Source: a virus
IMG/VR virus record: IMGVR_UViG_3300032323_000644
Location: 1-33,556 of that record
Length of the DNA stretch: 33,556 nucleotides
Direction: 5' to 3' (one strand)
This document shows, piece by piece, positions 1 through 33,556 of the stretch (positions within the stretch are counted from its first letter, which is position 1; the number at the start of each line of letters is the position of its first letter). The notes under the pieces were generated by a model. It saw nothing but the letters and a program-made list of their open reading frames with translations. It was not told where the DNA came from and searched no databases. The position numbers were made by a program, and so were the translations under genes.

Positions 1-654
1 AAAGATGGTCTAGGAAATCCTAGATTGATTATCGATGGTACTAGTCTAGGACCAACTATCACTAGTATTCCGGGTGTTACATCCTTCGGTGCTCAAACTG
101 AAATTACAGTTGATGATTTGTATCTCAATGATAATATTATACAGGTAACACCTGCTGATACAGATCTAATTTTAGATATAGATGGAACGGGAACACTTAA
201 TCTTCAAAGTAAAAAAATATCTAATGTACAGAATCCTACAAATCCTCAAGATGCAGCAACAAAAGAATATGTCGACGACTCATTAGAAACTAGAAGCTTA
301 GTTTTCAGTATGGATGTTTCGGATGCTATATCTAACTCTGGTATAGCATCTTGGTTAACACAGGTTGCACCACCTTCGGAATTTAGAAACGGAACTATTG
401 CTAGAATTTTATGTACTTCGTTATCCAACGGAACAACATCACTGAACTTGAACAGTTATTTGTTTACCGGTCCTGGTTCAACAGCAGAGTTTATTACACC
501 AGATGCGCCTTCATCGATTGTACCTGGAGGAACTGGTAATGCATATACCAATATTTCATTCTCTACTGCAACCGTAGCAGCTCCGGTGTTGTCTGTATTC
601 AGAGTGGTAAAAACGTTCCAGTTGGTTGCTGGCGCATGGTCATTCTTGTCATAA
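1..654 (+). CDS. Tail-fibre-like structural protein, C-terminal part (5' end outside window)
   Basis: The reading frame is open from base 1 without an upstream stop, so this is the C-terminal ~217 residues of a longer protein; the TTG at 25 is not likely to be the true start. It contains the segment KISNVQNPTNPQDAATKEYV, a motif of phage tail fibre and tail collar proteins, and is otherwise rich in Gly, Ser and Thr with alternating beta-type residues. It is followed 15 bases later by another fibre gene with ribosome binding site GGAGCGAAG. Role inferred: virion structural protein, probably fibre or fibre-associated. The N-terminal attachment region is not visible, so its place in the tail is unknown. 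Confidence 0.75.
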   Translation, partial: KDGLGNPRLIIDGTSLGPTITSIPGVTSFGAQTEITVDDLYLNDNIIQVTPADTDLILDIDGTGTLNLQSKKISNVQNPTNPQDAATKEYVDDSLETRSLVFSMDVSDAISNSGIASWLTQVAPPSEFRNGTIARILCTSLSNGTTSLNLNSYLFTGPGSTAEFITPDAPSSIVPGGTGNAYTNISFSTATVAAPVLSVFRVVKTFQLVAGAWSFLS

Positions 655-669
655 GGATTAGGAGCGAAG

Positions 670-2793
670 ATGTCATATCTTATAAATCGATACAGCGGAC
701 AAACACTAGTTGTATTAGAAGACGGAAACTTAGATACTACTACTAGCCTGGGGCTATTAGGCAGAAATTATACTGGTTACGGTGAAATACAGAACGAAAA
801 CTTTTTGTTCTTGTTAGAAAATTTTGCTAATGCTAGACCCCCAGCAAGACCCATAAGTGGTCAGCTTTGGTATAAAACTGACGACGGAACATTAAATGTT
901 TATAACGGTACGGAGTGGAGAAATGCATCGAGTGCTGTGATTTCAACAACACAGCCTGCAGAAAAAATTAACGGAACAGTTTGGTTCGATTCTGGCTCCG
1001 ATCAACTTTATGTTTTTAACAATGACACCTGGAACTTAATAGGTCCGGAAGGAATCGAAGGATATCAATCGACCAGATTTAAATCACAAATTTTGTTAGA
1101 CACATCCGGAATAAGCCATCCGGTTATTTTAATTCAAATAAATGGTGTGACCATTGGTATAGTTTCAAATACTGATTTTGATATTAGGGCAAGTAATCCA
1201 GTTCCCGGCTTTGATTCTGTCGCTAAAGGTATAAATCTTTCATCGGCAGTGACATTCAAAGGTTCATTGGCCGGTAATGCAGAAACCGCTACTAGATTAC
1301 AAACAGCTAGAAATATCAATGGAGTTCCGTTCAGCGGAGTCACTGACATTTCCATAACAGCAAACACAACCACTAGTCTAACTCCTGGAGATTATATATT
1401 AGGATCATCGTTTAACGGATCTTCTGCTAGACAATGGTCAGTTTCTGCTTCTTCAAGTAATACCCCGGGAAAACTAGTAGCTAGAGACAGTTCTGGAAGT
1501 TTTACAGCAGGAACTATCACAGCAGACTTTGTAGGAACACTAACAGGTAATGTCAATGCAGCATCTGGCACAAGTACGTTTGATGTTGCTGTAGCTAACG
1601 AGTTTATCGGCGCGAATCTTTCTGGAAATGCAGCCACAGCCACCGCACTTGAAACATCTAGGAATATCAACGGAGTCCCGTTTAACGGTACTAACGATAT
1701 TACAGTTGCTGCCAATGCATTTACATTAACTAATACAAGACTAGCACCAAATGTTGTACAGTCCGATTTGACCACCCTGGGAATATTGAATTCTTTATTT
1801 GTAGAAAATGCAGGGGTTCAGGTAGGTTCGACCCTTAAACTTTATTATAACGATGAGGCCGATGTTGATCTCATAGAAAGTTCTAATGAGTTCGGCCTGG
1901 TATTATCATCTTCTTGGGGTGCTAACGACGAAAACTTAGAAAGATTGTTTTTAAACTCTCCGGCTAGATCAGCAGCATTGGGCATGGAAGGCAGAATAAC
2001 TCTTCGTCCGCCAGTCACTGGCGGAGCAAACATCGGTGGAGCAAGCTATCGATACAATAGAATGTTTGCTAATAATGTCAATGCACCTACTATTGAAACT
2101 CAGACAATAAACAGTACAGCCGGTGATAACAGTATCACAGTGGGATCTAGTCTTATAGTTTCTGGAAACCTTGTGGTTAACGGAGTGACTACTACGATTA
2201 ACAGCACAGAAGTAGCTATAGATGATTTATCGTTTACAGTGGCTAGAAATGCTGCTGATCCGATCGCAGCCAATGGTGCAGGACTGTATGTAGGTGGTGC
2301 ATTAGCTAATATTTCTTACAGTGCCACCGGCGACAAATGGACCATTAACAAAAAACTAGATGCCGGTAATAACAATATTATTACTACTGGATTGTTCCAG
2401 GGTACAGCTACTTCAGCTAGATATGCCGACTTAGCTGAAAAATATCTAGCAGACGCAGAATACGAACCGGGAACAGTCCTCGAGTTTGGCGGTAAATTTG
2501 AAGTAACAATGGCGTCTGATGAAACTCGACGAGTTGCTGGAGTGGTATCTAGTAAACCTGCATTTACAATGAATGACGAGTTAACAGGTCAGTATGTTGC
2601 AGTTATAGCTTTGCAGGGCCGTGTCCCATGTAAGGTTCGAGGCAAAATTTGCAAAGGGGACATGTTAGTCAGCGGCGGCAGCGGCTACGCTAGACCAACT
2701 GTAGACCCAAAAATCGGTACTATCATAGGTAAAGCACTAGAAGATTTTGATGGTATCGAGGGAGTTATTGAAGTGGTAGTCGGAAGGCTATAA
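670..2793 (+). CDS. Large tail fibre protein (707 aa)
   Basis: The N-terminus (about 1-130) has two fibre-type modules with GQLWYKTDDGTLNVYNG and GTVWFDSGSDQLYVFNN. The middle carries two copies of a fibre repeat of the form GNAxTATxLxTxRNINGVPFxG (around residues 200-225 and 320-345). The C-terminal ~130 residues (from about 575, SARYADLAEKYL onward) form a domain also found at the end of the next gene. The start at 670 follows AGGAGCGAAG. The N-terminus (INRYSG..L..LEDG..DTTT.L...G.NY.GYGE.QNENFL) is nearly the same as in the next gene, so the two proteins are paralogues built on the same attachment domain. Likely a host-recognition fibre; receptor unknown. Confidence 0.85.
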   Translation: MSYLINRYSGQTLVVLEDGNLDTTTSLGLLGRNYTGYGEIQNENFLFLLENFANARPPARPISGQLWYKTDDGTLNVYNGTEWRNASSAVISTTQPAEKINGTVWFDSGSDQLYVFNNDTWNLIGPEGIEGYQSTRFKSQILLDTSGISHPVILIQINGVTIGIVSNTDFDIRASNPVPGFDSVAKGINLSSAVTFKGSLAGNAETATRLQTARNINGVPFSGVTDISITANTTTSLTPGDYILGSSFNGSSARQWSVSASSSNTPGKLVARDSSGSFTAGTITADFVGTLTGNVNAASGTSTFDVAVANEFIGANLSGNAATATALETSRNINGVPFNGTNDITVAANAFTLTNTRLAPNVVQSDLTTLGILNSLFVENAGVQVGSTLKLYYNDEADVDLIESSNEFGLVLSSSWGANDENLERLFLNSPARSAALGMEGRITLRPPVTGGANIGGASYRYNRMFANNVNAPTIETQTINSTAGDNSITVGSSLIVSGNLVVNGVTTTINSTEVAIDDLSFTVARNAADPIAANGAGLYVGGALANISYSATGDKWTINKKLDAGNNNIITTGLFQGTATSARYADLAEKYLADAEYEPGTVLEFGGKFEVTMASDETRRVAGVVSSKPAFTMNDELTGQYVAVIALQGRVPCKVRGKICKGDMLVSGGSGYARPTVDPKIGTIIGKALEDFDGIEGVIEVVVGRL

Positions 2794-2799
2794 CTTTCA

Positions 2800-2807
2800 A
2801 ATAAATA
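2800..2807 (+). promoter_or_regulatory. T4-type late promoter octamer AATAAATA
   Basis: AATAAATA differs from the T4 late consensus TATAAATA at one base. It lies in the 38-base gap between two fibre genes, 24 bases upstream of the ATG at 2832, where a late transcript would begin near 2813 just before the ribosome binding site GGAGCTG. The same octamer occurs at 6533. No inverted repeat covers the ribosome binding site here. Promoter activity is inferred. Confidence 0.5.
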
Positions 2808-2831
2808 CAATGATTATTTTGGAGCTGAATA

Positions 2832-4643
2832 ATGGCGTATCAAGTTGATAGATTTAATGGTACTTTTTTAGTAGCGGTAGAAGATGGAACTATCGATACA
2901 ACAACCGACATAAGATTTGTCGGTAAAAACTATGCTGGCTACGGTGAAGTACAGAACGAAAACTTCTTGCATCTGCTAGAAAATTTCGCAAATACATCAG
3001 CACCGCCGAAAGCTGTTACAGGACAGATTTGGTATGATAGCTCTACTAAAAAATTAAAATTCTACGATGGCACAAGATTTAAATTTGCCAGCGGTGCAGA
3101 ATACAGTGAATCAGCTCCTACTGGTTTAACTCCTGGTGATTTTTGGTTCGATGCTTCGTCTAATCAACTAAAAGCATGGAACGGAGCAGACTTTATATTG
3201 ATCGGACCAGAAGCTGCTCCTGAGTTCGGAGCATCGGCAGCGATCGGTCAAGTTGTACAAGACAATAATGGAAATCCTAGATCAATAGTTAAGTTTGTAG
3301 CAGGTGACACAACAATGGCCGTCACCAGTGCTGTAGAGTTTACACTGGGATCTGCTAATCCAATACCTGGATTTGCTAGAATTAAGAAGGGTATTACTTT
3401 AATCAATACCGATGGAACTACCGGTATTACTTCTACCAGCGGAGAACAATACTTCTGGGGAACAGCTTCCAATGCACTAAGACTCGGCGGAGAAACTGCT
3501 GATCAGTATATTAGAAAAAATGATTTGAGTTTTCCTCAGCTTGTTAGCTTTGTTGATTCGGGATTTTCTTTAGGTAACGACACAGATTTATTAGTATTTG
3601 TAGAATCCGAAGATCCTTTTTCAATCAATCCTTTGCGAGATGAAGATCAGGTAGTAGTATATCAATCTCAAGTTGGTCAACCTATTACTATAAGACAGCA
3701 GGTAAATGAAAATACCGCTATCAATATTCTAAAAATAAGATCAACAAATATCGAACCATCCGGAGATACACTATACAGCATCGGAACTGTTGATAAAAGA
3801 TTTAACGCAGTAAGAGCAGTCGATCTTTTTGGTAATGTAACAGGTAATGTAACAGGTAATGTAACAGGTTTCGTCAAAGGTAATGTTAGAGCTAGTGATG
3901 ATACAGTGGCATTTAACTCTGATACTAAAACATTCTTCGGAACGGTAGGATCTTCAAGTCAACGTTCGTTGGTCTATGGAGACTTGATTGGTGATGTGAC
4001 AGGATCTGCGACTTCTGCAGAAAAGTTAGGAACATATAATCCTAGCATAACAACTGCTCCGGAGACTGTTGTAGTTCGTGATACTTCTGGAAATATCAAT
4101 GCTACTAGCTTTTTGGGAACTGCTACCTTTGCTGATAGAATAAAAATTGTTGCCGACGGTGTTGTTGACAGTGATCTCAACTATAAATCTGCTAAGAGAG
4201 GACCGATCGCTAACTCAATAGCAGCTAGAACAGCTGACGGTGATCTATTTGCAAGATTATTTGACGGTACAGCCACAGCCGCTCGTTATGCTGACCTAGC
4301 AGAAAAATATCTACCAGATGCAGAATATGCAGTCGGAACGGTTATGGTAATAGGTGGCGAAAAAGAAGTGACAGCTAGCTCTTGGGGAGATCGTGCTATT
4401 GGTGTGATCAGTGAAAACCCAGCATTTATGATGAACAAGGATTTAGAAGGCGGTGTATACGTAGCTCTAAAAGGTCGTGTTCCTGTTAAAGTAATCGGGG
4501 CAGTTAGAAAAGGACAAAGATTAATAGCATCTAATGACGGTTGTGCCACCGCAGCAGTACCACATGCTAATGATGTATTTGCAGTGGCATTAGAAAGCAG
4601 TGACGAAACTGGCGTCAAAGTTATAGAAGCTGTTATACTATAA
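2832..4643 (+). CDS. Large tail fibre protein, paralogue of preceding gene (603 aa)
   Basis: The N-terminal ~130 residues match the preceding fibre (GYGEVQNENFLHLLENFAN, then GQIWYDSSTKKLKFYDG and GDFWFDASSNQLKAWNG). The last ~125 residues repeat its C-terminal domain (TATAARYADLAEKYLPDAEY). The middle differs and contains GNVTGNVTGNVTG encoded by a perfect 12-base tandem repeat. The pattern of shared ends and different centres fits a fibre pair that diversified in the shaft. Ribosome binding site GGAGCTG precedes the ATG. Virion structural role is inferred from these fibre modules. Confidence 0.85.
   Translation: MAYQVDRFNGTFLVAVEDGTIDTTTDIRFVGKNYAGYGEVQNENFLHLLENFANTSAPPKAVTGQIWYDSSTKKLKFYDGTRFKFASGAEYSESAPTGLTPGDFWFDASSNQLKAWNGADFILIGPEAAPEFGASAAIGQVVQDNNGNPRSIVKFVAGDTTMAVTSAVEFTLGSANPIPGFARIKKGITLINTDGTTGITSTSGEQYFWGTASNALRLGGETADQYIRKNDLSFPQLVSFVDSGFSLGNDTDLLVFVESEDPFSINPLRDEDQVVVYQSQVGQPITIRQQVNENTAINILKIRSTNIEPSGDTLYSIGTVDKRFNAVRAVDLFGNVTGNVTGNVTGFVKGNVRASDDTVAFNSDTKTFFGTVGSSSQRSLVYGDLIGDVTGSATSAEKLGTYNPSITTAPETVVVRDTSGNINATSFLGTATFADRIKIVADGVVDSDLNYKSAKRGPIANSIAARTADGDLFARLFDGTATAARYADLAEKYLPDAEYAVGTVMVIGGEKEVTASSWGDRAIGVISENPAFMMNKDLEGGVYVALKGRVPVKVIGAVRKGQRLIASNDGCATAAVPHANDVFAVALESSDETGVKVIEAVIL
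3831..3866 (+). repeat. Three perfect tandem copies of a 12-base unit inside the fibre gene
   Basis: GGTAATGTAACA occurs at 3831-3842, 3843-3854 and 3855-3866 without mismatch. It encodes Gly-Asn-Val-Thr three times. Because the unit is four codons, gain or loss of copies would lengthen or shorten the fibre shaft without a frameshift. Confidence 0.95.
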
Positions 4644-4653
4644 GGATATAAAA

Positions 4654-5583
4654 ATGGCAGGTGTAGGCGAAATAATTTCTGCGGTTGATTACAACGTTAT
4701 ACAGAACAAAATTTCTAGAATAATGGGAACCGGAGTTGCCACAGAAGGCTACGGTCAAACAGTTTCATCGGCACCTATTGTTCCAGATGGCATAACCGGG
4801 ATACTTCCTAATGTTTTAAAAAGCCAATGGGACTCTTTAAGATTCGACATTGTTAACGCTGTAGTACATCAAACCGGCAGTGCTCCAACCATAACAGTGA
4901 TACAGACAACAGATCCGATCAGATACGGACCGTCTCATCCAAACTTTCAATATAATACCATTGCGGATCAAGCAGTATCTCAAAGATTTTCTATAGGAAC
5001 CGGGCAGTTTGTTGTAGAGCAACCTATAGCACAGGCATCTAACATGTTTGTACAAAGAACCTCGTCGTGGTCAGCAAGTTTAACTACTGATCTTACTGTA
5101 ACTTTTTCCACAGTTGACAGAGCAAGATTCTTTTTTAACAGTGGTAGTAAGATTAGATTTAACAGCAATAGAACAGGCGGAGCGGGATCGGCTCAAAATA
5201 CAGCTTGGACGAATCTTTTAGATTCAGTAGGCACTGTAGACTTTGGCGGTTTCGCGCCCACAGTAAACTATTTCGCCCTTACAAATAGTTTCCAAACATT
5301 TTATCAATCAAGTGCAAGCTCACCTTATGCAGGAAATCAAATAACGATGCAGGCGAGATGTAATGTTTCGAATAACTCTGCAGGAACAGCCAATATCGTT
5401 TATTTTAGAGTAACTTTTACTGATACATATGTTGATCCAGGTGCACCTCCCCCGGGAGATACAGTTGACGGTACATTGTCGTTGACTGTCAACGAAGTTA
5501 GAGCAGCCGGATCGTTACTACCATCCGGTACTTTTAACATTATAGGACCATCATATTCAATAACTGCATTCAGCGGTGCATAA
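4654..5583 (+). CDS. Putative virion structural protein (309 aa), first of a tandem pair
   Basis: Not recognised by name. It shares its whole plan with the next gene: N-terminal DYNxIxNxIxxxMxTGxATxGYGQ, then W(D)xLRFDIVNAxVHQTGSxPxITV, then PNFQYxTxAxQAxxxRFxI, and a C-terminal half with RARFFFNSGSKIRF and ITMQARCNVSNNSAGTAN. It contains many short Ser/Thr/Gly beta-type segments and no obvious catalytic motif. It lies 10 bases after the fibre gene with AAGGATATAAAA before the ATG. Position and composition suggest a fibre- or baseplate-associated structural protein; this is inference. Confidence 0.7.
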   Translation: MAGVGEIISAVDYNVIQNKISRIMGTGVATEGYGQTVSSAPIVPDGITGILPNVLKSQWDSLRFDIVNAVVHQTGSAPTITVIQTTDPIRYGPSHPNFQYNTIADQAVSQRFSIGTGQFVVEQPIAQASNMFVQRTSSWSASLTTDLTVTFSTVDRARFFFNSGSKIRFNSNRTGGAGSAQNTAWTNLLDSVGTVDFGGFAPTVNYFALTNSFQTFYQSSASSPYAGNQITMQARCNVSNNSAGTANIVYFRVTFTDTYVDPGAPPPGDTVDGTLSLTVNEVRAAGSLLPSGTFNIIGPSYSITAFSGA

Positions 5584-5612
5584 TAGGTTAAATATTTTCA
5601 AGGAAAAATATA

Positions 5613-6509
5613 ATGCCCGCTAATGATCTTGTACGAATTCCCGATTATAATGATATACGCAACACCATAGTTGCGGTTATGAGCACGGGTTCTGCGACTC
5701 AAGGCTATGGTCAAGCTGTTAATAGTGGGCCAGCAGCGACCGGAGACTTTATTTCCAAGGCCGAATGGGACAAGTTAAGATTTGATATAGTTAATGCCAT
5801 AGTGCATCAGACCGGATCAGTGCCGGCTATTACAGTGGTTAATGAAAATGAACTGGTTAGATACGATGCTGCCCAGCCAAATTTTCAATATCAAACTCTA
5901 GCTAATCAAGCCAATACTAACAGATTTGACATAGCTCTTGGACAGTATGTAGTAGAATCCAGAGGCAGTAGATCTGATAGCGTAAGTTTTTCTAACAGTG
6001 TTAGATCTAGCATTACAGTATCGTTCGTAACCGCAGATCAGGCTCGATACTTTTTTAACTCTGGCGGAAAAATAAGATTTTCTAGTGCGTTTACTTCATC
6101 GTTAGGAACGACTCAGAGCGGTGCCTGGACGACTTTGTTATCTAGTTTAGGAACGGTTAGTTTTGGAGGAAACACTCCGGCAGTTAATTTTTATAGTTTA
6201 ACGAGCTCAGATCAAACGTTTTACAGCCAAGGAACCAGCGGAACATATTCGATGAATAGATGGACATTACAGGCAAGATGTAATGTTGCTAATAACTCTT
6301 CAGGAACTGCTAATACTGTAACTATCACCTCTATTTGGCAGGATATATACACGGATCCAGGCGATCCTCCTCCTGGAGATTTGGTACAGGGAACAATGGC
6401 AATATCTGTCTCTCAACTTAGAGCACAAGGTGCTCTCTATCCAAATTTATTACCAGCATCTTTCAATACTCCTTCTCCCACAGTAACTATCGGCGCTATC
6501 GCTCCTTAA
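5613..6509 (+). CDS. Putative virion structural protein (298 aa), second of a tandem pair
   Basis: Paralogue of the preceding gene, alignable along almost the whole length: DYNDIRNTIVAVMSTGSATQGYGQ near the N-terminus in place of DYNVIQNKISRIMGTGVATEGYGQ, then KLRFDIVNAIVHQTGSVPAI, ARYFFNSGGKIRFSS and LQARCNVANNSSGTAN. The C-terminal halves also match (YTDPGDPPPGDLVQGT versus YVDPGAPPPGDTVDGT). The start follows CAAGGAAAAATA. It ends the structural block; the next gene is preceded by its own promoter-like site. Function unknown; a structural role is inferred from the neighbours. Confidence 0.7.
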   Translation: MPANDLVRIPDYNDIRNTIVAVMSTGSATQGYGQAVNSGPAATGDFISKAEWDKLRFDIVNAIVHQTGSVPAITVVNENELVRYDAAQPNFQYQTLANQANTNRFDIALGQYVVESRGSRSDSVSFSNSVRSSITVSFVTADQARYFFNSGGKIRFSSAFTSSLGTTQSGAWTTLLSSLGTVSFGGNTPAVNFYSLTSSDQTFYSQGTSGTYSMNRWTLQARCNVANNSSGTANTVTITSIWQDIYTDPGDPPPGDLVQGTMAISVSQLRAQGALYPNLLPASFNTPSPTVTIGAIAP

Positions 6510-6524
6510 ATTTTTTCCTCTTTT

Positions 6525-6563
6525 TTTCTCCTAATAAATAAACTACTACTTTAATAGGAGAAA
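6525..6563 (+). promoter_or_regulatory. 9-bp perfect inverted repeat sequestering a ribosome binding site
   Basis: TTTCTCCTA (6525-6533) is exactly complementary to TAGGAGAAA (6555-6563), with a 21-base loop. The right arm holds the ribosome binding site TAGGAG of the gene starting at 6566. A transcript reading through from the fibre genes could fold and hide this site. A late transcript from the octamer at 6533-6540 would start near 6546 and lack the left arm, leaving the site free. T4 genes e, soc and 49 are known to use this arrangement. Folding and use are inferred. Confidence 0.6.
6533..6540 (+). promoter_or_regulatory. T4-type late promoter octamer AATAAATA
   Basis: Same octamer as at 2800. 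It begins on the last base of the left hairpin arm and lies 26 bases before the ATG at 6566. A start about 6 bases downstream of the octamer gives a ~20-base leader. It is the only promoter-like site seen in front of the 10-kb overlapping gene cassette that follows. Confidence 0.55.
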
Positions 6564-6565
6564 TC

Positions 6566-6916
6566 ATGAACGAGATGCTTAAGAAAGCTCTTGAGTTTTC
6601 TAACTTCAAACAATCCTTATCTATCCAAAGAAAAGTCCTGAAAGAAAAGTTAAACGCTAGATTAACTTTTGGTTATGAGGGCGGACTGTTTAAAATCGAT
6701 CAGACACTGATCTGCTTTATTAATTTCTTAATAAATGAAGGCAGAACAGTGAATGTTGTTATCGTTGATATGAATGAAAACCCAATTCTAATCAAAGATT
6801 TGAATATTTTTAAATCAGAAATTCTTGACAGATACTTTACTGCCGTAAACGAATCTTATATCGAATATGGAAAAATTAAAAAAAGCAGAACTGTTGACGC
6901 ATTGGTAGATCTATGA
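6566..6916 (+). CDS. Conserved hypothetical protein (116 aa), first gene of the glycosyltransferase/radical SAM cassette
   Basis: Mixed-charge soluble protein with no signal peptide or membrane segment. The N-terminus (MNEMLKKALEFSNFKQSLSIQRKVLKEKL) is probably helical, and the protein ends in a basic stretch (KIKKSRTVDALVDL). It resembles small proteins I recall from other T4-like marine phages, but no function is known to me. The start follows TAGGAGAAATC, which is buried in the 9-bp hairpin. The stop codon overlaps the start of the next gene (ATGA), so translation is probably coupled. Confidence 0.8.
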   Translation: MNEMLKKALEFSNFKQSLSIQRKVLKEKLNARLTFGYEGGLFKIDQTLICFINFLINEGRTVNVVIVDMNENPILIKDLNIFKSEILDRYFTAVNESYIEYGKIKKSRTVDALVDL

Positions 6917-7773
6917 ATCGAGGAATAGTCATTATTGCTCATAATAATCGAGATATTGATTATTCTCTAATGTCGATTATTTCTGGCGGCCTTGCCAAAA
7001 AATATTTAAATCTTCCTGTAAGTTTAATCACTGATCAATCTACAGTTGATTGGATGAAAACCTCAGGTACATTCGACAAGGCATCTCAAGTGTTTGAGAA
7101 TATCAAACTCATAGATCGACCCGTGTCCGATAACACAAGAAGATTAAATGATGGTCAAGAGTCCAAGACAGTACCATTCTTAAATTCTACAAGATCAAAA
7201 GTATGGGATCTTACTCCTTACGATGAAACGCTATTAATTGATTCTGATTATTTGATTTTTTCTGACTTATTAAATCAATATTGGCACTTGGCTGATAGTG
7301 TTTTGATCGGAAAAGCAATGAATGATGTTCAAGGTCAACGCATAGGTTTTCTTGATAAAAATGTTTCTGATGTTGGTGTGCATTTATATTGGGCAACAAC
7401 TGTAATGTTCAAGAAGAACGAAGAATCAAAAATATTTTTTGATCTTGTGAAACAAGTTGAAGAACATTATGATGTATTTGCAGACTTGTATAGATTCTCT
7501 TCTAAGCAGTTTAGAAACGACATAGCCTTCAGTGTAGCTAAACATATGTTAGACGGTTTCGAAACATCACTAACTCAATCCTTGCCAGATATACTAACAG
7601 TACAGGATAAGGATCTACTTTGCGAAGTTCGAGACGGCCGTCTTTACTTTATTATCAACGATGGTAATAATCCAGATGTTTATATTCCTTGCTCTATTAA
7701 GGATATGGATGTACACTTTATGAATAAACAAAATATTGTGAGGCAGAAAGACAAACTTATGGAGTTGCTATGA
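6913..7773 (+). CDS. GT8-like glycosyltransferase (286 aa)
   Basis: The N-terminus GIVIIAHNNRDIDYSL is a Rossmann-type start for a nucleotide-sugar binding domain. A DXD-type motif occurs as YDETLLIDSDYLIF (DSD around residue 112), preceded by the segment that in GT8-like enzymes places the metal and sugar nucleotide. It is related to the next gene, with the same order of motifs (N-terminal strand, LITDQ/LVTDD, then DXD). ATGA overlaps at both ends put it in the cassette operon. Predicted role: transfer of a sugar from a nucleotide donor; donor and acceptor are unknown. Confidence 0.65.
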   Translation: MNRGIVIIAHNNRDIDYSLMSIISGGLAKKYLNLPVSLITDQSTVDWMKTSGTFDKASQVFENIKLIDRPVSDNTRRLNDGQESKTVPFLNSTRSKVWDLTPYDETLLIDSDYLIFSDLLNQYWHLADSVLIGKAMNDVQGQRIGFLDKNVSDVGVHLYWATTVMFKKNEESKIFFDLVKQVEEHYDVFADLYRFSSKQFRNDIAFSVAKHMLDGFETSLTQSLPDILTVQDKDLLCEVRDGRLYFIINDGNNPDVYIPCSIKDMDVHFMNKQNIVRQKDKLMELL

Positions 7774-8609
7774 ACTTTGGATATCTAATAGTCGCTGCCA
7801 AAAATAAAGAAGTTGACTATAATAAGTTAGCTTATTCATTGGCTTTGAGCATTAAAAATACTCAAAAATACGGATACAACAACGTATGTCTAGTAACCGA
7901 CGATGTCGAATCTGTGCAAGATTTCAAATCTCCCTGGGTCTTTGATAAGATCGTTGGATGGAAGGAAGAAAAGGGTTGGGACGGACGTTCGTTCATGGAT
8001 CAACTAAGCCCGTTCGATTATACTGTATGTCTAGATGCAGACATGTTGTTTACTAGAGATATTAGTCATTGGATAGATTATTTTGTTGAAAATGTTGATC
8101 TATATGTTCCTTCTAAGTCCTATACTTATAGAGGCGAAGTTGTAACTGGGGATTTTTATAGAAAAGCATTTGTAAAAAATGACTTACCGAATCTTTATAG
8201 TTTTTTTACATTCTTTAGAAAAGATTCTAGATTAGTCAACGAGTTTTTTACACTAGGTCGATATATTATAAAAAATCCTGTAGAGTTTTCTAACACGTTC
8301 TTTCCTGATTTTAAACCTAAGATCTTAGGAACTGATGAAGCGTTTGGATTAGCTGCTAAGATTTTAGATATTTCTGATCAAATTTCGTTTCCGCTAGAGT
8401 TCCCGAAGATAGTTCACATGAAGCCCATGATTCAAAACTGGCCTTGGCCAGCTGACTGCTGGAGCGACCATGTAGGATTTTATTTCAATAAAGAAAATAA
8501 AATCAAAATAGGAAATCATTATCAGAGCGATATAATTCACTATGTTGAAAAAGACAAAATCACTGATGAGATTATTAGTTTACAGGAGGAAGTTCTATGG
8601 AAGAACTAG
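7770..8609 (+). CDS. GT8-like glycosyltransferase (279 aa), paralogue of preceding gene
   Basis: It begins FGYLIVAAKNKEVDYNKLAYSL, followed by NVCLVTDDVE and the DXD motif YTVCLDADMLFTRDI (DAD around residue 90). It has a later GTDEAFGLAAKI segment and VHMKPMIQNWPWP, which may form the acceptor side. It shares fold order and motifs with the gene before it, so the pair probably arose by duplication. Its last codons contain the AGGAGG ribosome binding site of the next gene, which starts 13 bases before this gene ends. Sugar and acceptor unknown. Confidence 0.7.
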   Translation: MNFGYLIVAAKNKEVDYNKLAYSLALSIKNTQKYGYNNVCLVTDDVESVQDFKSPWVFDKIVGWKEEKGWDGRSFMDQLSPFDYTVCLDADMLFTRDISHWIDYFVENVDLYVPSKSYTYRGEVVTGDFYRKAFVKNDLPNLYSFFTFFRKDSRLVNEFFTLGRYIIKNPVEFSNTFFPDFKPKILGTDEAFGLAAKILDISDQISFPLEFPKIVHMKPMIQNWPWPADCWSDHVGFYFNKENKIKIGNHYQSDIIHYVEKDKITDEIISLQEEVLWKN

Positions 8610-9214
8610 ACTTTGATGAGTGGGTAAAAAATTATAAACCTGTAACACCAAAATATTTTGCAAGATTTCAACCAGAAGACGGATCCATAGTAGGAATATA
8701 TCCAGAAACTGCACTAGGAGATCAATCTAATATCATAGAAATCGATGATGAAACAGCAATGTTAGTCTATGAAGGAAAACTTCAACTTTCATCATGCTTC
8801 ATTGATATTGATTCTGGAACTTTTCAAATAGCTGAAATCAAAGTATTAAACAAAATAGATGATGTGTTGCACAGAATCGTTGATAAACAATGGTCAAAAT
8901 TTGAAGAAGAGGAAGATGTTTTTGTTACGATGTTTTCCGAAGAAGGAAAAATGACCATAGAGTTATCTGAAAAATATAATGGAACTAGGTCTTCATCTAA
9001 AAAATCTAAAAGAAAAATTCATTGGGACGGATCAACAGTTATGACATTTTTAATAACTGATTATAACGATCCTAATGTTATATTTGATGTAGTTAAAATT
9101 AAAATAGACGACTTAATCGGTAAGTCAACGACATTACGGATTAAAAATGTTCCTAAAAAATTCAGTGTTTATACTAAACGATTATTTCCAAAATATATTT
9201 TAGAGGTCAAATGA
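8597..9214 (+). CDS. Hypothetical protein (205 aa) within the glycosyltransferase cassette
   Basis: I do not recognise it. It has an acidic N-terminal half (MEELDFDEWVKNYKP, then PEDGSIVGIYPETA) and a lysine-rich segment SSSKKSKRKIHW near residue 135. It is predicted to be soluble, with alternating beta strands and no catalytic signature that I can name. The start is well fixed: AGGAGG lies 8 bases before the ATG. It overlaps the next gene by 4 bases. Its place between transferases suggests an accessory or substrate role; this is speculation. Confidence 0.7.
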   Translation: MEELDFDEWVKNYKPVTPKYFARFQPEDGSIVGIYPETALGDQSNIIEIDDETAMLVYEGKLQLSSCFIDIDSGTFQIAEIKVLNKIDDVLHRIVDKQWSKFEEEEDVFVTMFSEEGKMTIELSEKYNGTRSSSKKSKRKIHWDGSTVMTFLITDYNDPNVIFDVVKIKIDDLIGKSTTLRIKNVPKKFSVYTKRLFPKYILEVK

Positions 9215-10128
9215 AAGTCATTGAGTTTGATGTTGTTTTTCTAAGTTATGATGAGCCAAACGCTGATCTTCATTATGCCGATCTGTGTAACAAGGTACCT
9301 TGGGCTAAACGTGTACATGGAGTTAAAGGTAGCGATCATGCACACAAAGCCGCAGCAGAAAAGTCGGAAACAGATTGGTTCATTACTGTAGATGCTGATA
9401 ATATTGTAGATCCTAAGTTCTTTAATATTGACTTGGATATGACTGATCCTAAGATTCAAGTCTACGGTTGGTGCGGTCGTAATGTCATCAATGGACTACG
9501 TTACGGCAATGGCGGATTAAAAATCTGGAAAAAAGATTTCGTCCTTAATATGAAAACTCATGAAAACTCAGACAGCGATCGAGGCCGGGTAGACTTTTGT
9601 TGGGAAGATGGTTATCGAAATTTTCCTCTGAGCTTCAGCGATAGCATTATCACAGGAAATCCATTCCAAGCATGGAGAGCAGGATTCCGCGAAGGTGTTA
9701 AAATGACTTTACTTGACGGTGTTAAAGTTCCTCCATTGGAAATACAACAACGGATATGGTGGCATAATATCCACAGACTGCGTATGTGGTCAACAGTTGG
9801 CGCCCACGAAGAAAACGGAATCTATGCAGTCTACGGTGCTAGACTAGGAACTTGGATGGCCAACTGTACAGATTGGAACTATGTAGATGTTAGAGATTTT
9901 GAGATTTTAAGAGATATCTGGAAACAGTACGGCAAGCCTTACGAGGAAGTCAAGGGCGATGGATTAGTTGAAGCTATAAAAGATCTCGGAGAAAAAATCA
10001 AGTTAGGCCTAGGATTACATTGGCCATATCTAGATGCTGCTCAGAGCAAGTATACTTTAGATTTATACAATGAAACTATGAATCTTAACGATACCTATTT
10101 CCGTATGCCGGTACCAACAAATGTATGA
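9211..10128 (+). CDS. DXD glycosyltransferase-like protein (305 aa)
   Basis: It starts FDVVFLSYDEPNADLHYADL, continues WAKRVHGVKGSDHAHKAAAE (residues 31-50) and then WFITVDADNIV with the metal-binding DAD at residues 61-63. This order fits a GT-A type transferase of the GT2-like kind. The next segment, INGLRYGNGGLKIWKKDF, and the NPFQAWRAGFREGVKM segment recur in the last domain of the 662-residue protein encoded next, so they are homologous. It has an ATGA overlap upstream and an 8-base overlap downstream. Donor and acceptor unknown. Confidence 0.7.
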   Translation: MKVIEFDVVFLSYDEPNADLHYADLCNKVPWAKRVHGVKGSDHAHKAAAEKSETDWFITVDADNIVDPKFFNIDLDMTDPKIQVYGWCGRNVINGLRYGNGGLKIWKKDFVLNMKTHENSDSDRGRVDFCWEDGYRNFPLSFSDSIITGNPFQAWRAGFREGVKMTLLDGVKVPPLEIQQRIWWHNIHRLRMWSTVGAHEENGIYAVYGARLGTWMANCTDWNYVDVRDFEILRDIWKQYGKPYEEVKGDGLVEAIKDLGEKIKLGLGLHWPYLDAAQSKYTLDLYNETMNLNDTYFRMPVPTNV

Positions 10129-12109
10129 TATTTTTTATGTATCTCAAAAGACAGGCGACGAGTTAGATTGGAAAAAAATAAAATCTAAATATTCGCATGC
10201 ACAACGTTTGCAGAATGTAGAAACTTTTGAAGATATAAGATCTAAATCATTTACAAAAATGTTTTGGGTTATCTGGGACGATATCGAAATAAACGAATCG
10301 TTCGATATAGCATCTTACCGAGCTACCAAATGGGACGATATGTATGTCCATGTTTTTAAAAACAAAGATCATTATGATGGTATTTGTTTGTTCCCAAAGG
10401 CATTAGACATATCTCAGAGAGAGTTTCGTCATAGATTTTTTACAGAAAAAAAAGAAATAGACATAGTAGCAAGTGTTCCAAAAAAATACAACATATATTC
10501 GCCAGAGTCTTATGACGACTATCTAAAAATCCAAGACGACCTGTTTTGGATAGTATGGCCAAATCTACACATAACAAACACAGAAATATTCGATACCTAC
10601 TTTGATTTTCATAATACCTATGATAGATCAGAAAATCATATTTTTAAAAATCTCTGTTACAAAAAAGAATCATTTATCAATGGTATAATACTTGCTAGCA
10701 AGAAGAAGCCTATCTCGAAAAGAGAGTTTGATATACGGTATATCATTGATAAAAAAGAACATGATATTATTATTTCTAAATGTAGATACCCTATAGTAAA
10801 AATACAGACCTACGATCAATATTTAGAAGCTGTTAAAACAGTCAATGATGATATGTTCTGGATTGTGTGGCCTAATATTGAGGTTGTAGATCAAACAATT
10901 TTTGATATCTATTTTGATCCTAGAGATGGTAAGTATGACCATGATAGATCAGAAAATCATATTTTTAAAAATCTCTGTTACGAAAAAGAATCTTTCGTTA
11001 ATGGAGTTATCCTGTGCAGTAAGAAAAAACCCATTTCAAAACGAGAGTTTGATATACGATATATCATCGATAAAAAAGAACATGATATTTTAGTCAGTAA
11101 GTCTCAATATCCAATAGTTGAAATAAACTCCTATGACGACTATCTATCAGCTTTAGAAAACACAACTGACGAAATGTTTTGGGCCGTTTATCCAGAAATA
11201 GAAGTTACAGATACTTCTGTGTACAACATATATTTTGATACTCGAGACGGCAAGTATGACTATGACAGGAATATCAATCATGTATTCTTGCATAAGTTCA
11301 AAGACAAAGAATATACTTACAATGGACTGATGCTAATGAGCAAGCAGGCCACGGTAGGAAAAAGAGAAATAGACTTTAGATATCTTATCAATAAAAAAGA
11401 ACAAGAAACAATAGCGTCTGAACACAGATTATATGATATAGTATTCATCAGTTATAATGAACCTAATGCAGATGAGAATTGGTCTAAACTTAAAGAAAAA
11501 TATCCTCTTGCTAAACGAGTACACGGAGTCAAAGGAATACATAAAGCTCACATAAAAGCTGCTGAAATGTGTTCTACTGAAATGATATGGGTAGTAGACG
11601 GCGATGCTGAAATAGTTGACGGATTTATTTTTGACCATGTTGTAACAAGATATGAAAGAAATGTAGTACATGTTTGGAGGAGCCAGAATCCTATCAACGG
11701 CTTAGTCTATGGCTATGGGGGAGTAAAGCTGTTACCTCGTCATCTAACATTAGCCATGGATGTAAACAGTACAGATATGACTACATCAATCAGTGATCAA
11801 TTTAAGGCCGTGGAAAAAGTTTCTAATATTACCGTTTTTAATACTGATCCTTTCAATACCTGGAAGTCAGCATTTAGAGAGTGCGCTAAACTTTCTGCTA
11901 AATTAATCAGTAGACAAAATGAAGATGAAACTAACGAACGATTAGCAGTATGGTGCAGTCAGGGTAAAGATAAGCAATACGGAGAATACGCGATTGCAGG
12001 GGCGATTGCCGGAAGAGATTTTGGTTTATCGTCTAAAGAAGATAAAACTCAACTAGCTAAAATCAATGACTTTGAATGGTTAAAAAAATATTTCGATGGA
12101 CTTCAATAG
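10121..12109 (+). CDS. 662-aa multi-repeat protein: four degenerate glycosyltransferase-like repeats plus one intact DXD domain
   Basis: The C-terminal domain (about 435-662) matches the preceding gene: YDIVFISYNEPNADENWSKL, KRVHGVKGIHKAH and WVVDGDAEIVDG with DGD at residues 493-495. The N-terminal 430 residues are four related units with cores WDDIEI (W52), WPNLHI (W146), WPNIEV (W250) and YPEIEV (Y357), each followed by a segment ending NGxxLxSKKxxxxKREFDxRYxIDKKE. These cores align with the DXD strand but have lost it. The N-terminus DIFYVSQKTGDELDWKKIKSKY also mirrors the start of the active domain. The repeats probably serve as a scaffold or in glycan binding rather than catalysis (inference). 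Confidence 0.75.
   Translation: MYDIFYVSQKTGDELDWKKIKSKYSHAQRLQNVETFEDIRSKSFTKMFWVIWDDIEINESFDIASYRATKWDDMYVHVFKNKDHYDGICLFPKALDISQREFRHRFFTEKKEIDIVASVPKKYNIYSPESYDDYLKIQDDLFWIVWPNLHITNTEIFDTYFDFHNTYDRSENHIFKNLCYKKESFINGIILASKKKPISKREFDIRYIIDKKEHDIIISKCRYPIVKIQTYDQYLEAVKTVNDDMFWIVWPNIEVVDQTIFDIYFDPRDGKYDHDRSENHIFKNLCYEKESFVNGVILCSKKKPISKREFDIRYIIDKKEHDILVSKSQYPIVEINSYDDYLSALENTTDEMFWAVYPEIEVTDTSVYNIYFDTRDGKYDYDRNINHVFLHKFKDKEYTYNGLMLMSKQATVGKREIDFRYLINKKEQETIASEHRLYDIVFISYNEPNADENWSKLKEKYPLAKRVHGVKGIHKAHIKAAEMCSTEMIWVVDGDAEIVDGFIFDHVVTRYERNVVHVWRSQNPINGLVYGYGGVKLLPRHLTLAMDVNSTDMTTSISDQFKAVEKVSNITVFNTDPFNTWKSAFRECAKLSAKLISRQNEDETNERLAVWCSQGKDKQYGEYAIAGAIAGRDFGLSSKEDKTQLAKINDFEWLKKYFDGLQ
10620..10660 (+). 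repeat. 41-base exact direct repeat, copy 1
   Basis: Identical to 10941-10981, 321 bases (107 codons) apart, and falls in equivalent positions of repeat units 2 and 3 of the 662-residue protein (DRSENHIFKNLCY). The perfect identity suggests recent duplication or gene conversion. Recombination between the copies would delete one unit in frame. Confidence 0.95.
10941..10981 (+). repeat. 41-base exact direct repeat, copy 2
   Basis: Second copy of the repeat at 10620-10660. The flanking bases differ at both ends, so the identity stops abruptly while protein similarity continues. Confidence 0.95.
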
Positions 12110-13517
12110 AAACATAAAAGGTAACGAGCTTAGAAAGATTGATGGAAAATATCAATCTCGATATTTGTTGGATGCCGAATTCGTAAAACAAGAACTCGAT
12201 AAGGTCGGAAAAGGATTTTGTCTAGCCAAATGGTTTAATGTTAGCATCCACATACCTACAGGTAGAACTCACAGTTGTTATCATCCAAGAAGCCATCACA
12301 TTCCTTTAGACGAAGTTAAGATTGATGTTAGTGCATTGCACAATACCAACTATAAAAAGCATCAACGAAAACTAATGATTGAAGATTTAAAACCGCAGGA
12401 ATGTAATTTTTGTTGGCAGATAGAAGATAGTGGAACACAACTAAGTGATCGTGCCTATAGAAGTAAAGATGTATGGGAACCTGGTATCATAGACGAAGCT
12501 ATAGAACTAGGGCATACCGGTAATGCTAAACCTAGATATGTCGAAGTAAACTTTAATCAAGCCTGTAACTTTAAATGTAGTTATTGTAGTCCACATCTAA
12601 GTACAGCATGGATGGACGAAATAAAAAAACAAGGTCCTTATCTATTGTCGGAGAGAATCCATAACGATATAACCTGGATTGAAAATGAGATTCCTATAGA
12701 TAACAGTTCGGATAATCCTTATCTTAAAGCCTTCTGGGAGTGGATGCCTGAAATATATCCCACTTTGCAAACATTTCGTATGACCGGCGGCGAACCGCTA
12801 ATGGATAAAAATACGTTTCGTATGTTCGACTATGTGAAAAATAATCCCAAGCCAGATCTCCATTTAGCCATTACCAGTAACTGCTGTCCCCCAGGAAATC
12901 AATGGCAGAAATTTATGGAAGGGTTGAATGACATAACTTCTGCCGATGCAATAGATCATTTTATGCTGTTCTGTAGTTTAGACAGTTGGGGCCCCCAGGC
13001 GGAATACATTCGAAACGGTATGGATTTTGAAGTATTAAAAAATAATGTAAAAGATTTTTTAGCTAACAGTCAACGACACAGTTTAACATTTATCATAACT
13101 TTTAACGCTCTAAGCTACGGAAAGATTTTAGAATATATACAGAATATCTTAAAGCTCAGAAGATCTTTTAGTAAAAAGCGTCAACTGATATGGTTTGATA
13201 TACCTCAACTGCACGATCCTGACTTTTTAAATCCTAAGCTGATTCCTGAAATGGTAGTGGAACTTGAAAAGACTATTAAGTTCATGAAGCAGAATAAAGA
13301 AGGGCGATGGAATCAGTTTATGGGTTTTAGTGATTTTGAAGTTAGCAAAGTTCAAAGATTAATAGACTGGATTAACGCAGACACAGGATTTGACAAGCAT
13401 AAGGCTATGAAAAACTTTTATTTGTTTTTCAGCCAGCACGATGAAAAAAGAGGAACTGATTTTTTAAAAACGTTTCCTGAGCTAAAAGATTTTTGGGAAA
13501 AATGCAAAAATGGATGA
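12096..13517 (+). CDS. Radical SAM protein with N-terminal twitch-type cysteines (473 aa)
   Basis: The radical SAM cluster motif CNFKCSYC is at residues 157-164 (C-x3-C-x2-C), and the SAM-binding TGGEP is at 231-234. Upstream lie four cysteines (C42, C61, C103, C106) in the contexts GFCLAKW, HSCYHP and ECNFCWQIED. These probably bind an auxiliary Fe-S cluster, as in the twitch-type radical SAM family whose auxiliary domain precedes the core. Such enzymes modify peptides or small molecules. It overlaps both neighbours (14 and 8 bases) and is followed by a paralogue. Substrate unknown; the neighbouring glycosyltransferases suggest a glycan or a surface protein. Confidence 0.8.
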   Translation: MDFNRNIKGNELRKIDGKYQSRYLLDAEFVKQELDKVGKGFCLAKWFNVSIHIPTGRTHSCYHPRSHHIPLDEVKIDVSALHNTNYKKHQRKLMIEDLKPQECNFCWQIEDSGTQLSDRAYRSKDVWEPGIIDEAIELGHTGNAKPRYVEVNFNQACNFKCSYCSPHLSTAWMDEIKKQGPYLLSERIHNDITWIENEIPIDNSSDNPYLKAFWEWMPEIYPTLQTFRMTGGEPLMDKNTFRMFDYVKNNPKPDLHLAITSNCCPPGNQWQKFMEGLNDITSADAIDHFMLFCSLDSWGPQAEYIRNGMDFEVLKNNVKDFLANSQRHSLTFIITFNALSYGKILEYIQNILKLRRSFSKKRQLIWFDIPQLHDPDFLNPKLIPEMVVELEKTIKFMKQNKEGRWNQFMGFSDFEVSKVQRLIDWINADTGFDKHKAMKNFYLFFSQHDEKRGTDFLKTFPELKDFWEKCKNG

Positions 13518-14865
13518 TAGAGTAGAATATATTAAAAATGTAAGAGACAGACTAAACAAGGTAGGTCCTGGTTTTTGTGCAATGAAATGGTTGCATCAAA
13601 CTTTGTACTTACATACCGGAGATAATCACAGTTGCTATCATCCTCGTCCGCACCACATTCCTTTAGACGAAATAAAAATAGATGCAAGTGCTCTACATAA
13701 CACTAAGTGGAAAAAACAGCAACGTAAAACTATGTTAGAAGGCGGTCGTCCGGAGGAATGTTACTATTGCTGGAATATTGAAGACCTGCCAGGAGAGCAT
13801 ATCAGTGATAGAATGATACACAGTAGCAGTGACTTTTCTGAACCGTTGATAGAAAAGCTAGCAGAGCTACCATGGGATGCTCCTATCAATCCTAGGTATT
13901 TAGAAGTTAGCTTTGGCAACGGCTGTAACTATCGTTGCGGATATTGCTGTCCACAGGCCAGTACCATGTGGATGGAAGAAATTAAAAAACATGGAAACTA
14001 TGATTTAACCTATAATCAATATGGTATTGAATTTTTAAAATCTGGAACTTATTACGGTCCTAAAGATGAAAACCCTTATATCGAAGCTTTCTGGCGTTGG
14101 TGGCCAAGTCTCCGTAAAGACCTACACACATTAAGAATCACAGGCGGTGAGCCCTTAATGAATCCTGGTGCTATGCAGTTCTTTGACCTATTAGAAGAAG
14201 AACCTGCTCCTCATCTAGAGATTACGTTAAACAGTAACCTTGGAGTGACTTTTGAAAGAGTTGACAGATTAATTTCCAGGGTAACTAGTTTAGTAAATCA
14301 AAAGAAGATACGCAAATTTAGTTTCTTTACCAGCATTGATAGTTGGGGAGAACAGGCTGAATACATGCGCACTGGTCTAAAGTGTGACCATTGGGAAAGA
14401 AATATGAAAGAGGTCATCAAAGCAGGCGCAACTGTAAATCTCATGTGTACCTACAACGTTCTTTGTGTAACTAACTTTCAAAGTTTATTGCATAAAGTTA
14501 TCGAATGGCGCAAAGAATATGGAATGGAAGCAGTAGCATTTGACACACCGTACCTGAAAGAACCCCCTCACTGGATGATCAATATTCTTCCGGAAGAATT
14601 TTTAAAATATCAGGAAGATACACTGACGTTTATCCAGGATAATCAACAATGGTTTACAGGTGTTGAGTATGAAAAGTTCAAACGTGTCACTGATTACATG
14701 AGAGAAAACCCAGTTAGTAAAGAAAAGATACATCAAGGTCGTAGAGATTTTTATAGTTTCTTTACTGAAAATGATCGTAGATTAGGAACTAATCTTTTAT
14801 TGACATTTCCAGAATATGAAGAGTTTTACAAAAGTTGTAAGGAAATTTATCTAAATGATAAATGA
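13510..14865 (+). CDS. Radical SAM protein with N-terminal twitch-type cysteines (451 aa), paralogue of preceding gene
   Basis: It has the same layout as the gene before it: C23, C42, C84 and C87 (GFCAMKW, HSCYHPRPHHIPLDE, ECYYCWNIED), then the radical SAM motif CNYRCGYC at residues 139-146 and TGGEP at 211-215. The segment HHIPLDE(I/V)KID(A/V)SALHNT is nearly identical in both proteins. Two such enzymes in a row suggest either two successive steps or a heterodimer. It overlaps the previous gene by 8 bases and the next by 11. Reaction and substrate unknown. Confidence 0.8.
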   Translation: MDDRVEYIKNVRDRLNKVGPGFCAMKWLHQTLYLHTGDNHSCYHPRPHHIPLDEIKIDASALHNTKWKKQQRKTMLEGGRPEECYYCWNIEDLPGEHISDRMIHSSSDFSEPLIEKLAELPWDAPINPRYLEVSFGNGCNYRCGYCCPQASTMWMEEIKKHGNYDLTYNQYGIEFLKSGTYYGPKDENPYIEAFWRWWPSLRKDLHTLRITGGEPLMNPGAMQFFDLLEEEPAPHLEITLNSNLGVTFERVDRLISRVTSLVNQKKIRKFSFFTSIDSWGEQAEYMRTGLKCDHWERNMKEVIKAGATVNLMCTYNVLCVTNFQSLLHKVIEWRKEYGMEAVAFDTPYLKEPPHWMINILPEEFLKYQEDTLTFIQDNQQWFTGVEYEKFKRVTDYMRENPVSKEKIHQGRRDFYSFFTENDRRLGTNLLLTFPEYEEFYKSCKEIYLNDK

Positions 14866-15688
14866 ATATTTGATCGCTGATTTTGAACATATATCTCTTA
14901 GATGGAAAATAAAATCTGATAAAGTTTCTCAGAAGTGGGCTTCGGCAGTTAATGAAGCGATAGAAAAACACAGTTCATCTATCAAGATACATGCAGATTG
15001 TTGGAATGATACTGAAACTGAATTTAATAATCATTACGATAATCTGATAGCGTCTATGATAGCACTTAAAAATAATATCGCTGATATGCCAGGACTACCA
15101 GGGAAAAAAAGTTTAAATCAGTACGCTTTGAATAATATACATAACTGGTTTGCAAAAAACGAGAAAACTCATGAGTTATTATCGAGTATGCATCATAGCA
15201 TACACAAACTTGAATCATGTTTTAGTAGATCTATATACTATCCTCCTATGATTCAAATTGGTTGGCCGAATACATCTAGATATGAATTCGACAAGGATGA
15301 TTATTTCTTGTTCTCTGAAACTAGAAAATTTGGCGGAATTGAGCTTACATATTCTCATATAGGCAAAGAACCTTTCGCTATATTTTCAAGTAAGGATGAT
15401 TTAACAGATGAAATTTTTGTACCATATACACACTATTCTGCAGATTTTTATCTATGGTTCGGAATGAATGAGTTCACAGGTAATAATGAAGAGTTTTGGA
15501 AATGGTTTGATAAAAATTACGAATGGTTTAAAAAAAGAACAGGATGGCTACCGAGAGATGTAAGAGCCAGGCCTGGCAGATATCAAGTAGCAGATCTTAT
15601 TCTAGAAGATCATGATAGTAAGGAAAATATATTATCTCTTATAAGAAAAAATCCCACAACCATAAAACTAAGGATTGAAACTAAATGA
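14855..15688 (+). CDS. Hypothetical protein (277 aa) between radical SAM and SGNH genes
   Basis: Not recognised. It is rich in aromatic residues and His (for example HHSIHKLE near residue 110, then YYPPMIQIGWPNTSRYEFDKDDYFLFSE broken into several strands, and WLPRDVRARPGRYQVADLIL near 230). There is no signal peptide or membrane segment. The compact, polar composition suggests a soluble enzyme or binding protein. It has an 11-base overlap with the radical SAM gene and an ATGA overlap with the hydrolase gene. Function cannot be called. Confidence 0.7.
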   Translation: MINEYLIADFEHISLRWKIKSDKVSQKWASAVNEAIEKHSSSIKIHADCWNDTETEFNNHYDNLIASMIALKNNIADMPGLPGKKSLNQYALNNIHNWFAKNEKTHELLSSMHHSIHKLESCFSRSIYYPPMIQIGWPNTSRYEFDKDDYFLFSETRKFGGIELTYSHIGKEPFAIFSSKDDLTDEIFVPYTHYSADFYLWFGMNEFTGNNEEFWKWFDKNYEWFKKRTGWLPRDVRARPGRYQVADLILEDHDSKENILSLIRKNPTTIKLRIETK

Positions 15689-16512
15689 GCTATAAACATA
15701 TTATTTGCAGCGGGGATAGTTATACAGCCGGACACGAGCTTGCCGCTGATACACTTATACCTAATTATTTCTCTTATAACGCACCTGTAAAAAAATTAAC
15801 TGATAACGAGAATGCAGAACGAAAAAAAATGCATGAGCAACTTACTAATTTAGAATCAAATCTTGCCGGTAAAATGAAAAATGATTATTGGGATTTAAGT
15901 AAGCAGCGTGCCTGGCCAGGAAAAATAAAAAATTTAACAAATCTCGATGTGAAAAATGTAGGACATAGAGGGATATCTAATCACGAAATATCTTACAGAG
16001 TTTTAGAAACAGCATTTCAATCCTTAGATGTCTACGAATCAAAAGATATTATATGTTTCATTATGTTATCGAATCCTGTCAGACTTGGAACTCCTTCTCA
16101 TAATATATGGGGTGGCGAATATGAATATCGATCACTTATTCCTTGGTTTAATATTAATAACATCGAACCGGAAAAAATGGCAGCATGGTTCAAAAGAATG
16201 TTAGAAGATTATGACGACTATGATTATCTACATGAATCATTTATCCATATACAGGCTGCAAAAAGCACCTTAACACAGCTAGGTATAAAAACTGTGATAC
16301 TCGATTCTGGTTTGTGGACAGAATTTGGAAAAGAATATTCGCATCCTATAAAACCAGATAGATTTGATAGATTTACAAAACTTTTAGATATTGAGTTAGA
16401 ATCTTTTTTTAAGGTAGGCTTCGAGATGAATTTTAAGAGACTGCCTGGCGGTCACATGGAAGAATCTCTGCACGATCTGTATGCAGAGATGATTATAAAA
16501 AAATTCTTATAA
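15685..16512 (+). CDS. SGNH/GDSL-type hydrolase-like protein (275 aa)
   Basis: The N-terminus IICSGDSYTAGHEL carries the block I GDS motif with the putative nucleophile Ser at residue 10. An Asn-containing block follows (KNVGHRGISNHEISYRV, about residues 91-107). The C-terminal PGGHMEESLHDLYAEMI could supply the His of the triad. In surface-glycan clusters SGNH proteins commonly add or remove acyl groups; whether this one is an esterase or acyltransferase cannot be told. It is the last gene of the + strand cassette, and its Leu-stop codons TTA TAA are shared with the opposing gene. Confidence 0.65.
   Translation: MSYKHIICSGDSYTAGHELAADTLIPNYFSYNAPVKKLTDNENAERKKMHEQLTNLESNLAGKMKNDYWDLSKQRAWPGKIKNLTNLDVKNVGHRGISNHEISYRVLETAFQSLDVYESKDIICFIMLSNPVRLGTPSHNIWGGEYEYRSLIPWFNINNIEPEKMAAWFKRMLEDYDDYDYLHESFIHIQAAKSTLTQLGIKTVILDSGLWTEFGKEYSHPIKPDRFDRFTKLLDIELESFFKVGFEMNFKRLPGGHMEESLHDLYAEMIIKKFL
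16507..16512. other. Palindromic TTATAA giving the stop codons of two convergent genes
   Basis: Read on either strand, TTATAA ends a gene with Leu-stop (TTA TAA): the + strand hydrolase ends at 16512 and the - strand gene ends at 16507. The two operons therefore overlap by six bases with no intergenic spacer, and no GC-rich stem with a T-tract is seen at the junction. Confidence 0.9.
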
Positions 16513-16812
16513 AAGTTTTTTTGTCTGACTAGATATATCAGACTTAAGCCTATTAATATCAATATCAAAGTCGATTTTTTTAATCTCGCCTTCGTTTCCT
16601 TCGATAATGCTTAAAAGGTGATCTACCACATCATCAGCGGCATGTTCTTTTAATAAATCGTTGATTGATATGTGCCATATTCTTCCATCTGTAAACTCTA
16701 ACTTGATTAAATCAAGATAGGCCAGGGGCATCGTGTTCATTTCTAAACCTTCGAGGGCCTCCGGCCATTTTTTTATTAGATGTCTAGGCAGCTTAAACTG
16801 TCTTTTAGGCAC
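16507..16812 (-). CDS. Conserved hypothetical protein (101 aa)
   Basis: Small protein with a beta-type segment LDLIKLEFTDGRIWHISINDLL (about 29-50) followed by acidic and then lysine-rich helical stretches. I cannot assign a family. The start is GTG at 16812, overlapping the end of the preceding gene by 8 bases, with AGAAGAAG upstream; no better ATG lies near the N-terminus. It is the last gene of the - strand operon seen here. Function unknown. Confidence 0.7.
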   Translation of the reverse strand: MPKRQFKLPRHLIKKWPEALEGLEMNTMPLAYLDLIKLEFTDGRIWHISINDLLKEHAADDVVDHLLSIIEGNEGEIKKIDFDIDINRLKSDISSQTKKLL

Positions 16813-17419
16813 TAGCTTCTTCTGCCGCTTTAACTGTTTTCTTTTGTGGAGGATCTAATAAATCTGCTTCTCTACGTAGACGAGCTGCTTCTTTATACAT
16901 CGCATCTGCCTGACTTCTGTAGTTGCGAGCTAGGTCTTTGTCAGTTAACGGATCGTTTGATTGTGCAACTGCTTCTGCAACTGGCTCAGAAACCTTTGCT
17001 GTATCTTCTTTAGATTTGGGAGGAGATCCTGATACAAACGATGCTAGGTCATCAACCGCACAGTTTCTTTGTTCTGCAATAAGAATATTAAGCTGATCTA
17101 ACTGAACTTCCGCAGAATGTGTTGGTGTCATGACAACATTATCTGTTGGAGTTTTTTGTAGCCTGTTATCTTGAGTCATTGCGATTAACATAGGTCGTCC
17201 GTCTGGAAACTGACGTATATGCATAATCTCTCCAAACTCGTTAGCTTCCTGAGCTTGATCAGACTCTACTAACTGCATTAGAGCATCATGATATGAATCA
17301 CTTAAATTCGCCACTGGTAGTACCAGAGCCGAGTTTGATTCTCCGGGCAGTGTCCTGAACACTACCAATACTTTCGCTCCGGTGTTTTTTAATCTACCAA
17401 TGTGTTTTAATGATTTCAT
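16805..17419 (-). CDS. Conserved hypothetical protein (204 aa) with charged C-terminal tail
   Basis: The N-terminal half (KHIGRLKNTGAKVLVVFRTL to LIAMTQDNRLQKTP) reads as a compact beta-rich domain. The C-terminal third is a helical, charged tail (EAARLRREADLLDPP) ending in Lys/Ala-rich residues. No known motif was recognised. The ATG follows AAGGATAAAA. It sits 3 bases after the 76-residue gene and overlaps the next gene, so the three are probably co-translated. A structural or assembly role is possible but not shown. Confidence 0.7.
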   Translation of the reverse strand: MKSLKHIGRLKNTGAKVLVVFRTLPGESNSALVLPVANLSDSYHDALMQLVESDQAQEANEFGEIMHIRQFPDGRPMLIAMTQDNRLQKTPTDNVVMTPTHSAEVQLDQLNILIAEQRNCAVDDLASFVSGSPPKSKEDTAKVSEPVAEAVAQSNDPLTDKDLARNYRSQADAMYKEAARLRREADLLDPPQKKTVKAAEEASA

Positions 17420-17422
17420 TTT

Positions 17423-17653
17423 TTATCCTTTTTTACTTACTGATTCTAAAAAACCAGAAAGTCTATTATAGACTTTTCCAACTGCTTCTAATTCTGCTGC
17501 TTTAAATGCGCCTCTTTGTGTTGCAACATCGATGATGTTCTTTAGTGCATTTAAATCGCTAATATTTAAATCAGTACCTGCCTCTGGCTGAGGAGTATTG
17601 GTTTGCTGATTTTCTTCAGGTAGCGATTGTTCTTGTGTTGCTTCGGTGGTCAT
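17423..17653 (-). CDS. Small hypothetical protein (76 aa), low-complexity N-terminus
   Basis: The first ~30 residues are Glu/Gln/Pro/Thr rich (MTTEATQEQSLPEENQQTN) and likely disordered. The C-terminal half forms a helical domain (DLNALKNIIDVATQRGAF, then FLESVSKKG). It has a strong ribosome binding site AGGAGATAAAA before the ATG. Similar disordered-then-helical small proteins sit near structural genes in T4-like phages. Function unknown. Confidence 0.7.
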   Translation of the reverse strand: MTTEATQEQSLPEENQQTNTPQPEAGTDLNISDLNALKNIIDVATQRGAFKAAELEAVGKVYNRLSGFLESVSKKG

Positions 17654-17655
17654 TT

Positions 17656-18030
17656 TTATCTCCTAAAATATGGACAGGCCAACATAAAATATGTGAGTTC
17701 TTTTTCTTCTTCGAACCCTGCATAGACACATTCTTTGATCTTGCCTGACGAATCTGTCAAAGGTAGTTTACTAATACTGTATCTACTTTTGCATCGATTT
17801 TCTATCCAGCTTTCGATCTCATTTATGTCCGCAACAAAACTCGATTCGGACAATTTTACTTTGGAAAAATGTCTAGGGATTCTAAACAGTTTTCTTGCAT
17901 TTAATACGTCTAATGGGTTGAGTTCTATCACGATGAAATATTTATATGGCCAGTTAATGATTGTTTTCAGATTTGATTTCTTCTTGAAATCTTCTAGACA
18001 TCGCCTTGGCTTGACCCATTTTCCTGACAT
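17656..18030 (-). CDS. Hypothetical protein (about 124 aa); start uncertain
   Basis: The well-behaved coding part is the segment from NWPYKYFIVIELNPLDVLNA to the end (ELTYFMLACPYFRR). The frame stays open upstream to 18126, but that part overlaps the 133-residue gene and reads as a poor protein. The ATG at 18030 gives a 77-base overlap with the upstream gene and a weak ribosome binding site. A non-ATG start close to the upstream stop at 17954 (CTG at 17970, or ATC/ATT at 17961/17958) would fit the packing better. No function is recognised. Basic and aromatic residues with two Cys in the C-terminal part are visible. Confidence 0.55.
   Translation of the reverse strand: MSGKWVKPRRCLEDFKKKSNLKTIINWPYKYFIVIELNPLDVLNARKLFRIPRHFSKVKLSESSFVADINEIESWIENRCKSRYSISKLPLTDSSGKIKECVYAGFEEEKELTYFMLACPYFRR
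17939..17946 (-). promoter_or_regulatory. Exact T4 late promoter consensus TATAAATA inside a coding region
   Basis: The - strand reads TATAAATA exactly, within the codons for PYKYF of the 17656-18030 gene. It could drive a late transcript of the downstream genes at 17653, 17419 and 16812. In AT-rich DNA an 8-base match in coding sequence may be chance, hence low confidence. Confidence 0.25.
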
Positions 18031-18355
18031 CGCCGGAAAACAGGTAAAGTTCAAAAGCAGCTTTTTCGGATATAACAGTAATAGTATGTTTCTCCAAATG
18101 CCACGGAGAATTAATATAGCGATCAAGCCATATTAATACCTGCGGTGTTATTTTGATTTCTTTTGGAATCTGAACTTCGTACGTTTTTATTTTAGCTTCT
18201 TCGTTGAGAAAAAGCAAGCCTTCATCGGTTAATCTCAGACCTCCTTCGTCCTTAGATCTAAGATTATACCACCATTTTGATTTTACGCTATCTTCAGAGA
18301 TTGTTAATCCGGCAGCTTTGATGAATACCGAACTATAGGTATTCTTGGTAGGCAT
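17954..18355 (-). CDS. Conserved hypothetical protein (133 aa)
   Basis: Begins MPTKNTYSSVFIKAAGLTIS and contains RLTDEGLLFLNEEAKIKTYE and LIWLDRYINSPWHLEKHTIT, followed by a C-terminal helix VRKMGQAKAMSRRFQEEI. The pattern looks like a small soluble alpha/beta protein. The ATG at 18355 directly abuts the TAA of the upstream gene (TAAATG), so translation is probably coupled. I do not recognise the family. It is preferred over the overlapping + strand frame (17735-18136) because of operon context. Confidence 0.75.
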   Translation of the reverse strand: MPTKNTYSSVFIKAAGLTISEDSVKSKWWYNLRSKDEGGLRLTDEGLLFLNEEAKIKTYEVQIPKEIKITPQVLIWLDRYINSPWHLEKHTITVISEKAAFELYLFSGDVRKMGQAKAMSRRFQEEIKSENNH

Positions 18356-18637
18356 TTAAAGTTTTTCACCTTCGGTAAGTTTATAAACACCGAAGTCATT
18401 GCACTTGAACAATTTATTTAATTTTTTCGCAAGATTGTGAGCATGTCCAGGATTTGAAAAACTTACTTTTTTATATTTTGGTCCCGGATAGCTGGCGACA
18501 AGACTGCCGCTTTTCAGATTAAAAGGTTTGCCCTTATAGAAGACAGCCCAGATGGCTTCGCTCTCGAGAATCTGCTCAATCTTGTAGTTTTCTTTATTGG
18601 CATATTCTAAGATGATTTTCGGTTTTGGTCTGCTCAT
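18356..18637 (-). CDS. Conserved hypothetical protein (93 aa) with hairpin-covered start codon
   Basis: Basic small protein: MSRPKPKIILEYANKENYKI, then AIWAVFYKGKPFNLKSG and SNPGHAHNLAKKLNKLFKC. It appears to be a compact alpha/beta fold with a Lys-rich helix; function unknown. Expression is the notable feature. Its ribosome binding site TTAGGAAAA lies in the loop, and its AT(G) in the arm, of a perfect 9-bp inverted repeat with a late-promoter octamer just upstream. It seems to lead a late sub-operon running to 16507. Confidence 0.75.
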   Translation of the reverse strand: MSRPKPKIILEYANKENYKIEQILESEAIWAVFYKGKPFNLKSGSLVASYPGPKYKKVSFSNPGHAHNLAKKLNKLFKCNDFGVYKLTEGEKL

Positions 18638-18668
18638 ATACGTGTTTTTCCTAATTAACCACGTATAT
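18636..18668 (-). promoter_or_regulatory. 9-bp perfect inverted repeat covering a start codon
   Basis: ATATACGTG (5' arm in the transcript at 18668-18660) is exactly complementary to CACGTATAT (18644-18636), with a 15-base loop that contains the ribosome binding site AGGAAAA. The right arm includes the first two bases of the ATG at 18637. Read-through transcripts from upstream genes would fold and hide the start. A transcript begun from the octamer at 18675-18668 would start near 18662 and keep only the last three bases of the 5' arm. Function is inferred from the known T4 e/soc/49 type control. Confidence 0.6.
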
Positions 18669-18675
18669 ATTTATC
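18668..18675 (-). promoter_or_regulatory. T4-type late promoter octamer GATAAATA
   Basis: The - strand reads GATAAATA, one base from the consensus TATAAATA, in the 42-base gap between two genes and overlapping the first base of the hairpin arm. It is placed so that initiation would remove the inhibitory arm. Predicted leader about 25 bases. Confidence 0.5.
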
Positions 18676-18679
18676 ACCT

Positions 18680-18928
18680 TTAGAAGGTTCCTCCATCGAA
18701 CTTAACATCTATCTTAGTATTTGATTCACGTATTTCGGATAACATTTGATGTATTTCTTGTACTGTTTGACCTAGCTTGGAAGTCAAAATAGCCATTTCA
18801 GCAGTTATGTCTTTGGCTTCTTGGATAGTAAGTCTTATTTCTCTTTGTTGACTTCTTTCTGCAGAAACTACTCTTTGTATCAGCTTTTCAACAGCAGGTA
18901 GTTTAGATGGAATATTATTTTGAGACAT
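18680..18928 (-). CDS. Small coiled-coil protein (82 aa)
   Basis: The sequence from about residue 10 to 70 is a continuous helix with heptad-like spacing (VEKLIQRVVSAERSQQ, ITAEMAILTSKLGQTVQEIH), ending in DVKFDGGTF. No catalytic motif is present. Such short helical proteins in T4-like phages are often structural or assembly factors, but this one is unassigned. It overlaps the preceding gene by 14 bases, and the promoter/hairpin region follows immediately after its stop. Confidence 0.75.
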   Translation of the reverse strand: MSQNNIPSKLPAVEKLIQRVVSAERSQQREIRLTIQEAKDITAEMAILTSKLGQTVQEIHQMLSEIRESNTKIDVKFDGGTF

Positions 18929-19391
18929 TGTTCAATACCTGTTTCATTTCAATCTCAGTTTTAAAAGGACCCTTGTAAGGATATCTTTGCAGAGTGATTA
19001 ACTTAGGACAGAAACTCTTGACCCAACCTTTATCAAACTTGATTACATAGTAACCGGCACAGTACAAACTTTTACTATCTTCGCTTTTTGTAAACAACGG
19101 AAGTTTTCTTCGAATGTCGAACATAGCATTATGTGGTTCTACGCTAGTCGAATAACCATGCACTTCGTTTGGAAGTGCGTTGTCACTTTCCTTAACAATC
19201 TTTGCAACAAAGAAATCTTTGCCAAACTGTTTGGTTAGACTTTCTTTGGTTTTATAAATCTTAAATCCTTCTCCGTTACTGAGAACAAATCTATCTTCCT
19301 CATCTTTTCTTAAAGTTCCGATACGTTCGCCATCTTCTTCGACGATCCAAAACTTGTCTTTGATGATAGGTTTAGCGTGTAAATGTGTCAT
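18915..19391 (-). CDS. Conserved hypothetical protein (158 aa)
   Basis: I place the start at the ATG at 19391 (MTHLHAKPIIKDKFWIVEED) because GGAGAAGAAT precedes it. The frame is open further to 19478, but that extension would overlap the RNase H gene and lacks a good ribosome binding site. The protein has a beta-rich N-terminus (WIVEEDGERIGTLRKDEE) resembling a small barrel domain, and later YCAGYYVIKFDKGWVKSFCP. No enzyme motif was recognised. The gap to RNase H is 43 bases with nothing else visible. Confidence 0.75.
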   Translation of the reverse strand: MTHLHAKPIIKDKFWIVEEDGERIGTLRKDEEDRFVLSNGEGFKIYKTKESLTKQFGKDFFVAKIVKESDNALPNEVHGYSTSVEPHNAMFDIRRKLPLFTKSEDSKSLYCAGYYVIKFDKGWVKSFCPKLITLQRYPYKGPFKTEIEMKQVLNNVSK

Positions 19392-19434
19392 ATTCTTCTC
19401 CAGGCACGTGTCTGTCTTAGACTCGCAGGTATCG

Positions 19435-20445
19435 TTAGACTGATAGACTGCGATCTTCTTTAATAGTGTATCTTGCATTCAATGGTTCCGCATAAGATTG
19501 AGCTTGTTCTGAAATCTTTTTAAGATCGTAAAGGCCACAGAACTTCATTAGTTTAACACCGACCTGACTGATATTTTTATTTGAACCAGTAGCTTCGGCA
19601 ATAGTATTGGCAATGATTTCTTTGATATTGTCTGGCTGATGACTTAAGTCGATCAGTCGACGATTACGTTCGTAATCTTCTAAAACACGATGTTCTACGC
19701 CTTCGTGATCAGTCCATCTCTGTAACATGAGATTGTTCCACGCATATCCTTTGGTACCACGATCTTCGAACGCTTCAGTAAGACCCACTTTTTTGCTTGT
19801 GCCTTTAGTACGCACACCCGGATACGCTGAGAAGACATTATCACTGGTATCACCACGCATACACTTTTCGAATAAGAGCCATTCTGGGTTAGGTGCTGCT
19901 TTTGGTTCTTGTGTTTTCTTATCAATAACTGGCTTGCCTTTGTCATCGAAGATTCCTTCGTGTGTAATAACATGTTCCATTACACCATTGTATTGTCGAA
20001 CATTAGGGGCAATGAGCTGTACAAAATCAGTATCAGTTGAAATAATAACGTGATTATCAGTCGGATGACTCTGTATCCAACCTGCGATAAGATCGTCTGC
20101 CTCTAGTTGTGAATTTTGCAATACAGTACAGTTAGTCTTATCTGTGATAAACTGTTTGAATGTATCAAATGCTTCCCAAAAGACTTTTTCTTCTTCTGCT
20201 TCTTTTTCTGTATGTGCGGCACGAGCATCTGATCGATTACGCTTATAAGGAGCATAGAAGTCCTTGCGCCACGAACGACCTTCTAAACAGAAGATAACAT
20301 GACTACCATCGAACTGCTGCCACGCTTTTCTAATAGAGTTAAGGGTAATATGGAATGCCATGCCGAGCTTGATATCAGCATCGCCGTTAATGACATGCCG
20401 AGCACGAAAAAACGTGTTAGCAGTATCAACTAAAATATATGTCAT
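19435..20445 (-). CDS. rnh: RNase H / 5'-3' exonuclease, T4 Rnh-like (336 aa)
   Basis: This FEN/5'-3' exonuclease family enzyme removes RNA primers and processes lagging-strand DNA at the phage replication fork. Metal-binding acidic residues are visible in order: D7 (LVDTANTFFRAR), then the basic helical arch YAPYKRNRSD (about 65-73), E115/D117/D118 (LEADDLIAGW), D138/D140 (STDTDFVQL) and D199/D202 (GDTSDNV, helix-hairpin-helix region). T4 RNase H is about 305 residues, so this one is slightly longer. It starts in an ATGA overlap with the upstream coiled-coil gene. Confidence 0.85.
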   Translation of the reverse strand: MTYILVDTANTFFRARHVINGDADIKLGMAFHITLNSIRKAWQQFDGSHVIFCLEGRSWRKDFYAPYKRNRSDARAAHTEKEAEEEKVFWEAFDTFKQFITDKTNCTVLQNSQLEADDLIAGWIQSHPTDNHVIISTDTDFVQLIAPNVRQYNGVMEHVITHEGIFDDKGKPVIDKKTQEPKAAPNPEWLLFEKCMRGDTSDNVFSAYPGVRTKGTSKKVGLTEAFEDRGTKGYAWNNLMLQRWTDHEGVEHRVLEDYERNRRLIDLSHQPDNIKEIIANTIAEATGSNKNISQVGVKLMKFCGLYDLKKISEQAQSYAEPLNARYTIKEDRSLSV

Positions 20446-20879
20446 GTATTATTTCTTTTCACTGTTTTTATGTCAATAACACCGGTATTCACTGGTTGAT
20501 TGATTCCTTCGTCCATTACTACATTAGCACAGAGTTCTCTGAACCAACGATCGACGATCTCCTCATCTTTGTCACCATCGAAACCGTACCCTTCTTGCTT
20601 TAATTGTACTATAAAATGCTCGTTCCAGTCAAGTTCAAAAAAACCATTTTTGATATTATCTTTGTTAACATGAGTATTCAAAACAGAAACCCATGGCTCC
20701 TTCTTTCGTGTAGCACGTTCTTTTGGAGTCAGTTTTGCCAATTCGGCCTGTTCTTCAACTTCCTTTAAGGCTTTCTCAACTTCTTCTTTTTTAGCCTGTG
20801 CTTCGGCTAATATCTTTCTAGTCTCTTCGATATTGGATTCTAGTTTATCTAATCCAAACAACTTTTTGATCAGTTTCAT
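20442..20879 (-). CDS. Conserved hypothetical protein with N-terminal coiled coil (145 aa)
   Basis: The first ~70 residues are a strongly charged helix (KLESNIEETRKILAEAQAKK and so on). The C-terminal part is a small domain with WVSVLNTHVNKDNIKNGFFE, LDWNEHFI and VDRWFRELCANVV. I take the ATG at 20879, which overlaps the queE stop codon (TAATG); the GTG at 20891 would add four residues. It lies between queE and the RNase H gene. Function unknown; conserved position near replication genes suggests a phage core protein. Confidence 0.75.
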   Translation of the reverse strand: MKLIKKLFGLDKLESNIEETRKILAEAQAKKEEVEKALKEVEEQAELAKLTPKERATRKKEPWVSVLNTHVNKDNIKNGFFELDWNEHFIVQLKQEGYGFDGDKDEEIVDRWFRELCANVVMDEGINQPVNTGVIDIKTVKRNNT

Positions 20880-21742
20880 TAAGTTCCCCACTCATTCTTA
20901 AATAATGGCACTTGCAGTCGATCACTGTAACGAAGACCATTCTTCATAGCGAACTCTGCAACACGGCGATTATTTAGTGTATAAACACTTTCAACTCCGC
21001 CCACGGGCATTAAGTAGCACGGACCTTCAAAACCTTCTGCGCGATAAATGTCTAAAGTTTCGATAGCTTCTTCAGCATCTTCTTCTGTAGCAATAACGAA
21101 CTTAAGATATGTGTAACCGATCTCTTGATATTCGCAAACAATATCTGGACGTATAGCTTCGTGCCTTTCTTCACCAGAACAACTTAGTTTAGCACTAACT
21201 GAAAACGTTAATGCATCATAGCTTCTTCGACCTCGTCGAGGATTCAATGTCCAATCTAGAAGATAATGTCTAAATTCTTTTGAGATGTTTTGAGTACCGT
21301 TAGTTTCAAATGTAATCTCTTTTAGATTCTGCATCTTGGGATGGTCTAACAGTTCGGGATAAGCACGTTGCCAACCGAGCAACGGTTCTCCTCCTGTAAT
21401 AACGAGATGTTCGCTTCTCCATTCATTGAACGGTAAAATCTCGCAGATTCTTTCTGCGATGGCGTCGCTAGTAAGCATTGGACTAAGATCCTTAAAACGA
21501 GGATCCCAGCTAGCGTAACTATCACAACCAGTAGATACCAATGGGAGTTCTTCATACTTCTTAAACTCTCCTACTTTTTCAGCGATAGCTTCAACCTCTG
21601 TGCTTAGTTCGCCTTTAGGCATACCAAAGCCAGCACATTTAAAGTTACAACCGAATGTACGTAAAAACACAGAAGGAACACCCATGTAGCGTCCTTCACC
21701 TTGAATGCTGTAAAACAGCTCTGCGATTTTAATTTTGCTCAT
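20879..21742 (-). CDS. queE: 7-carboxy-7-deazaguanine synthase QueE-like radical SAM enzyme (287 aa)
   Basis: QueE converts 6-carboxytetrahydropterin to 7-carboxy-7-deazaguanine. The start AELFYSIQGEGRYMGVPSVF is typical of the family, and GGEPLLGW, which binds SAM, is seen later. The three cluster cysteines are C32 and C36 (GCNFKC) and, after a 36-residue insertion, C73 in STGCDSYASWD, which matches the CDS..WD that normally follows two residues after the second Cys. The insertion enlarges the cluster loop. Other pathway genes (FolE, QueD-like, DpdA-like) lie on the same strand within 12 kb. Identity is firm; activity is inferred. Confidence 0.85.
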   Translation of the reverse strand: MSKIKIAELFYSIQGEGRYMGVPSVFLRTFGCNFKCAGFGMPKGELSTEVEAIAEKVGEFKKYEELPLVSTGCDSYASWDPRFKDLSPMLTSDAIAERICEILPFNEWRSEHLVITGGEPLLGWQRAYPELLDHPKMQNLKEITFETNGTQNISKEFRHYLLDWTLNPRRGRRSYDALTFSVSAKLSCSGEERHEAIRPDIVCEYQEIGYTYLKFVIATEEDAEEAIETLDIYRAEGFEGPCYLMPVGGVESVYTLNNRRVAEFAMKNGLRYSDRLQVPLFKNEWGT

Positions 21743-21748
21743 AGTTTA

Positions 21749-21913
21749 TTATACACTCTTTTTCACTAGTTGCCAAGCCCCATTTCCTTGATCAATCCAT
21801 TCTATAGTATCGCCTTCTTTCCAACCTGCAGCTTCTAATAAATCTGGAGGAAATGTTAGAATAGCATCATCTGAATTTGGATCTTCTTCGATTTGCAGTG
21901 TCCATGTTTTCAT
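21749..21913 (-). CDS. Small AbrB/SpoVT-like protein (54 aa)
   Basis: A short gene whose translation reads MKTWTLQIEEDPNSDDAILT, FPPDLLEAAGWKEGDTIEWI, then DQGNGAWQLVKKSV. The pattern of beta strand, then (F)P.DLLEAAGWKEGD.(I), then a last strand matches the swapped-hairpin fold of AbrB/MazE-type DNA-binding proteins. Its start overlaps the upstream stop (ATGA). Several marine phages carry such small AbrB-like proteins. It may be a transcription regulator or bind DNA; this is inferred from fold pattern only. Confidence 0.7.
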   Translation of the reverse strand: MKTWTLQIEEDPNSDDAILTFPPDLLEAAGWKEGDTIEWIDQGNGAWQLVKKSV

Positions 21914-22119
21914 GTTATTACCATTTTCCTTTTTTCCTGTTCTTTTTCGTAGTGCTCTTTCATAATTTCACGACATTGTTTTTTAACTTCTATAGGATAA
22001 TCTGGATGCCAGTGTGCGTCTCTACAGTCGTAGACTACAGTTCCCGATCGACCAAAATCTGTAGTGACTAAAATCAGCACAGCTAGGATAGCGACTATTA
22101 TTGGGATAAAACGTGTCAT
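21910..22119 (-). CDS. Small membrane protein (69 aa)
   Basis: Start chosen at the ATG at 22119, which overlaps the upstream TGA (ATGA). One N-terminal membrane helix or signal anchor (MTRFIPIIVAILAVLILVTT) is followed by a short soluble domain with two cysteines (VVYDCRDAHWHPDYP and KKQCREIMKEHYEKEQ). The Cys pair could form a disulfide in the periplasm. No family is known to me. Confidence 0.7.
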   Translation of the reverse strand: MTRFIPIIVAILAVLILVTTDFGRSGTVVYDCRDAHWHPDYPIEVKKQCREIMKEHYEKEQEKRKMVIT

Positions 22120-22313
22120 ACTTCCTCGCTCACTAGTAGTCGACACATGAAAGCATCTTTTTCATTTTGAAAATAAAAAATCATAGCCTCGGTACTGACC
22201 TCAGTTTGATATTTGCCACCTGGCAAACCAAACACTTCTATGATGTTGGCACAGGTTTGATTCCACCAAACATCACTTTGACTTTTCCAAGGAACTACAA
22301 TTTTATTTCCCAT
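22116..22313 (-). CDS. Small hypothetical protein (65 aa)
   Basis: Starts at the ATG at 22313 (the codon before it is TTG), inside the last codons of the SGNH-like gene. It contains WWNQTCANIIEVFGLPGGKY and AMIFYFQNEKDAFMCRLLVS, giving a short alpha/beta fold. No motif points to a role. It overlaps the next gene by ATGA. Confidence 0.7.
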   Translation of the reverse strand: MGNKIVVPWKSQSDVWWNQTCANIIEVFGLPGGKYQTEVSTEAMIFYFQNEKDAFMCRLLVSEEV

Positions 22314-22896
22314 CAATGATATCTCTCATCTGTTTAAAAATTATTTTGTTTCCATCAACTGTGTAATGATTGATAGTACCTCTTTCTTTTTTCCAAAGGT
22401 AGCTAAAATCGATATTGTTTGATTCTACAGATAAGTCTCTGCTTATTTCAGTGTGTGTTATACTGATATAGTTTTTTTTATTCAATAGATTATCGATCTG
22501 TTTTCTAATGAGTTTATAGATATCGATTTGATACTGATCGTCGTAGTGATGTTCGAACCAGTTCTGAGCAGTTCGTAGACTAGGATTAAGCCAACTGAGT
22601 CTATCTGCGATATCGTTATAAAGAAGATCGCAGTGTTTATGAAAACCTTCTTTGTGAATAGGATGGTTAGGAGTATGTATTCTGCTAGGACTAGTATGAC
22701 TGACTATAATGCAGTCATAGTCGTTGACATCGACAGATTCTATCTGTTTTAATATTTTATATTCTCCAACACCTGCCTGTGCTAGATTCGTAACCTCGTA
22801 TCGATGAGCCAATAGATTAACCCAACCTAATGTGGCAAAAGGCCAGGGTGCTGCAAAACTATCACCAGCGATTAAGATTTTAATGATTTTATCCAC
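22303..22896 (-). CDS. SGNH/GDSL-like protein (197 aa)
   Basis: IKILIAGDSFAAPWPF at the N-terminus is the block I motif with Ser13 as the possible nucleophile. The next block NLAQAGVGEYKILKQI resembles the Gly-containing second block, and DCIIVSHTSPSRIHTP contains a Ser/His cluster typical of the family's middle region. The C-terminal INHYTVDGNK may hold the His. It is one of three SGNH-like genes in the window. Substrate unknown; it overlaps the preceding SGNH gene by 25 bases, so the two are probably made together. Confidence 0.65.
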   Translation of the reverse strand: MDKIIKILIAGDSFAAPWPFATLGWVNLLAHRYEVTNLAQAGVGEYKILKQIESVDVNDYDCIIVSHTSPSRIHTPNHPIHKEGFHKHCDLLYNDIADRLSWLNPSLRTAQNWFEHHYDDQYQIDIYKLIRKQIDNLLNKKNYISITHTEISRDLSVESNNIDFSYLWKKERGTINHYTVDGNKIIFKQMRDIIDGK

Positions 22897-23696
22897 GGTA
22901 AAAATTTTTCTGCAATCATCTCATGAAACTGTCTGTTGTAGTGTTCATTATCTTCTATGAGATATTTTTCGTGATCGATCATTTTTGATTTGAAATACGA
23001 TTGCACAGTCATGGGACTAACAGTTGTTCTTTTCAGAGGACCGTAGTAGTCTGTCTTGCCTGGGTATTTTCCTCTATCGGCAAAATGAAAAATATACAAG
23101 TTCGCATTGTTATCATTACAGATATTGTCCCAGGTATAAACACAGTTTAGAAAGTCTCTCTTTTCTTGATATGTGTTCATTTCATAAAAAAGTTTTACTT
23201 GCATGAAGCTATGTTTTCTTAAGTCTGGAGATTTCAACCCGTTATATTGACTTAGATCGAAACCAGGAAACTTAGAATAGTCATCATATATAGGCTTGTT
23301 AAAAAGTTGAACAACACCCTCTGAAACTGTATGATCTACGTATCTGTCAGCATCTACAGGACTATCTTCCATTTTCATAGTAAAGTGATCTACAGGAAGA
23401 GCTTCGTCTCTGAGTTCCGGATCATAGGAAATGACAAATCTATTTAGAGGGGCAAGGCAGATAAAAACTTCGTCTATGTCATTGTATTTTTCAAACATAG
23501 ATTTCAGCCACTCTGAATAAACTCTGTTATAAACTCCAGCCATTGCATAAGTGACTACGGGTCTTTTATTTAGATCTCCATATCTTTCAGAATAGATATT
23601 ATCGTTCCAATAGCTATAGCTACCTGGACCGATTTTACCTGCGGTGCTGTAATAACCGCAGGTATGACTATCACCGATAAACAAACTTCTTCCCAT
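22872..23696 (-). CDS. SGNH/GDSL-like protein (274 aa)
   Basis: The motif SLFIGDSHTCGYY gives block I near the N-terminus. VVTYAMAGVYNRVYSEWLKS is a likely second block, and EDNEHYNRQFHEMIAEKFL near the C-terminus may supply Asp/His. Start taken at the ATG at 23696 with GGTGAG upstream; an ATG three codons earlier (23705) is an alternative. It lies directly after the HIT gene. Whether it hydrolyses or transfers acyl groups is not known. Confidence 0.65.
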   Translation of the reverse strand: MGRSLFIGDSHTCGYYSTAGKIGPGSYSYWNDNIYSERYGDLNKRPVVTYAMAGVYNRVYSEWLKSMFEKYNDIDEVFICLAPLNRFVISYDPELRDEALPVDHFTMKMEDSPVDADRYVDHTVSEGVVQLFNKPIYDDYSKFPGFDLSQYNGLKSPDLRKHSFMQVKLFYEMNTYQEKRDFLNCVYTWDNICNDNNANLYIFHFADRGKYPGKTDYYGPLKRTTVSPMTVQSYFKSKMIDHEKYLIEDNEHYNRQFHEMIAEKFLPWIKSLKS

Positions 23697-23698
23697 AC

Positions 23699-24097
23699 TC
23701 ACCATTTACGATAGTTACCGCGTTCCGGAATGACATGCCGCACACCACCTGTGGGATCTTCCATGTCTCCTTTACGCCTTGGAATAAGATGCACATGTGG
23801 CCATTCAACAGTTTGACCAGCAGCCTGACCATAGTTGAAACCAACATTGAAACCATCCCATTCACCGTTTTGCACACGACTGATACCATCTTGCACTGCC
23901 TGTTCAAAGCAGTCCATTAACACATGCACAGTATTATATTTAGGCACAAATAATAAGTGACCTTCAGTTACTGGATATTTGTCTGCAAATACCTTGACAT
24001 GATAGTCTTCTTCAACTAGCTCAGTCCAGGGTGCTTTAGAATCTTCGATAAATGGAGGCTGTGCTAACATCACTTTATTTGTATCGTTATTTTTCAT
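23699..24097 (-). CDS. HIT-family nucleotide hydrolase (132 aa)
   Basis: The HIT signature is recognisable in GQTVEWPHVHLIPRRKGD (residues 94-111). The catalytic middle His (H101) and the last His (H103) are kept, but the first His of the H-x-H-x-H triad is Trp99. The rest of the core (GHLLFVPKYNTVHVL, FNVGFNYGQAAGQ and EDPTGGVRHVIPE) matches the bacterial Ap4A-hydrolase-like branch. It probably cleaves nucleoside phosphate adducts such as diadenosine polyphosphates. Its start overlaps the upstream stop (ATGA). Confidence 0.85.
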   Translation of the reverse strand: MKNNDTNKVMLAQPPFIEDSKAPWTELVEEDYHVKVFADKYPVTEGHLLFVPKYNTVHVLMDCFEQAVQDGISRVQNGEWDGFNVGFNYGQAAGQTVEWPHVHLIPRRKGDMEDPTGGVRHVIPERGNYRKW

Positions 24098-24321
24098 CTT
24101 TGATATTCCTTGCGTTCTCCAGGCAAAGAATCTTCTTTAATCGTAAATTCTCTACCCATAAGGCTTCCAAAAAATACACGAGTATTTTCTTTATAAACCA
24201 TACGTAGTTTTACAGTCTGGAAAGCCACTTCTAAATATGCTCGAGGTTTGTAGTTGAGGATATGAGCTTCAACATCTTTACCGTTATCTGTACAATGGAT
24301 TTTTACTTTAGCATCGATCAT
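24094..24321 (-). CDS. Small conserved hypothetical protein (75 aa)
   Basis: Beta-rich small protein: AKVKIHCTDNGKDVEAHILN, then YLEVAFQTVKLRMVYKE and REFTIKEDSLPGERKEYQR. The pattern of alternating hydrophobics with basic turns would suit a small barrel. ATG follows CGGAGTTGAAGA. No named family is recognised. It overlaps the HIT gene by ATGA. Confidence 0.7.
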   Translation of the reverse strand: MIDAKVKIHCTDNGKDVEAHILNYKPRAYLEVAFQTVKLRMVYKENTRVFFGSLMGREFTIKEDSLPGERKEYQR

Positions 24322-24324
24322 TCT

Positions 24325-24447
24325 TCAACTCCGAGGCAGGTCATACATAATACGCCATTTGGTGGCAGTAAATTTATACATTCCAAAACGCTTGCCGCTA
24401 GGAAATCTTTTACCGTCAAACAAATAATATAACAATGTGGGTTTCAT
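24325..24447 (-). CDS. Very small basic protein (40 aa)
   Basis: A short frame between two firm genes: ATG at 24447 directly after TAA of the upstream gene (TAAATG), ending 3 bases before the next ATG. It translates as MKPTLLYYLFDGKRFPSGKR, then FGMYKFTATKWRIMYDLPRS. The close packing on both sides, and the lack of any other use for this 126-base gap, support a real gene. Function unknown. Confidence 0.55.
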   Translation of the reverse strand: MKPTLLYYLFDGKRFPSGKRFGMYKFTATKWRIMYDLPRS

Positions 24448-24624
24448 TTAGGCTCCGTAGTAAGTGTGTTGTTCAAGATTTTTTTCTTGTAGGATTTGAT
24501 CCACACGCCTAATAGCTTCTTCACGTTCTTGATCGGTGAGTTCGTAGCACTTGGGATTTCTTTTAGGATCACGCATCAGCGGATATGATTGATCTTTTGA
24601 AAGTTTAAATATTTTTTTAATCAT
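24448..24624 (-). CDS. Small hypothetical protein (58 aa)
   Basis: Start taken at the ATG at 24624 in an ATGA overlap with the phosphoribosyltransferase gene; an upstream ATG at 24636 would add four residues. Lysine-rich N-terminus (MIKKIFKLSKDQSYPLMRDP), then ELTDQEREEAIRRVDQILQE, a charged helix. No family recognised. Confidence 0.65.
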   Translation of the reverse strand: MIKKIFKLSKDQSYPLMRDPKRNPKCYELTDQEREEAIRRVDQILQEKNLEQHTYYGA

Positions 24625-25118
24625 TTTGTCCACCATTCTTCGTAAGGGAATTCAATCCACACATCATTTTCAGCTTTGTTAACTTCCATTCCCCAATAGT
24701 TCATACCTTTACTACATTGGCTAGAAAGATTATCTACAACAACAGCAAATCTTACATTACTACCCCAGATATTATCCCAACGTTCATCATAGGGATAACA
24801 TCCGCTAGGCCAATCTTGCATAATCCAGTTGAGTGTGTTGCCTTGATCATTGATATCGTCAACGATGAGAATATTTTTACCGTCGAAGGCATCCTCAGCC
24901 ATTCCTAGATCACTGACACACCCTTCATGATCTCGAAGACTGACCTGCAAAGGTTTCATTGGTATATTTAGATAGTGACTAATCATAACAGCAGGTAAGA
25001 GTCCGCCTCTGCTGATACCTACGATATAATCGGGTTTCCAGTTGTCATTTGAAATATCTCTACAGATAATAGCAACTAAACTTTGAAACTTTGAATTATC
25101 TATGATTAGCTTGTTCAT
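24621..25118 (-). CDS. Phosphoribosyltransferase (165 aa)
   Basis: The PRPP-binding loop is plain: KNILIVDDINDQGNTLN (residues 81-97), preceded by DYIVGISRGGLLPAVMISHY as the pyrophosphate-side loop. This is the type I PRTase fold of xanthine-guanine phosphoribosyltransferases. It would join a purine or similar base to PRPP during nucleotide salvage. It lacks regulatory domains and is of normal length. AAGGAGCG precedes the ATG. Linkage to the 7-deazaguanine genes is only by position; the base it uses cannot be read from the sequence. Confidence 0.8.
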   Translation of the reverse strand: MNKLIIDNSKFQSLVAIICRDISNDNWKPDYIVGISRGGLLPAVMISHYLNIPMKPLQVSLRDHEGCVSDLGMAEDAFDGKNILIVDDINDQGNTLNWIMQDWPSGCYPYDERWDNIWGSNVRFAVVVDNLSSQCSKGMNYWGMEVNKAENDVWIEFPYEEWWTK

Positions 25119-25560
25119 ATCGCTCCTTGAGGTATTGTTCGTGTTGTATCCATTTATTATTGACTAAAAATCCCCATTCACGCTTATGTGGACCTGGCAT
25201 AAACAATGTCCAGGCAGTTACACCGGGTTTAAGCTCAATGCGATGATAAGAGTTAGGACTACAAGTGCGAAAGTGACCAGGGCCACGCCATAGTCGAACT
25301 TCATTGATTTTTTCACCTACAGTATTAAAGATTGGTACCCACTCATAGTAGCCACCTTTTAAAATCAAAGTGGCATAGGGCCATGGATGATCGTGAACAT
25401 CGTCCGGATCACCTTTTAAAAACTTGTGTAAGAATACGTTGAATGGAAAACGTTCTCTTTCTTTTAAGAAGAGATAATACCGTTCTAGATACGGTTCGTT
25501 ATGTATACGATCAAAAATGATACGCTTACGGCCCAGTCGTTCAAGCAGTTTCAAGAACAT
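25096..25560 (-). CDS. Cupin-fold protein (154 aa)
   Basis: Cupin motif 1 is seen as DDVHDHPWPYATLILKGGYYEW with metal-type His residues (about 53-75) and a second motif later (GHFRTCSPNSYHRIEL, about 95-110), giving a jelly-roll fold with a likely His-bound metal. The rest is basic and aromatic. Function could be sugar or small-molecule modification or binding. It is flanked by overlapping PRTase and DNA glycosylase genes. Substrate unknown. Confidence 0.75.
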   Translation of the reverse strand: MFLKLLERLGRKRIIFDRIHNEPYLERYYLFLKERERFPFNVFLHKFLKGDPDDVHDHPWPYATLILKGGYYEWVPIFNTVGEKINEVRLWRGPGHFRTCSPNSYHRIELKPGVTAWTLFMPGPHKREWGFLVNNKWIQHEQYLKERYEQANHR

Positions 25561-25975
25561 TTACTTCTTCCTTTAAATAACGTTTTAGTTCTTTATCGGT
25601 TGGTTGTACAGTATAGTTTTGTTTGAAAAAGATTTCATAACTATCCGAACCATACTTGCCAATGCCATATAACATTGTAGCATCATTTCCGTCCCAAGTC
25701 AAGAAGTCTGCAGTCATTCTTTTGAGTCTTTGAAATCGGACATTATACATGCCTAACGGCCAAATAACTTCTTTAACGTCATCTACTGTAGACCATAAGA
25801 ATTCGCCAGGTCCTGGCCAACGATCTAAGAAAAGAGGCAGCACATATTTGACTGCCTTTCTTCCGGTCTGGTTTAACATAATAACAGCGACCATATGCTG
25901 CCAGGCCCACTCTCGACGATCGATAGCCGGTAACTGTTGCTGAACCATCAGTTCGTCTAGTAATGGTGTTGTCAT
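25541..25975 (-). CDS. MBD4-like HhH-GPD DNA glycosylase (144 aa)
   Basis: The sequence WQHMVAVIMLNQTGRKAVKY (about 25-44) and MYNVRFQRLKRM correspond to the N-terminal helical half, while MLYGIGKYGSDSYEIF (101-116) is the helix-hairpin-helix. A later Asp in QPTDKELKRYL (D127) sits where MBD4 has its catalytic Asp. The segment order matches the catalytic domain of the eukaryotic thymine/uracil glycosylase MBD4, which lacks the Fe-S cluster of EndoIII. Predicted: removal of T or U opposite G. The exact substrate in a phage with modified guanine is unknown. It overlaps its neighbours by 20 and 4 bases. Confidence 0.8.
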   Translation of the reverse strand: MTTPLLDELMVQQQLPAIDRREWAWQHMVAVIMLNQTGRKAVKYVLPLFLDRWPGPGEFLWSTVDDVKEVIWPLGMYNVRFQRLKRMTADFLTWDGNDATMLYGIGKYGSDSYEIFFKQNYTVQPTDKELKRYLKEEVNVLETA

Positions 25976-26187
25976 GTTCGATTACTTAACCAAGTATCAA
26001 CCTGTGCTTCTGCTTCTTCTTGGGTAACAGCATAGGTATAGATCCAATAACAGTCATCCTTGCCCTTGATGTCGAACGGAACTGGGCCGTTAAACAGAAT
26101 GCCGTCTTCTAACATACGCTTTACTTCGAACTTCTTTAAGTTTTTAGCACGATTAATTAAATCGTTGGCCATGTCAACGGAGTTCAT
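25972..26187 (-). CDS. Small conserved hypothetical protein (71 aa)
   Basis: MNSVDMANDLINRAKNLKKF precedes a domain with DGILFNGPVPFDIKGKDDCY and YTYAVTQEEAEAQVDTWLS. It is acidic and compact, and no enzyme motif was seen. Ribosome binding site AAGGAATAA. ATGA overlap with the DNA glycosylase gene downstream. Function unknown. Confidence 0.7.
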   Translation of the reverse strand: MNSVDMANDLINRAKNLKKFEVKRMLEDGILFNGPVPFDIKGKDDCYWIYTYAVTQEEAEAQVDTWLSNRT

Positions 26188-26190
26188 AGT

Positions 26191-26394
26191 TTATTCCTTG
26201 AAATATTTTTCCATTACTTCTAGTTTGTCCATATACTCGGCGATCTGAGCAACTTCTTTTTCAATAGCATCCATGATATCGCTATGTTCAGCGATAGCAG
26301 TGGGATTGTTTAGAATTACTTCTACGTTGATACGATGTTTTTCGATGTGTGCCAGGTAATGCTGTTTTGATGCTTCGATTAATTGTTTTCTCAT
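26191..26394 (-). CDS. Small helical protein (67 aa)
   Basis: Mostly one charged helix (MRKQLIEASKQHYLAHIEKH, then DAIEKEVAQIAEYMDKLEVM), with a short kink at NNPTAIAEHS. Ribosome binding site AGAGGATAAA. No family is recognised. It probably acts as a small dimeric helix protein, but this is inference only. Confidence 0.7.
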   Translation of the reverse strand: MRKQLIEASKQHYLAHIEKHRINVEVILNNPTAIAEHSDIMDAIEKEVAQIAEYMDKLEVMEKYFKE

Positions 26395-26403
26395 TTTATC
26401 CTC

Positions 26404-27243
26404 TTATCTTGGAGCAAATTCTTGCTGTAGTTTGATGTTATCAAAGAATTCTTTCTTTGTGTTACCATCTTCTTTAAATGCACCTTTAAGCACAGTGGTC
26501 TGAGTTAATGAACTATGTGCCATGATACCACGATTCTCACAGCAACCATGAACCGCTTGAATGTATACACCTAGGTCTTTGGCCCCCGTGGCCTTTTCGA
26601 TCTCCCTAGCAATGTCATTAGCAAGTTCCTCCTGGAGAGTTCCTCGACGGGCGCACCACTGAGCGATGCGTGTGTACTTTGAGAGACCGATAAGTTTCTG
26701 AGCGGCAATAATGCCAATATAAGCAACGCCACTAACGGGTTGGTGATGATGACTACACATACTGCGAAGCTCGCTACGAACAACCAACATACCTTCGTAG
26801 CGGTCCTCCGAATCATTTGGAAATGCTGTTGCGTCTGGTGCTGGTTCATAACGTCCTGCCATTATTTCATTAAAGTACATCTTGGCAAGCCTACGTGCTG
26901 TGCCTTTGCTGTTAGGATCATTTTCACGATCAATCAGCAAACGATCAAGAACTAGTTCGAATGCTTCTGTTGCTTCATTGATTAGTCGTTCTTTATCGCC
27001 TTCGTGCAGGTAGTCGCTGATATTATCTCCTGCCCAGAAACGTTTATTATCACGTTTCATTTTAGTGCGGATAACATCTGCAAAGTATGCTTCTTGGTAC
27101 CCGCCATCTCCAGCCATAGCATCTAAGGCTGTTTCTTTTTTAATATAGACTGGTTTGCCTAAGGGTTCGTATTCGTCTTTTACGAAAGGCATATTAGCCT
27201 TCTCATTTAGAATAGGATCTGGTTTAAATTCTGGCTTTGTCAA
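26404..27243 (-). CDS. folE: GTP cyclohydrolase I FolE (279 aa)
   Basis: Converts GTP to dihydroneopterin triphosphate, the first step towards 7-deazaguanine and folate. The zinc ligands are visible: C163 and H166 (SMCSHHH) and C234 (AVHGC, matching C181 of the E. coli enzyme). LIGLSKYTRIAQWCARRGTLQEEL is the substrate region. The E. coli enzyme has 222 residues, so an N-terminal extension of ~60 residues is present (EYEPLGKPVYIKKETALDAM). The start is TTG at 27243 with CGGAGAAC upstream and an in-frame stop just before it; an ATG at 27192 with AGAAGG is an alternative. Confidence 0.9.
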   Translation of the reverse strand: MTKPEFKPDPILNEKANMPFVKDEYEPLGKPVYIKKETALDAMAGDGGYQEAYFADVIRTKMKRDNKRFWAGDNISDYLHEGDKERLINEATEAFELVLDRLLIDRENDPNSKGTARRLAKMYFNEIMAGRYEPAPDATAFPNDSEDRYEGMLVVRSELRSMCSHHHQPVSGVAYIGIIAAQKLIGLSKYTRIAQWCARRGTLQEELANDIAREIEKATGAKDLGVYIQAVHGCCENRGIMAHSSLTQTTVLKGAFKEDGNTKKEFFDNIKLQQEFAPR

Positions 27244-27278
27244 TTATTGTTCTCCGAGTTATAGTCGTGGATGACATA

Positions 27279-28343
27279 TTATTTTAACATCTCTAACAGT
27301 TTATCGCAACTGAAATAGTTTTTGGTTAACTTATCTGTCTGTGTATTTAGGCGAGGAAGATACGATTTATAATTTTCCATATAGTGCTGAACTCTATCTA
27401 TTACAGCAGATTTATGCTTAGTATAAGATTCAAACGATTCAGTCCACTCAGAGGGATATTTAAAATCTTCCATAGCCATTTCACTGTAGCTTAAACGATC
27501 TGGTACCATAGGTATCGCATCTACAAGAGCACCTTCATACCAACTGATACCTAATGTTTCTTGTAGATTAGCACTGAATACAAGTTTGGCTTCACCTAAC
27601 ATATTATGATATTCGTTCTTAGTCAAAGGATATTCTTGACATACACGGAATTCATATTGAGGCAAATGTTGTTTAAGATCTTCAAAGATTGGCAGTTGTT
27701 TCTCTGGAGCAATACGATGCGGAAACAGAATAAGATCACGCTTAGGCATGTTCTTATACATTAGTAACGTATCAGTCATATATTCCATAGGCCAGCCACT
27801 GCGCACAATCTTTGAGTCATAGAGTGTATCTGCGGGCGTAAATCCTAATAGATTCTCACAGAACAACTTAATATGAAAATTTGTAGCAAAGTAGTTATGG
27901 TCAATGGCGTGATAGAAACTCTTTTCTGCATGACGCACCCAAGGAGTATCGCCGATCAAGCGACCTAAGAAGTCTTGAGGATCATAACTGCCAGCATGCC
28001 ATAGAGCATGAATGACCACCTTAATACCAAGCAGTTCACTCATGTATTTTAGATTTATAATGCCCGGATGCCAAGCATCAGTAAAAATAAAATGGTCGCC
28101 AGTTGAAATGCGTCCATCGCAAAATAGTCTACCAATCTTTTCAACCTGACTAGACTTATAGATATTAGTGCCACCAAAGTTAAGAAAGGCACCAGGAGTA
28201 GTGGCACGAGGGATATCTTCAGGGCCGTCAATAACTTGAACATTATGTCCTCTCTTTCGTAGCAAGTCAGGCAAGTGGGTTTTCCACTCGCCTGTATATC
28301 TTGTTTCTACAGCTTCTAGATCAACGAGAAAAATTCTGCTCAT
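27279..28343 (-). CDS. GT-B type glycosyltransferase (354 aa)
   Basis: The C-terminal half reads as a GT4-like nucleotide-sugar binding domain: LILFPHRIAPEKQLPIFEDL (about 214-233), and SANLQETLGISWYEGALVDA with the E-x7-E arrangement (about 265-284), then IPMVPDRLSYSEM. The N-terminal half (YTGEWKTHLPDLLRKRGHNV, about residue 16 on) is an acceptor-binding Rossmann half. Normal length for a GT-B enzyme. It sits between folE and the queD-like gene, so it could glycosylate a modified DNA base as T4 enzymes do, or act on surface glycans. Acceptor not known. Confidence 0.75.
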   Translation of the reverse strand: MSRIFLVDLEAVETRYTGEWKTHLPDLLRKRGHNVQVIDGPEDIPRATTPGAFLNFGGTNIYKSSQVEKIGRLFCDGRISTGDHFIFTDAWHPGIINLKYMSELLGIKVVIHALWHAGSYDPQDFLGRLIGDTPWVRHAEKSFYHAIDHNYFATNFHIKLFCENLLGFTPADTLYDSKIVRSGWPMEYMTDTLLMYKNMPKRDLILFPHRIAPEKQLPIFEDLKQHLPQYEFRVCQEYPLTKNEYHNMLGEAKLVFSANLQETLGISWYEGALVDAIPMVPDRLSYSEMAMEDFKYPSEWTESFESYTKHKSAVIDRVQHYMENYKSYLPRLNTQTDKLTKNYFSCDKLLEMLK

Positions 28344-28566
28344 TGCGTCTACCGTTGTTATCCCAGCGTGGCTTATTGCCTTGATAAGGTCTACGTTCGC
28401 CTCGATCTTGCCACTGACGCGGCGGACGTAGGCTGTTTAGAAACGCACGATAGTTTCCATTATCTTTATTATAAAGATGTGCAGGGTCGAAATCACGCAA
28501 CTCGATACGACAAAAATCTAAGTAGCGGTCGAGATCGTCAAAAATTTTCTCAACTTGGGGTTTCAT
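28321..28566 (-). CDS. Small conserved hypothetical protein (81 aa), Arg/Asn-rich tail
   Basis: The N-terminal part is a helix (MKPQVEKIFDDLDRYLDFCR) and the C-terminal third is strongly basic and Arg/Asn/Gln rich (RPPRQWQDRGERRPYQGNKP), probably disordered and able to bind nucleic acid. It overlaps the GT-B gene by 23 bases. Function unknown. Confidence 0.75.
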   Translation of the reverse strand: MKPQVEKIFDDLDRYLDFCRIELRDFDPAHLYNKDNGNYRAFLNSLRPPRQWQDRGERRPYQGNKPRWDNNGRRNEQNFSR

Positions 28567-28583
28567 CTTGTATTTCCTTTAGA

Positions 28584-28979
28584 TTAGTATTTGATGAATG
28601 AACCATTTTCTCCATCTTCGGAGACCTCAATCCAAACCTCACGGTTGGGATACTTTGCTTTGATAGTGTCGTGAAGTTCATCAGACATCATCTCGCAACT
28701 TTTATAATCAAGACTTAGAACGGCACCTTGACCATTATACAACGTTTCAAGCCATCGCTTGAATTGGATGAATTCGATGTCCCTGTCATTGTGTTGCACA
28801 GAGATCCACACCCTGAAATGAAAGATGTGGCGATGAGGATGACCCAAAAACGATACGTCATATTCGTCTCCTGTAGCTAGATTAGGATCTGTAAGCGCCG
28901 CAGGATATTTATGAATGCCTTCCTTACGGAAAGTTACCCAGATCATTTTGTTAGGTCGAATGTCTTGTTTGATAATCAT
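28584..28979 (-). CDS. queD: QueD / 6-pyruvoyl-tetrahydropterin synthase-like protein (131 aa)
   Basis: Order of elements fits the T-fold pterin synthase family: an N-terminal strand with GIHKYPAA, then LGHPHRHIFHFRVWISV (zinc-type His residues, residues 45-61, analogous to the HGHxY block), DIEFIQFKRWLE (the DF..LK helix) and IEVSEDGENGSF (the late Glu). QueD makes 6-carboxytetrahydropterin, the substrate of QueE. The usual catalytic Cys before the HxH block is not obvious, so the activity needs proof. The gene shares an operon with folE and the DpdA-like gene. Confidence 0.55.
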   Translation of the reverse strand: MIIKQDIRPNKMIWVTFRKEGIHKYPAALTDPNLATGDEYDVSFLGHPHRHIFHFRVWISVQHNDRDIEFIQFKRWLETLYNGQGAVLSLDYKSCEMMSDELHDTIKAKYPNREVWIEVSEDGENGSFIKY

Positions 28980-29203
28980 ACTTTTAAAAGGCCTTCACAT
29001 AAGATTTTAATTTCGTCTCTAGTCATATGGAAATTGTAAGTACTAGAATCGTCAATATCGCCGTCTTTATTTAGGCATTCTTGAATAAAGTTTACAGAAA
29101 GTAATCCTTTAGGAGCAATAGACTCCCAGGACTCAAGTCTAACTCTAAACGCAGGTGTATCTTTGATAGTGATATTTGTAACTTTAAGATCTGGATGTTT
29201 CAT
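28976..29203 (-). CDS. Small conserved hypothetical protein (75 aa)
   Basis: Beta-rich start (KVTNITIKDTPAFRVRLESW) followed by LLSVNFIQECLNKDGDIDDS and a C-terminal helix DEIKILCEGLLKV. ATGA overlap at both ends between the queD-like gene and an unknown gene. No family recognised. Confidence 0.7.
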   Translation of the reverse strand: MKHPDLKVTNITIKDTPAFRVRLESWESIAPKGLLSVNFIQECLNKDGDIDDSSTYNFHMTRDEIKILCEGLLKV

Positions 29204-29544
29204 CGTTTCAGTGCCTCCATCATTACGATTTTACCTAATGCATCACCTAGATCTTGTTCTTCAGTGATCACATGTATTGAATTAATATTACGATCTTTGT
29301 GATGATCATAGCTTCGAGTTTCCACAACGTATCCGCCACTGGCTCGATAAACTTGTAGACGCATACCTTCGCTAGAAAGTTTATCTTCTGATACGACAAC
29401 TGTATCCTGATCGTATTCGTCACTGTTGAGCCAATTACGAAAACGTTGTTTTAAACTCAGTTTCATTTTCTTTTCTTTCCTAATTCTACGAGAAGGTCTT
29501 GTCGATGTTTTAGCTCCAACAATCGCTTGTCCATAACTACTCAT
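29200..29544 (-). CDS. Conserved hypothetical protein (114 aa, or 88 aa from an internal start)
   Basis: The ATG at 29544 overlaps the upstream stop (ATGA). The first 26 residues are basic (SRRIRKEKK) and could be a tail or a leader-like extension. An ATG at 29466 preceded by AGGAAAG would start at MKLSLKQRFRNWLNSD, which I believe is how relatives in other phages begin, but I cannot check this. The body has MRLQVYRASGGYVVETRSYD and EQDLGDALGKIVMMEALKR, a beta-sheet followed by a helix. Function unknown. Confidence 0.7.
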   Translation of the reverse strand: MSSYGQAIVGAKTSTRPSRRIRKEKKMKLSLKQRFRNWLNSDEYDQDTVVVSEDKLSSEGMRLQVYRASGGYVVETRSYDHHKDRNINSIHVITEEQDLGDALGKIVMMEALKR

Positions 29545-30098
29545 TTTATAATCTCATCTTTGCCATATTGATCCCAATCGGTAAACTTATCTCTACCAAG
29601 CAGGTCCTGCAAGTTATGGCACCAAACTCCAGGATTACTTGCATTAAAATCTTTGTCGTCGATCTTTAATGTAGCATTATAACCTAGTTGATTAATATAA
29701 GGTAATTTTACACTAATCTGCGGAATAAATCTACGTTTTTCGGTAAGACCGCTCTCAAGCAATCCTTCCGTTTCGCGAACATCGAAATCTAGAGTACACC
29801 AGAGATCGTATTCACTGTCTAAGCAAACATAGATCATGTTCTCCCAAGGACGCCACGTTTCGACATCATTTACACCGTTAGTTTTAAAACTTTGATTAGC
29901 ACCAAAGTAAATGTGTGTTATGTGTTTAGATTGATCAGTATATGATCTAGATTCTTTCACGATATCTAAGATAGTGTAAGGATCATGTACTCCTACTACA
30001 AATAAAGTTTTCATTCTGTAGGCAGGAGTACGTTCGATCTCTATCCCGGTGAAGAATGTGATGTTATCGGCAACACCTGTTTCGTAGTTTCTTTTCAT
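29541..30098 (-). CDS. Conserved phage protein of unknown function (185 aa)
   Basis: Begins MKRNYETGVADNITFFTGIE and continues IERTPAYRMKTLFVVGVHDP and ITHIYFGANQSF. Later WCTLDFDVRETEGLLESGLT and RFIPQISVKLPYINQLGYNA alternate strands and helices, suggesting a compact alpha/beta domain. I believe this family occurs in many T4-like marine phages, but have no function for it. It lies between the queD-like and DpdA-like genes, so a role beside DNA modification is possible by position only. Overlaps neighbours by TAATG and ATGA. Confidence 0.75.
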   Translation of the reverse strand: MKRNYETGVADNITFFTGIEIERTPAYRMKTLFVVGVHDPYTILDIVKESRSYTDQSKHITHIYFGANQSFKTNGVNDVETWRPWENMIYVCLDSEYDLWCTLDFDVRETEGLLESGLTEKRRFIPQISVKLPYINQLGYNATLKIDDKDFNASNPGVWCHNLQDLLGRDKFTDWDQYGKDEIIK

Positions 30099-31093
30099 TA
30101 TTTGCTAGGGCTGAATGGCCAAGAGCCGGTTGGAAGATCAGCTTCGGTTAGATTATCGACATCTACTTGAGCTACGATTTTTTCTAATTCAATAACAGGA
30201 TCCCATTCGGCGCCGTCTTCTGGATCGTGATCGATACCCTGCCATTCTGTTACTTTAATTTTTTCGTCATTCCAGTCGTTGTGCCAGAATGTACCATTCC
30301 ACAGAGCTTGATAACTGTATCCGTCTTTGGTTTTAATATTGTATTTGCCTAGACGAGCAGGCTTAGTTTTAGCAGAGAACCATTCAGTTAACGTATACTT
30401 GATATCGTCCATGTTGGTATATTTTTCCCAGTTGCCGGTGACATCTTTCGAACCAGCAACATACATGCCAAAGTCCGAACTCTTACCGTCTGTGCTACCA
30501 CCCCAGTTTTCGATCTCCTCGCCATCGTATTCAACATAGTTAACGATCTCTTCGCCATCGATCTCGTCGTAGCCTAGACTTAGTTTAGTGATGTCAAAAG
30601 GTGCTCGAAGTTCAATCTCTCCTTCGAAGAAAGTGCCTTTTTCATTAGAGCGACCAACGAATACTACCGTACCATCTTCTTCTGATCCGATCCAAACTTC
30701 ATCGTTGCAACACCAGTCTGGCTCACCGTCCTCTCCACCTCCGGTGATATCATCGAATGATTTTTCAAACACAGTATTACCTTGTTCATCATCGATTTGA
30801 ATAGTACCTGCATTACGACTTACACCATGTGCATGGCCCATGCTGTCGCACTCATACCATGATCCTGGAGGAAAAGGCCACATCTCTTCTGGAATATTAT
30901 TTTCCTCGGCATAATCACTGTTCCATGCAAAGTCGCTTAGATCCAGCCTGCGATGTTTAAAGTACTCATAGATATTGCGATCTACAGTGCCCATAACAGT
31001 TTCGCCACCATATCCCCACATTTGAATCTTGTAGGTCCTGGGAGTAAACTTAAGGATTTCGATTAGTTCTTGTTGTTCTTTTTCTGTTGCCAT
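30098..31093 (-). CDS. Conserved acidic protein of unknown function (331 aa)
   Basis: Acidic protein rich in Trp, Gly and Asp. Visible segments are YKIQMWGYGGETVMGTVDRN, then WPFPPGSWYECDSMGHAHGV, GEPDWCCNDEVWIGSEEDGT and NWEKYTNMDDIKYTLTEWFS. The repeating W/D/G-rich strands look like beta-sheet modules. No catalytic motif. Its start at 31093 lies inside the preceding small Cys4 gene (31-base overlap). Probably a phage core protein; its biochemical role is unknown. Confidence 0.75.
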   Translation of the reverse strand: MATEKEQQELIEILKFTPRTYKIQMWGYGGETVMGTVDRNIYEYFKHRRLDLSDFAWNSDYAEENNIPEEMWPFPPGSWYECDSMGHAHGVSRNAGTIQIDDEQGNTVFEKSFDDITGGGEDGEPDWCCNDEVWIGSEEDGTVVFVGRSNEKGTFFEGEIELRAPFDITKLSLGYDEIDGEEIVNYVEYDGEEIENWGGSTDGKSSDFGMYVAGSKDVTGNWEKYTNMDDIKYTLTEWFSAKTKPARLGKYNIKTKDGYSYQALWNGTFWHNDWNDEKIKVTEWQGIDHDPEDGAEWDPVIELEKIVAQVDVDNLTEADLPTGSWPFSPSK

Positions 31094-31242
31094 GATTGAT
31101 ACCAGCCTTTGATTGAGTTAAAGAGATTTAGGAATCTTAGAGAATGAGGATTGATCATAGGAAGTCTATGAGGACAGCGACCTTGATTCCAATCGCAGTT
31201 TACCTTAACAGACTGCCCACAGAAGTTGCAGAGATTTACCAT
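31063..31242 (-). CDS. Small Cys4 zinc-finger-like protein (59 aa)
   Basis: A short gene: ATG at 31242, TAA at 31063. Four cysteines occur as C5 and C8 (NLCNFCGQ), C16 (VNCDWNQ) and C23 (RCPHR), a spacing that suits a small zinc ribbon, followed by a basic C-terminal tail (WQQKKNNKN). It overlaps the upstream stop at 31236 and the start of the 331-residue gene. Zinc binding is inferred from the cysteine pattern; the target could be nucleic acid or protein. Confidence 0.65.
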   Translation of the reverse strand: MVNLCNFCGQSVKVNCDWNQGRCPHRLPMINPHSLRFLNLFNSIKGWYQSWQQKKNNKN

Positions 31243-31451
31243 GTGCTTACGTCAGTGATATCAACGGTGGTATCGATGTCCTTATCGTCATCGTTGAATA
31301 GGTTGAACTTAACAACAACGGTAGGACCTATTCCGCTGCTAGTGATTTCTTCAAGAGTGAACCACTCAACTTCTTTAAAGTGAGTAGACATTTTAGCAAG
31401 TTTTTCTATCTGTTGTCGATTAAGACAAAACTGATTTCTTTTCTTAGTCAT
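31236..31451 (-). CDS. Small conserved hypothetical protein (71 aa)
   Basis: MTKKRNQFCLNRQQIEKLAK, then FKEVEWFTLEEITSSGIGPT and an acidic strand VKFNLFNDDDKDIDTTVDIT. It would be a small alpha/beta fold. Overlaps the DUF465-like gene upstream (8 bases) and the Cys4 gene downstream (7 bases). No family recognised. Confidence 0.7.
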   Translation of the reverse strand: MTKKRNQFCLNRQQIEKLAKMSTHFKEVEWFTLEEITSSGIGPTVVVKFNLFNDDDKDIDTTVDITDVSTW

Positions 31452-31635
31452 TAGATTCGTCTAAGTGTTGTTGTCTATGTTTAAGTATAACAATTTCGTC
31501 CTTCAAATGCAACCTTTTCTTTTTCAAATCTTCTAATCTAAGGTCTTCAAACAGTCCGTTTTTTTCCAAAGTGTCGATCTGTTTGTCCAAAGCACGATGT
31601 GCTTCTTCTAAATGCTTAATACGATTCTCATACAT
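31444..31635 (-). CDS. DUF465 (YdcH-like) helical protein (63 aa)
   Basis: Reads MYENRIKHLEEAHRALDKQI followed by DLRLEDLKKKRLHLKDEIVI, matching the DUF465 pattern of an N-terminal helix with the HxxLD(K/R)QI segment and a second helix with LKKxRLxLKDEI. Members are short two-helix hairpins of unknown function, common in proteobacteria and phages. AAGGAG precedes the ATG. It sits downstream of the DpdA-like gene. Confidence 0.8.
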   Translation of the reverse strand: MYENRIKHLEEAHRALDKQIDTLEKNGLFEDLRLEDLKKKRLHLKDEIVILKHRQQHLDESND

Positions 31636-31646
31636 AGCACAACTCC

Positions 31647-33182
31647 TTATTCAACTTTAAGATTGTCTAATGCTTCATCCTCTCGGTCGTTTTCCCATGA
31701 AGTTTCTTCTTCAGTTTCTTCATAGAACAATGTGTCGGCGATATTAGTAACACCACCACGCAGTCTTGCACCTTCGAGATTCTGTAAGAACCCAAGACGT
31801 TCTGCTTCTGCAATCATAGCAAATGCTTCATCTTTGGTTTTAAGTTCAAAGAGTTCTTCAACAAATCTGTTGAAGTATAGAATATTTCTAGGAACCCATT
31901 CAGAAAGTTCATCTGATTTATCAGAATCTTTGACTTTTCTCCAACGACGCCAGTCTGGTCGATGTTTAGCGGATTCGATATCCATTAAGTTACAGGCACG
32001 TTGAACAGCACGAATGTGACATTCAACATTATGACCCATCATTAGAGCGTAGGCAAAGCTATCCCAAGATGTTTTGCCTTCTTTTCCGATCTTGTTTAAC
32101 ATTCCCGGAGCATAGTGGCAGATATCTGCGATCGTAAGTCTGCGACCGAAGTCGCTTTCGAAAGGAAAAGGTATATCGTGCCGTCCGGCAAGACCCTTAT
32201 TGTCTGGGGCTTTGTCCATGATAACACTGAATCGCTTAGAGGAATGCTGGGCGTTAGTATATACCAGTCCGTGAGCTGTTGCGATGAAAGGTGATGCGCA
32301 GTCGAAGGAAATAGTGAAGTTTTCATTTACGTGCTTTCGAATTTGTCGTTGAATGCTAGTTAGATAACAACTCCAATCTAACTGTGCAGTACCCAAGAAG
32401 TGCATCCAATCTTTGCCTTCTAGCATACCGTCAAAACGCATAGTGATTAGTCTGCGTAGTGTAATAGGCATCTTGCACATATTAGCACCACCCATGGCCC
32501 AACCTTCTGCTGCTTTATCTCCATATTTGTTTACATCGGAGAATTCTTTAACACCTTGGTACCATGCTTCTGCATTTTCCCAGTTAGAGCCTTGTAAAAC
32601 GTTTAAGAACTTAGTTTGACCTAGGCGATTTTGAATAAAATATTCATTATTAAATCTAGTCTTTTCTAAACAGTCATCAAACGATTTCAATCCAGTCTTA
32701 GGACTGTGAATATGATCGCAAGCCCAGGTTGGAACGTCCAGCATCATTGACCAATCAGCTGTAAGTTCAAGCCACTCTAGAATGCTTTGACGTGTTTTGT
32801 TGGCAGCAGGACCTTCAAAGTCTTGCCAGTCGAACTTGATAACACCCTTACCGATCTGATAACCACCAGAATCGCCTAAGATCATCGTAGCATTGCGATC
32901 ACGTTGTTGGATCATTGATTCTTGTACAAGACTCTTTTGTAGATCTAACTGTGCGTGACCAGCTGAATACAGAGCATACTTATAGTAAAAATATCCTTGT
33001 TCGGGATTAAGAAAGTTCATTCCTTCAACACCGCGATCAAAGTCTTTGGGAACACGTTCGTCTGGGATAAATTTTTCTAAACGTTGTTTGGCAACGTATG
33101 TAGAATAAAAAGAACTAATCGCAGGCAAATAGACTGCGTAGTCTTTCTGTAAGGGGGTTAAATCAACTGGTTGTTTGCTCAT
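31647..33182 (-). CDS. dpdA: DpdA-like 7-deazaguanine DNA transglycosylase (511 aa)
   Basis: A TIM-barrel relative of tRNA-guanine transglycosylase. Family marks: ILGDSGGYQI (D104) corresponding to the DSGGFQ motif of TGT; MMLDVPTWACD (about 147-156) in place of the substrate Asp region; FLNVLQGSNWENAEAW for VQGG; GWAMGGANM for GLAIGG; and HFLGTAQ. The segment FDCASPFIATAHGLVYTNAQ is typical of the phage/bacterial DpdA branch, which puts preQ0-type bases into DNA instead of tRNA. The C-terminal zinc motif CxCxxC of TGT is not present. Queuosine-type precursor genes lie on the same strand. DNA target inferred. Confidence 0.75.
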   Translation of the reverse strand: MSKQPVDLTPLQKDYAVYLPAISSFYSTYVAKQRLEKFIPDERVPKDFDRGVEGMNFLNPEQGYFYYKYALYSAGHAQLDLQKSLVQESMIQQRDRNATMILGDSGGYQIGKGVIKFDWQDFEGPAANKTRQSILEWLELTADWSMMLDVPTWACDHIHSPKTGLKSFDDCLEKTRFNNEYFIQNRLGQTKFLNVLQGSNWENAEAWYQGVKEFSDVNKYGDKAAEGWAMGGANMCKMPITLRRLITMRFDGMLEGKDWMHFLGTAQLDWSCYLTSIQRQIRKHVNENFTISFDCASPFIATAHGLVYTNAQHSSKRFSVIMDKAPDNKGLAGRHDIPFPFESDFGRRLTIADICHYAPGMLNKIGKEGKTSWDSFAYALMMGHNVECHIRAVQRACNLMDIESAKHRPDWRRWRKVKDSDKSDELSEWVPRNILYFNRFVEELFELKTKDEAFAMIAEAERLGFLQNLEGARLRGGVTNIADTLFYEETEEETSWENDREDEALDNLKVE

Positions 33183-33537
33183 ATTCTCTCGCTAGTTTAG
33201 CAGTAACGTCTAACTGCTGTCTTGCCTTATTTAGGTTTTCTAATGCTATTTTAACAGCCCGATTGTCTTTTGCCAAGGATTCCCAAGCCAATTCTTCGTT
33301 TCGTTTTTCTTTTGCCCAATCGAGTAAAGATTCTGCGTCTGGAGTTAACCCGACACTAGCATAACTCATATTGAGCATAACCCAGTTGTTACCGTCGAAT
33401 ACTTCCATGTTCTGCGTAGAAGTATTGAATCGTATATTGCCAACACCTTGTTGTCCTGAATAAGAATTCACATAGGTGCTGGCATTACCGTTAGATACTG
33501 TCGTATAACGACCGGATTGTGTAATGCCTTTGATCAT
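33163..33537 (-). CDS. Fibre-like module plus helical tail (124 aa)
   Basis: Residues ~30-55 (GVGNIRFNTSTQNMEVFDGN, then NWVMLN) resemble the repeated modules at the N-terminus of the + strand fibres (GTVWFDSGSDQLYVFNN and GDFWFDASSNQLKAWNG). The C-terminal half is a charged helix (AKEKRNEELAWESLAKDNRA onward). It may be a small virion protein. The frame is open to the window edge, but an upstream gene probably ends in TAATG at the ATG. It overlaps dpdA by 20 bases. Confidence 0.65.
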   Translation of the reverse strand: MIKGITQSGRYTTVSNGNASTYVNSYSGQQGVGNIRFNTSTQNMEVFDGNNWVMLNMSYASVGLTPDAESLLDWAKEKRNEELAWESLAKDNRAVKIALENLNKARQQLDVTAKLAREYEQTTS

Positions 33538-33556
33538 TAAGCTGCCTGTGCTGGAA
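33537..33556 (-). CDS. Possible C-terminal end of an upstream gene (partial)
   Basis: On the - strand the last bases translate as ...PAQAA followed by TAA that overlaps the next ATG (TAATG). This coupling is common in this genome, so the upstream gene probably ends here. Only six codons are inside the window, so nothing else can be said. Confidence 0.35.

Follow-up and report, generated by a model that had tools for sequence, protein, structure and literature searches.

A hairpin predicted to mask a ribosome binding site, with a T4-type late-promoter octamer inside it: a probable gene e-type translation switch in uncultured phages

Early messages reach T4 gene e, a hairpin masks its Shine-Dalgarno sequence on long messages, and its late promoters are positioned such that the 5' strand of the hairpin is missing from late messages, which are translated; the ribosome binding sites of soc, 49 and I-TevI are also masked, according to the available text of PMC3014915. 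For I-TevI, a late promoter lets late messages escape, similar arrangements are given for segB and mobE, and such hairpin genes form part of long transcripts that cover early and middle genes, as stated in the available portion of PMC2988022. The explanation given so far for T4 units that combine a hairpin with a late promoter is that they lock out early expression. Here we describe the same design at a gene referred to as gene 1, where it is kept in at least 83 distinct leaders of uncultured phages only distantly related to T4. The stretch of DNA analysed, here called the window, is an IMG/VR virus record of 33,556 bases, and no earlier report of the element was found in the open-licence papers searched.

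The locus resembles T4 gene e in the predicted cost of opening the Shine-Dalgarno sequence: the same calculation gave 12.8 kcal/mol on the read-through and 2.8 kcal/mol on the late message for T4 e, used as a positive control, and 12.3 and 1.05 kcal/mol for the window leader. For soc, a second positive control, the costs were only 3.1 versus 0.5 kcal/mol, and for segB, they were 9.4 versus 4.6 kcal/mol. It differs from T4 e in what lies around it, as e is a single lysis gene that receives early messages from small genes annotated upstream (as far as the available text goes), whereas ten overlapping genes follow here and, in relatives, baseplate and fibre genes lie upstream. From soc, 49, I-TevI, Aeh1 mobE and T4 segB it differs in that early or middle transcripts are involved there (available portion of PMC2988022). 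T4 gene 51, which lies in a mostly late region, is a further likeness, as it was computed to be masked on read-through (9.4 kcal/mol) and open from its TATAAATA (0.9 kcal/mol), the masking being the outcome of a single calculation. Its leader has GCTCCTTTATT 5' of TATAAATA and AATAAAAGGAGC 3' of it (L109 = AF158101 75000-122000, locus position 41480), and the available text of PMC3014915 or PMC2988022 does not list gene 51 as masked.

Anatomy of the gene 1 leader in the window

The features of the junction, and a second octamer used for comparison, are as follows.

5613..6509, + strand: upstream gene of 298 aa in the fibre region, no family match, putative source of read-through
6525..6533, + strand: left arm TTTCTCCTA, complementary to the ribosome binding site (sequence and fold)
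6533..6540, + strand: octamer AATAAATA, a putative T4-type late promoter (sequence, position, conservation)
6535..6538, + strand: inner 4-bp extension of the stem, paired with 6550-6553 past an A-A mismatch (predicted fold)
6546, + strand: predicted start of the late transcript, with 5 nt skipped after the octamer
6555..6563, + strand: right arm TAGGAGAAA, containing the Shine-Dalgarno sequence AGGAG at 6556-6560 (sequence and fold)
6566..6568, + strand: ATG start codon of gene 1
2800..2807, + strand: second AATAAATA, comparison promoter, 32 nt 5' of the fibre gene at 2832

The sequence-only reading had described a perfect 9-bp repeat around the ribosome binding site with the octamer beginning at the last base of the left arm, and this proved exact to the base, with base 6533 belonging to both. 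The 5-nt gap between the octamer and the start at 6546 follows what we take to be the T4 geometry. The fold of 6505-6600 consists of the 9-bp stem, the A-A mismatch and four further pairs (z -3.26), and 2 of 200 dinucleotide shuffles of this region fold equally well. Judged on the window alone, a repeat of 9 bp stands out only mildly: the 33.5 kb contain 23 perfect inverted repeats of this length (loops of 3-40), and when the left region was shuffled, 279 of 20,000 versions matched the right side of the gene 1 leader over 9 bp. The case for the hairpin is decided by the relatives, in which the kept position of the octamer and the co-adaptation of the arms provide strong, comparative evidence for it. 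An Rfam search of the window returned no family. We set aside a reading of the hairpin as a terminator, as no terminator-like site was found within 6181-6697 and the T run precedes the hairpin rather than trailing it.

The octamer AATAAATA occurs twice in the window (shuffle mean, 4.5), and both copies sit 32-33 nt 5' of the start codon of a same-strand open reading frame. Downstream of the second copy, the site is predicted to be unmasked, with costs of 1.3 versus 1.3 kcal/mol.

Relatives and the co-adaptation of the arms

Searches with gene 1 led to 2 loci and searches with gene 2 to 64; when the window and a pattern-scan match were added, 65 sources had a gene 1 match, 7 of which were cut at the contig end. 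The 58 sources that cover the start of gene 1 yielded 33 distinct leaders (first set), with the window's own leader being seen four times among the 58, three of these as copies of one contig. One contig is nearly identical to the window, and the remaining gene 1 homologues of the first set are at 47-63% identity. For the second set, a profile search gave at least 378 relatives, of which 80 were kept, and 3 were added from genome contigs; the input was 82 loci, namely, 79 of the 80 plus the 3 (L138, whose match starts at residue 6, was omitted), and among the matches listed, these gave 59 distinct leaders, 52 of them new.

TAAATA lies 26-37 nt 5' of the ATG in all 33 leaders of the first set and 30-39 nt 5' of the start in 50 of the 52 new leaders (the latter among the matches listed), which is the promoter placement of a T4 e-type unit, given the presumed transcript start. 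For both sets together, the range is 26-39 nt 5' of the start codon in 83 of 85 leaders, again among the matches listed. The two leaders without the octamer, L191 and L192, belong to gene 1 homologues with 34% identity on marine Gammaproteobacteria MAG contigs. When 15 kb of the window was compared with a phage collection in a near-DNA search, no match was obtained, nor did tblastn with genes 2 and 1 give one, and an exact IMG/VR pattern scan for both arms and the octamer returned the near-identical contig alone. The exact sequence of arms and octamer is therefore not widely conserved, but such a scan is uninformative on pairing. T4-superfamily core genes (gp43, gp44, gp46, gp47, gp20, gp21, gp23, gp17 and gp55) were found in the gene 1 relatives by tblastn with P-SSM2 proteins, and the terminase of G001, a long relative, is nearest to that of PA5oct-like phages (53.7%); tblastn found no T4-type core genes in the window itself. 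The window also carries a tRNA-Lys (TTT) gene at 25427-25504 on the + strand, within a run of - strand genes.

The arms vary in sequence and position between clades, and the left arms still fit their own Shine-Dalgarno side better than those of other leaders. Pairs can be seen by eye in L003 (AATAACTTCT with AGGAGTTATT), L020 (TTACTTCTAATTA with TAATTAGGAGTAA) and L026 (CCCCTGATT with AATCAGGGG). In our swap test, the left side, made up of the 40 nt 5' of the octamer and its first base, was paired with the right side, the expected late transcript up to the ATG. When the leaders were grouped into 13 clusters at 75% identity and each cluster was represented once, the cognate duplexes had a mean of -13.2 kcal/mol versus -9.4 kcal/mol for permuted ones (sd 0.69), and none of 20,000 permutations was as low; a score counting Watson-Crick pairs only gave 9.69 versus 7.26 (0 of 20,000). 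When looser clusters were used (65%, n=6), 51 of 20,000 permutations equalled the cognate value. The result was repeated in 24 fresh clusters from among the matches listed (-13.25 versus -9.21 kcal/mol, sd 0.48, 0 of 20,000), in which the pairs-only score was 8.54 versus 6.79 (0 of 20,000, likewise among the matches listed). No excess was seen in 13 fibre-gene leaders with the same octamer from the same phages (-7.85 versus -7.85) or in 9 other octamer leaders of these phages (-6.6 versus -7.0). A left segment shifted 30 nt upstream showed a small excess (122 of 20,000), which a 10-nt overlap with the real segment may only partly explain; L017 has an alternative pairing within this control segment.

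An alignment of 11 leaders showed two-sided change in 6 of 10 outer pairs, and 88% of the cells of the outer helix were paired; when the alignment was slid, the paired share over the complete structure fell from 78.5% to at most 51%. The inner 5-bp helix was paired in only 60% of cells in this alignment, and we make no claim for it in all leaders. Support from shuffling for the covariation was moderate: two-sided pairs were at least as numerous in 8 of 500 shuffles, and pair types in 115 of 500. Mismatches within the arms were G-U rather than A-C in 9 versus 1 cases in the first set and 10 versus 3 in the second (among the matches listed), which favours an RNA of this strand, although base composition may contribute. 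The sequence-only reading would have been contradicted by arms that are lost in relatives or lack compensating changes there; this comparison was run, and the arms were found to be co-adapted in most clades.

Predicted accessibility points the same way. Opening the Shine-Dalgarno sequence in the 33 leaders of the first set was predicted to cost a mean of 9.15 kcal/mol on the read-through and 2.08 kcal/mol on the late message, with the read-through value being higher in every leader, and 4.84 kcal/mol when the upstream part was shuffled. The corresponding values for 22 control octamer leaders were 2.88 (read-through), 1.24 (late) and 3.09 (shuffled). At most 5 of 100 shuffles reached the observed value in 23 of the 33 gene 1 leaders and in none of the 22 controls; in the other ten, more than 5 of 100 upstream-part shuffles did as well. 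Five of these ten belong to the L017 group, whose pairing partner, by eye, seems to lie between the octamer and the start, a part untouched by the shuffle. Among the matches listed for the second set, the read-through cost exceeded the late cost in 46 of 50 new leaders, by at least 3 kcal/mol in 39 of them, and was not higher in 4 (means, 8.2 and 2.6 kcal/mol). The main exception among these matches is a group of 10 leaders (L150, L153, L154, L157, L159, L160, L165, L171, L181 and L187) with weak predicted masking. Their octamer is mostly GGTAAATA, and L154 has, by eye, an 8-bp match to its own Shine-Dalgarno sequence. By prediction and comparison, the Shine-Dalgarno sequence or the AUG would thus be held in a helix on long messages, weakly so in the L150 clade. 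When 40 octamer leaders from the window and six long contigs were surveyed, gene 1 leaders accounted for five of the six largest differences, the remaining one being a fibre-gene leader of G004; the motif rule of this survey omits GGTAAATA, so that gene 1 of G004 is absent from it.

The octamer and the genes around it

The motif NATAAATA is enriched in front of start codons, standing 25-45 nt 5' of them in 14 of 47 cases in the long relative G001, 8 of 22 in G002 and 8 of 17 in G003, and rearranged motifs scored lower, the commonest being AAATATA (11 of 118 in G001), which overlaps TAAATA. Homologues of gp55 were found by tblastn in G001, G002, G003 and G004 (E 8e-11 to 5e-12). The same method found no gp45 or gp33 homologues in the relatives and no late-transcription genes in the window, which is a fragment; a search with PF09116 (gp45) gave no match in 8 records and none in its control genomes either, and so carries no information. 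By its position, its conservation and the presence of gp55 homologues in relatives, the octamer behaves like a T4-type late promoter.

Elsewhere in these genomes, a terminator-like GAGC-loop-GCTC-TTTTT abuts AATAAATA (G001 100134, - strand; G002 71599, + strand; G003 2586, - strand). Since some other octamers directly follow terminator-like hairpins, the gene 1 junction uses different means. The leader of a 94-aa gene (MSRPKPK...) has TACGTG...CACGTA with AGGA in the loop and would display, not hide, its ribosome binding site (G001 155513, - strand; G002 20349, + strand; G003 60663, - strand; G005 16192, + strand; G006 2398, + strand).

Gene 1 of G001 lies at 138,849, after an unbroken same-strand run from 105,005 whose start adjoins divergent gp55, gp47 and gp46. 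Ten proteins of this run were scanned, and the matches obtained (PHROG) were all to families of the baseplate wedge, hub, virion or fibre. The gene order of G002 is that of G001, and some of the upstream baseplate and fibre genes of both have octamers of their own. No early block lies directly upstream on the gene 1 strand in either genome; early or middle genes upstream on the same strand, a trait of T4 e-type units, were not seen in the PHROG matches of G001 or the gene order of G002.

Downstream of the hairpin, the window holds a run of ten genes, all nine junctions of which overlap by 4-14 nt.

6566..6916, + strand: gene 1, 116 aa, conserved; model with two long helices and a small sheet (pLDDT 88)
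6913..7773, + strand: gene 2, 286 aa, predicted GT-A glycosyltransferase (structure model)
7770..8609, + strand: gene 3, 279 aa; the gene at its place in two relatives matches gene 2
8597..12109, + strand: genes 4-6, 205, 305 and 662 aa, overlapping reading frames
12096..14865, + strand: genes 7 and 8, twitch-domain radical SAM proteins (NF033640, E 3e-92 and 1e-90)
14855..16512, + strand: genes 9 and 10, end of the overlapping run, no family match above cut-off

For gene 1, a structure search gave no solved-structure match at E 0.001 or better, and a weak resemblance to prefoldin (E 0.68) was set aside. Pfam gave no match to gene 2 and NCBIfam none above cut-off, but the gene 2 model looks like a glycosyltransferase of GT-A fold (pLDDT 89). 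Its nearest solved structures are glycogenin, the best Foldseek match (E 5.3e-7, TM 0.42-0.46), and the UGGT catalytic domain, and 24 homologues all keep D110 and D112 (DSD); we presume that the family is GT8 (glycogenin-like). Gene 3 is probably a paralogue of gene 2, because the gene at its place in L040 and L041 matches gene 2. The twin radical SAM genes are adjacent and belong to the same overlapping run as the predicted glycosyltransferase. The description of these genes as an accessory cassette did not hold: among the matches listed, gene 2 is present at all 50 new loci, gene 3 at 49, gene 4 at 48 and gene 5 at 47, and homologues of two upstream genes are present at 48 and 47 of the 50, with the gene at 5613..6509 being found at 47. 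Almost every relative examined keeps genes 1-5 beside the same genes of the fibre region, so genes 1-5 are not accessory.

A probable promoter-gated translation switch and its alternatives

In light of these data, we consider it probable that the element is a translation switch gated by its promoter, in the manner of T4 gene e. On a message read through from the fibre genes, the left arm is predicted to pair with the Shine-Dalgarno sequence of gene 1 and to block ribosome entry. The position of the octamer points to a gp55-type late promoter inside the hairpin; a message starting after the octamer would lack the left arm, so that the ribosome binding site would be exposed and gene 1 translated. 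The sequence-only reading had likewise proposed that a late transcript would be translatable and read-through would not, and the predicted masking and exposure, as in T4 gene e, and the placement of the octamer bear this out. Given the 4-14-nt overlap at each of the nine junctions, translation could plausibly be coupled from gene 1 onward, and one hairpin may in this way set the translation of the whole ten-gene run. As far as prediction and comparison go, there is good support for both the hairpin and the way in which it acts. The element is real, selected and of a known working type; the lineage is new and the setting is unusual.

The role of the switch is less certain than its mechanism. 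A likely role would be to make the glycosyltransferase cluster dependent on its own late promoter and not on baseplate and fibre messages. Since the upstream genes are virion genes, the unit would separate messages from its own promoter from late read-through, not from early messages, and together with the lack of a terminator-like site at the junction, this favours insulation from fibre messages. We tentatively suggest that the element could serve as a translational insulator between late operons, by which, without a terminator, translation of the next cluster depends on where the message originated. The left arm would then have been reinvented with different sequences and in different places, with the rule of an arm before the late start being kept across a very large lineage of uncultured phages.

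A strictly T4-like logic, in which early or middle messages traverse the fibre genes and the hairpin silences the cluster until late transcription, seems to us rather unlikely. The anatomy is that of T4 e, soc, 49 and I-TevI, and the blocked messages of e and I-TevI are early or middle ones in the available text of PMC3014915 and PMC2988022; however, the same-strand run of G001 and G002 holds baseplate wedge, hub and fibre genes, and sigma-70-like sites at positions 1-17500 of the window are not above chance (54 found versus 60.8 expected). Should early messages extend to the fibre genes, the classical early lock could still apply.

It is less probable still that the hairpin serves translational coupling, with gene 1 being translated on the long message when ribosomes of the upstream gene disturb the left arm. 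Among the matches listed, the distance from stop codon to octamer is tight (median 24 nt, quartiles 23-25, 82 of 83 leaders), but compact intergenic space also yields such spacing. The outermost paired base lies 0-10 nt past the stop in 46 of 82 leaders, and the arm lies more than 10 nt past it in 34 of 82 (both among the matches listed). The window arm begins 15 nt past the stop, outside the reach of a terminating ribosome, and coupling leaves the constant place of the octamer inside the element unexplained.

That the pairing is a by-product of chance, a pyrimidine-rich promoter flank pairing with any Shine-Dalgarno sequence, is already disfavoured and most improbable: right arms do pair moderately with many left arms (swapped mean of about -9.4 kcal/mol), and 9-bp repeats are not rare in the window, yet cognate pairing exceeded swapped pairing in two separate sets and fibre-gene leaders with the same octamer show nothing of the kind. 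An element acting as DNA, be it a cruciform or a shape required by the late promoter, is equally hard to credit; the partner of the Shine-Dalgarno sequence lies wholly 5' of the octamer in 52 of 82 leaders (among the matches listed), so that the octamer is enclosed by the repeat, but other octamer promoters of the same phages have no repeat, and the excess of G-U over A-C mismatches favours RNA.

Taken together, the switch has virion genes on its upstream side and a probable glycosylation cluster after it, a kind of site that differs from those in T4. The arm-swap test can be used to search uncultured phages for such control. Provided that the messages being blocked are late, a single stretch of a dense genome would serve two messages that differ in coding content.

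Follow-up and report, generated by a model that had tools for sequence, protein, structure and literature searches.

A glycosyltransferase cassette with optional radical SAM genes behind the tail-fibre genes of uncultivated T4-like jumbo phages

The window analysed here, a 33,556-nucleotide stretch of DNA from a T4-like giant phage (IMG/VR record IMGVR_UViG_3300032323_000644), contains behind its tail-fibre genes a cassette of ten plus-strand genes (g1-g10, positions 6566-16512) that is made up of a fixed glycosyltransferase core and an optional, swappable tail, the latter including g9 and the gene for an SGNH-like protein. We read it best as a module for the glycosylation of virion fibres with a sugar tailored by radical SAM enzymes, a proposal to which we give an even chance of being right.

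The Cassette and Its Flanking Fibre Genes

All ten open reading frames are in place, and successive genes from g1 to g10 overlap by 4, 4, 13, 4, 8, 14, 8, 11, and 4 bases. An earlier sequence-only reading had described ten genes overlapping by 4-14 bases behind fibre genes, and both parts of this description were borne out: f1-f4 (670-6509) lie upstream, and the placement of the F9 and F3 families is kept in relatives. The first of these genes, f1 (670-2793, plus strand), codes for an F9-like tail-fibre or virion structural protein of 707 amino acids with matches in PHROG to tail fiber (E 1e-18) and to virion structural families; its position upstream of the cassette is conserved in relatives. 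The 603-residue product of f2 (2832-4643, plus strand) belongs to fibre family F9 and matches PHROG virion structural and tail fiber families as well as an annotated virion structural protein from PA5oct-type jumbo phages. The F3 paralogues f3 (4654-5583, plus strand; 309 amino acids) and f4 (5613-6509, plus strand; 298 amino acids) are about 50% identical and are likely acceptor candidates; f4 lies directly upstream of g1, a placement conserved in relatives. Database family searches, PHROG among them, gave no family for f3, and F3 was called a fibre from its position after F9 and from long variants of up to 2568 amino acids in relatives. An idea taken from relatives L336 and L381, that short fibres go with a cassette and long fibres without one, was rejected because most long F3 fibres also carry the cassette; a 2OG-oxygenase reading of 203-residue genes in the same two relatives found no Pfam or NCBIfam support and was dropped.

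Across relatives, the median gaps within the block run from -4 to -8 bases (i.e., overlaps), and a gap of about 59 bases separates fibre and block. No membrane-like segment was detected in any cassette protein (19-residue Kyte-Doolittle scan, maximum 1.43), the block contains no GtrA/GtrC-type membrane flippase or transferase as in lysogenic O-antigen conversion (gtrABC), and an Rfam search gave no match.

The 56-base gap before g1 holds a late-promoter-like motif, AATAAATA (6533-6540, plus strand). The earlier placement of the cassette under a late promoter applies to the window's close relatives and fails in the broader set. Of 128 pre-cassette gaps in relatives overall, 44 hold late-like motifs, compared to 15.8 expected from shuffled sequences, but 78 carry a sigma70-like promoter (3.2 expected). 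Since sigma70-like promoters dominate in the wider relatives, we did not uphold the view that the cassette is transcribed strictly as a late operon. The presence of its own sigma70-like promoter in many relatives weakens the argument from late timing, and in most of the wider relatives the block is thus not strictly co-expressed with the late fibre genes.

The Glycosyltransferase Core

The first cassette gene, g1 (6566-6916, plus strand), encodes a conserved protein of 116 amino acids that was recovered in 46 of 49 fibre-query loci and found no match in family searches (Pfam, NCBIfam). It is followed by two genes for putative GT8/glycogenin-like glycosyltransferases, g2 (6913-7773, plus strand; IDSD motif) and g3 (7770-8609, plus strand; LDADM motif). 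Compared with PDB glycogenins, the g3 profile reached E 6e-4 and the g2 profile only a weak E 0.2, neither protein having a Pfam match; the DxD motif is kept in 204 of 209 g2 homologues, and the DxDM pattern in 186 of 213 homologues of g3. The 205-residue product of g4 (8597-9214, plus strand) is a fast-evolving all-beta protein whose AF2 model (pLDDT 86) consists mostly of strands; searching the PDB with this model gave no confident match. In most close pairs, its dN/dS is the highest among the cassette genes, and a part in acceptor recognition or in the virion is possible for the modelled protein.

The strongly conserved g5 protein (9211-10128, plus strand; VDADN motif) is predicted to adopt a GT-A fold with a DxD motif. 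Its AF2 model (pLDDT 87) matches GT-A enzymes, the best PDB match being the PBCV-1 capsid glycosyltransferase (E 3e-6, probability 1.00); the SunS/ThuS peptide S-glycosyltransferases also rank high. Its closest folds are those of capsid, peptide, and polysaccharide transferases, and the Che8 glycosyltransferase was among the viral-library matches. The DxD motif is kept in all 254 g5 homologues, and dN/dS values of 0.02-0.08 point to purifying selection on this gene. Four degenerate repeats of about 105 amino acids precede a C-terminal g5-like glycosyltransferase domain (VDGDA) in g6 (10121-12109, plus strand), as judged from homology to g5 and from repeat alignment; g6 homologues span 339-1103 amino acids. 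Together, the g3 profile, the weak g2 profile, the predicted g5 fold, and the g6-g5 homology support the four transferase-type proteins initially proposed.

The Radical SAM Pair and the Variable Tail

Two paralogues of about 37% identity, g7 (12096-13517, plus strand) and g8 (13510-14865, plus strand), scored 309.6 and 304.3 bits, respectively, with the NCBIfam model NF033640 (N_Twi_rSAM), for which the curated cut-off is 170 bits. They are predicted to be intact N-terminal-twitch radical SAM enzymes and are clear members of this family. The CX3CX2C motif is located at residue 157 in g7 and at residue 139 in g8, the twitch cysteines of the N-terminal part are kept (C..CW, HSCY), and CX3CX2C is present in 471 of 471 twitch homologues; scores and cysteine motifs alike confirm the earlier recognition of two such paralogues. 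Apparent introns or inserts in the gene for the first enzyme (L066, L067, L070, L096, and L098; spans of 1.7-2.1 kb) proved to be the second radical SAM gene where contigs break off.

The g9 gene (14855-15688, plus strand) codes for a variable-tail protein that forms a family of two among the near-relative loci and received no assignment in Pfam/NCBIfam-type family searches. The last gene, g10 (15685-16512, plus strand), belongs to the variable tail as well and encodes a putative SGNH-like hydrolase or acyl-handling protein. The proposed SGNH identity agrees with a GDSY motif and family-conserved G/N and H columns, but the profile match to SGNH thioesterase structures is non-significant (E 0.17). 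In relatives, g10 is replaced by other SGNH families.

Conservation of the Block in Related Viruses

Relatives of the block turned up on hundreds of large contigs from uncultivated phages, with at least 580-592 confirmed relatives in each of three IMG/VR scans. The carriers belong to the T4-like jumbo phages, are uncultivated, and are akin to Phosso, PA5oct, and GAP32; for relative L045, the nearest capsid proteins come from Phosso, Vibrio phage 2.275, PA5oct, and GAP32, all of them jumbo phages. Large relatives carry 4-14 radical SAM genes. The block is absent from all isolate phages in the collection, among which g1, g2, g3, g5, g6, and F3 had no match and the radical SAM proteins only distant Vibrio ones.

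The order fibre (F9)-fibre (F3)-g1-g2-g3-g4-g5 is nearly invariant in the related viruses. With fibre F3 alone as the query, g1, g2, g3, and g5 were found directly behind it in 46-47 of 49 long loci, which links the glycosyltransferase genes to virion protein genes, and g4 in 42. Of the 52 long loci recovered with g5, 51 have F3 fibres and 49 have F9 fibres ahead of the block; for the 45 recovered with g3, the counts are 44 and 43. Such conservation across highly diverged relatives indicates that the gene block is not a product of chance; the fixed synteny may in part be inherited from a common ancestor of these viruses.

Twitch radical SAM genes accompany the block in all 45 long loci of the g3 query and in 48 of 52 of the g5 query, and in 32 of the 49 loci recovered with F3; they are missing from the other 17, and minimal cassette variants devoid of them exist. 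The genes g9 and g10, extra radical SAM genes, and methyltransferase-like and SGNH genes vary freely. This pattern speaks for a fixed glycosyltransferase core with an optional tail rather than for an indivisible pathway. The view of all ten genes as one cassette consequently stands for g1-g5 with the fibres and fails for the radical SAM genes and for g9 and g10; likewise, when we asked with independent queries whether the genes occur separately elsewhere, g1-g5 proved inseparable from the fibres (42-47 of 49), in contrast to the radical SAM genes and the tail.

Bacterial Counterparts

The pairing of g5 with an N-terminal-twitch radical SAM protein is also found in Bdellovibrionia chromosomes, often as a tandem glycosyltransferase-glycosyltransferase-radical SAM unit that occurs without any fibre gene. 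Certain Bdellovibrionia genomes encode as many as dozens of NF033640 proteins, and one Bdellovibrio MAG has two flagellin genes with a twitch radical SAM gene between them. The tandem units in L303 and L305 are located among housekeeping genes, without LPS genes. Other counterparts adjoin sugar-pathway genes (carbamoyltransferase, SIS-domain isomerase, PfkB-type kinase), are found not far from ABC transporters that were recognised as polysaccharide exporters by reading the sequence, or lie close to PqqD (L016) or a YcaO/SagD-type protein (L021), and some arrays include a B12 radical SAM, a carbamoyltransferase, and a QueC/PP-loop-type protein. Common descent of the entire bacterial and phage unit was not supported: seven of the eight bacterial g5-adjacent radical SAM proteins group with other phage copies and not with the first phage copy (at weak support values), and partners therefore seem to have been exchanged.

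One may tentatively, and against unfavorable chances, extend these observations to a mobile glycosyltransferase-glycosyltransferase-twitch radical SAM unit, common to jumbo T4-like phages and the Bdellovibrionia, a group related to predatory bacteria, that builds a radically tailored glycan on extracellular protein filaments, namely virion fibres in the phages and flagella or other filaments in the bacteria. Such a filament-glycan unit would add a novel type of surface chemistry to the known post-translational modifications.

Interpretation of the Cassette

Since the sugar-transfer genes keep their order and location in almost all related viruses examined, these viruses probably decorate their own fibres with an uncommon sugar that has been chemically tailored. 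We infer the acceptor, the sugar, the radical SAM reaction, and the benefit to the phage as follows. The g2, g3, g5, and g6 proteins would act as soluble cytoplasmic glycosyltransferases that draw on host nucleotide sugars and assemble a short glycan on the adjacent fibre proteins of family F3 (and/or F9), with the all-beta g4 protein and the g6 repeats assisting acceptor recognition. The g7 and g8 enzymes might then change the sugar or the attachment residue by radical chemistry (e.g., deoxygenation, epimerisation, dehydrogenation, or C-methylation), the SGNH protein could add or remove acyl groups, and swapping of the variable tail would change the outer chemistry of the fibre. In favor of fibre glycosylation we count the linkage to fibre genes, the overlaps together with the gap of about 59 bases, the capsid-glycosyltransferase match of g5, the lack of membrane segments, the kept motifs, the low dN/dS of g5, and the flagellin-flanked radical SAM gene of the Bdellovibrio MAG; against it stand the block's own sigma70-like promoters, the bacterial units without fibre genes, and the resemblance of g2 and g3 to GT8 enzymes, which others have linked to LPS (PMC7029224). 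If correct, it would be a case of virion glycosylation with a sugar shaped by radical chemistry, and the NF033640 family would gain a testable partner, the g5-type glycosyltransferase, and a substrate class.

The main rival, which we judge unlikely, holds that the enzymes modify a host surface glycan, acting on cytoplasmic LPS or capsule precursors, and so block superinfection or change the receptor. Such a role has been proposed for glycosyltransferases in the host-recognition islands of pelagimyophages (PMC7029224), and it is in keeping with the sigma70-like promoter of most relatives, hence probably early expression, and with those bacterial counterparts that neighbour sugar-pathway genes and polysaccharide ABC transporters. 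However, the block encodes neither a membrane protein nor a flippase or an enzyme of lipid-carrier metabolism, it is fixed behind fibre genes and not in an early region, and no LPS genes surround the tandem units of the bacterial loci L303 and L305. Quite improbable in our estimate is that the radical SAM enzymes directly crosslink or methylate residues of a protein, be it a fibre or another one, in a RiPP-like manner, while the glycosyltransferases do separate work. Twitch/SPASM enzymes often act on peptides, and PqqD, the YcaO/SagD-type protein, and the flagellins next to bacterial members fit this notion; yet the phage block is devoid of a precursor peptide or PqqD-like partner, neither having been found among window open reading frames of at least 60 amino acids, and the tight pairing with g5 glycosyltransferases in phages and bacteria favors a sugar-related substrate.

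DNA is another possible target, as phage glycosyltransferases can act on it, and the window's minus strand carries QueE, FolE, and a TGT-like gene; hypermodification of phage DNA coupled to these 7-deazaguanine genes is nevertheless very unlikely, because they are 4-17 kb distant and on the opposite strand, the linkage of the block is to fibre genes and not to them, and the closest g5 folds are those of the capsid, peptide, and polysaccharide transferases. The DpdA/TGT reading of 31647-33182 found no family or PDB match and serves as a lead only. We consider it equally far-fetched that the cassette makes a free small molecule, a sugar-derived metabolite or signal, during infection: the bacterial arrays do resemble biosynthetic clusters, but the fixed place behind the fibres and the minimal variants without radical SAM genes would be left unexplained.

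Comparison With Known Systems

Virion glycosylation by phage enzymes is known from mycobacteriophages, whose glycosyltransferases decorate capsid and tail proteins (Freeman et al., 2023, cited in PMC12619734). It resembles our proposal in that phage-encoded glycosyltransferases serve virion proteins; the proteins studied here share only the general GT-A fold with the Che8 enzyme. We know of no radical SAM partners in the mycobacteriophage systems. The PBCV-1 capsid glycosyltransferase (PDB 2p6w, 2p72, 2p73), itself viral and with a virion protein as its substrate, is the best fold match of g5, at 16-22% identity and a low TM-score (0.24-0.29 on the query), and g5 differs from it by an added helical C-terminal part.

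A T4-like uncultivated environmental genome with 12 radical SAM genes (PMC5332604, mSphere 2017) is similar to the relatives described here; in the portion of that report available to us, these are treated as Fe-S proteins, without a link to fibre genes or glycosyltransferases. Similar in gene content is the host recognition cluster of pelagimyophages, a hypervariable island of T4-like phages with tail fibres, GT8 glycosyltransferases, and radical SAM cassettes (PMC7029224, mSystems 2020); it lies between VrlC and gp14 in T4-like phages of SAR11. While it shares this combination with the present block, the cluster is described as non-syntenic, whereas g1-g5 directly follow defined fibre families in fixed order, and the lineage probably differs, the L045 capsid being nearest to Phosso/Vibrio phage 2.275/PA5oct/GAP32-type jumbo phages. 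In the literature searched, we found neither the fixed fibre-linked gene order nor, for phages and Bdellovibrionia, a pairing of NF033640 proteins and g5-type glycosyltransferases. The sequence-only reading, which knew of no described phage system with this set, came close to the mark: the pelagimyophage islands combine GT8, radical SAM, and fibre genes, and the T4-like environmental genome has its 12 radical SAM genes, both lacking the fixed module described here.

Gene content of the cassette

The sequence-only reading had described ten overlapping genes behind tail fibres, and inspection of the ORFs (called by a simple script) in this 33,556-base virus record from IMG/VR located all of them (g1 to g10; 6566-16512, plus strand), with successive overlaps of 4, 4, 13, 4, 8, 14, 8, 11, and 4 bases. 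The cassette is preceded by two paralogous F3-type fibre genes (4654-6509) and, further 5', by two fibre genes of the F9 type, which match PHROG tail fiber and virion structural families; minus-strand genes come next 3' of the cassette. The proposed pair of N-terminal-twitch radical SAM paralogues was likewise borne out: g7 and g8 score 309.6 and 304.3 bits against NF033640 (cut-off 170), are about 37% identical to each other, and retain intact CX3CX2C motifs and N-terminal cysteines.

The g3 protein matches the glycogenin profile (E 6e-4), g2 does so weakly (E 0.2), and both contain a DxD motif. A sequence search with g5 yielded no match. Its AlphaFold2 model (pLDDT 87, pTM 0.86) resembles GT-A enzymes; the PBCV-1 capsid glycosyltransferase heads the structural matches (2p6w; E 3e-6, probability 1.00), with SunS/ThuS peptide S-glycosyltransferases ranking high as well. 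Since an extra helical C-terminal part of g5 keeps the TM-scores low, the model supports assignment to the GT-A fold class rather than membership in any of these families. The g6 protein (homologues of 339-1103 residues) joins an intact g5-like C-terminal domain carrying DGD to a set of four degenerate repeats, each roughly 105 residues long; the acidic motif is gone from three of the repeats. With its GDSY motif and conserved G, N, and H positions, g10 is a plausible, though not proven, SGNH protein. A structure search with g4, a mostly beta protein, gave no confident structural match.

Outside the cassette, the window encodes a second overlapping SGNH-like pair (22303-22896 and 22872-23705, both minus strand) and a 354-aa glycosyltransferase-like protein (27279-28343, minus strand) lacking a glycosyltransferase family match. 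In two related loci (L081, 15248-16816; L044, 15227-16819), one protein seems to be a fusion, its N-terminal part glycosyltransferase-like and its C-terminal part SGNH-like. QueE-like and GTP cyclohydrolase I genes (20879-21742 and 26404-27243, minus strand), together with a TGT/DpdA-like reading of 31647-33182 (minus strand) that lacks family support, hint at possible 7-deazaguanine DNA modification. A tRNA-Lys (TTT; 25427-25504, plus strand) lies within a minus-strand ORF (25096-25560).

A fixed core linked to fibre genes

At most 80 loci were analyzed per collection search. Radical SAM 1 (g7) as the IMG/VR query returned at least 580 confirmed relatives, and most of the 80 loci kept show the order F9, F3, g1 to g6, radical SAM 1, radical SAM 2, and a variable tail. 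Besides more radical SAM genes, some of them from a second, SPASM-type family, this tail contains several SGNH families unrelated to one another, as well as other genes; it ends at a convergent conserved block. Because this sample had been selected by radical SAM, we repeated the searches with g5 and g3. Among loci of at least 15 kb (n = 52 and n = 45, respectively), twitch radical SAM genes occurred in 48 and 45, F9 fibres in 49 and 43, and F3 fibres in 51 and 44. With fibre F3 alone as query, 49 loci extended 7.5 kb or more beyond it on the downstream side. Of these, 46 contained g1, 46 g2, 46 g3, 47 g5, and 42 g4, but a radical SAM gene of any kind occurred in just 32 (absent from 17); these counts were obtained with family HMMs built from the same loci and on many contigs that are fragments. 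Several loci stop after g5 and a g6-like gene, with a plus strand devoid of radical SAM. The fixed unit is therefore fibre plus g1-g5, radical SAM is a frequent extension, and SGNH, g9, and others form a swappable tail. The one-cassette proposal thus holds for the core and its tie to the fibres, and not for the whole set.

Two F3 fibre loci are without the cassette (L336, 2301-17707; L381, 4095-6921) and instead have two genes behind the fibre, one for a product of about 105 aa (in L336 a member of the XkdW family) and one for a product of 203 aa. The F3 proteins of L336 include two of giant size, 2205 and 2568 aa.

The catalytic motif is kept in all 254 g5 homologues and all 471 twitch radical SAM homologues. 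Pairwise dN/dS of g5 is 0.02-0.08, dS often being saturated in distant pairs; g4 is the fastest-evolving cassette gene in most close pairs. The T4 gp23 capsid gene was found in 5/10 larger records, the others of which may be fragments, and a relative (L045) has a capsid protein that shares 67-72% identity with its counterparts in the jumbo phages Phosso, Vibrio phage 2.275, PA5oct, and GAP32. Among these large records, the number of twitch radical SAM genes ranges from 4 to 14. None of the isolates in a 50,697-record collection possesses g1, g2, g3, g5, g6, or F3.

Transcription of the cassette

Gaps within the block are negative up to g5 (medians -4 to -8 b). Between F3 and g1, by contrast, a gap with a median of 59 b often carries promoter motifs; the cassette is thus its own transcription unit. 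In the window this gap holds AATAAATA (6533-6540), resembling T4-type late promoters. Among 128 distinct F3-g1 gaps, late-like motifs occur in 44 (15.8 in shuffles) and sigma70-like promoters (at least 10/12 matches) in 78 (3.2 in shuffles); F3-F3 gaps are reversed (42/59 late-like, 7/59 sigma70-like). Near relatives of the window are late-like and the wider group is mostly sigma70-like, so that the late promoter originally proposed applies to only part of the group.

Counterparts in Bdellovibrionia

Among 144 genomes, mostly MAGs, from the class of the Bdellovibrionia genome G008, 11 contain a g5 homologue. NF033640 was present in 9/9 g5-bearing genomes tested, in a separate search also in G008 and G011, and in 0/19 of the g5-less genomes listed. 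In L303, L305, and L312, a twitch radical SAM gene comes directly after two adjacent g5-type genes, the phage order g5-g6-g7; one gene intervenes in L306, and in L308 and L309 the shorter g5-type gene adjoins a twitch enzyme. Stray phage contigs are an unlikely source of these units, since L303 and the G008 arrays lie within contigs of 494 and 937 kb amid ordinary chromosomal genes. Some bacterial arrays also carry an SGNH-like gene, a B12 radical SAM, a carbamoyltransferase, and a QueC/PP-loop-type protein; L277, L278, and L284 (G008, G011) are large radical SAM arrays with SPASM-type, B12 radical SAM, carbamoyltransferase, and PP-loop-type genes. G008 and G011 have 22 and 37 NF033640 matches, not all above the cut-off. 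In a Bdellovibrio MAG (L013, 8686-13505), an 834-aa double twitch protein is flanked by two flagellin genes. The radical SAM tree speaks for mixing and against the idea that the unit as a whole descended vertically. These gene orders suggest that a functional pairing of g5-type glycosyltransferases with twitch radical SAM enzymes extends beyond the phage cassette.

Elsewhere, L021 has twitch radical SAM genes (1552-3000 and 10743-12065) a few kb away from the gene for a YcaO/SagD-type protein, and in L016 (8557-8844) a twitch radical SAM gene adjoins a PqqD protein gene, contexts in which a RiPP-like use in bacteria is possible. By eye, a methyltransferase-like family without a Pfam match seems common to a phage tail region (L065, 16558-17322) and a Bdellovibrionia unit (L305, 13708-14376).

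Candidate function and relation to known systems

The most economical reading is fibre glycosylation with radical SAM tailoring, in which we infer acceptor, sugar, and radical reaction alike: g2, g3, g5, and g6 would glycosylate the adjoining fibre proteins, and the radical SAM enzymes would tailor the sugar or its attachment site. Its main rival, modification of a host-surface glycan, is preferred by the authors who described comparable pelagimyophage islands (PMC7029224). Fibre glycosylation is favored by the near-absolute fibre linkage, by a cassette in which we found no membrane components, by a fold relative that is a virion-glycosylation enzyme, and by the flagellin neighborhood of the bacterial twitch radical SAM; it is weakened by the sigma70-like promoters and by bacterial copies without fibre genes.

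The assertion that no such system had been described needs narrowing. The open-access papers searched yielded neither the fixed fibre-linked core, nor its optional radical SAM extension, nor the bacterial GT-GT-radical SAM counterpart, but phage islands combining fibres, GT8, and radical SAM genes are known (PMC7029224). Core glycosyltransferases have been described in aquatic jumbo phages (PMC12619734), as have a T4-like genome rich in radical SAM genes (PMC5332604) and virion glycosylation (Freeman et al., 2023, as cited in PMC12619734).

Follow-up and report, generated by a model that had tools for sequence, protein, structure and literature searches.

The trick known from T4 lysozyme and I-TevI is usually presented as a few cases in T4-like phages. 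The T4 late promoter box lies at -13 to -6 (PMC2988020). For gene e, the late promoter is situated within the sequence of a hairpin which hides the start on long early transcripts, and the late RNA, having no 5' strand, is translated (PMC3014915). Genes soc and 49 are late genes located in early units, with an inhibitory helix in the leader (PMC3014915), and for I-TevI, I-TevII, segB and Aeh1 mobE the ribosome binding site is hidden on read-through RNA and freed on late transcripts (PMC2988022). No paper describing such a switch in a jumbo phage was found in the literature searched.

A leader of this kind was identified on the minus strand of the window, the whole stretch of 33,556 nt analysed here, for which no DNA similarity to known phages was found. 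The order on this strand is GATAAATA, TATACGTG, GTTAATTAGGAAAAA, CACGTAT, ATG and AGC. The box GATAAATA (18675-18668), which is of T4 type and would occupy -13 to -6, begins 38 nt 5' of the ATG (18637-18635). The hairpin is composed of a 5' arm ATATACGTG (18668-18660), a loop (18659-18645) containing the Shine-Dalgarno sequence AGGA (18652-18649), and a 3' arm CACGTATAT (18644-18636) containing the first two bases of the start codon, A and U, both paired in the stem. The arms pair perfectly over 9 bp, with U-G at 18669/18635 as a tenth pair, and box and 5' arm share position 18668, the last A of the former and the outermost base of the latter. The layout claimed in the original prediction, namely the perfect pairing, the ribosome binding site in the loop, the ATG partly in the stem and the box overlapping the outer base, was confirmed at these positions. 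The hairpin folds at -10.1 kcal/mol (z -4.9), and the fold of 101 nt of the leader additionally shows an outer helix. At gathering thresholds the Rfam covariance models matched nothing in the window, and around the leader they matched nothing up to an E-value of 5. The window is AT-rich, and perfect 9-bp inverted repeats with a loop of at most 20 nt are common in it: 11 entries were counted at 9 places, where Markov-1 controls averaged 4.2. The repeat alone is therefore weak evidence, and it is its position and conservation that make the case.

The focal leader is very probably a switch that times translation, of the same type as those of T4 e, soc, 49 and I-TevI. Computation shows how its elements are arranged, that pairing is conserved through compensating changes in the RNA, and that long and late RNA differ in energy; we infer the late +1, early read-through transcription and the repression. 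RNA reading through from the upstream minus-strand genes would contain both arms, and the hairpin would then hide the Shine-Dalgarno sequence and the AUG. In late infection, a gp55-like sigma factor would direct RNA polymerase to initiate at GATAAATA. From T4 late promoter geometry, and in agreement with the energetics, the late +1 is predicted at 18662 (box offset 13), within the 5' arm and downstream of its bulk, and the late mRNA would retain about 3 of the 9 arm bases. Such a truncated mRNA would be unable to fold the hairpin and would be translated, so that the product would be expected only late in infection. Of 21 records searched, 13 encode a gp55-like late sigma factor (phrog_234), among them PA5oct and every contig longer than 110 kb; the window, a 33.6-kb fragment, contains none. 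The search for gp33 gave no match in any record, which has no bearing on the presence of gp33.

The controlled gene (18356..18637, minus strand) encodes a protein of 93 aa (MSRPKP...YPGPKYKK...SFSNPGHAHNLAKKLN). At least 598 relatives were found in IMG/VR, and among named phages the gene turned up only in jumbo phages (PA5oct and its allies, Phosso, Atu_ph07 and SCTP-2). The protein had no sequence match in PHROG, Pfam or PDB. AlphaFold2 predicted a small, compact beta/alpha fold (pLDDT 92.8), and fold searches with this model returned nothing beyond phage proteins that are themselves uncharacterised and PDB entries that matched weakly (Z of 5 or less). Since neither sequence nor fold gave an informative match, no function is claimed.

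A co-directional ORF of 82 aa (18680..18928, minus strand) lies directly upstream, with its stop 42 nt 5' of the ATG, and its transcripts are presumed to be the source of read-through RNA. No terminator was found between this ORF and the 93-aa gene. The same neighbourhood was seen in the relatives: in 140 of 144 leaders the 120 nt upstream contained the end of a co-directional ORF (median distance 43 nt), and an intrinsic terminator directly upstream was found in none of the 122 hairpin leaders. The leader of PA5oct is the only one with an intrinsic terminator just upstream, and it also has no strong hairpin; there (L082, 2880-3000) the late promoter is immediately preceded by the terminator CCCTGTATA/TATACAGGG with its T run, and only a weak hairpin covers the start. 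This single case is suggestive, in that a terminator may stand in for the hairpin. In the window, a ribosome translating the upstream gene would halt 11 nt before the 5' arm, and therefore the hairpin on read-through RNA could be partly opened.

The leader is well conserved in its parts, with box, hairpin, Shine-Dalgarno sequence and ATG retained in nearly all cases, and poorly in its letters. Distinct leaders of the 93-aa gene numbered 145, and in 139 of them the box NATAAATA was present no more than 60 nt 5' of the ATG. Five of the six remaining leaders have NCTAAATA instead, a late-box variant reported for phage Aeh1 (PMC2988020), and the sixth, from SCTP-2, has GATAAATA slightly farther upstream. 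A good stem was observed in about 122 of the 145 leaders, usually starting at box offset 5-10 and ending at or near the ATG, while 17 of 144 (about one in eight) keep the promoter with a weak or absent stem. The arm sequences are highly variable, as in TATACGTG/CACGTATA and TATGCGTA/TACGCATA, and unrelated arms in the same layout occur in L054 (ATCATACT/AGTATGAT), L195 (AAGAGTAT/ATACTCTT), L083 (GCATAA/TTATGC) and L227. The box of L227 and L081 is directly preceded by the 5' arm; the logic is the same, because the late RNA would be without this arm. The 3' arm of L228 (around position 1501) consists of the start codon and the next codons (CTGCTCAT/ATGAGCAG, around CATAAATA). In L214 (about 1470-1503) a small CATTA-gtgagg-TAATG hairpin, whose loop contains the Shine-Dalgarno sequence, is situated 3' of the predicted +1, and so it would persist in the late RNA.

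Pairing between the arms was kept although the arms themselves were rewritten. Stems scored 19.2 when each leader kept its own arms, 15.0 when arms were swapped and 10.6 when the 3' sides were shuffled. At box offset 11, where the 3' partner was placed by anchors and independently of the 5' arm, the pair was A-T in 55 leaders, G-C in 39, G-T in 5 and A-C in none (Fisher p 2e-22). On a tree of the 93-aa gene, which is approximate only, the gene being short, all 11 inferred 5' changes at this offset shared their branch with a compensating 3' change, with about 0.8 expected. Coincident changes of this kind could also arise if leaders were transferred whole, and control sites were therefore checked: at unpaired positions of the leader and at third positions of codons, changes coincided on only 0-3 of the same 11 branches. 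The pair at box offset 15 had weak tree support, with 2 coincidences. A MAFFT alignment of the leaders misplaces the 3' arm, and pair counts were therefore taken from the anchor-based tree test.

These results bear directly on the explanation that the late promoter alone is functional and the hairpin is a chance outcome of AT-rich promoter and start-codon sequence. The frequency of perfect 9-bp repeats in the window would suit it, as would the fact that most late promoters of the relatives have no hairpin, but it is contradicted by the covariation, that is, by the site-controlled tree test in which every one of the 11 branches showed compensation. Own arms also outpair swapped and shuffled ones, and the energy difference given below is absent from shuffled leaders, which leaves a chance hairpin extremely improbable.

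Compensating changes by themselves are also compatible with a dyad in the DNA, and the inverted repeat could be an operator over the late promoter, bound by a dimeric repressor such as the gene's own product. The repeat does overlap the promoter, and autorepression by I-TevI at its late promoter offers a precedent for such an operator (PMC2988022). The non-Watson-Crick cells of the inner stem, however, comprised 20 G-U, 5 A-C and 29 others; this preference of G-U over A-C is not predicted by a DNA dyad and points to pairing in RNA. The arms, moreover, are wholly different between leaders of one protein family, some of them (L081, L227) lie upstream of the box, and the 3' arm follows the Shine-Dalgarno sequence and the ATG. 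A DNA operator is thus very unlikely, and the leader is better read as an RNA switch.

The predicted exposure of the start region is consistent with such a switch. The cost of opening the Shine-Dalgarno sequence and AUG was computed for read-through RNA, with a 5' end well upstream, and for late RNA, with a 5' end at box offset 13. In leaders of the 93-aa gene its median was 9.4 kcal/mol on read-through RNA and 2.9 kcal/mol on late RNA, and the median difference was 6.4 kcal/mol, compared with 0.6 kcal/mol for shuffled leaders. For the leader of the window the two values were 9.7 and 1.3 kcal/mol, and when the 5' end was moved stepwise to 18662 the cost decreased from about 8 to 1.3 kcal/mol. 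The drop falls at box offsets 8-13, up to the expected +1, so the loss of the hairpin is predicted to coincide with the start site of late RNA. Two near relatives depart from this: the focal leader of G004 gained no energy over the control by this measure, and that of G009 showed a difference of only 1.8 kcal/mol. The same calculation speaks against a hairpin acting in the late mRNA, where it would be a processing site or would stabilise the 5' end. It is general knowledge that 5' hairpins are able to stabilise mRNA, but with the predicted +1 inside the 5' arm the late mRNA would be without most of that arm, and the opening cost is gone by this position, which makes a role in the late mRNA very improbable. 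That a start-hiding hairpin is formed on long RNA and cannot be formed by the late transcript, as originally proposed, is instead supported by the leader comparisons, in which conservation, compensating changes, G-U preference and energetics point the same way.

When the same scan was applied to T4, e, 49, I-TevI, I-TevII, segB and 26 were among the top hits, and this recovery of T4 leaders validates it. T4 e has the same anatomy and logic as the focal leader, with a stronger hairpin (opening cost 15.6 kcal/mol, compared with 8-10 kcal/mol here), two late promoters, and a gene and arm sequence unrelated to those of the focal leader. As the Shine-Dalgarno sequence lies within a 15-nt loop, repression here may be milder than in T4 e. 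I-TevI, I-TevII, segB and Aeh1 mobE also share anatomy and logic, but the genes they control are homing endonucleases, and the focal leader differs from theirs in that its loop contains the Shine-Dalgarno sequence and its stem the AUG. For gene 49, which the scan also recovered, the opening costs differed by 11.1 kcal/mol; the inhibitory leader of soc is similar and is missing from the listed scan hits, and for both of them the genes and arms differ from the focal ones. By every sequence-based test, the focal case behaves like the T4-type switches. The device is already known from T4, and what is described here is a new and widely conserved case with a different controlled gene, the breadth of its conservation being a difference from the e, soc, 49 and I-TevI cases.

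The original prediction had also mentioned a second copy on the opposite strand, and had regarded the layout as a general device of the phage. The second copy is most likely the unit with its box at 6533 (plus strand), found by the opening-cost scan at 6528..6560, in which CTCCTA, the box AATAAATA and TAGGAG over the Shine-Dalgarno sequence precede a gene of 116 aa (6566..6916, plus strand). This unit is real, with an opening-cost difference of 11.5 kcal/mol which none of 20 shuffles reached, and it recurs in the relatives.

Its generality was examined with a threshold of 4 kcal/mol on leaders having both promoter and start in the window and nine related contigs. Switch-positive leaders numbered 22 of 79, compared with about 7.3 expected from shuffled leaders, so the pattern occurs above chance. 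Counts of ATAAATA in reversed sequence carry no information, as this string is identical backwards. The excess is limited to three gene families, in which 18 of 22 leaders were positive: 4 of 7 for the 93-aa gene, 8 of 8 for the 116-aa gene, and 6 of 7 for a third family of leaders, GATAAATATAGTATGA...TCATACTATG, before genes beginning with MRDL, MLLKEMF or MKTSDI. The other 57 late promoters, many of them before apparently structural genes, gave 4 positives with 5.6 expected. The claim of a general device thus stands as far as recurrence at three gene families and fails for late promoters at large: the device is recurrent yet selective, without use for late genes in general. Such selectivity would follow if a switch were needed solely by late genes that lie in early-transcribed units. 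In a scan of PA5oct, 12 of 41 leaders passed, compared with 2.2 expected.

The arms before the 116-aa gene differ in most phages and are mostly unrelated among relatives, which suggests repeated re-invention; in G005 they are AATAATGTGC/GCACATTATT together with ACAATC/GATTGT. Leaders of the third family, GATAAATATAGTATGA..CTTACGGAATCATACTATG, were seen at L234:19565 (minus), L238:5476 (plus), L241:6425 (minus), L247:13237 (minus), L254:19133 (minus) and L263:7999 (plus). The leader of L247 has AGTATC/GATACT, a compensated version, and the genes behind these leaders look different from one another (MRDL..., MLLKEMF..., MKTSDI...).

Several other features were observed in the window. A QueE-like radical SAM protein (20879-21742), a phosphoribosyl transferase (24621-25118) and a GTP cyclohydrolase (26404-27243) are encoded in one region of the minus strand, which suggests a deazaguanine-type pathway. 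A candidate tRNA-Lys (ttt) was called by ARAGORN at 25427-25504 (plus strand), antisense to a cysteine-dioxygenase-like ORF (25096-25560, minus strand). Two neighbouring radical SAM ORFs (12096-14865, plus strand) were found within plus-strand genes.

The leader may in addition be a regulated riboregulatory site, bound for example by the 93-aa protein, and this is considered unlikely. If true, the 93-aa protein would be a late regulator in a large group of T4-superfamily and jumbo phages, controlling its own switch. As for the switch itself, one gene retains it in more than 100 mostly uncultivated phage sequences, with the arms rewritten and the pairing kept, and such conservation is strong evolutionary evidence for it. 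It offers a route from sequence only to late genes embedded in early operons, and could be used to flag genes whose products should be absent early in infection.
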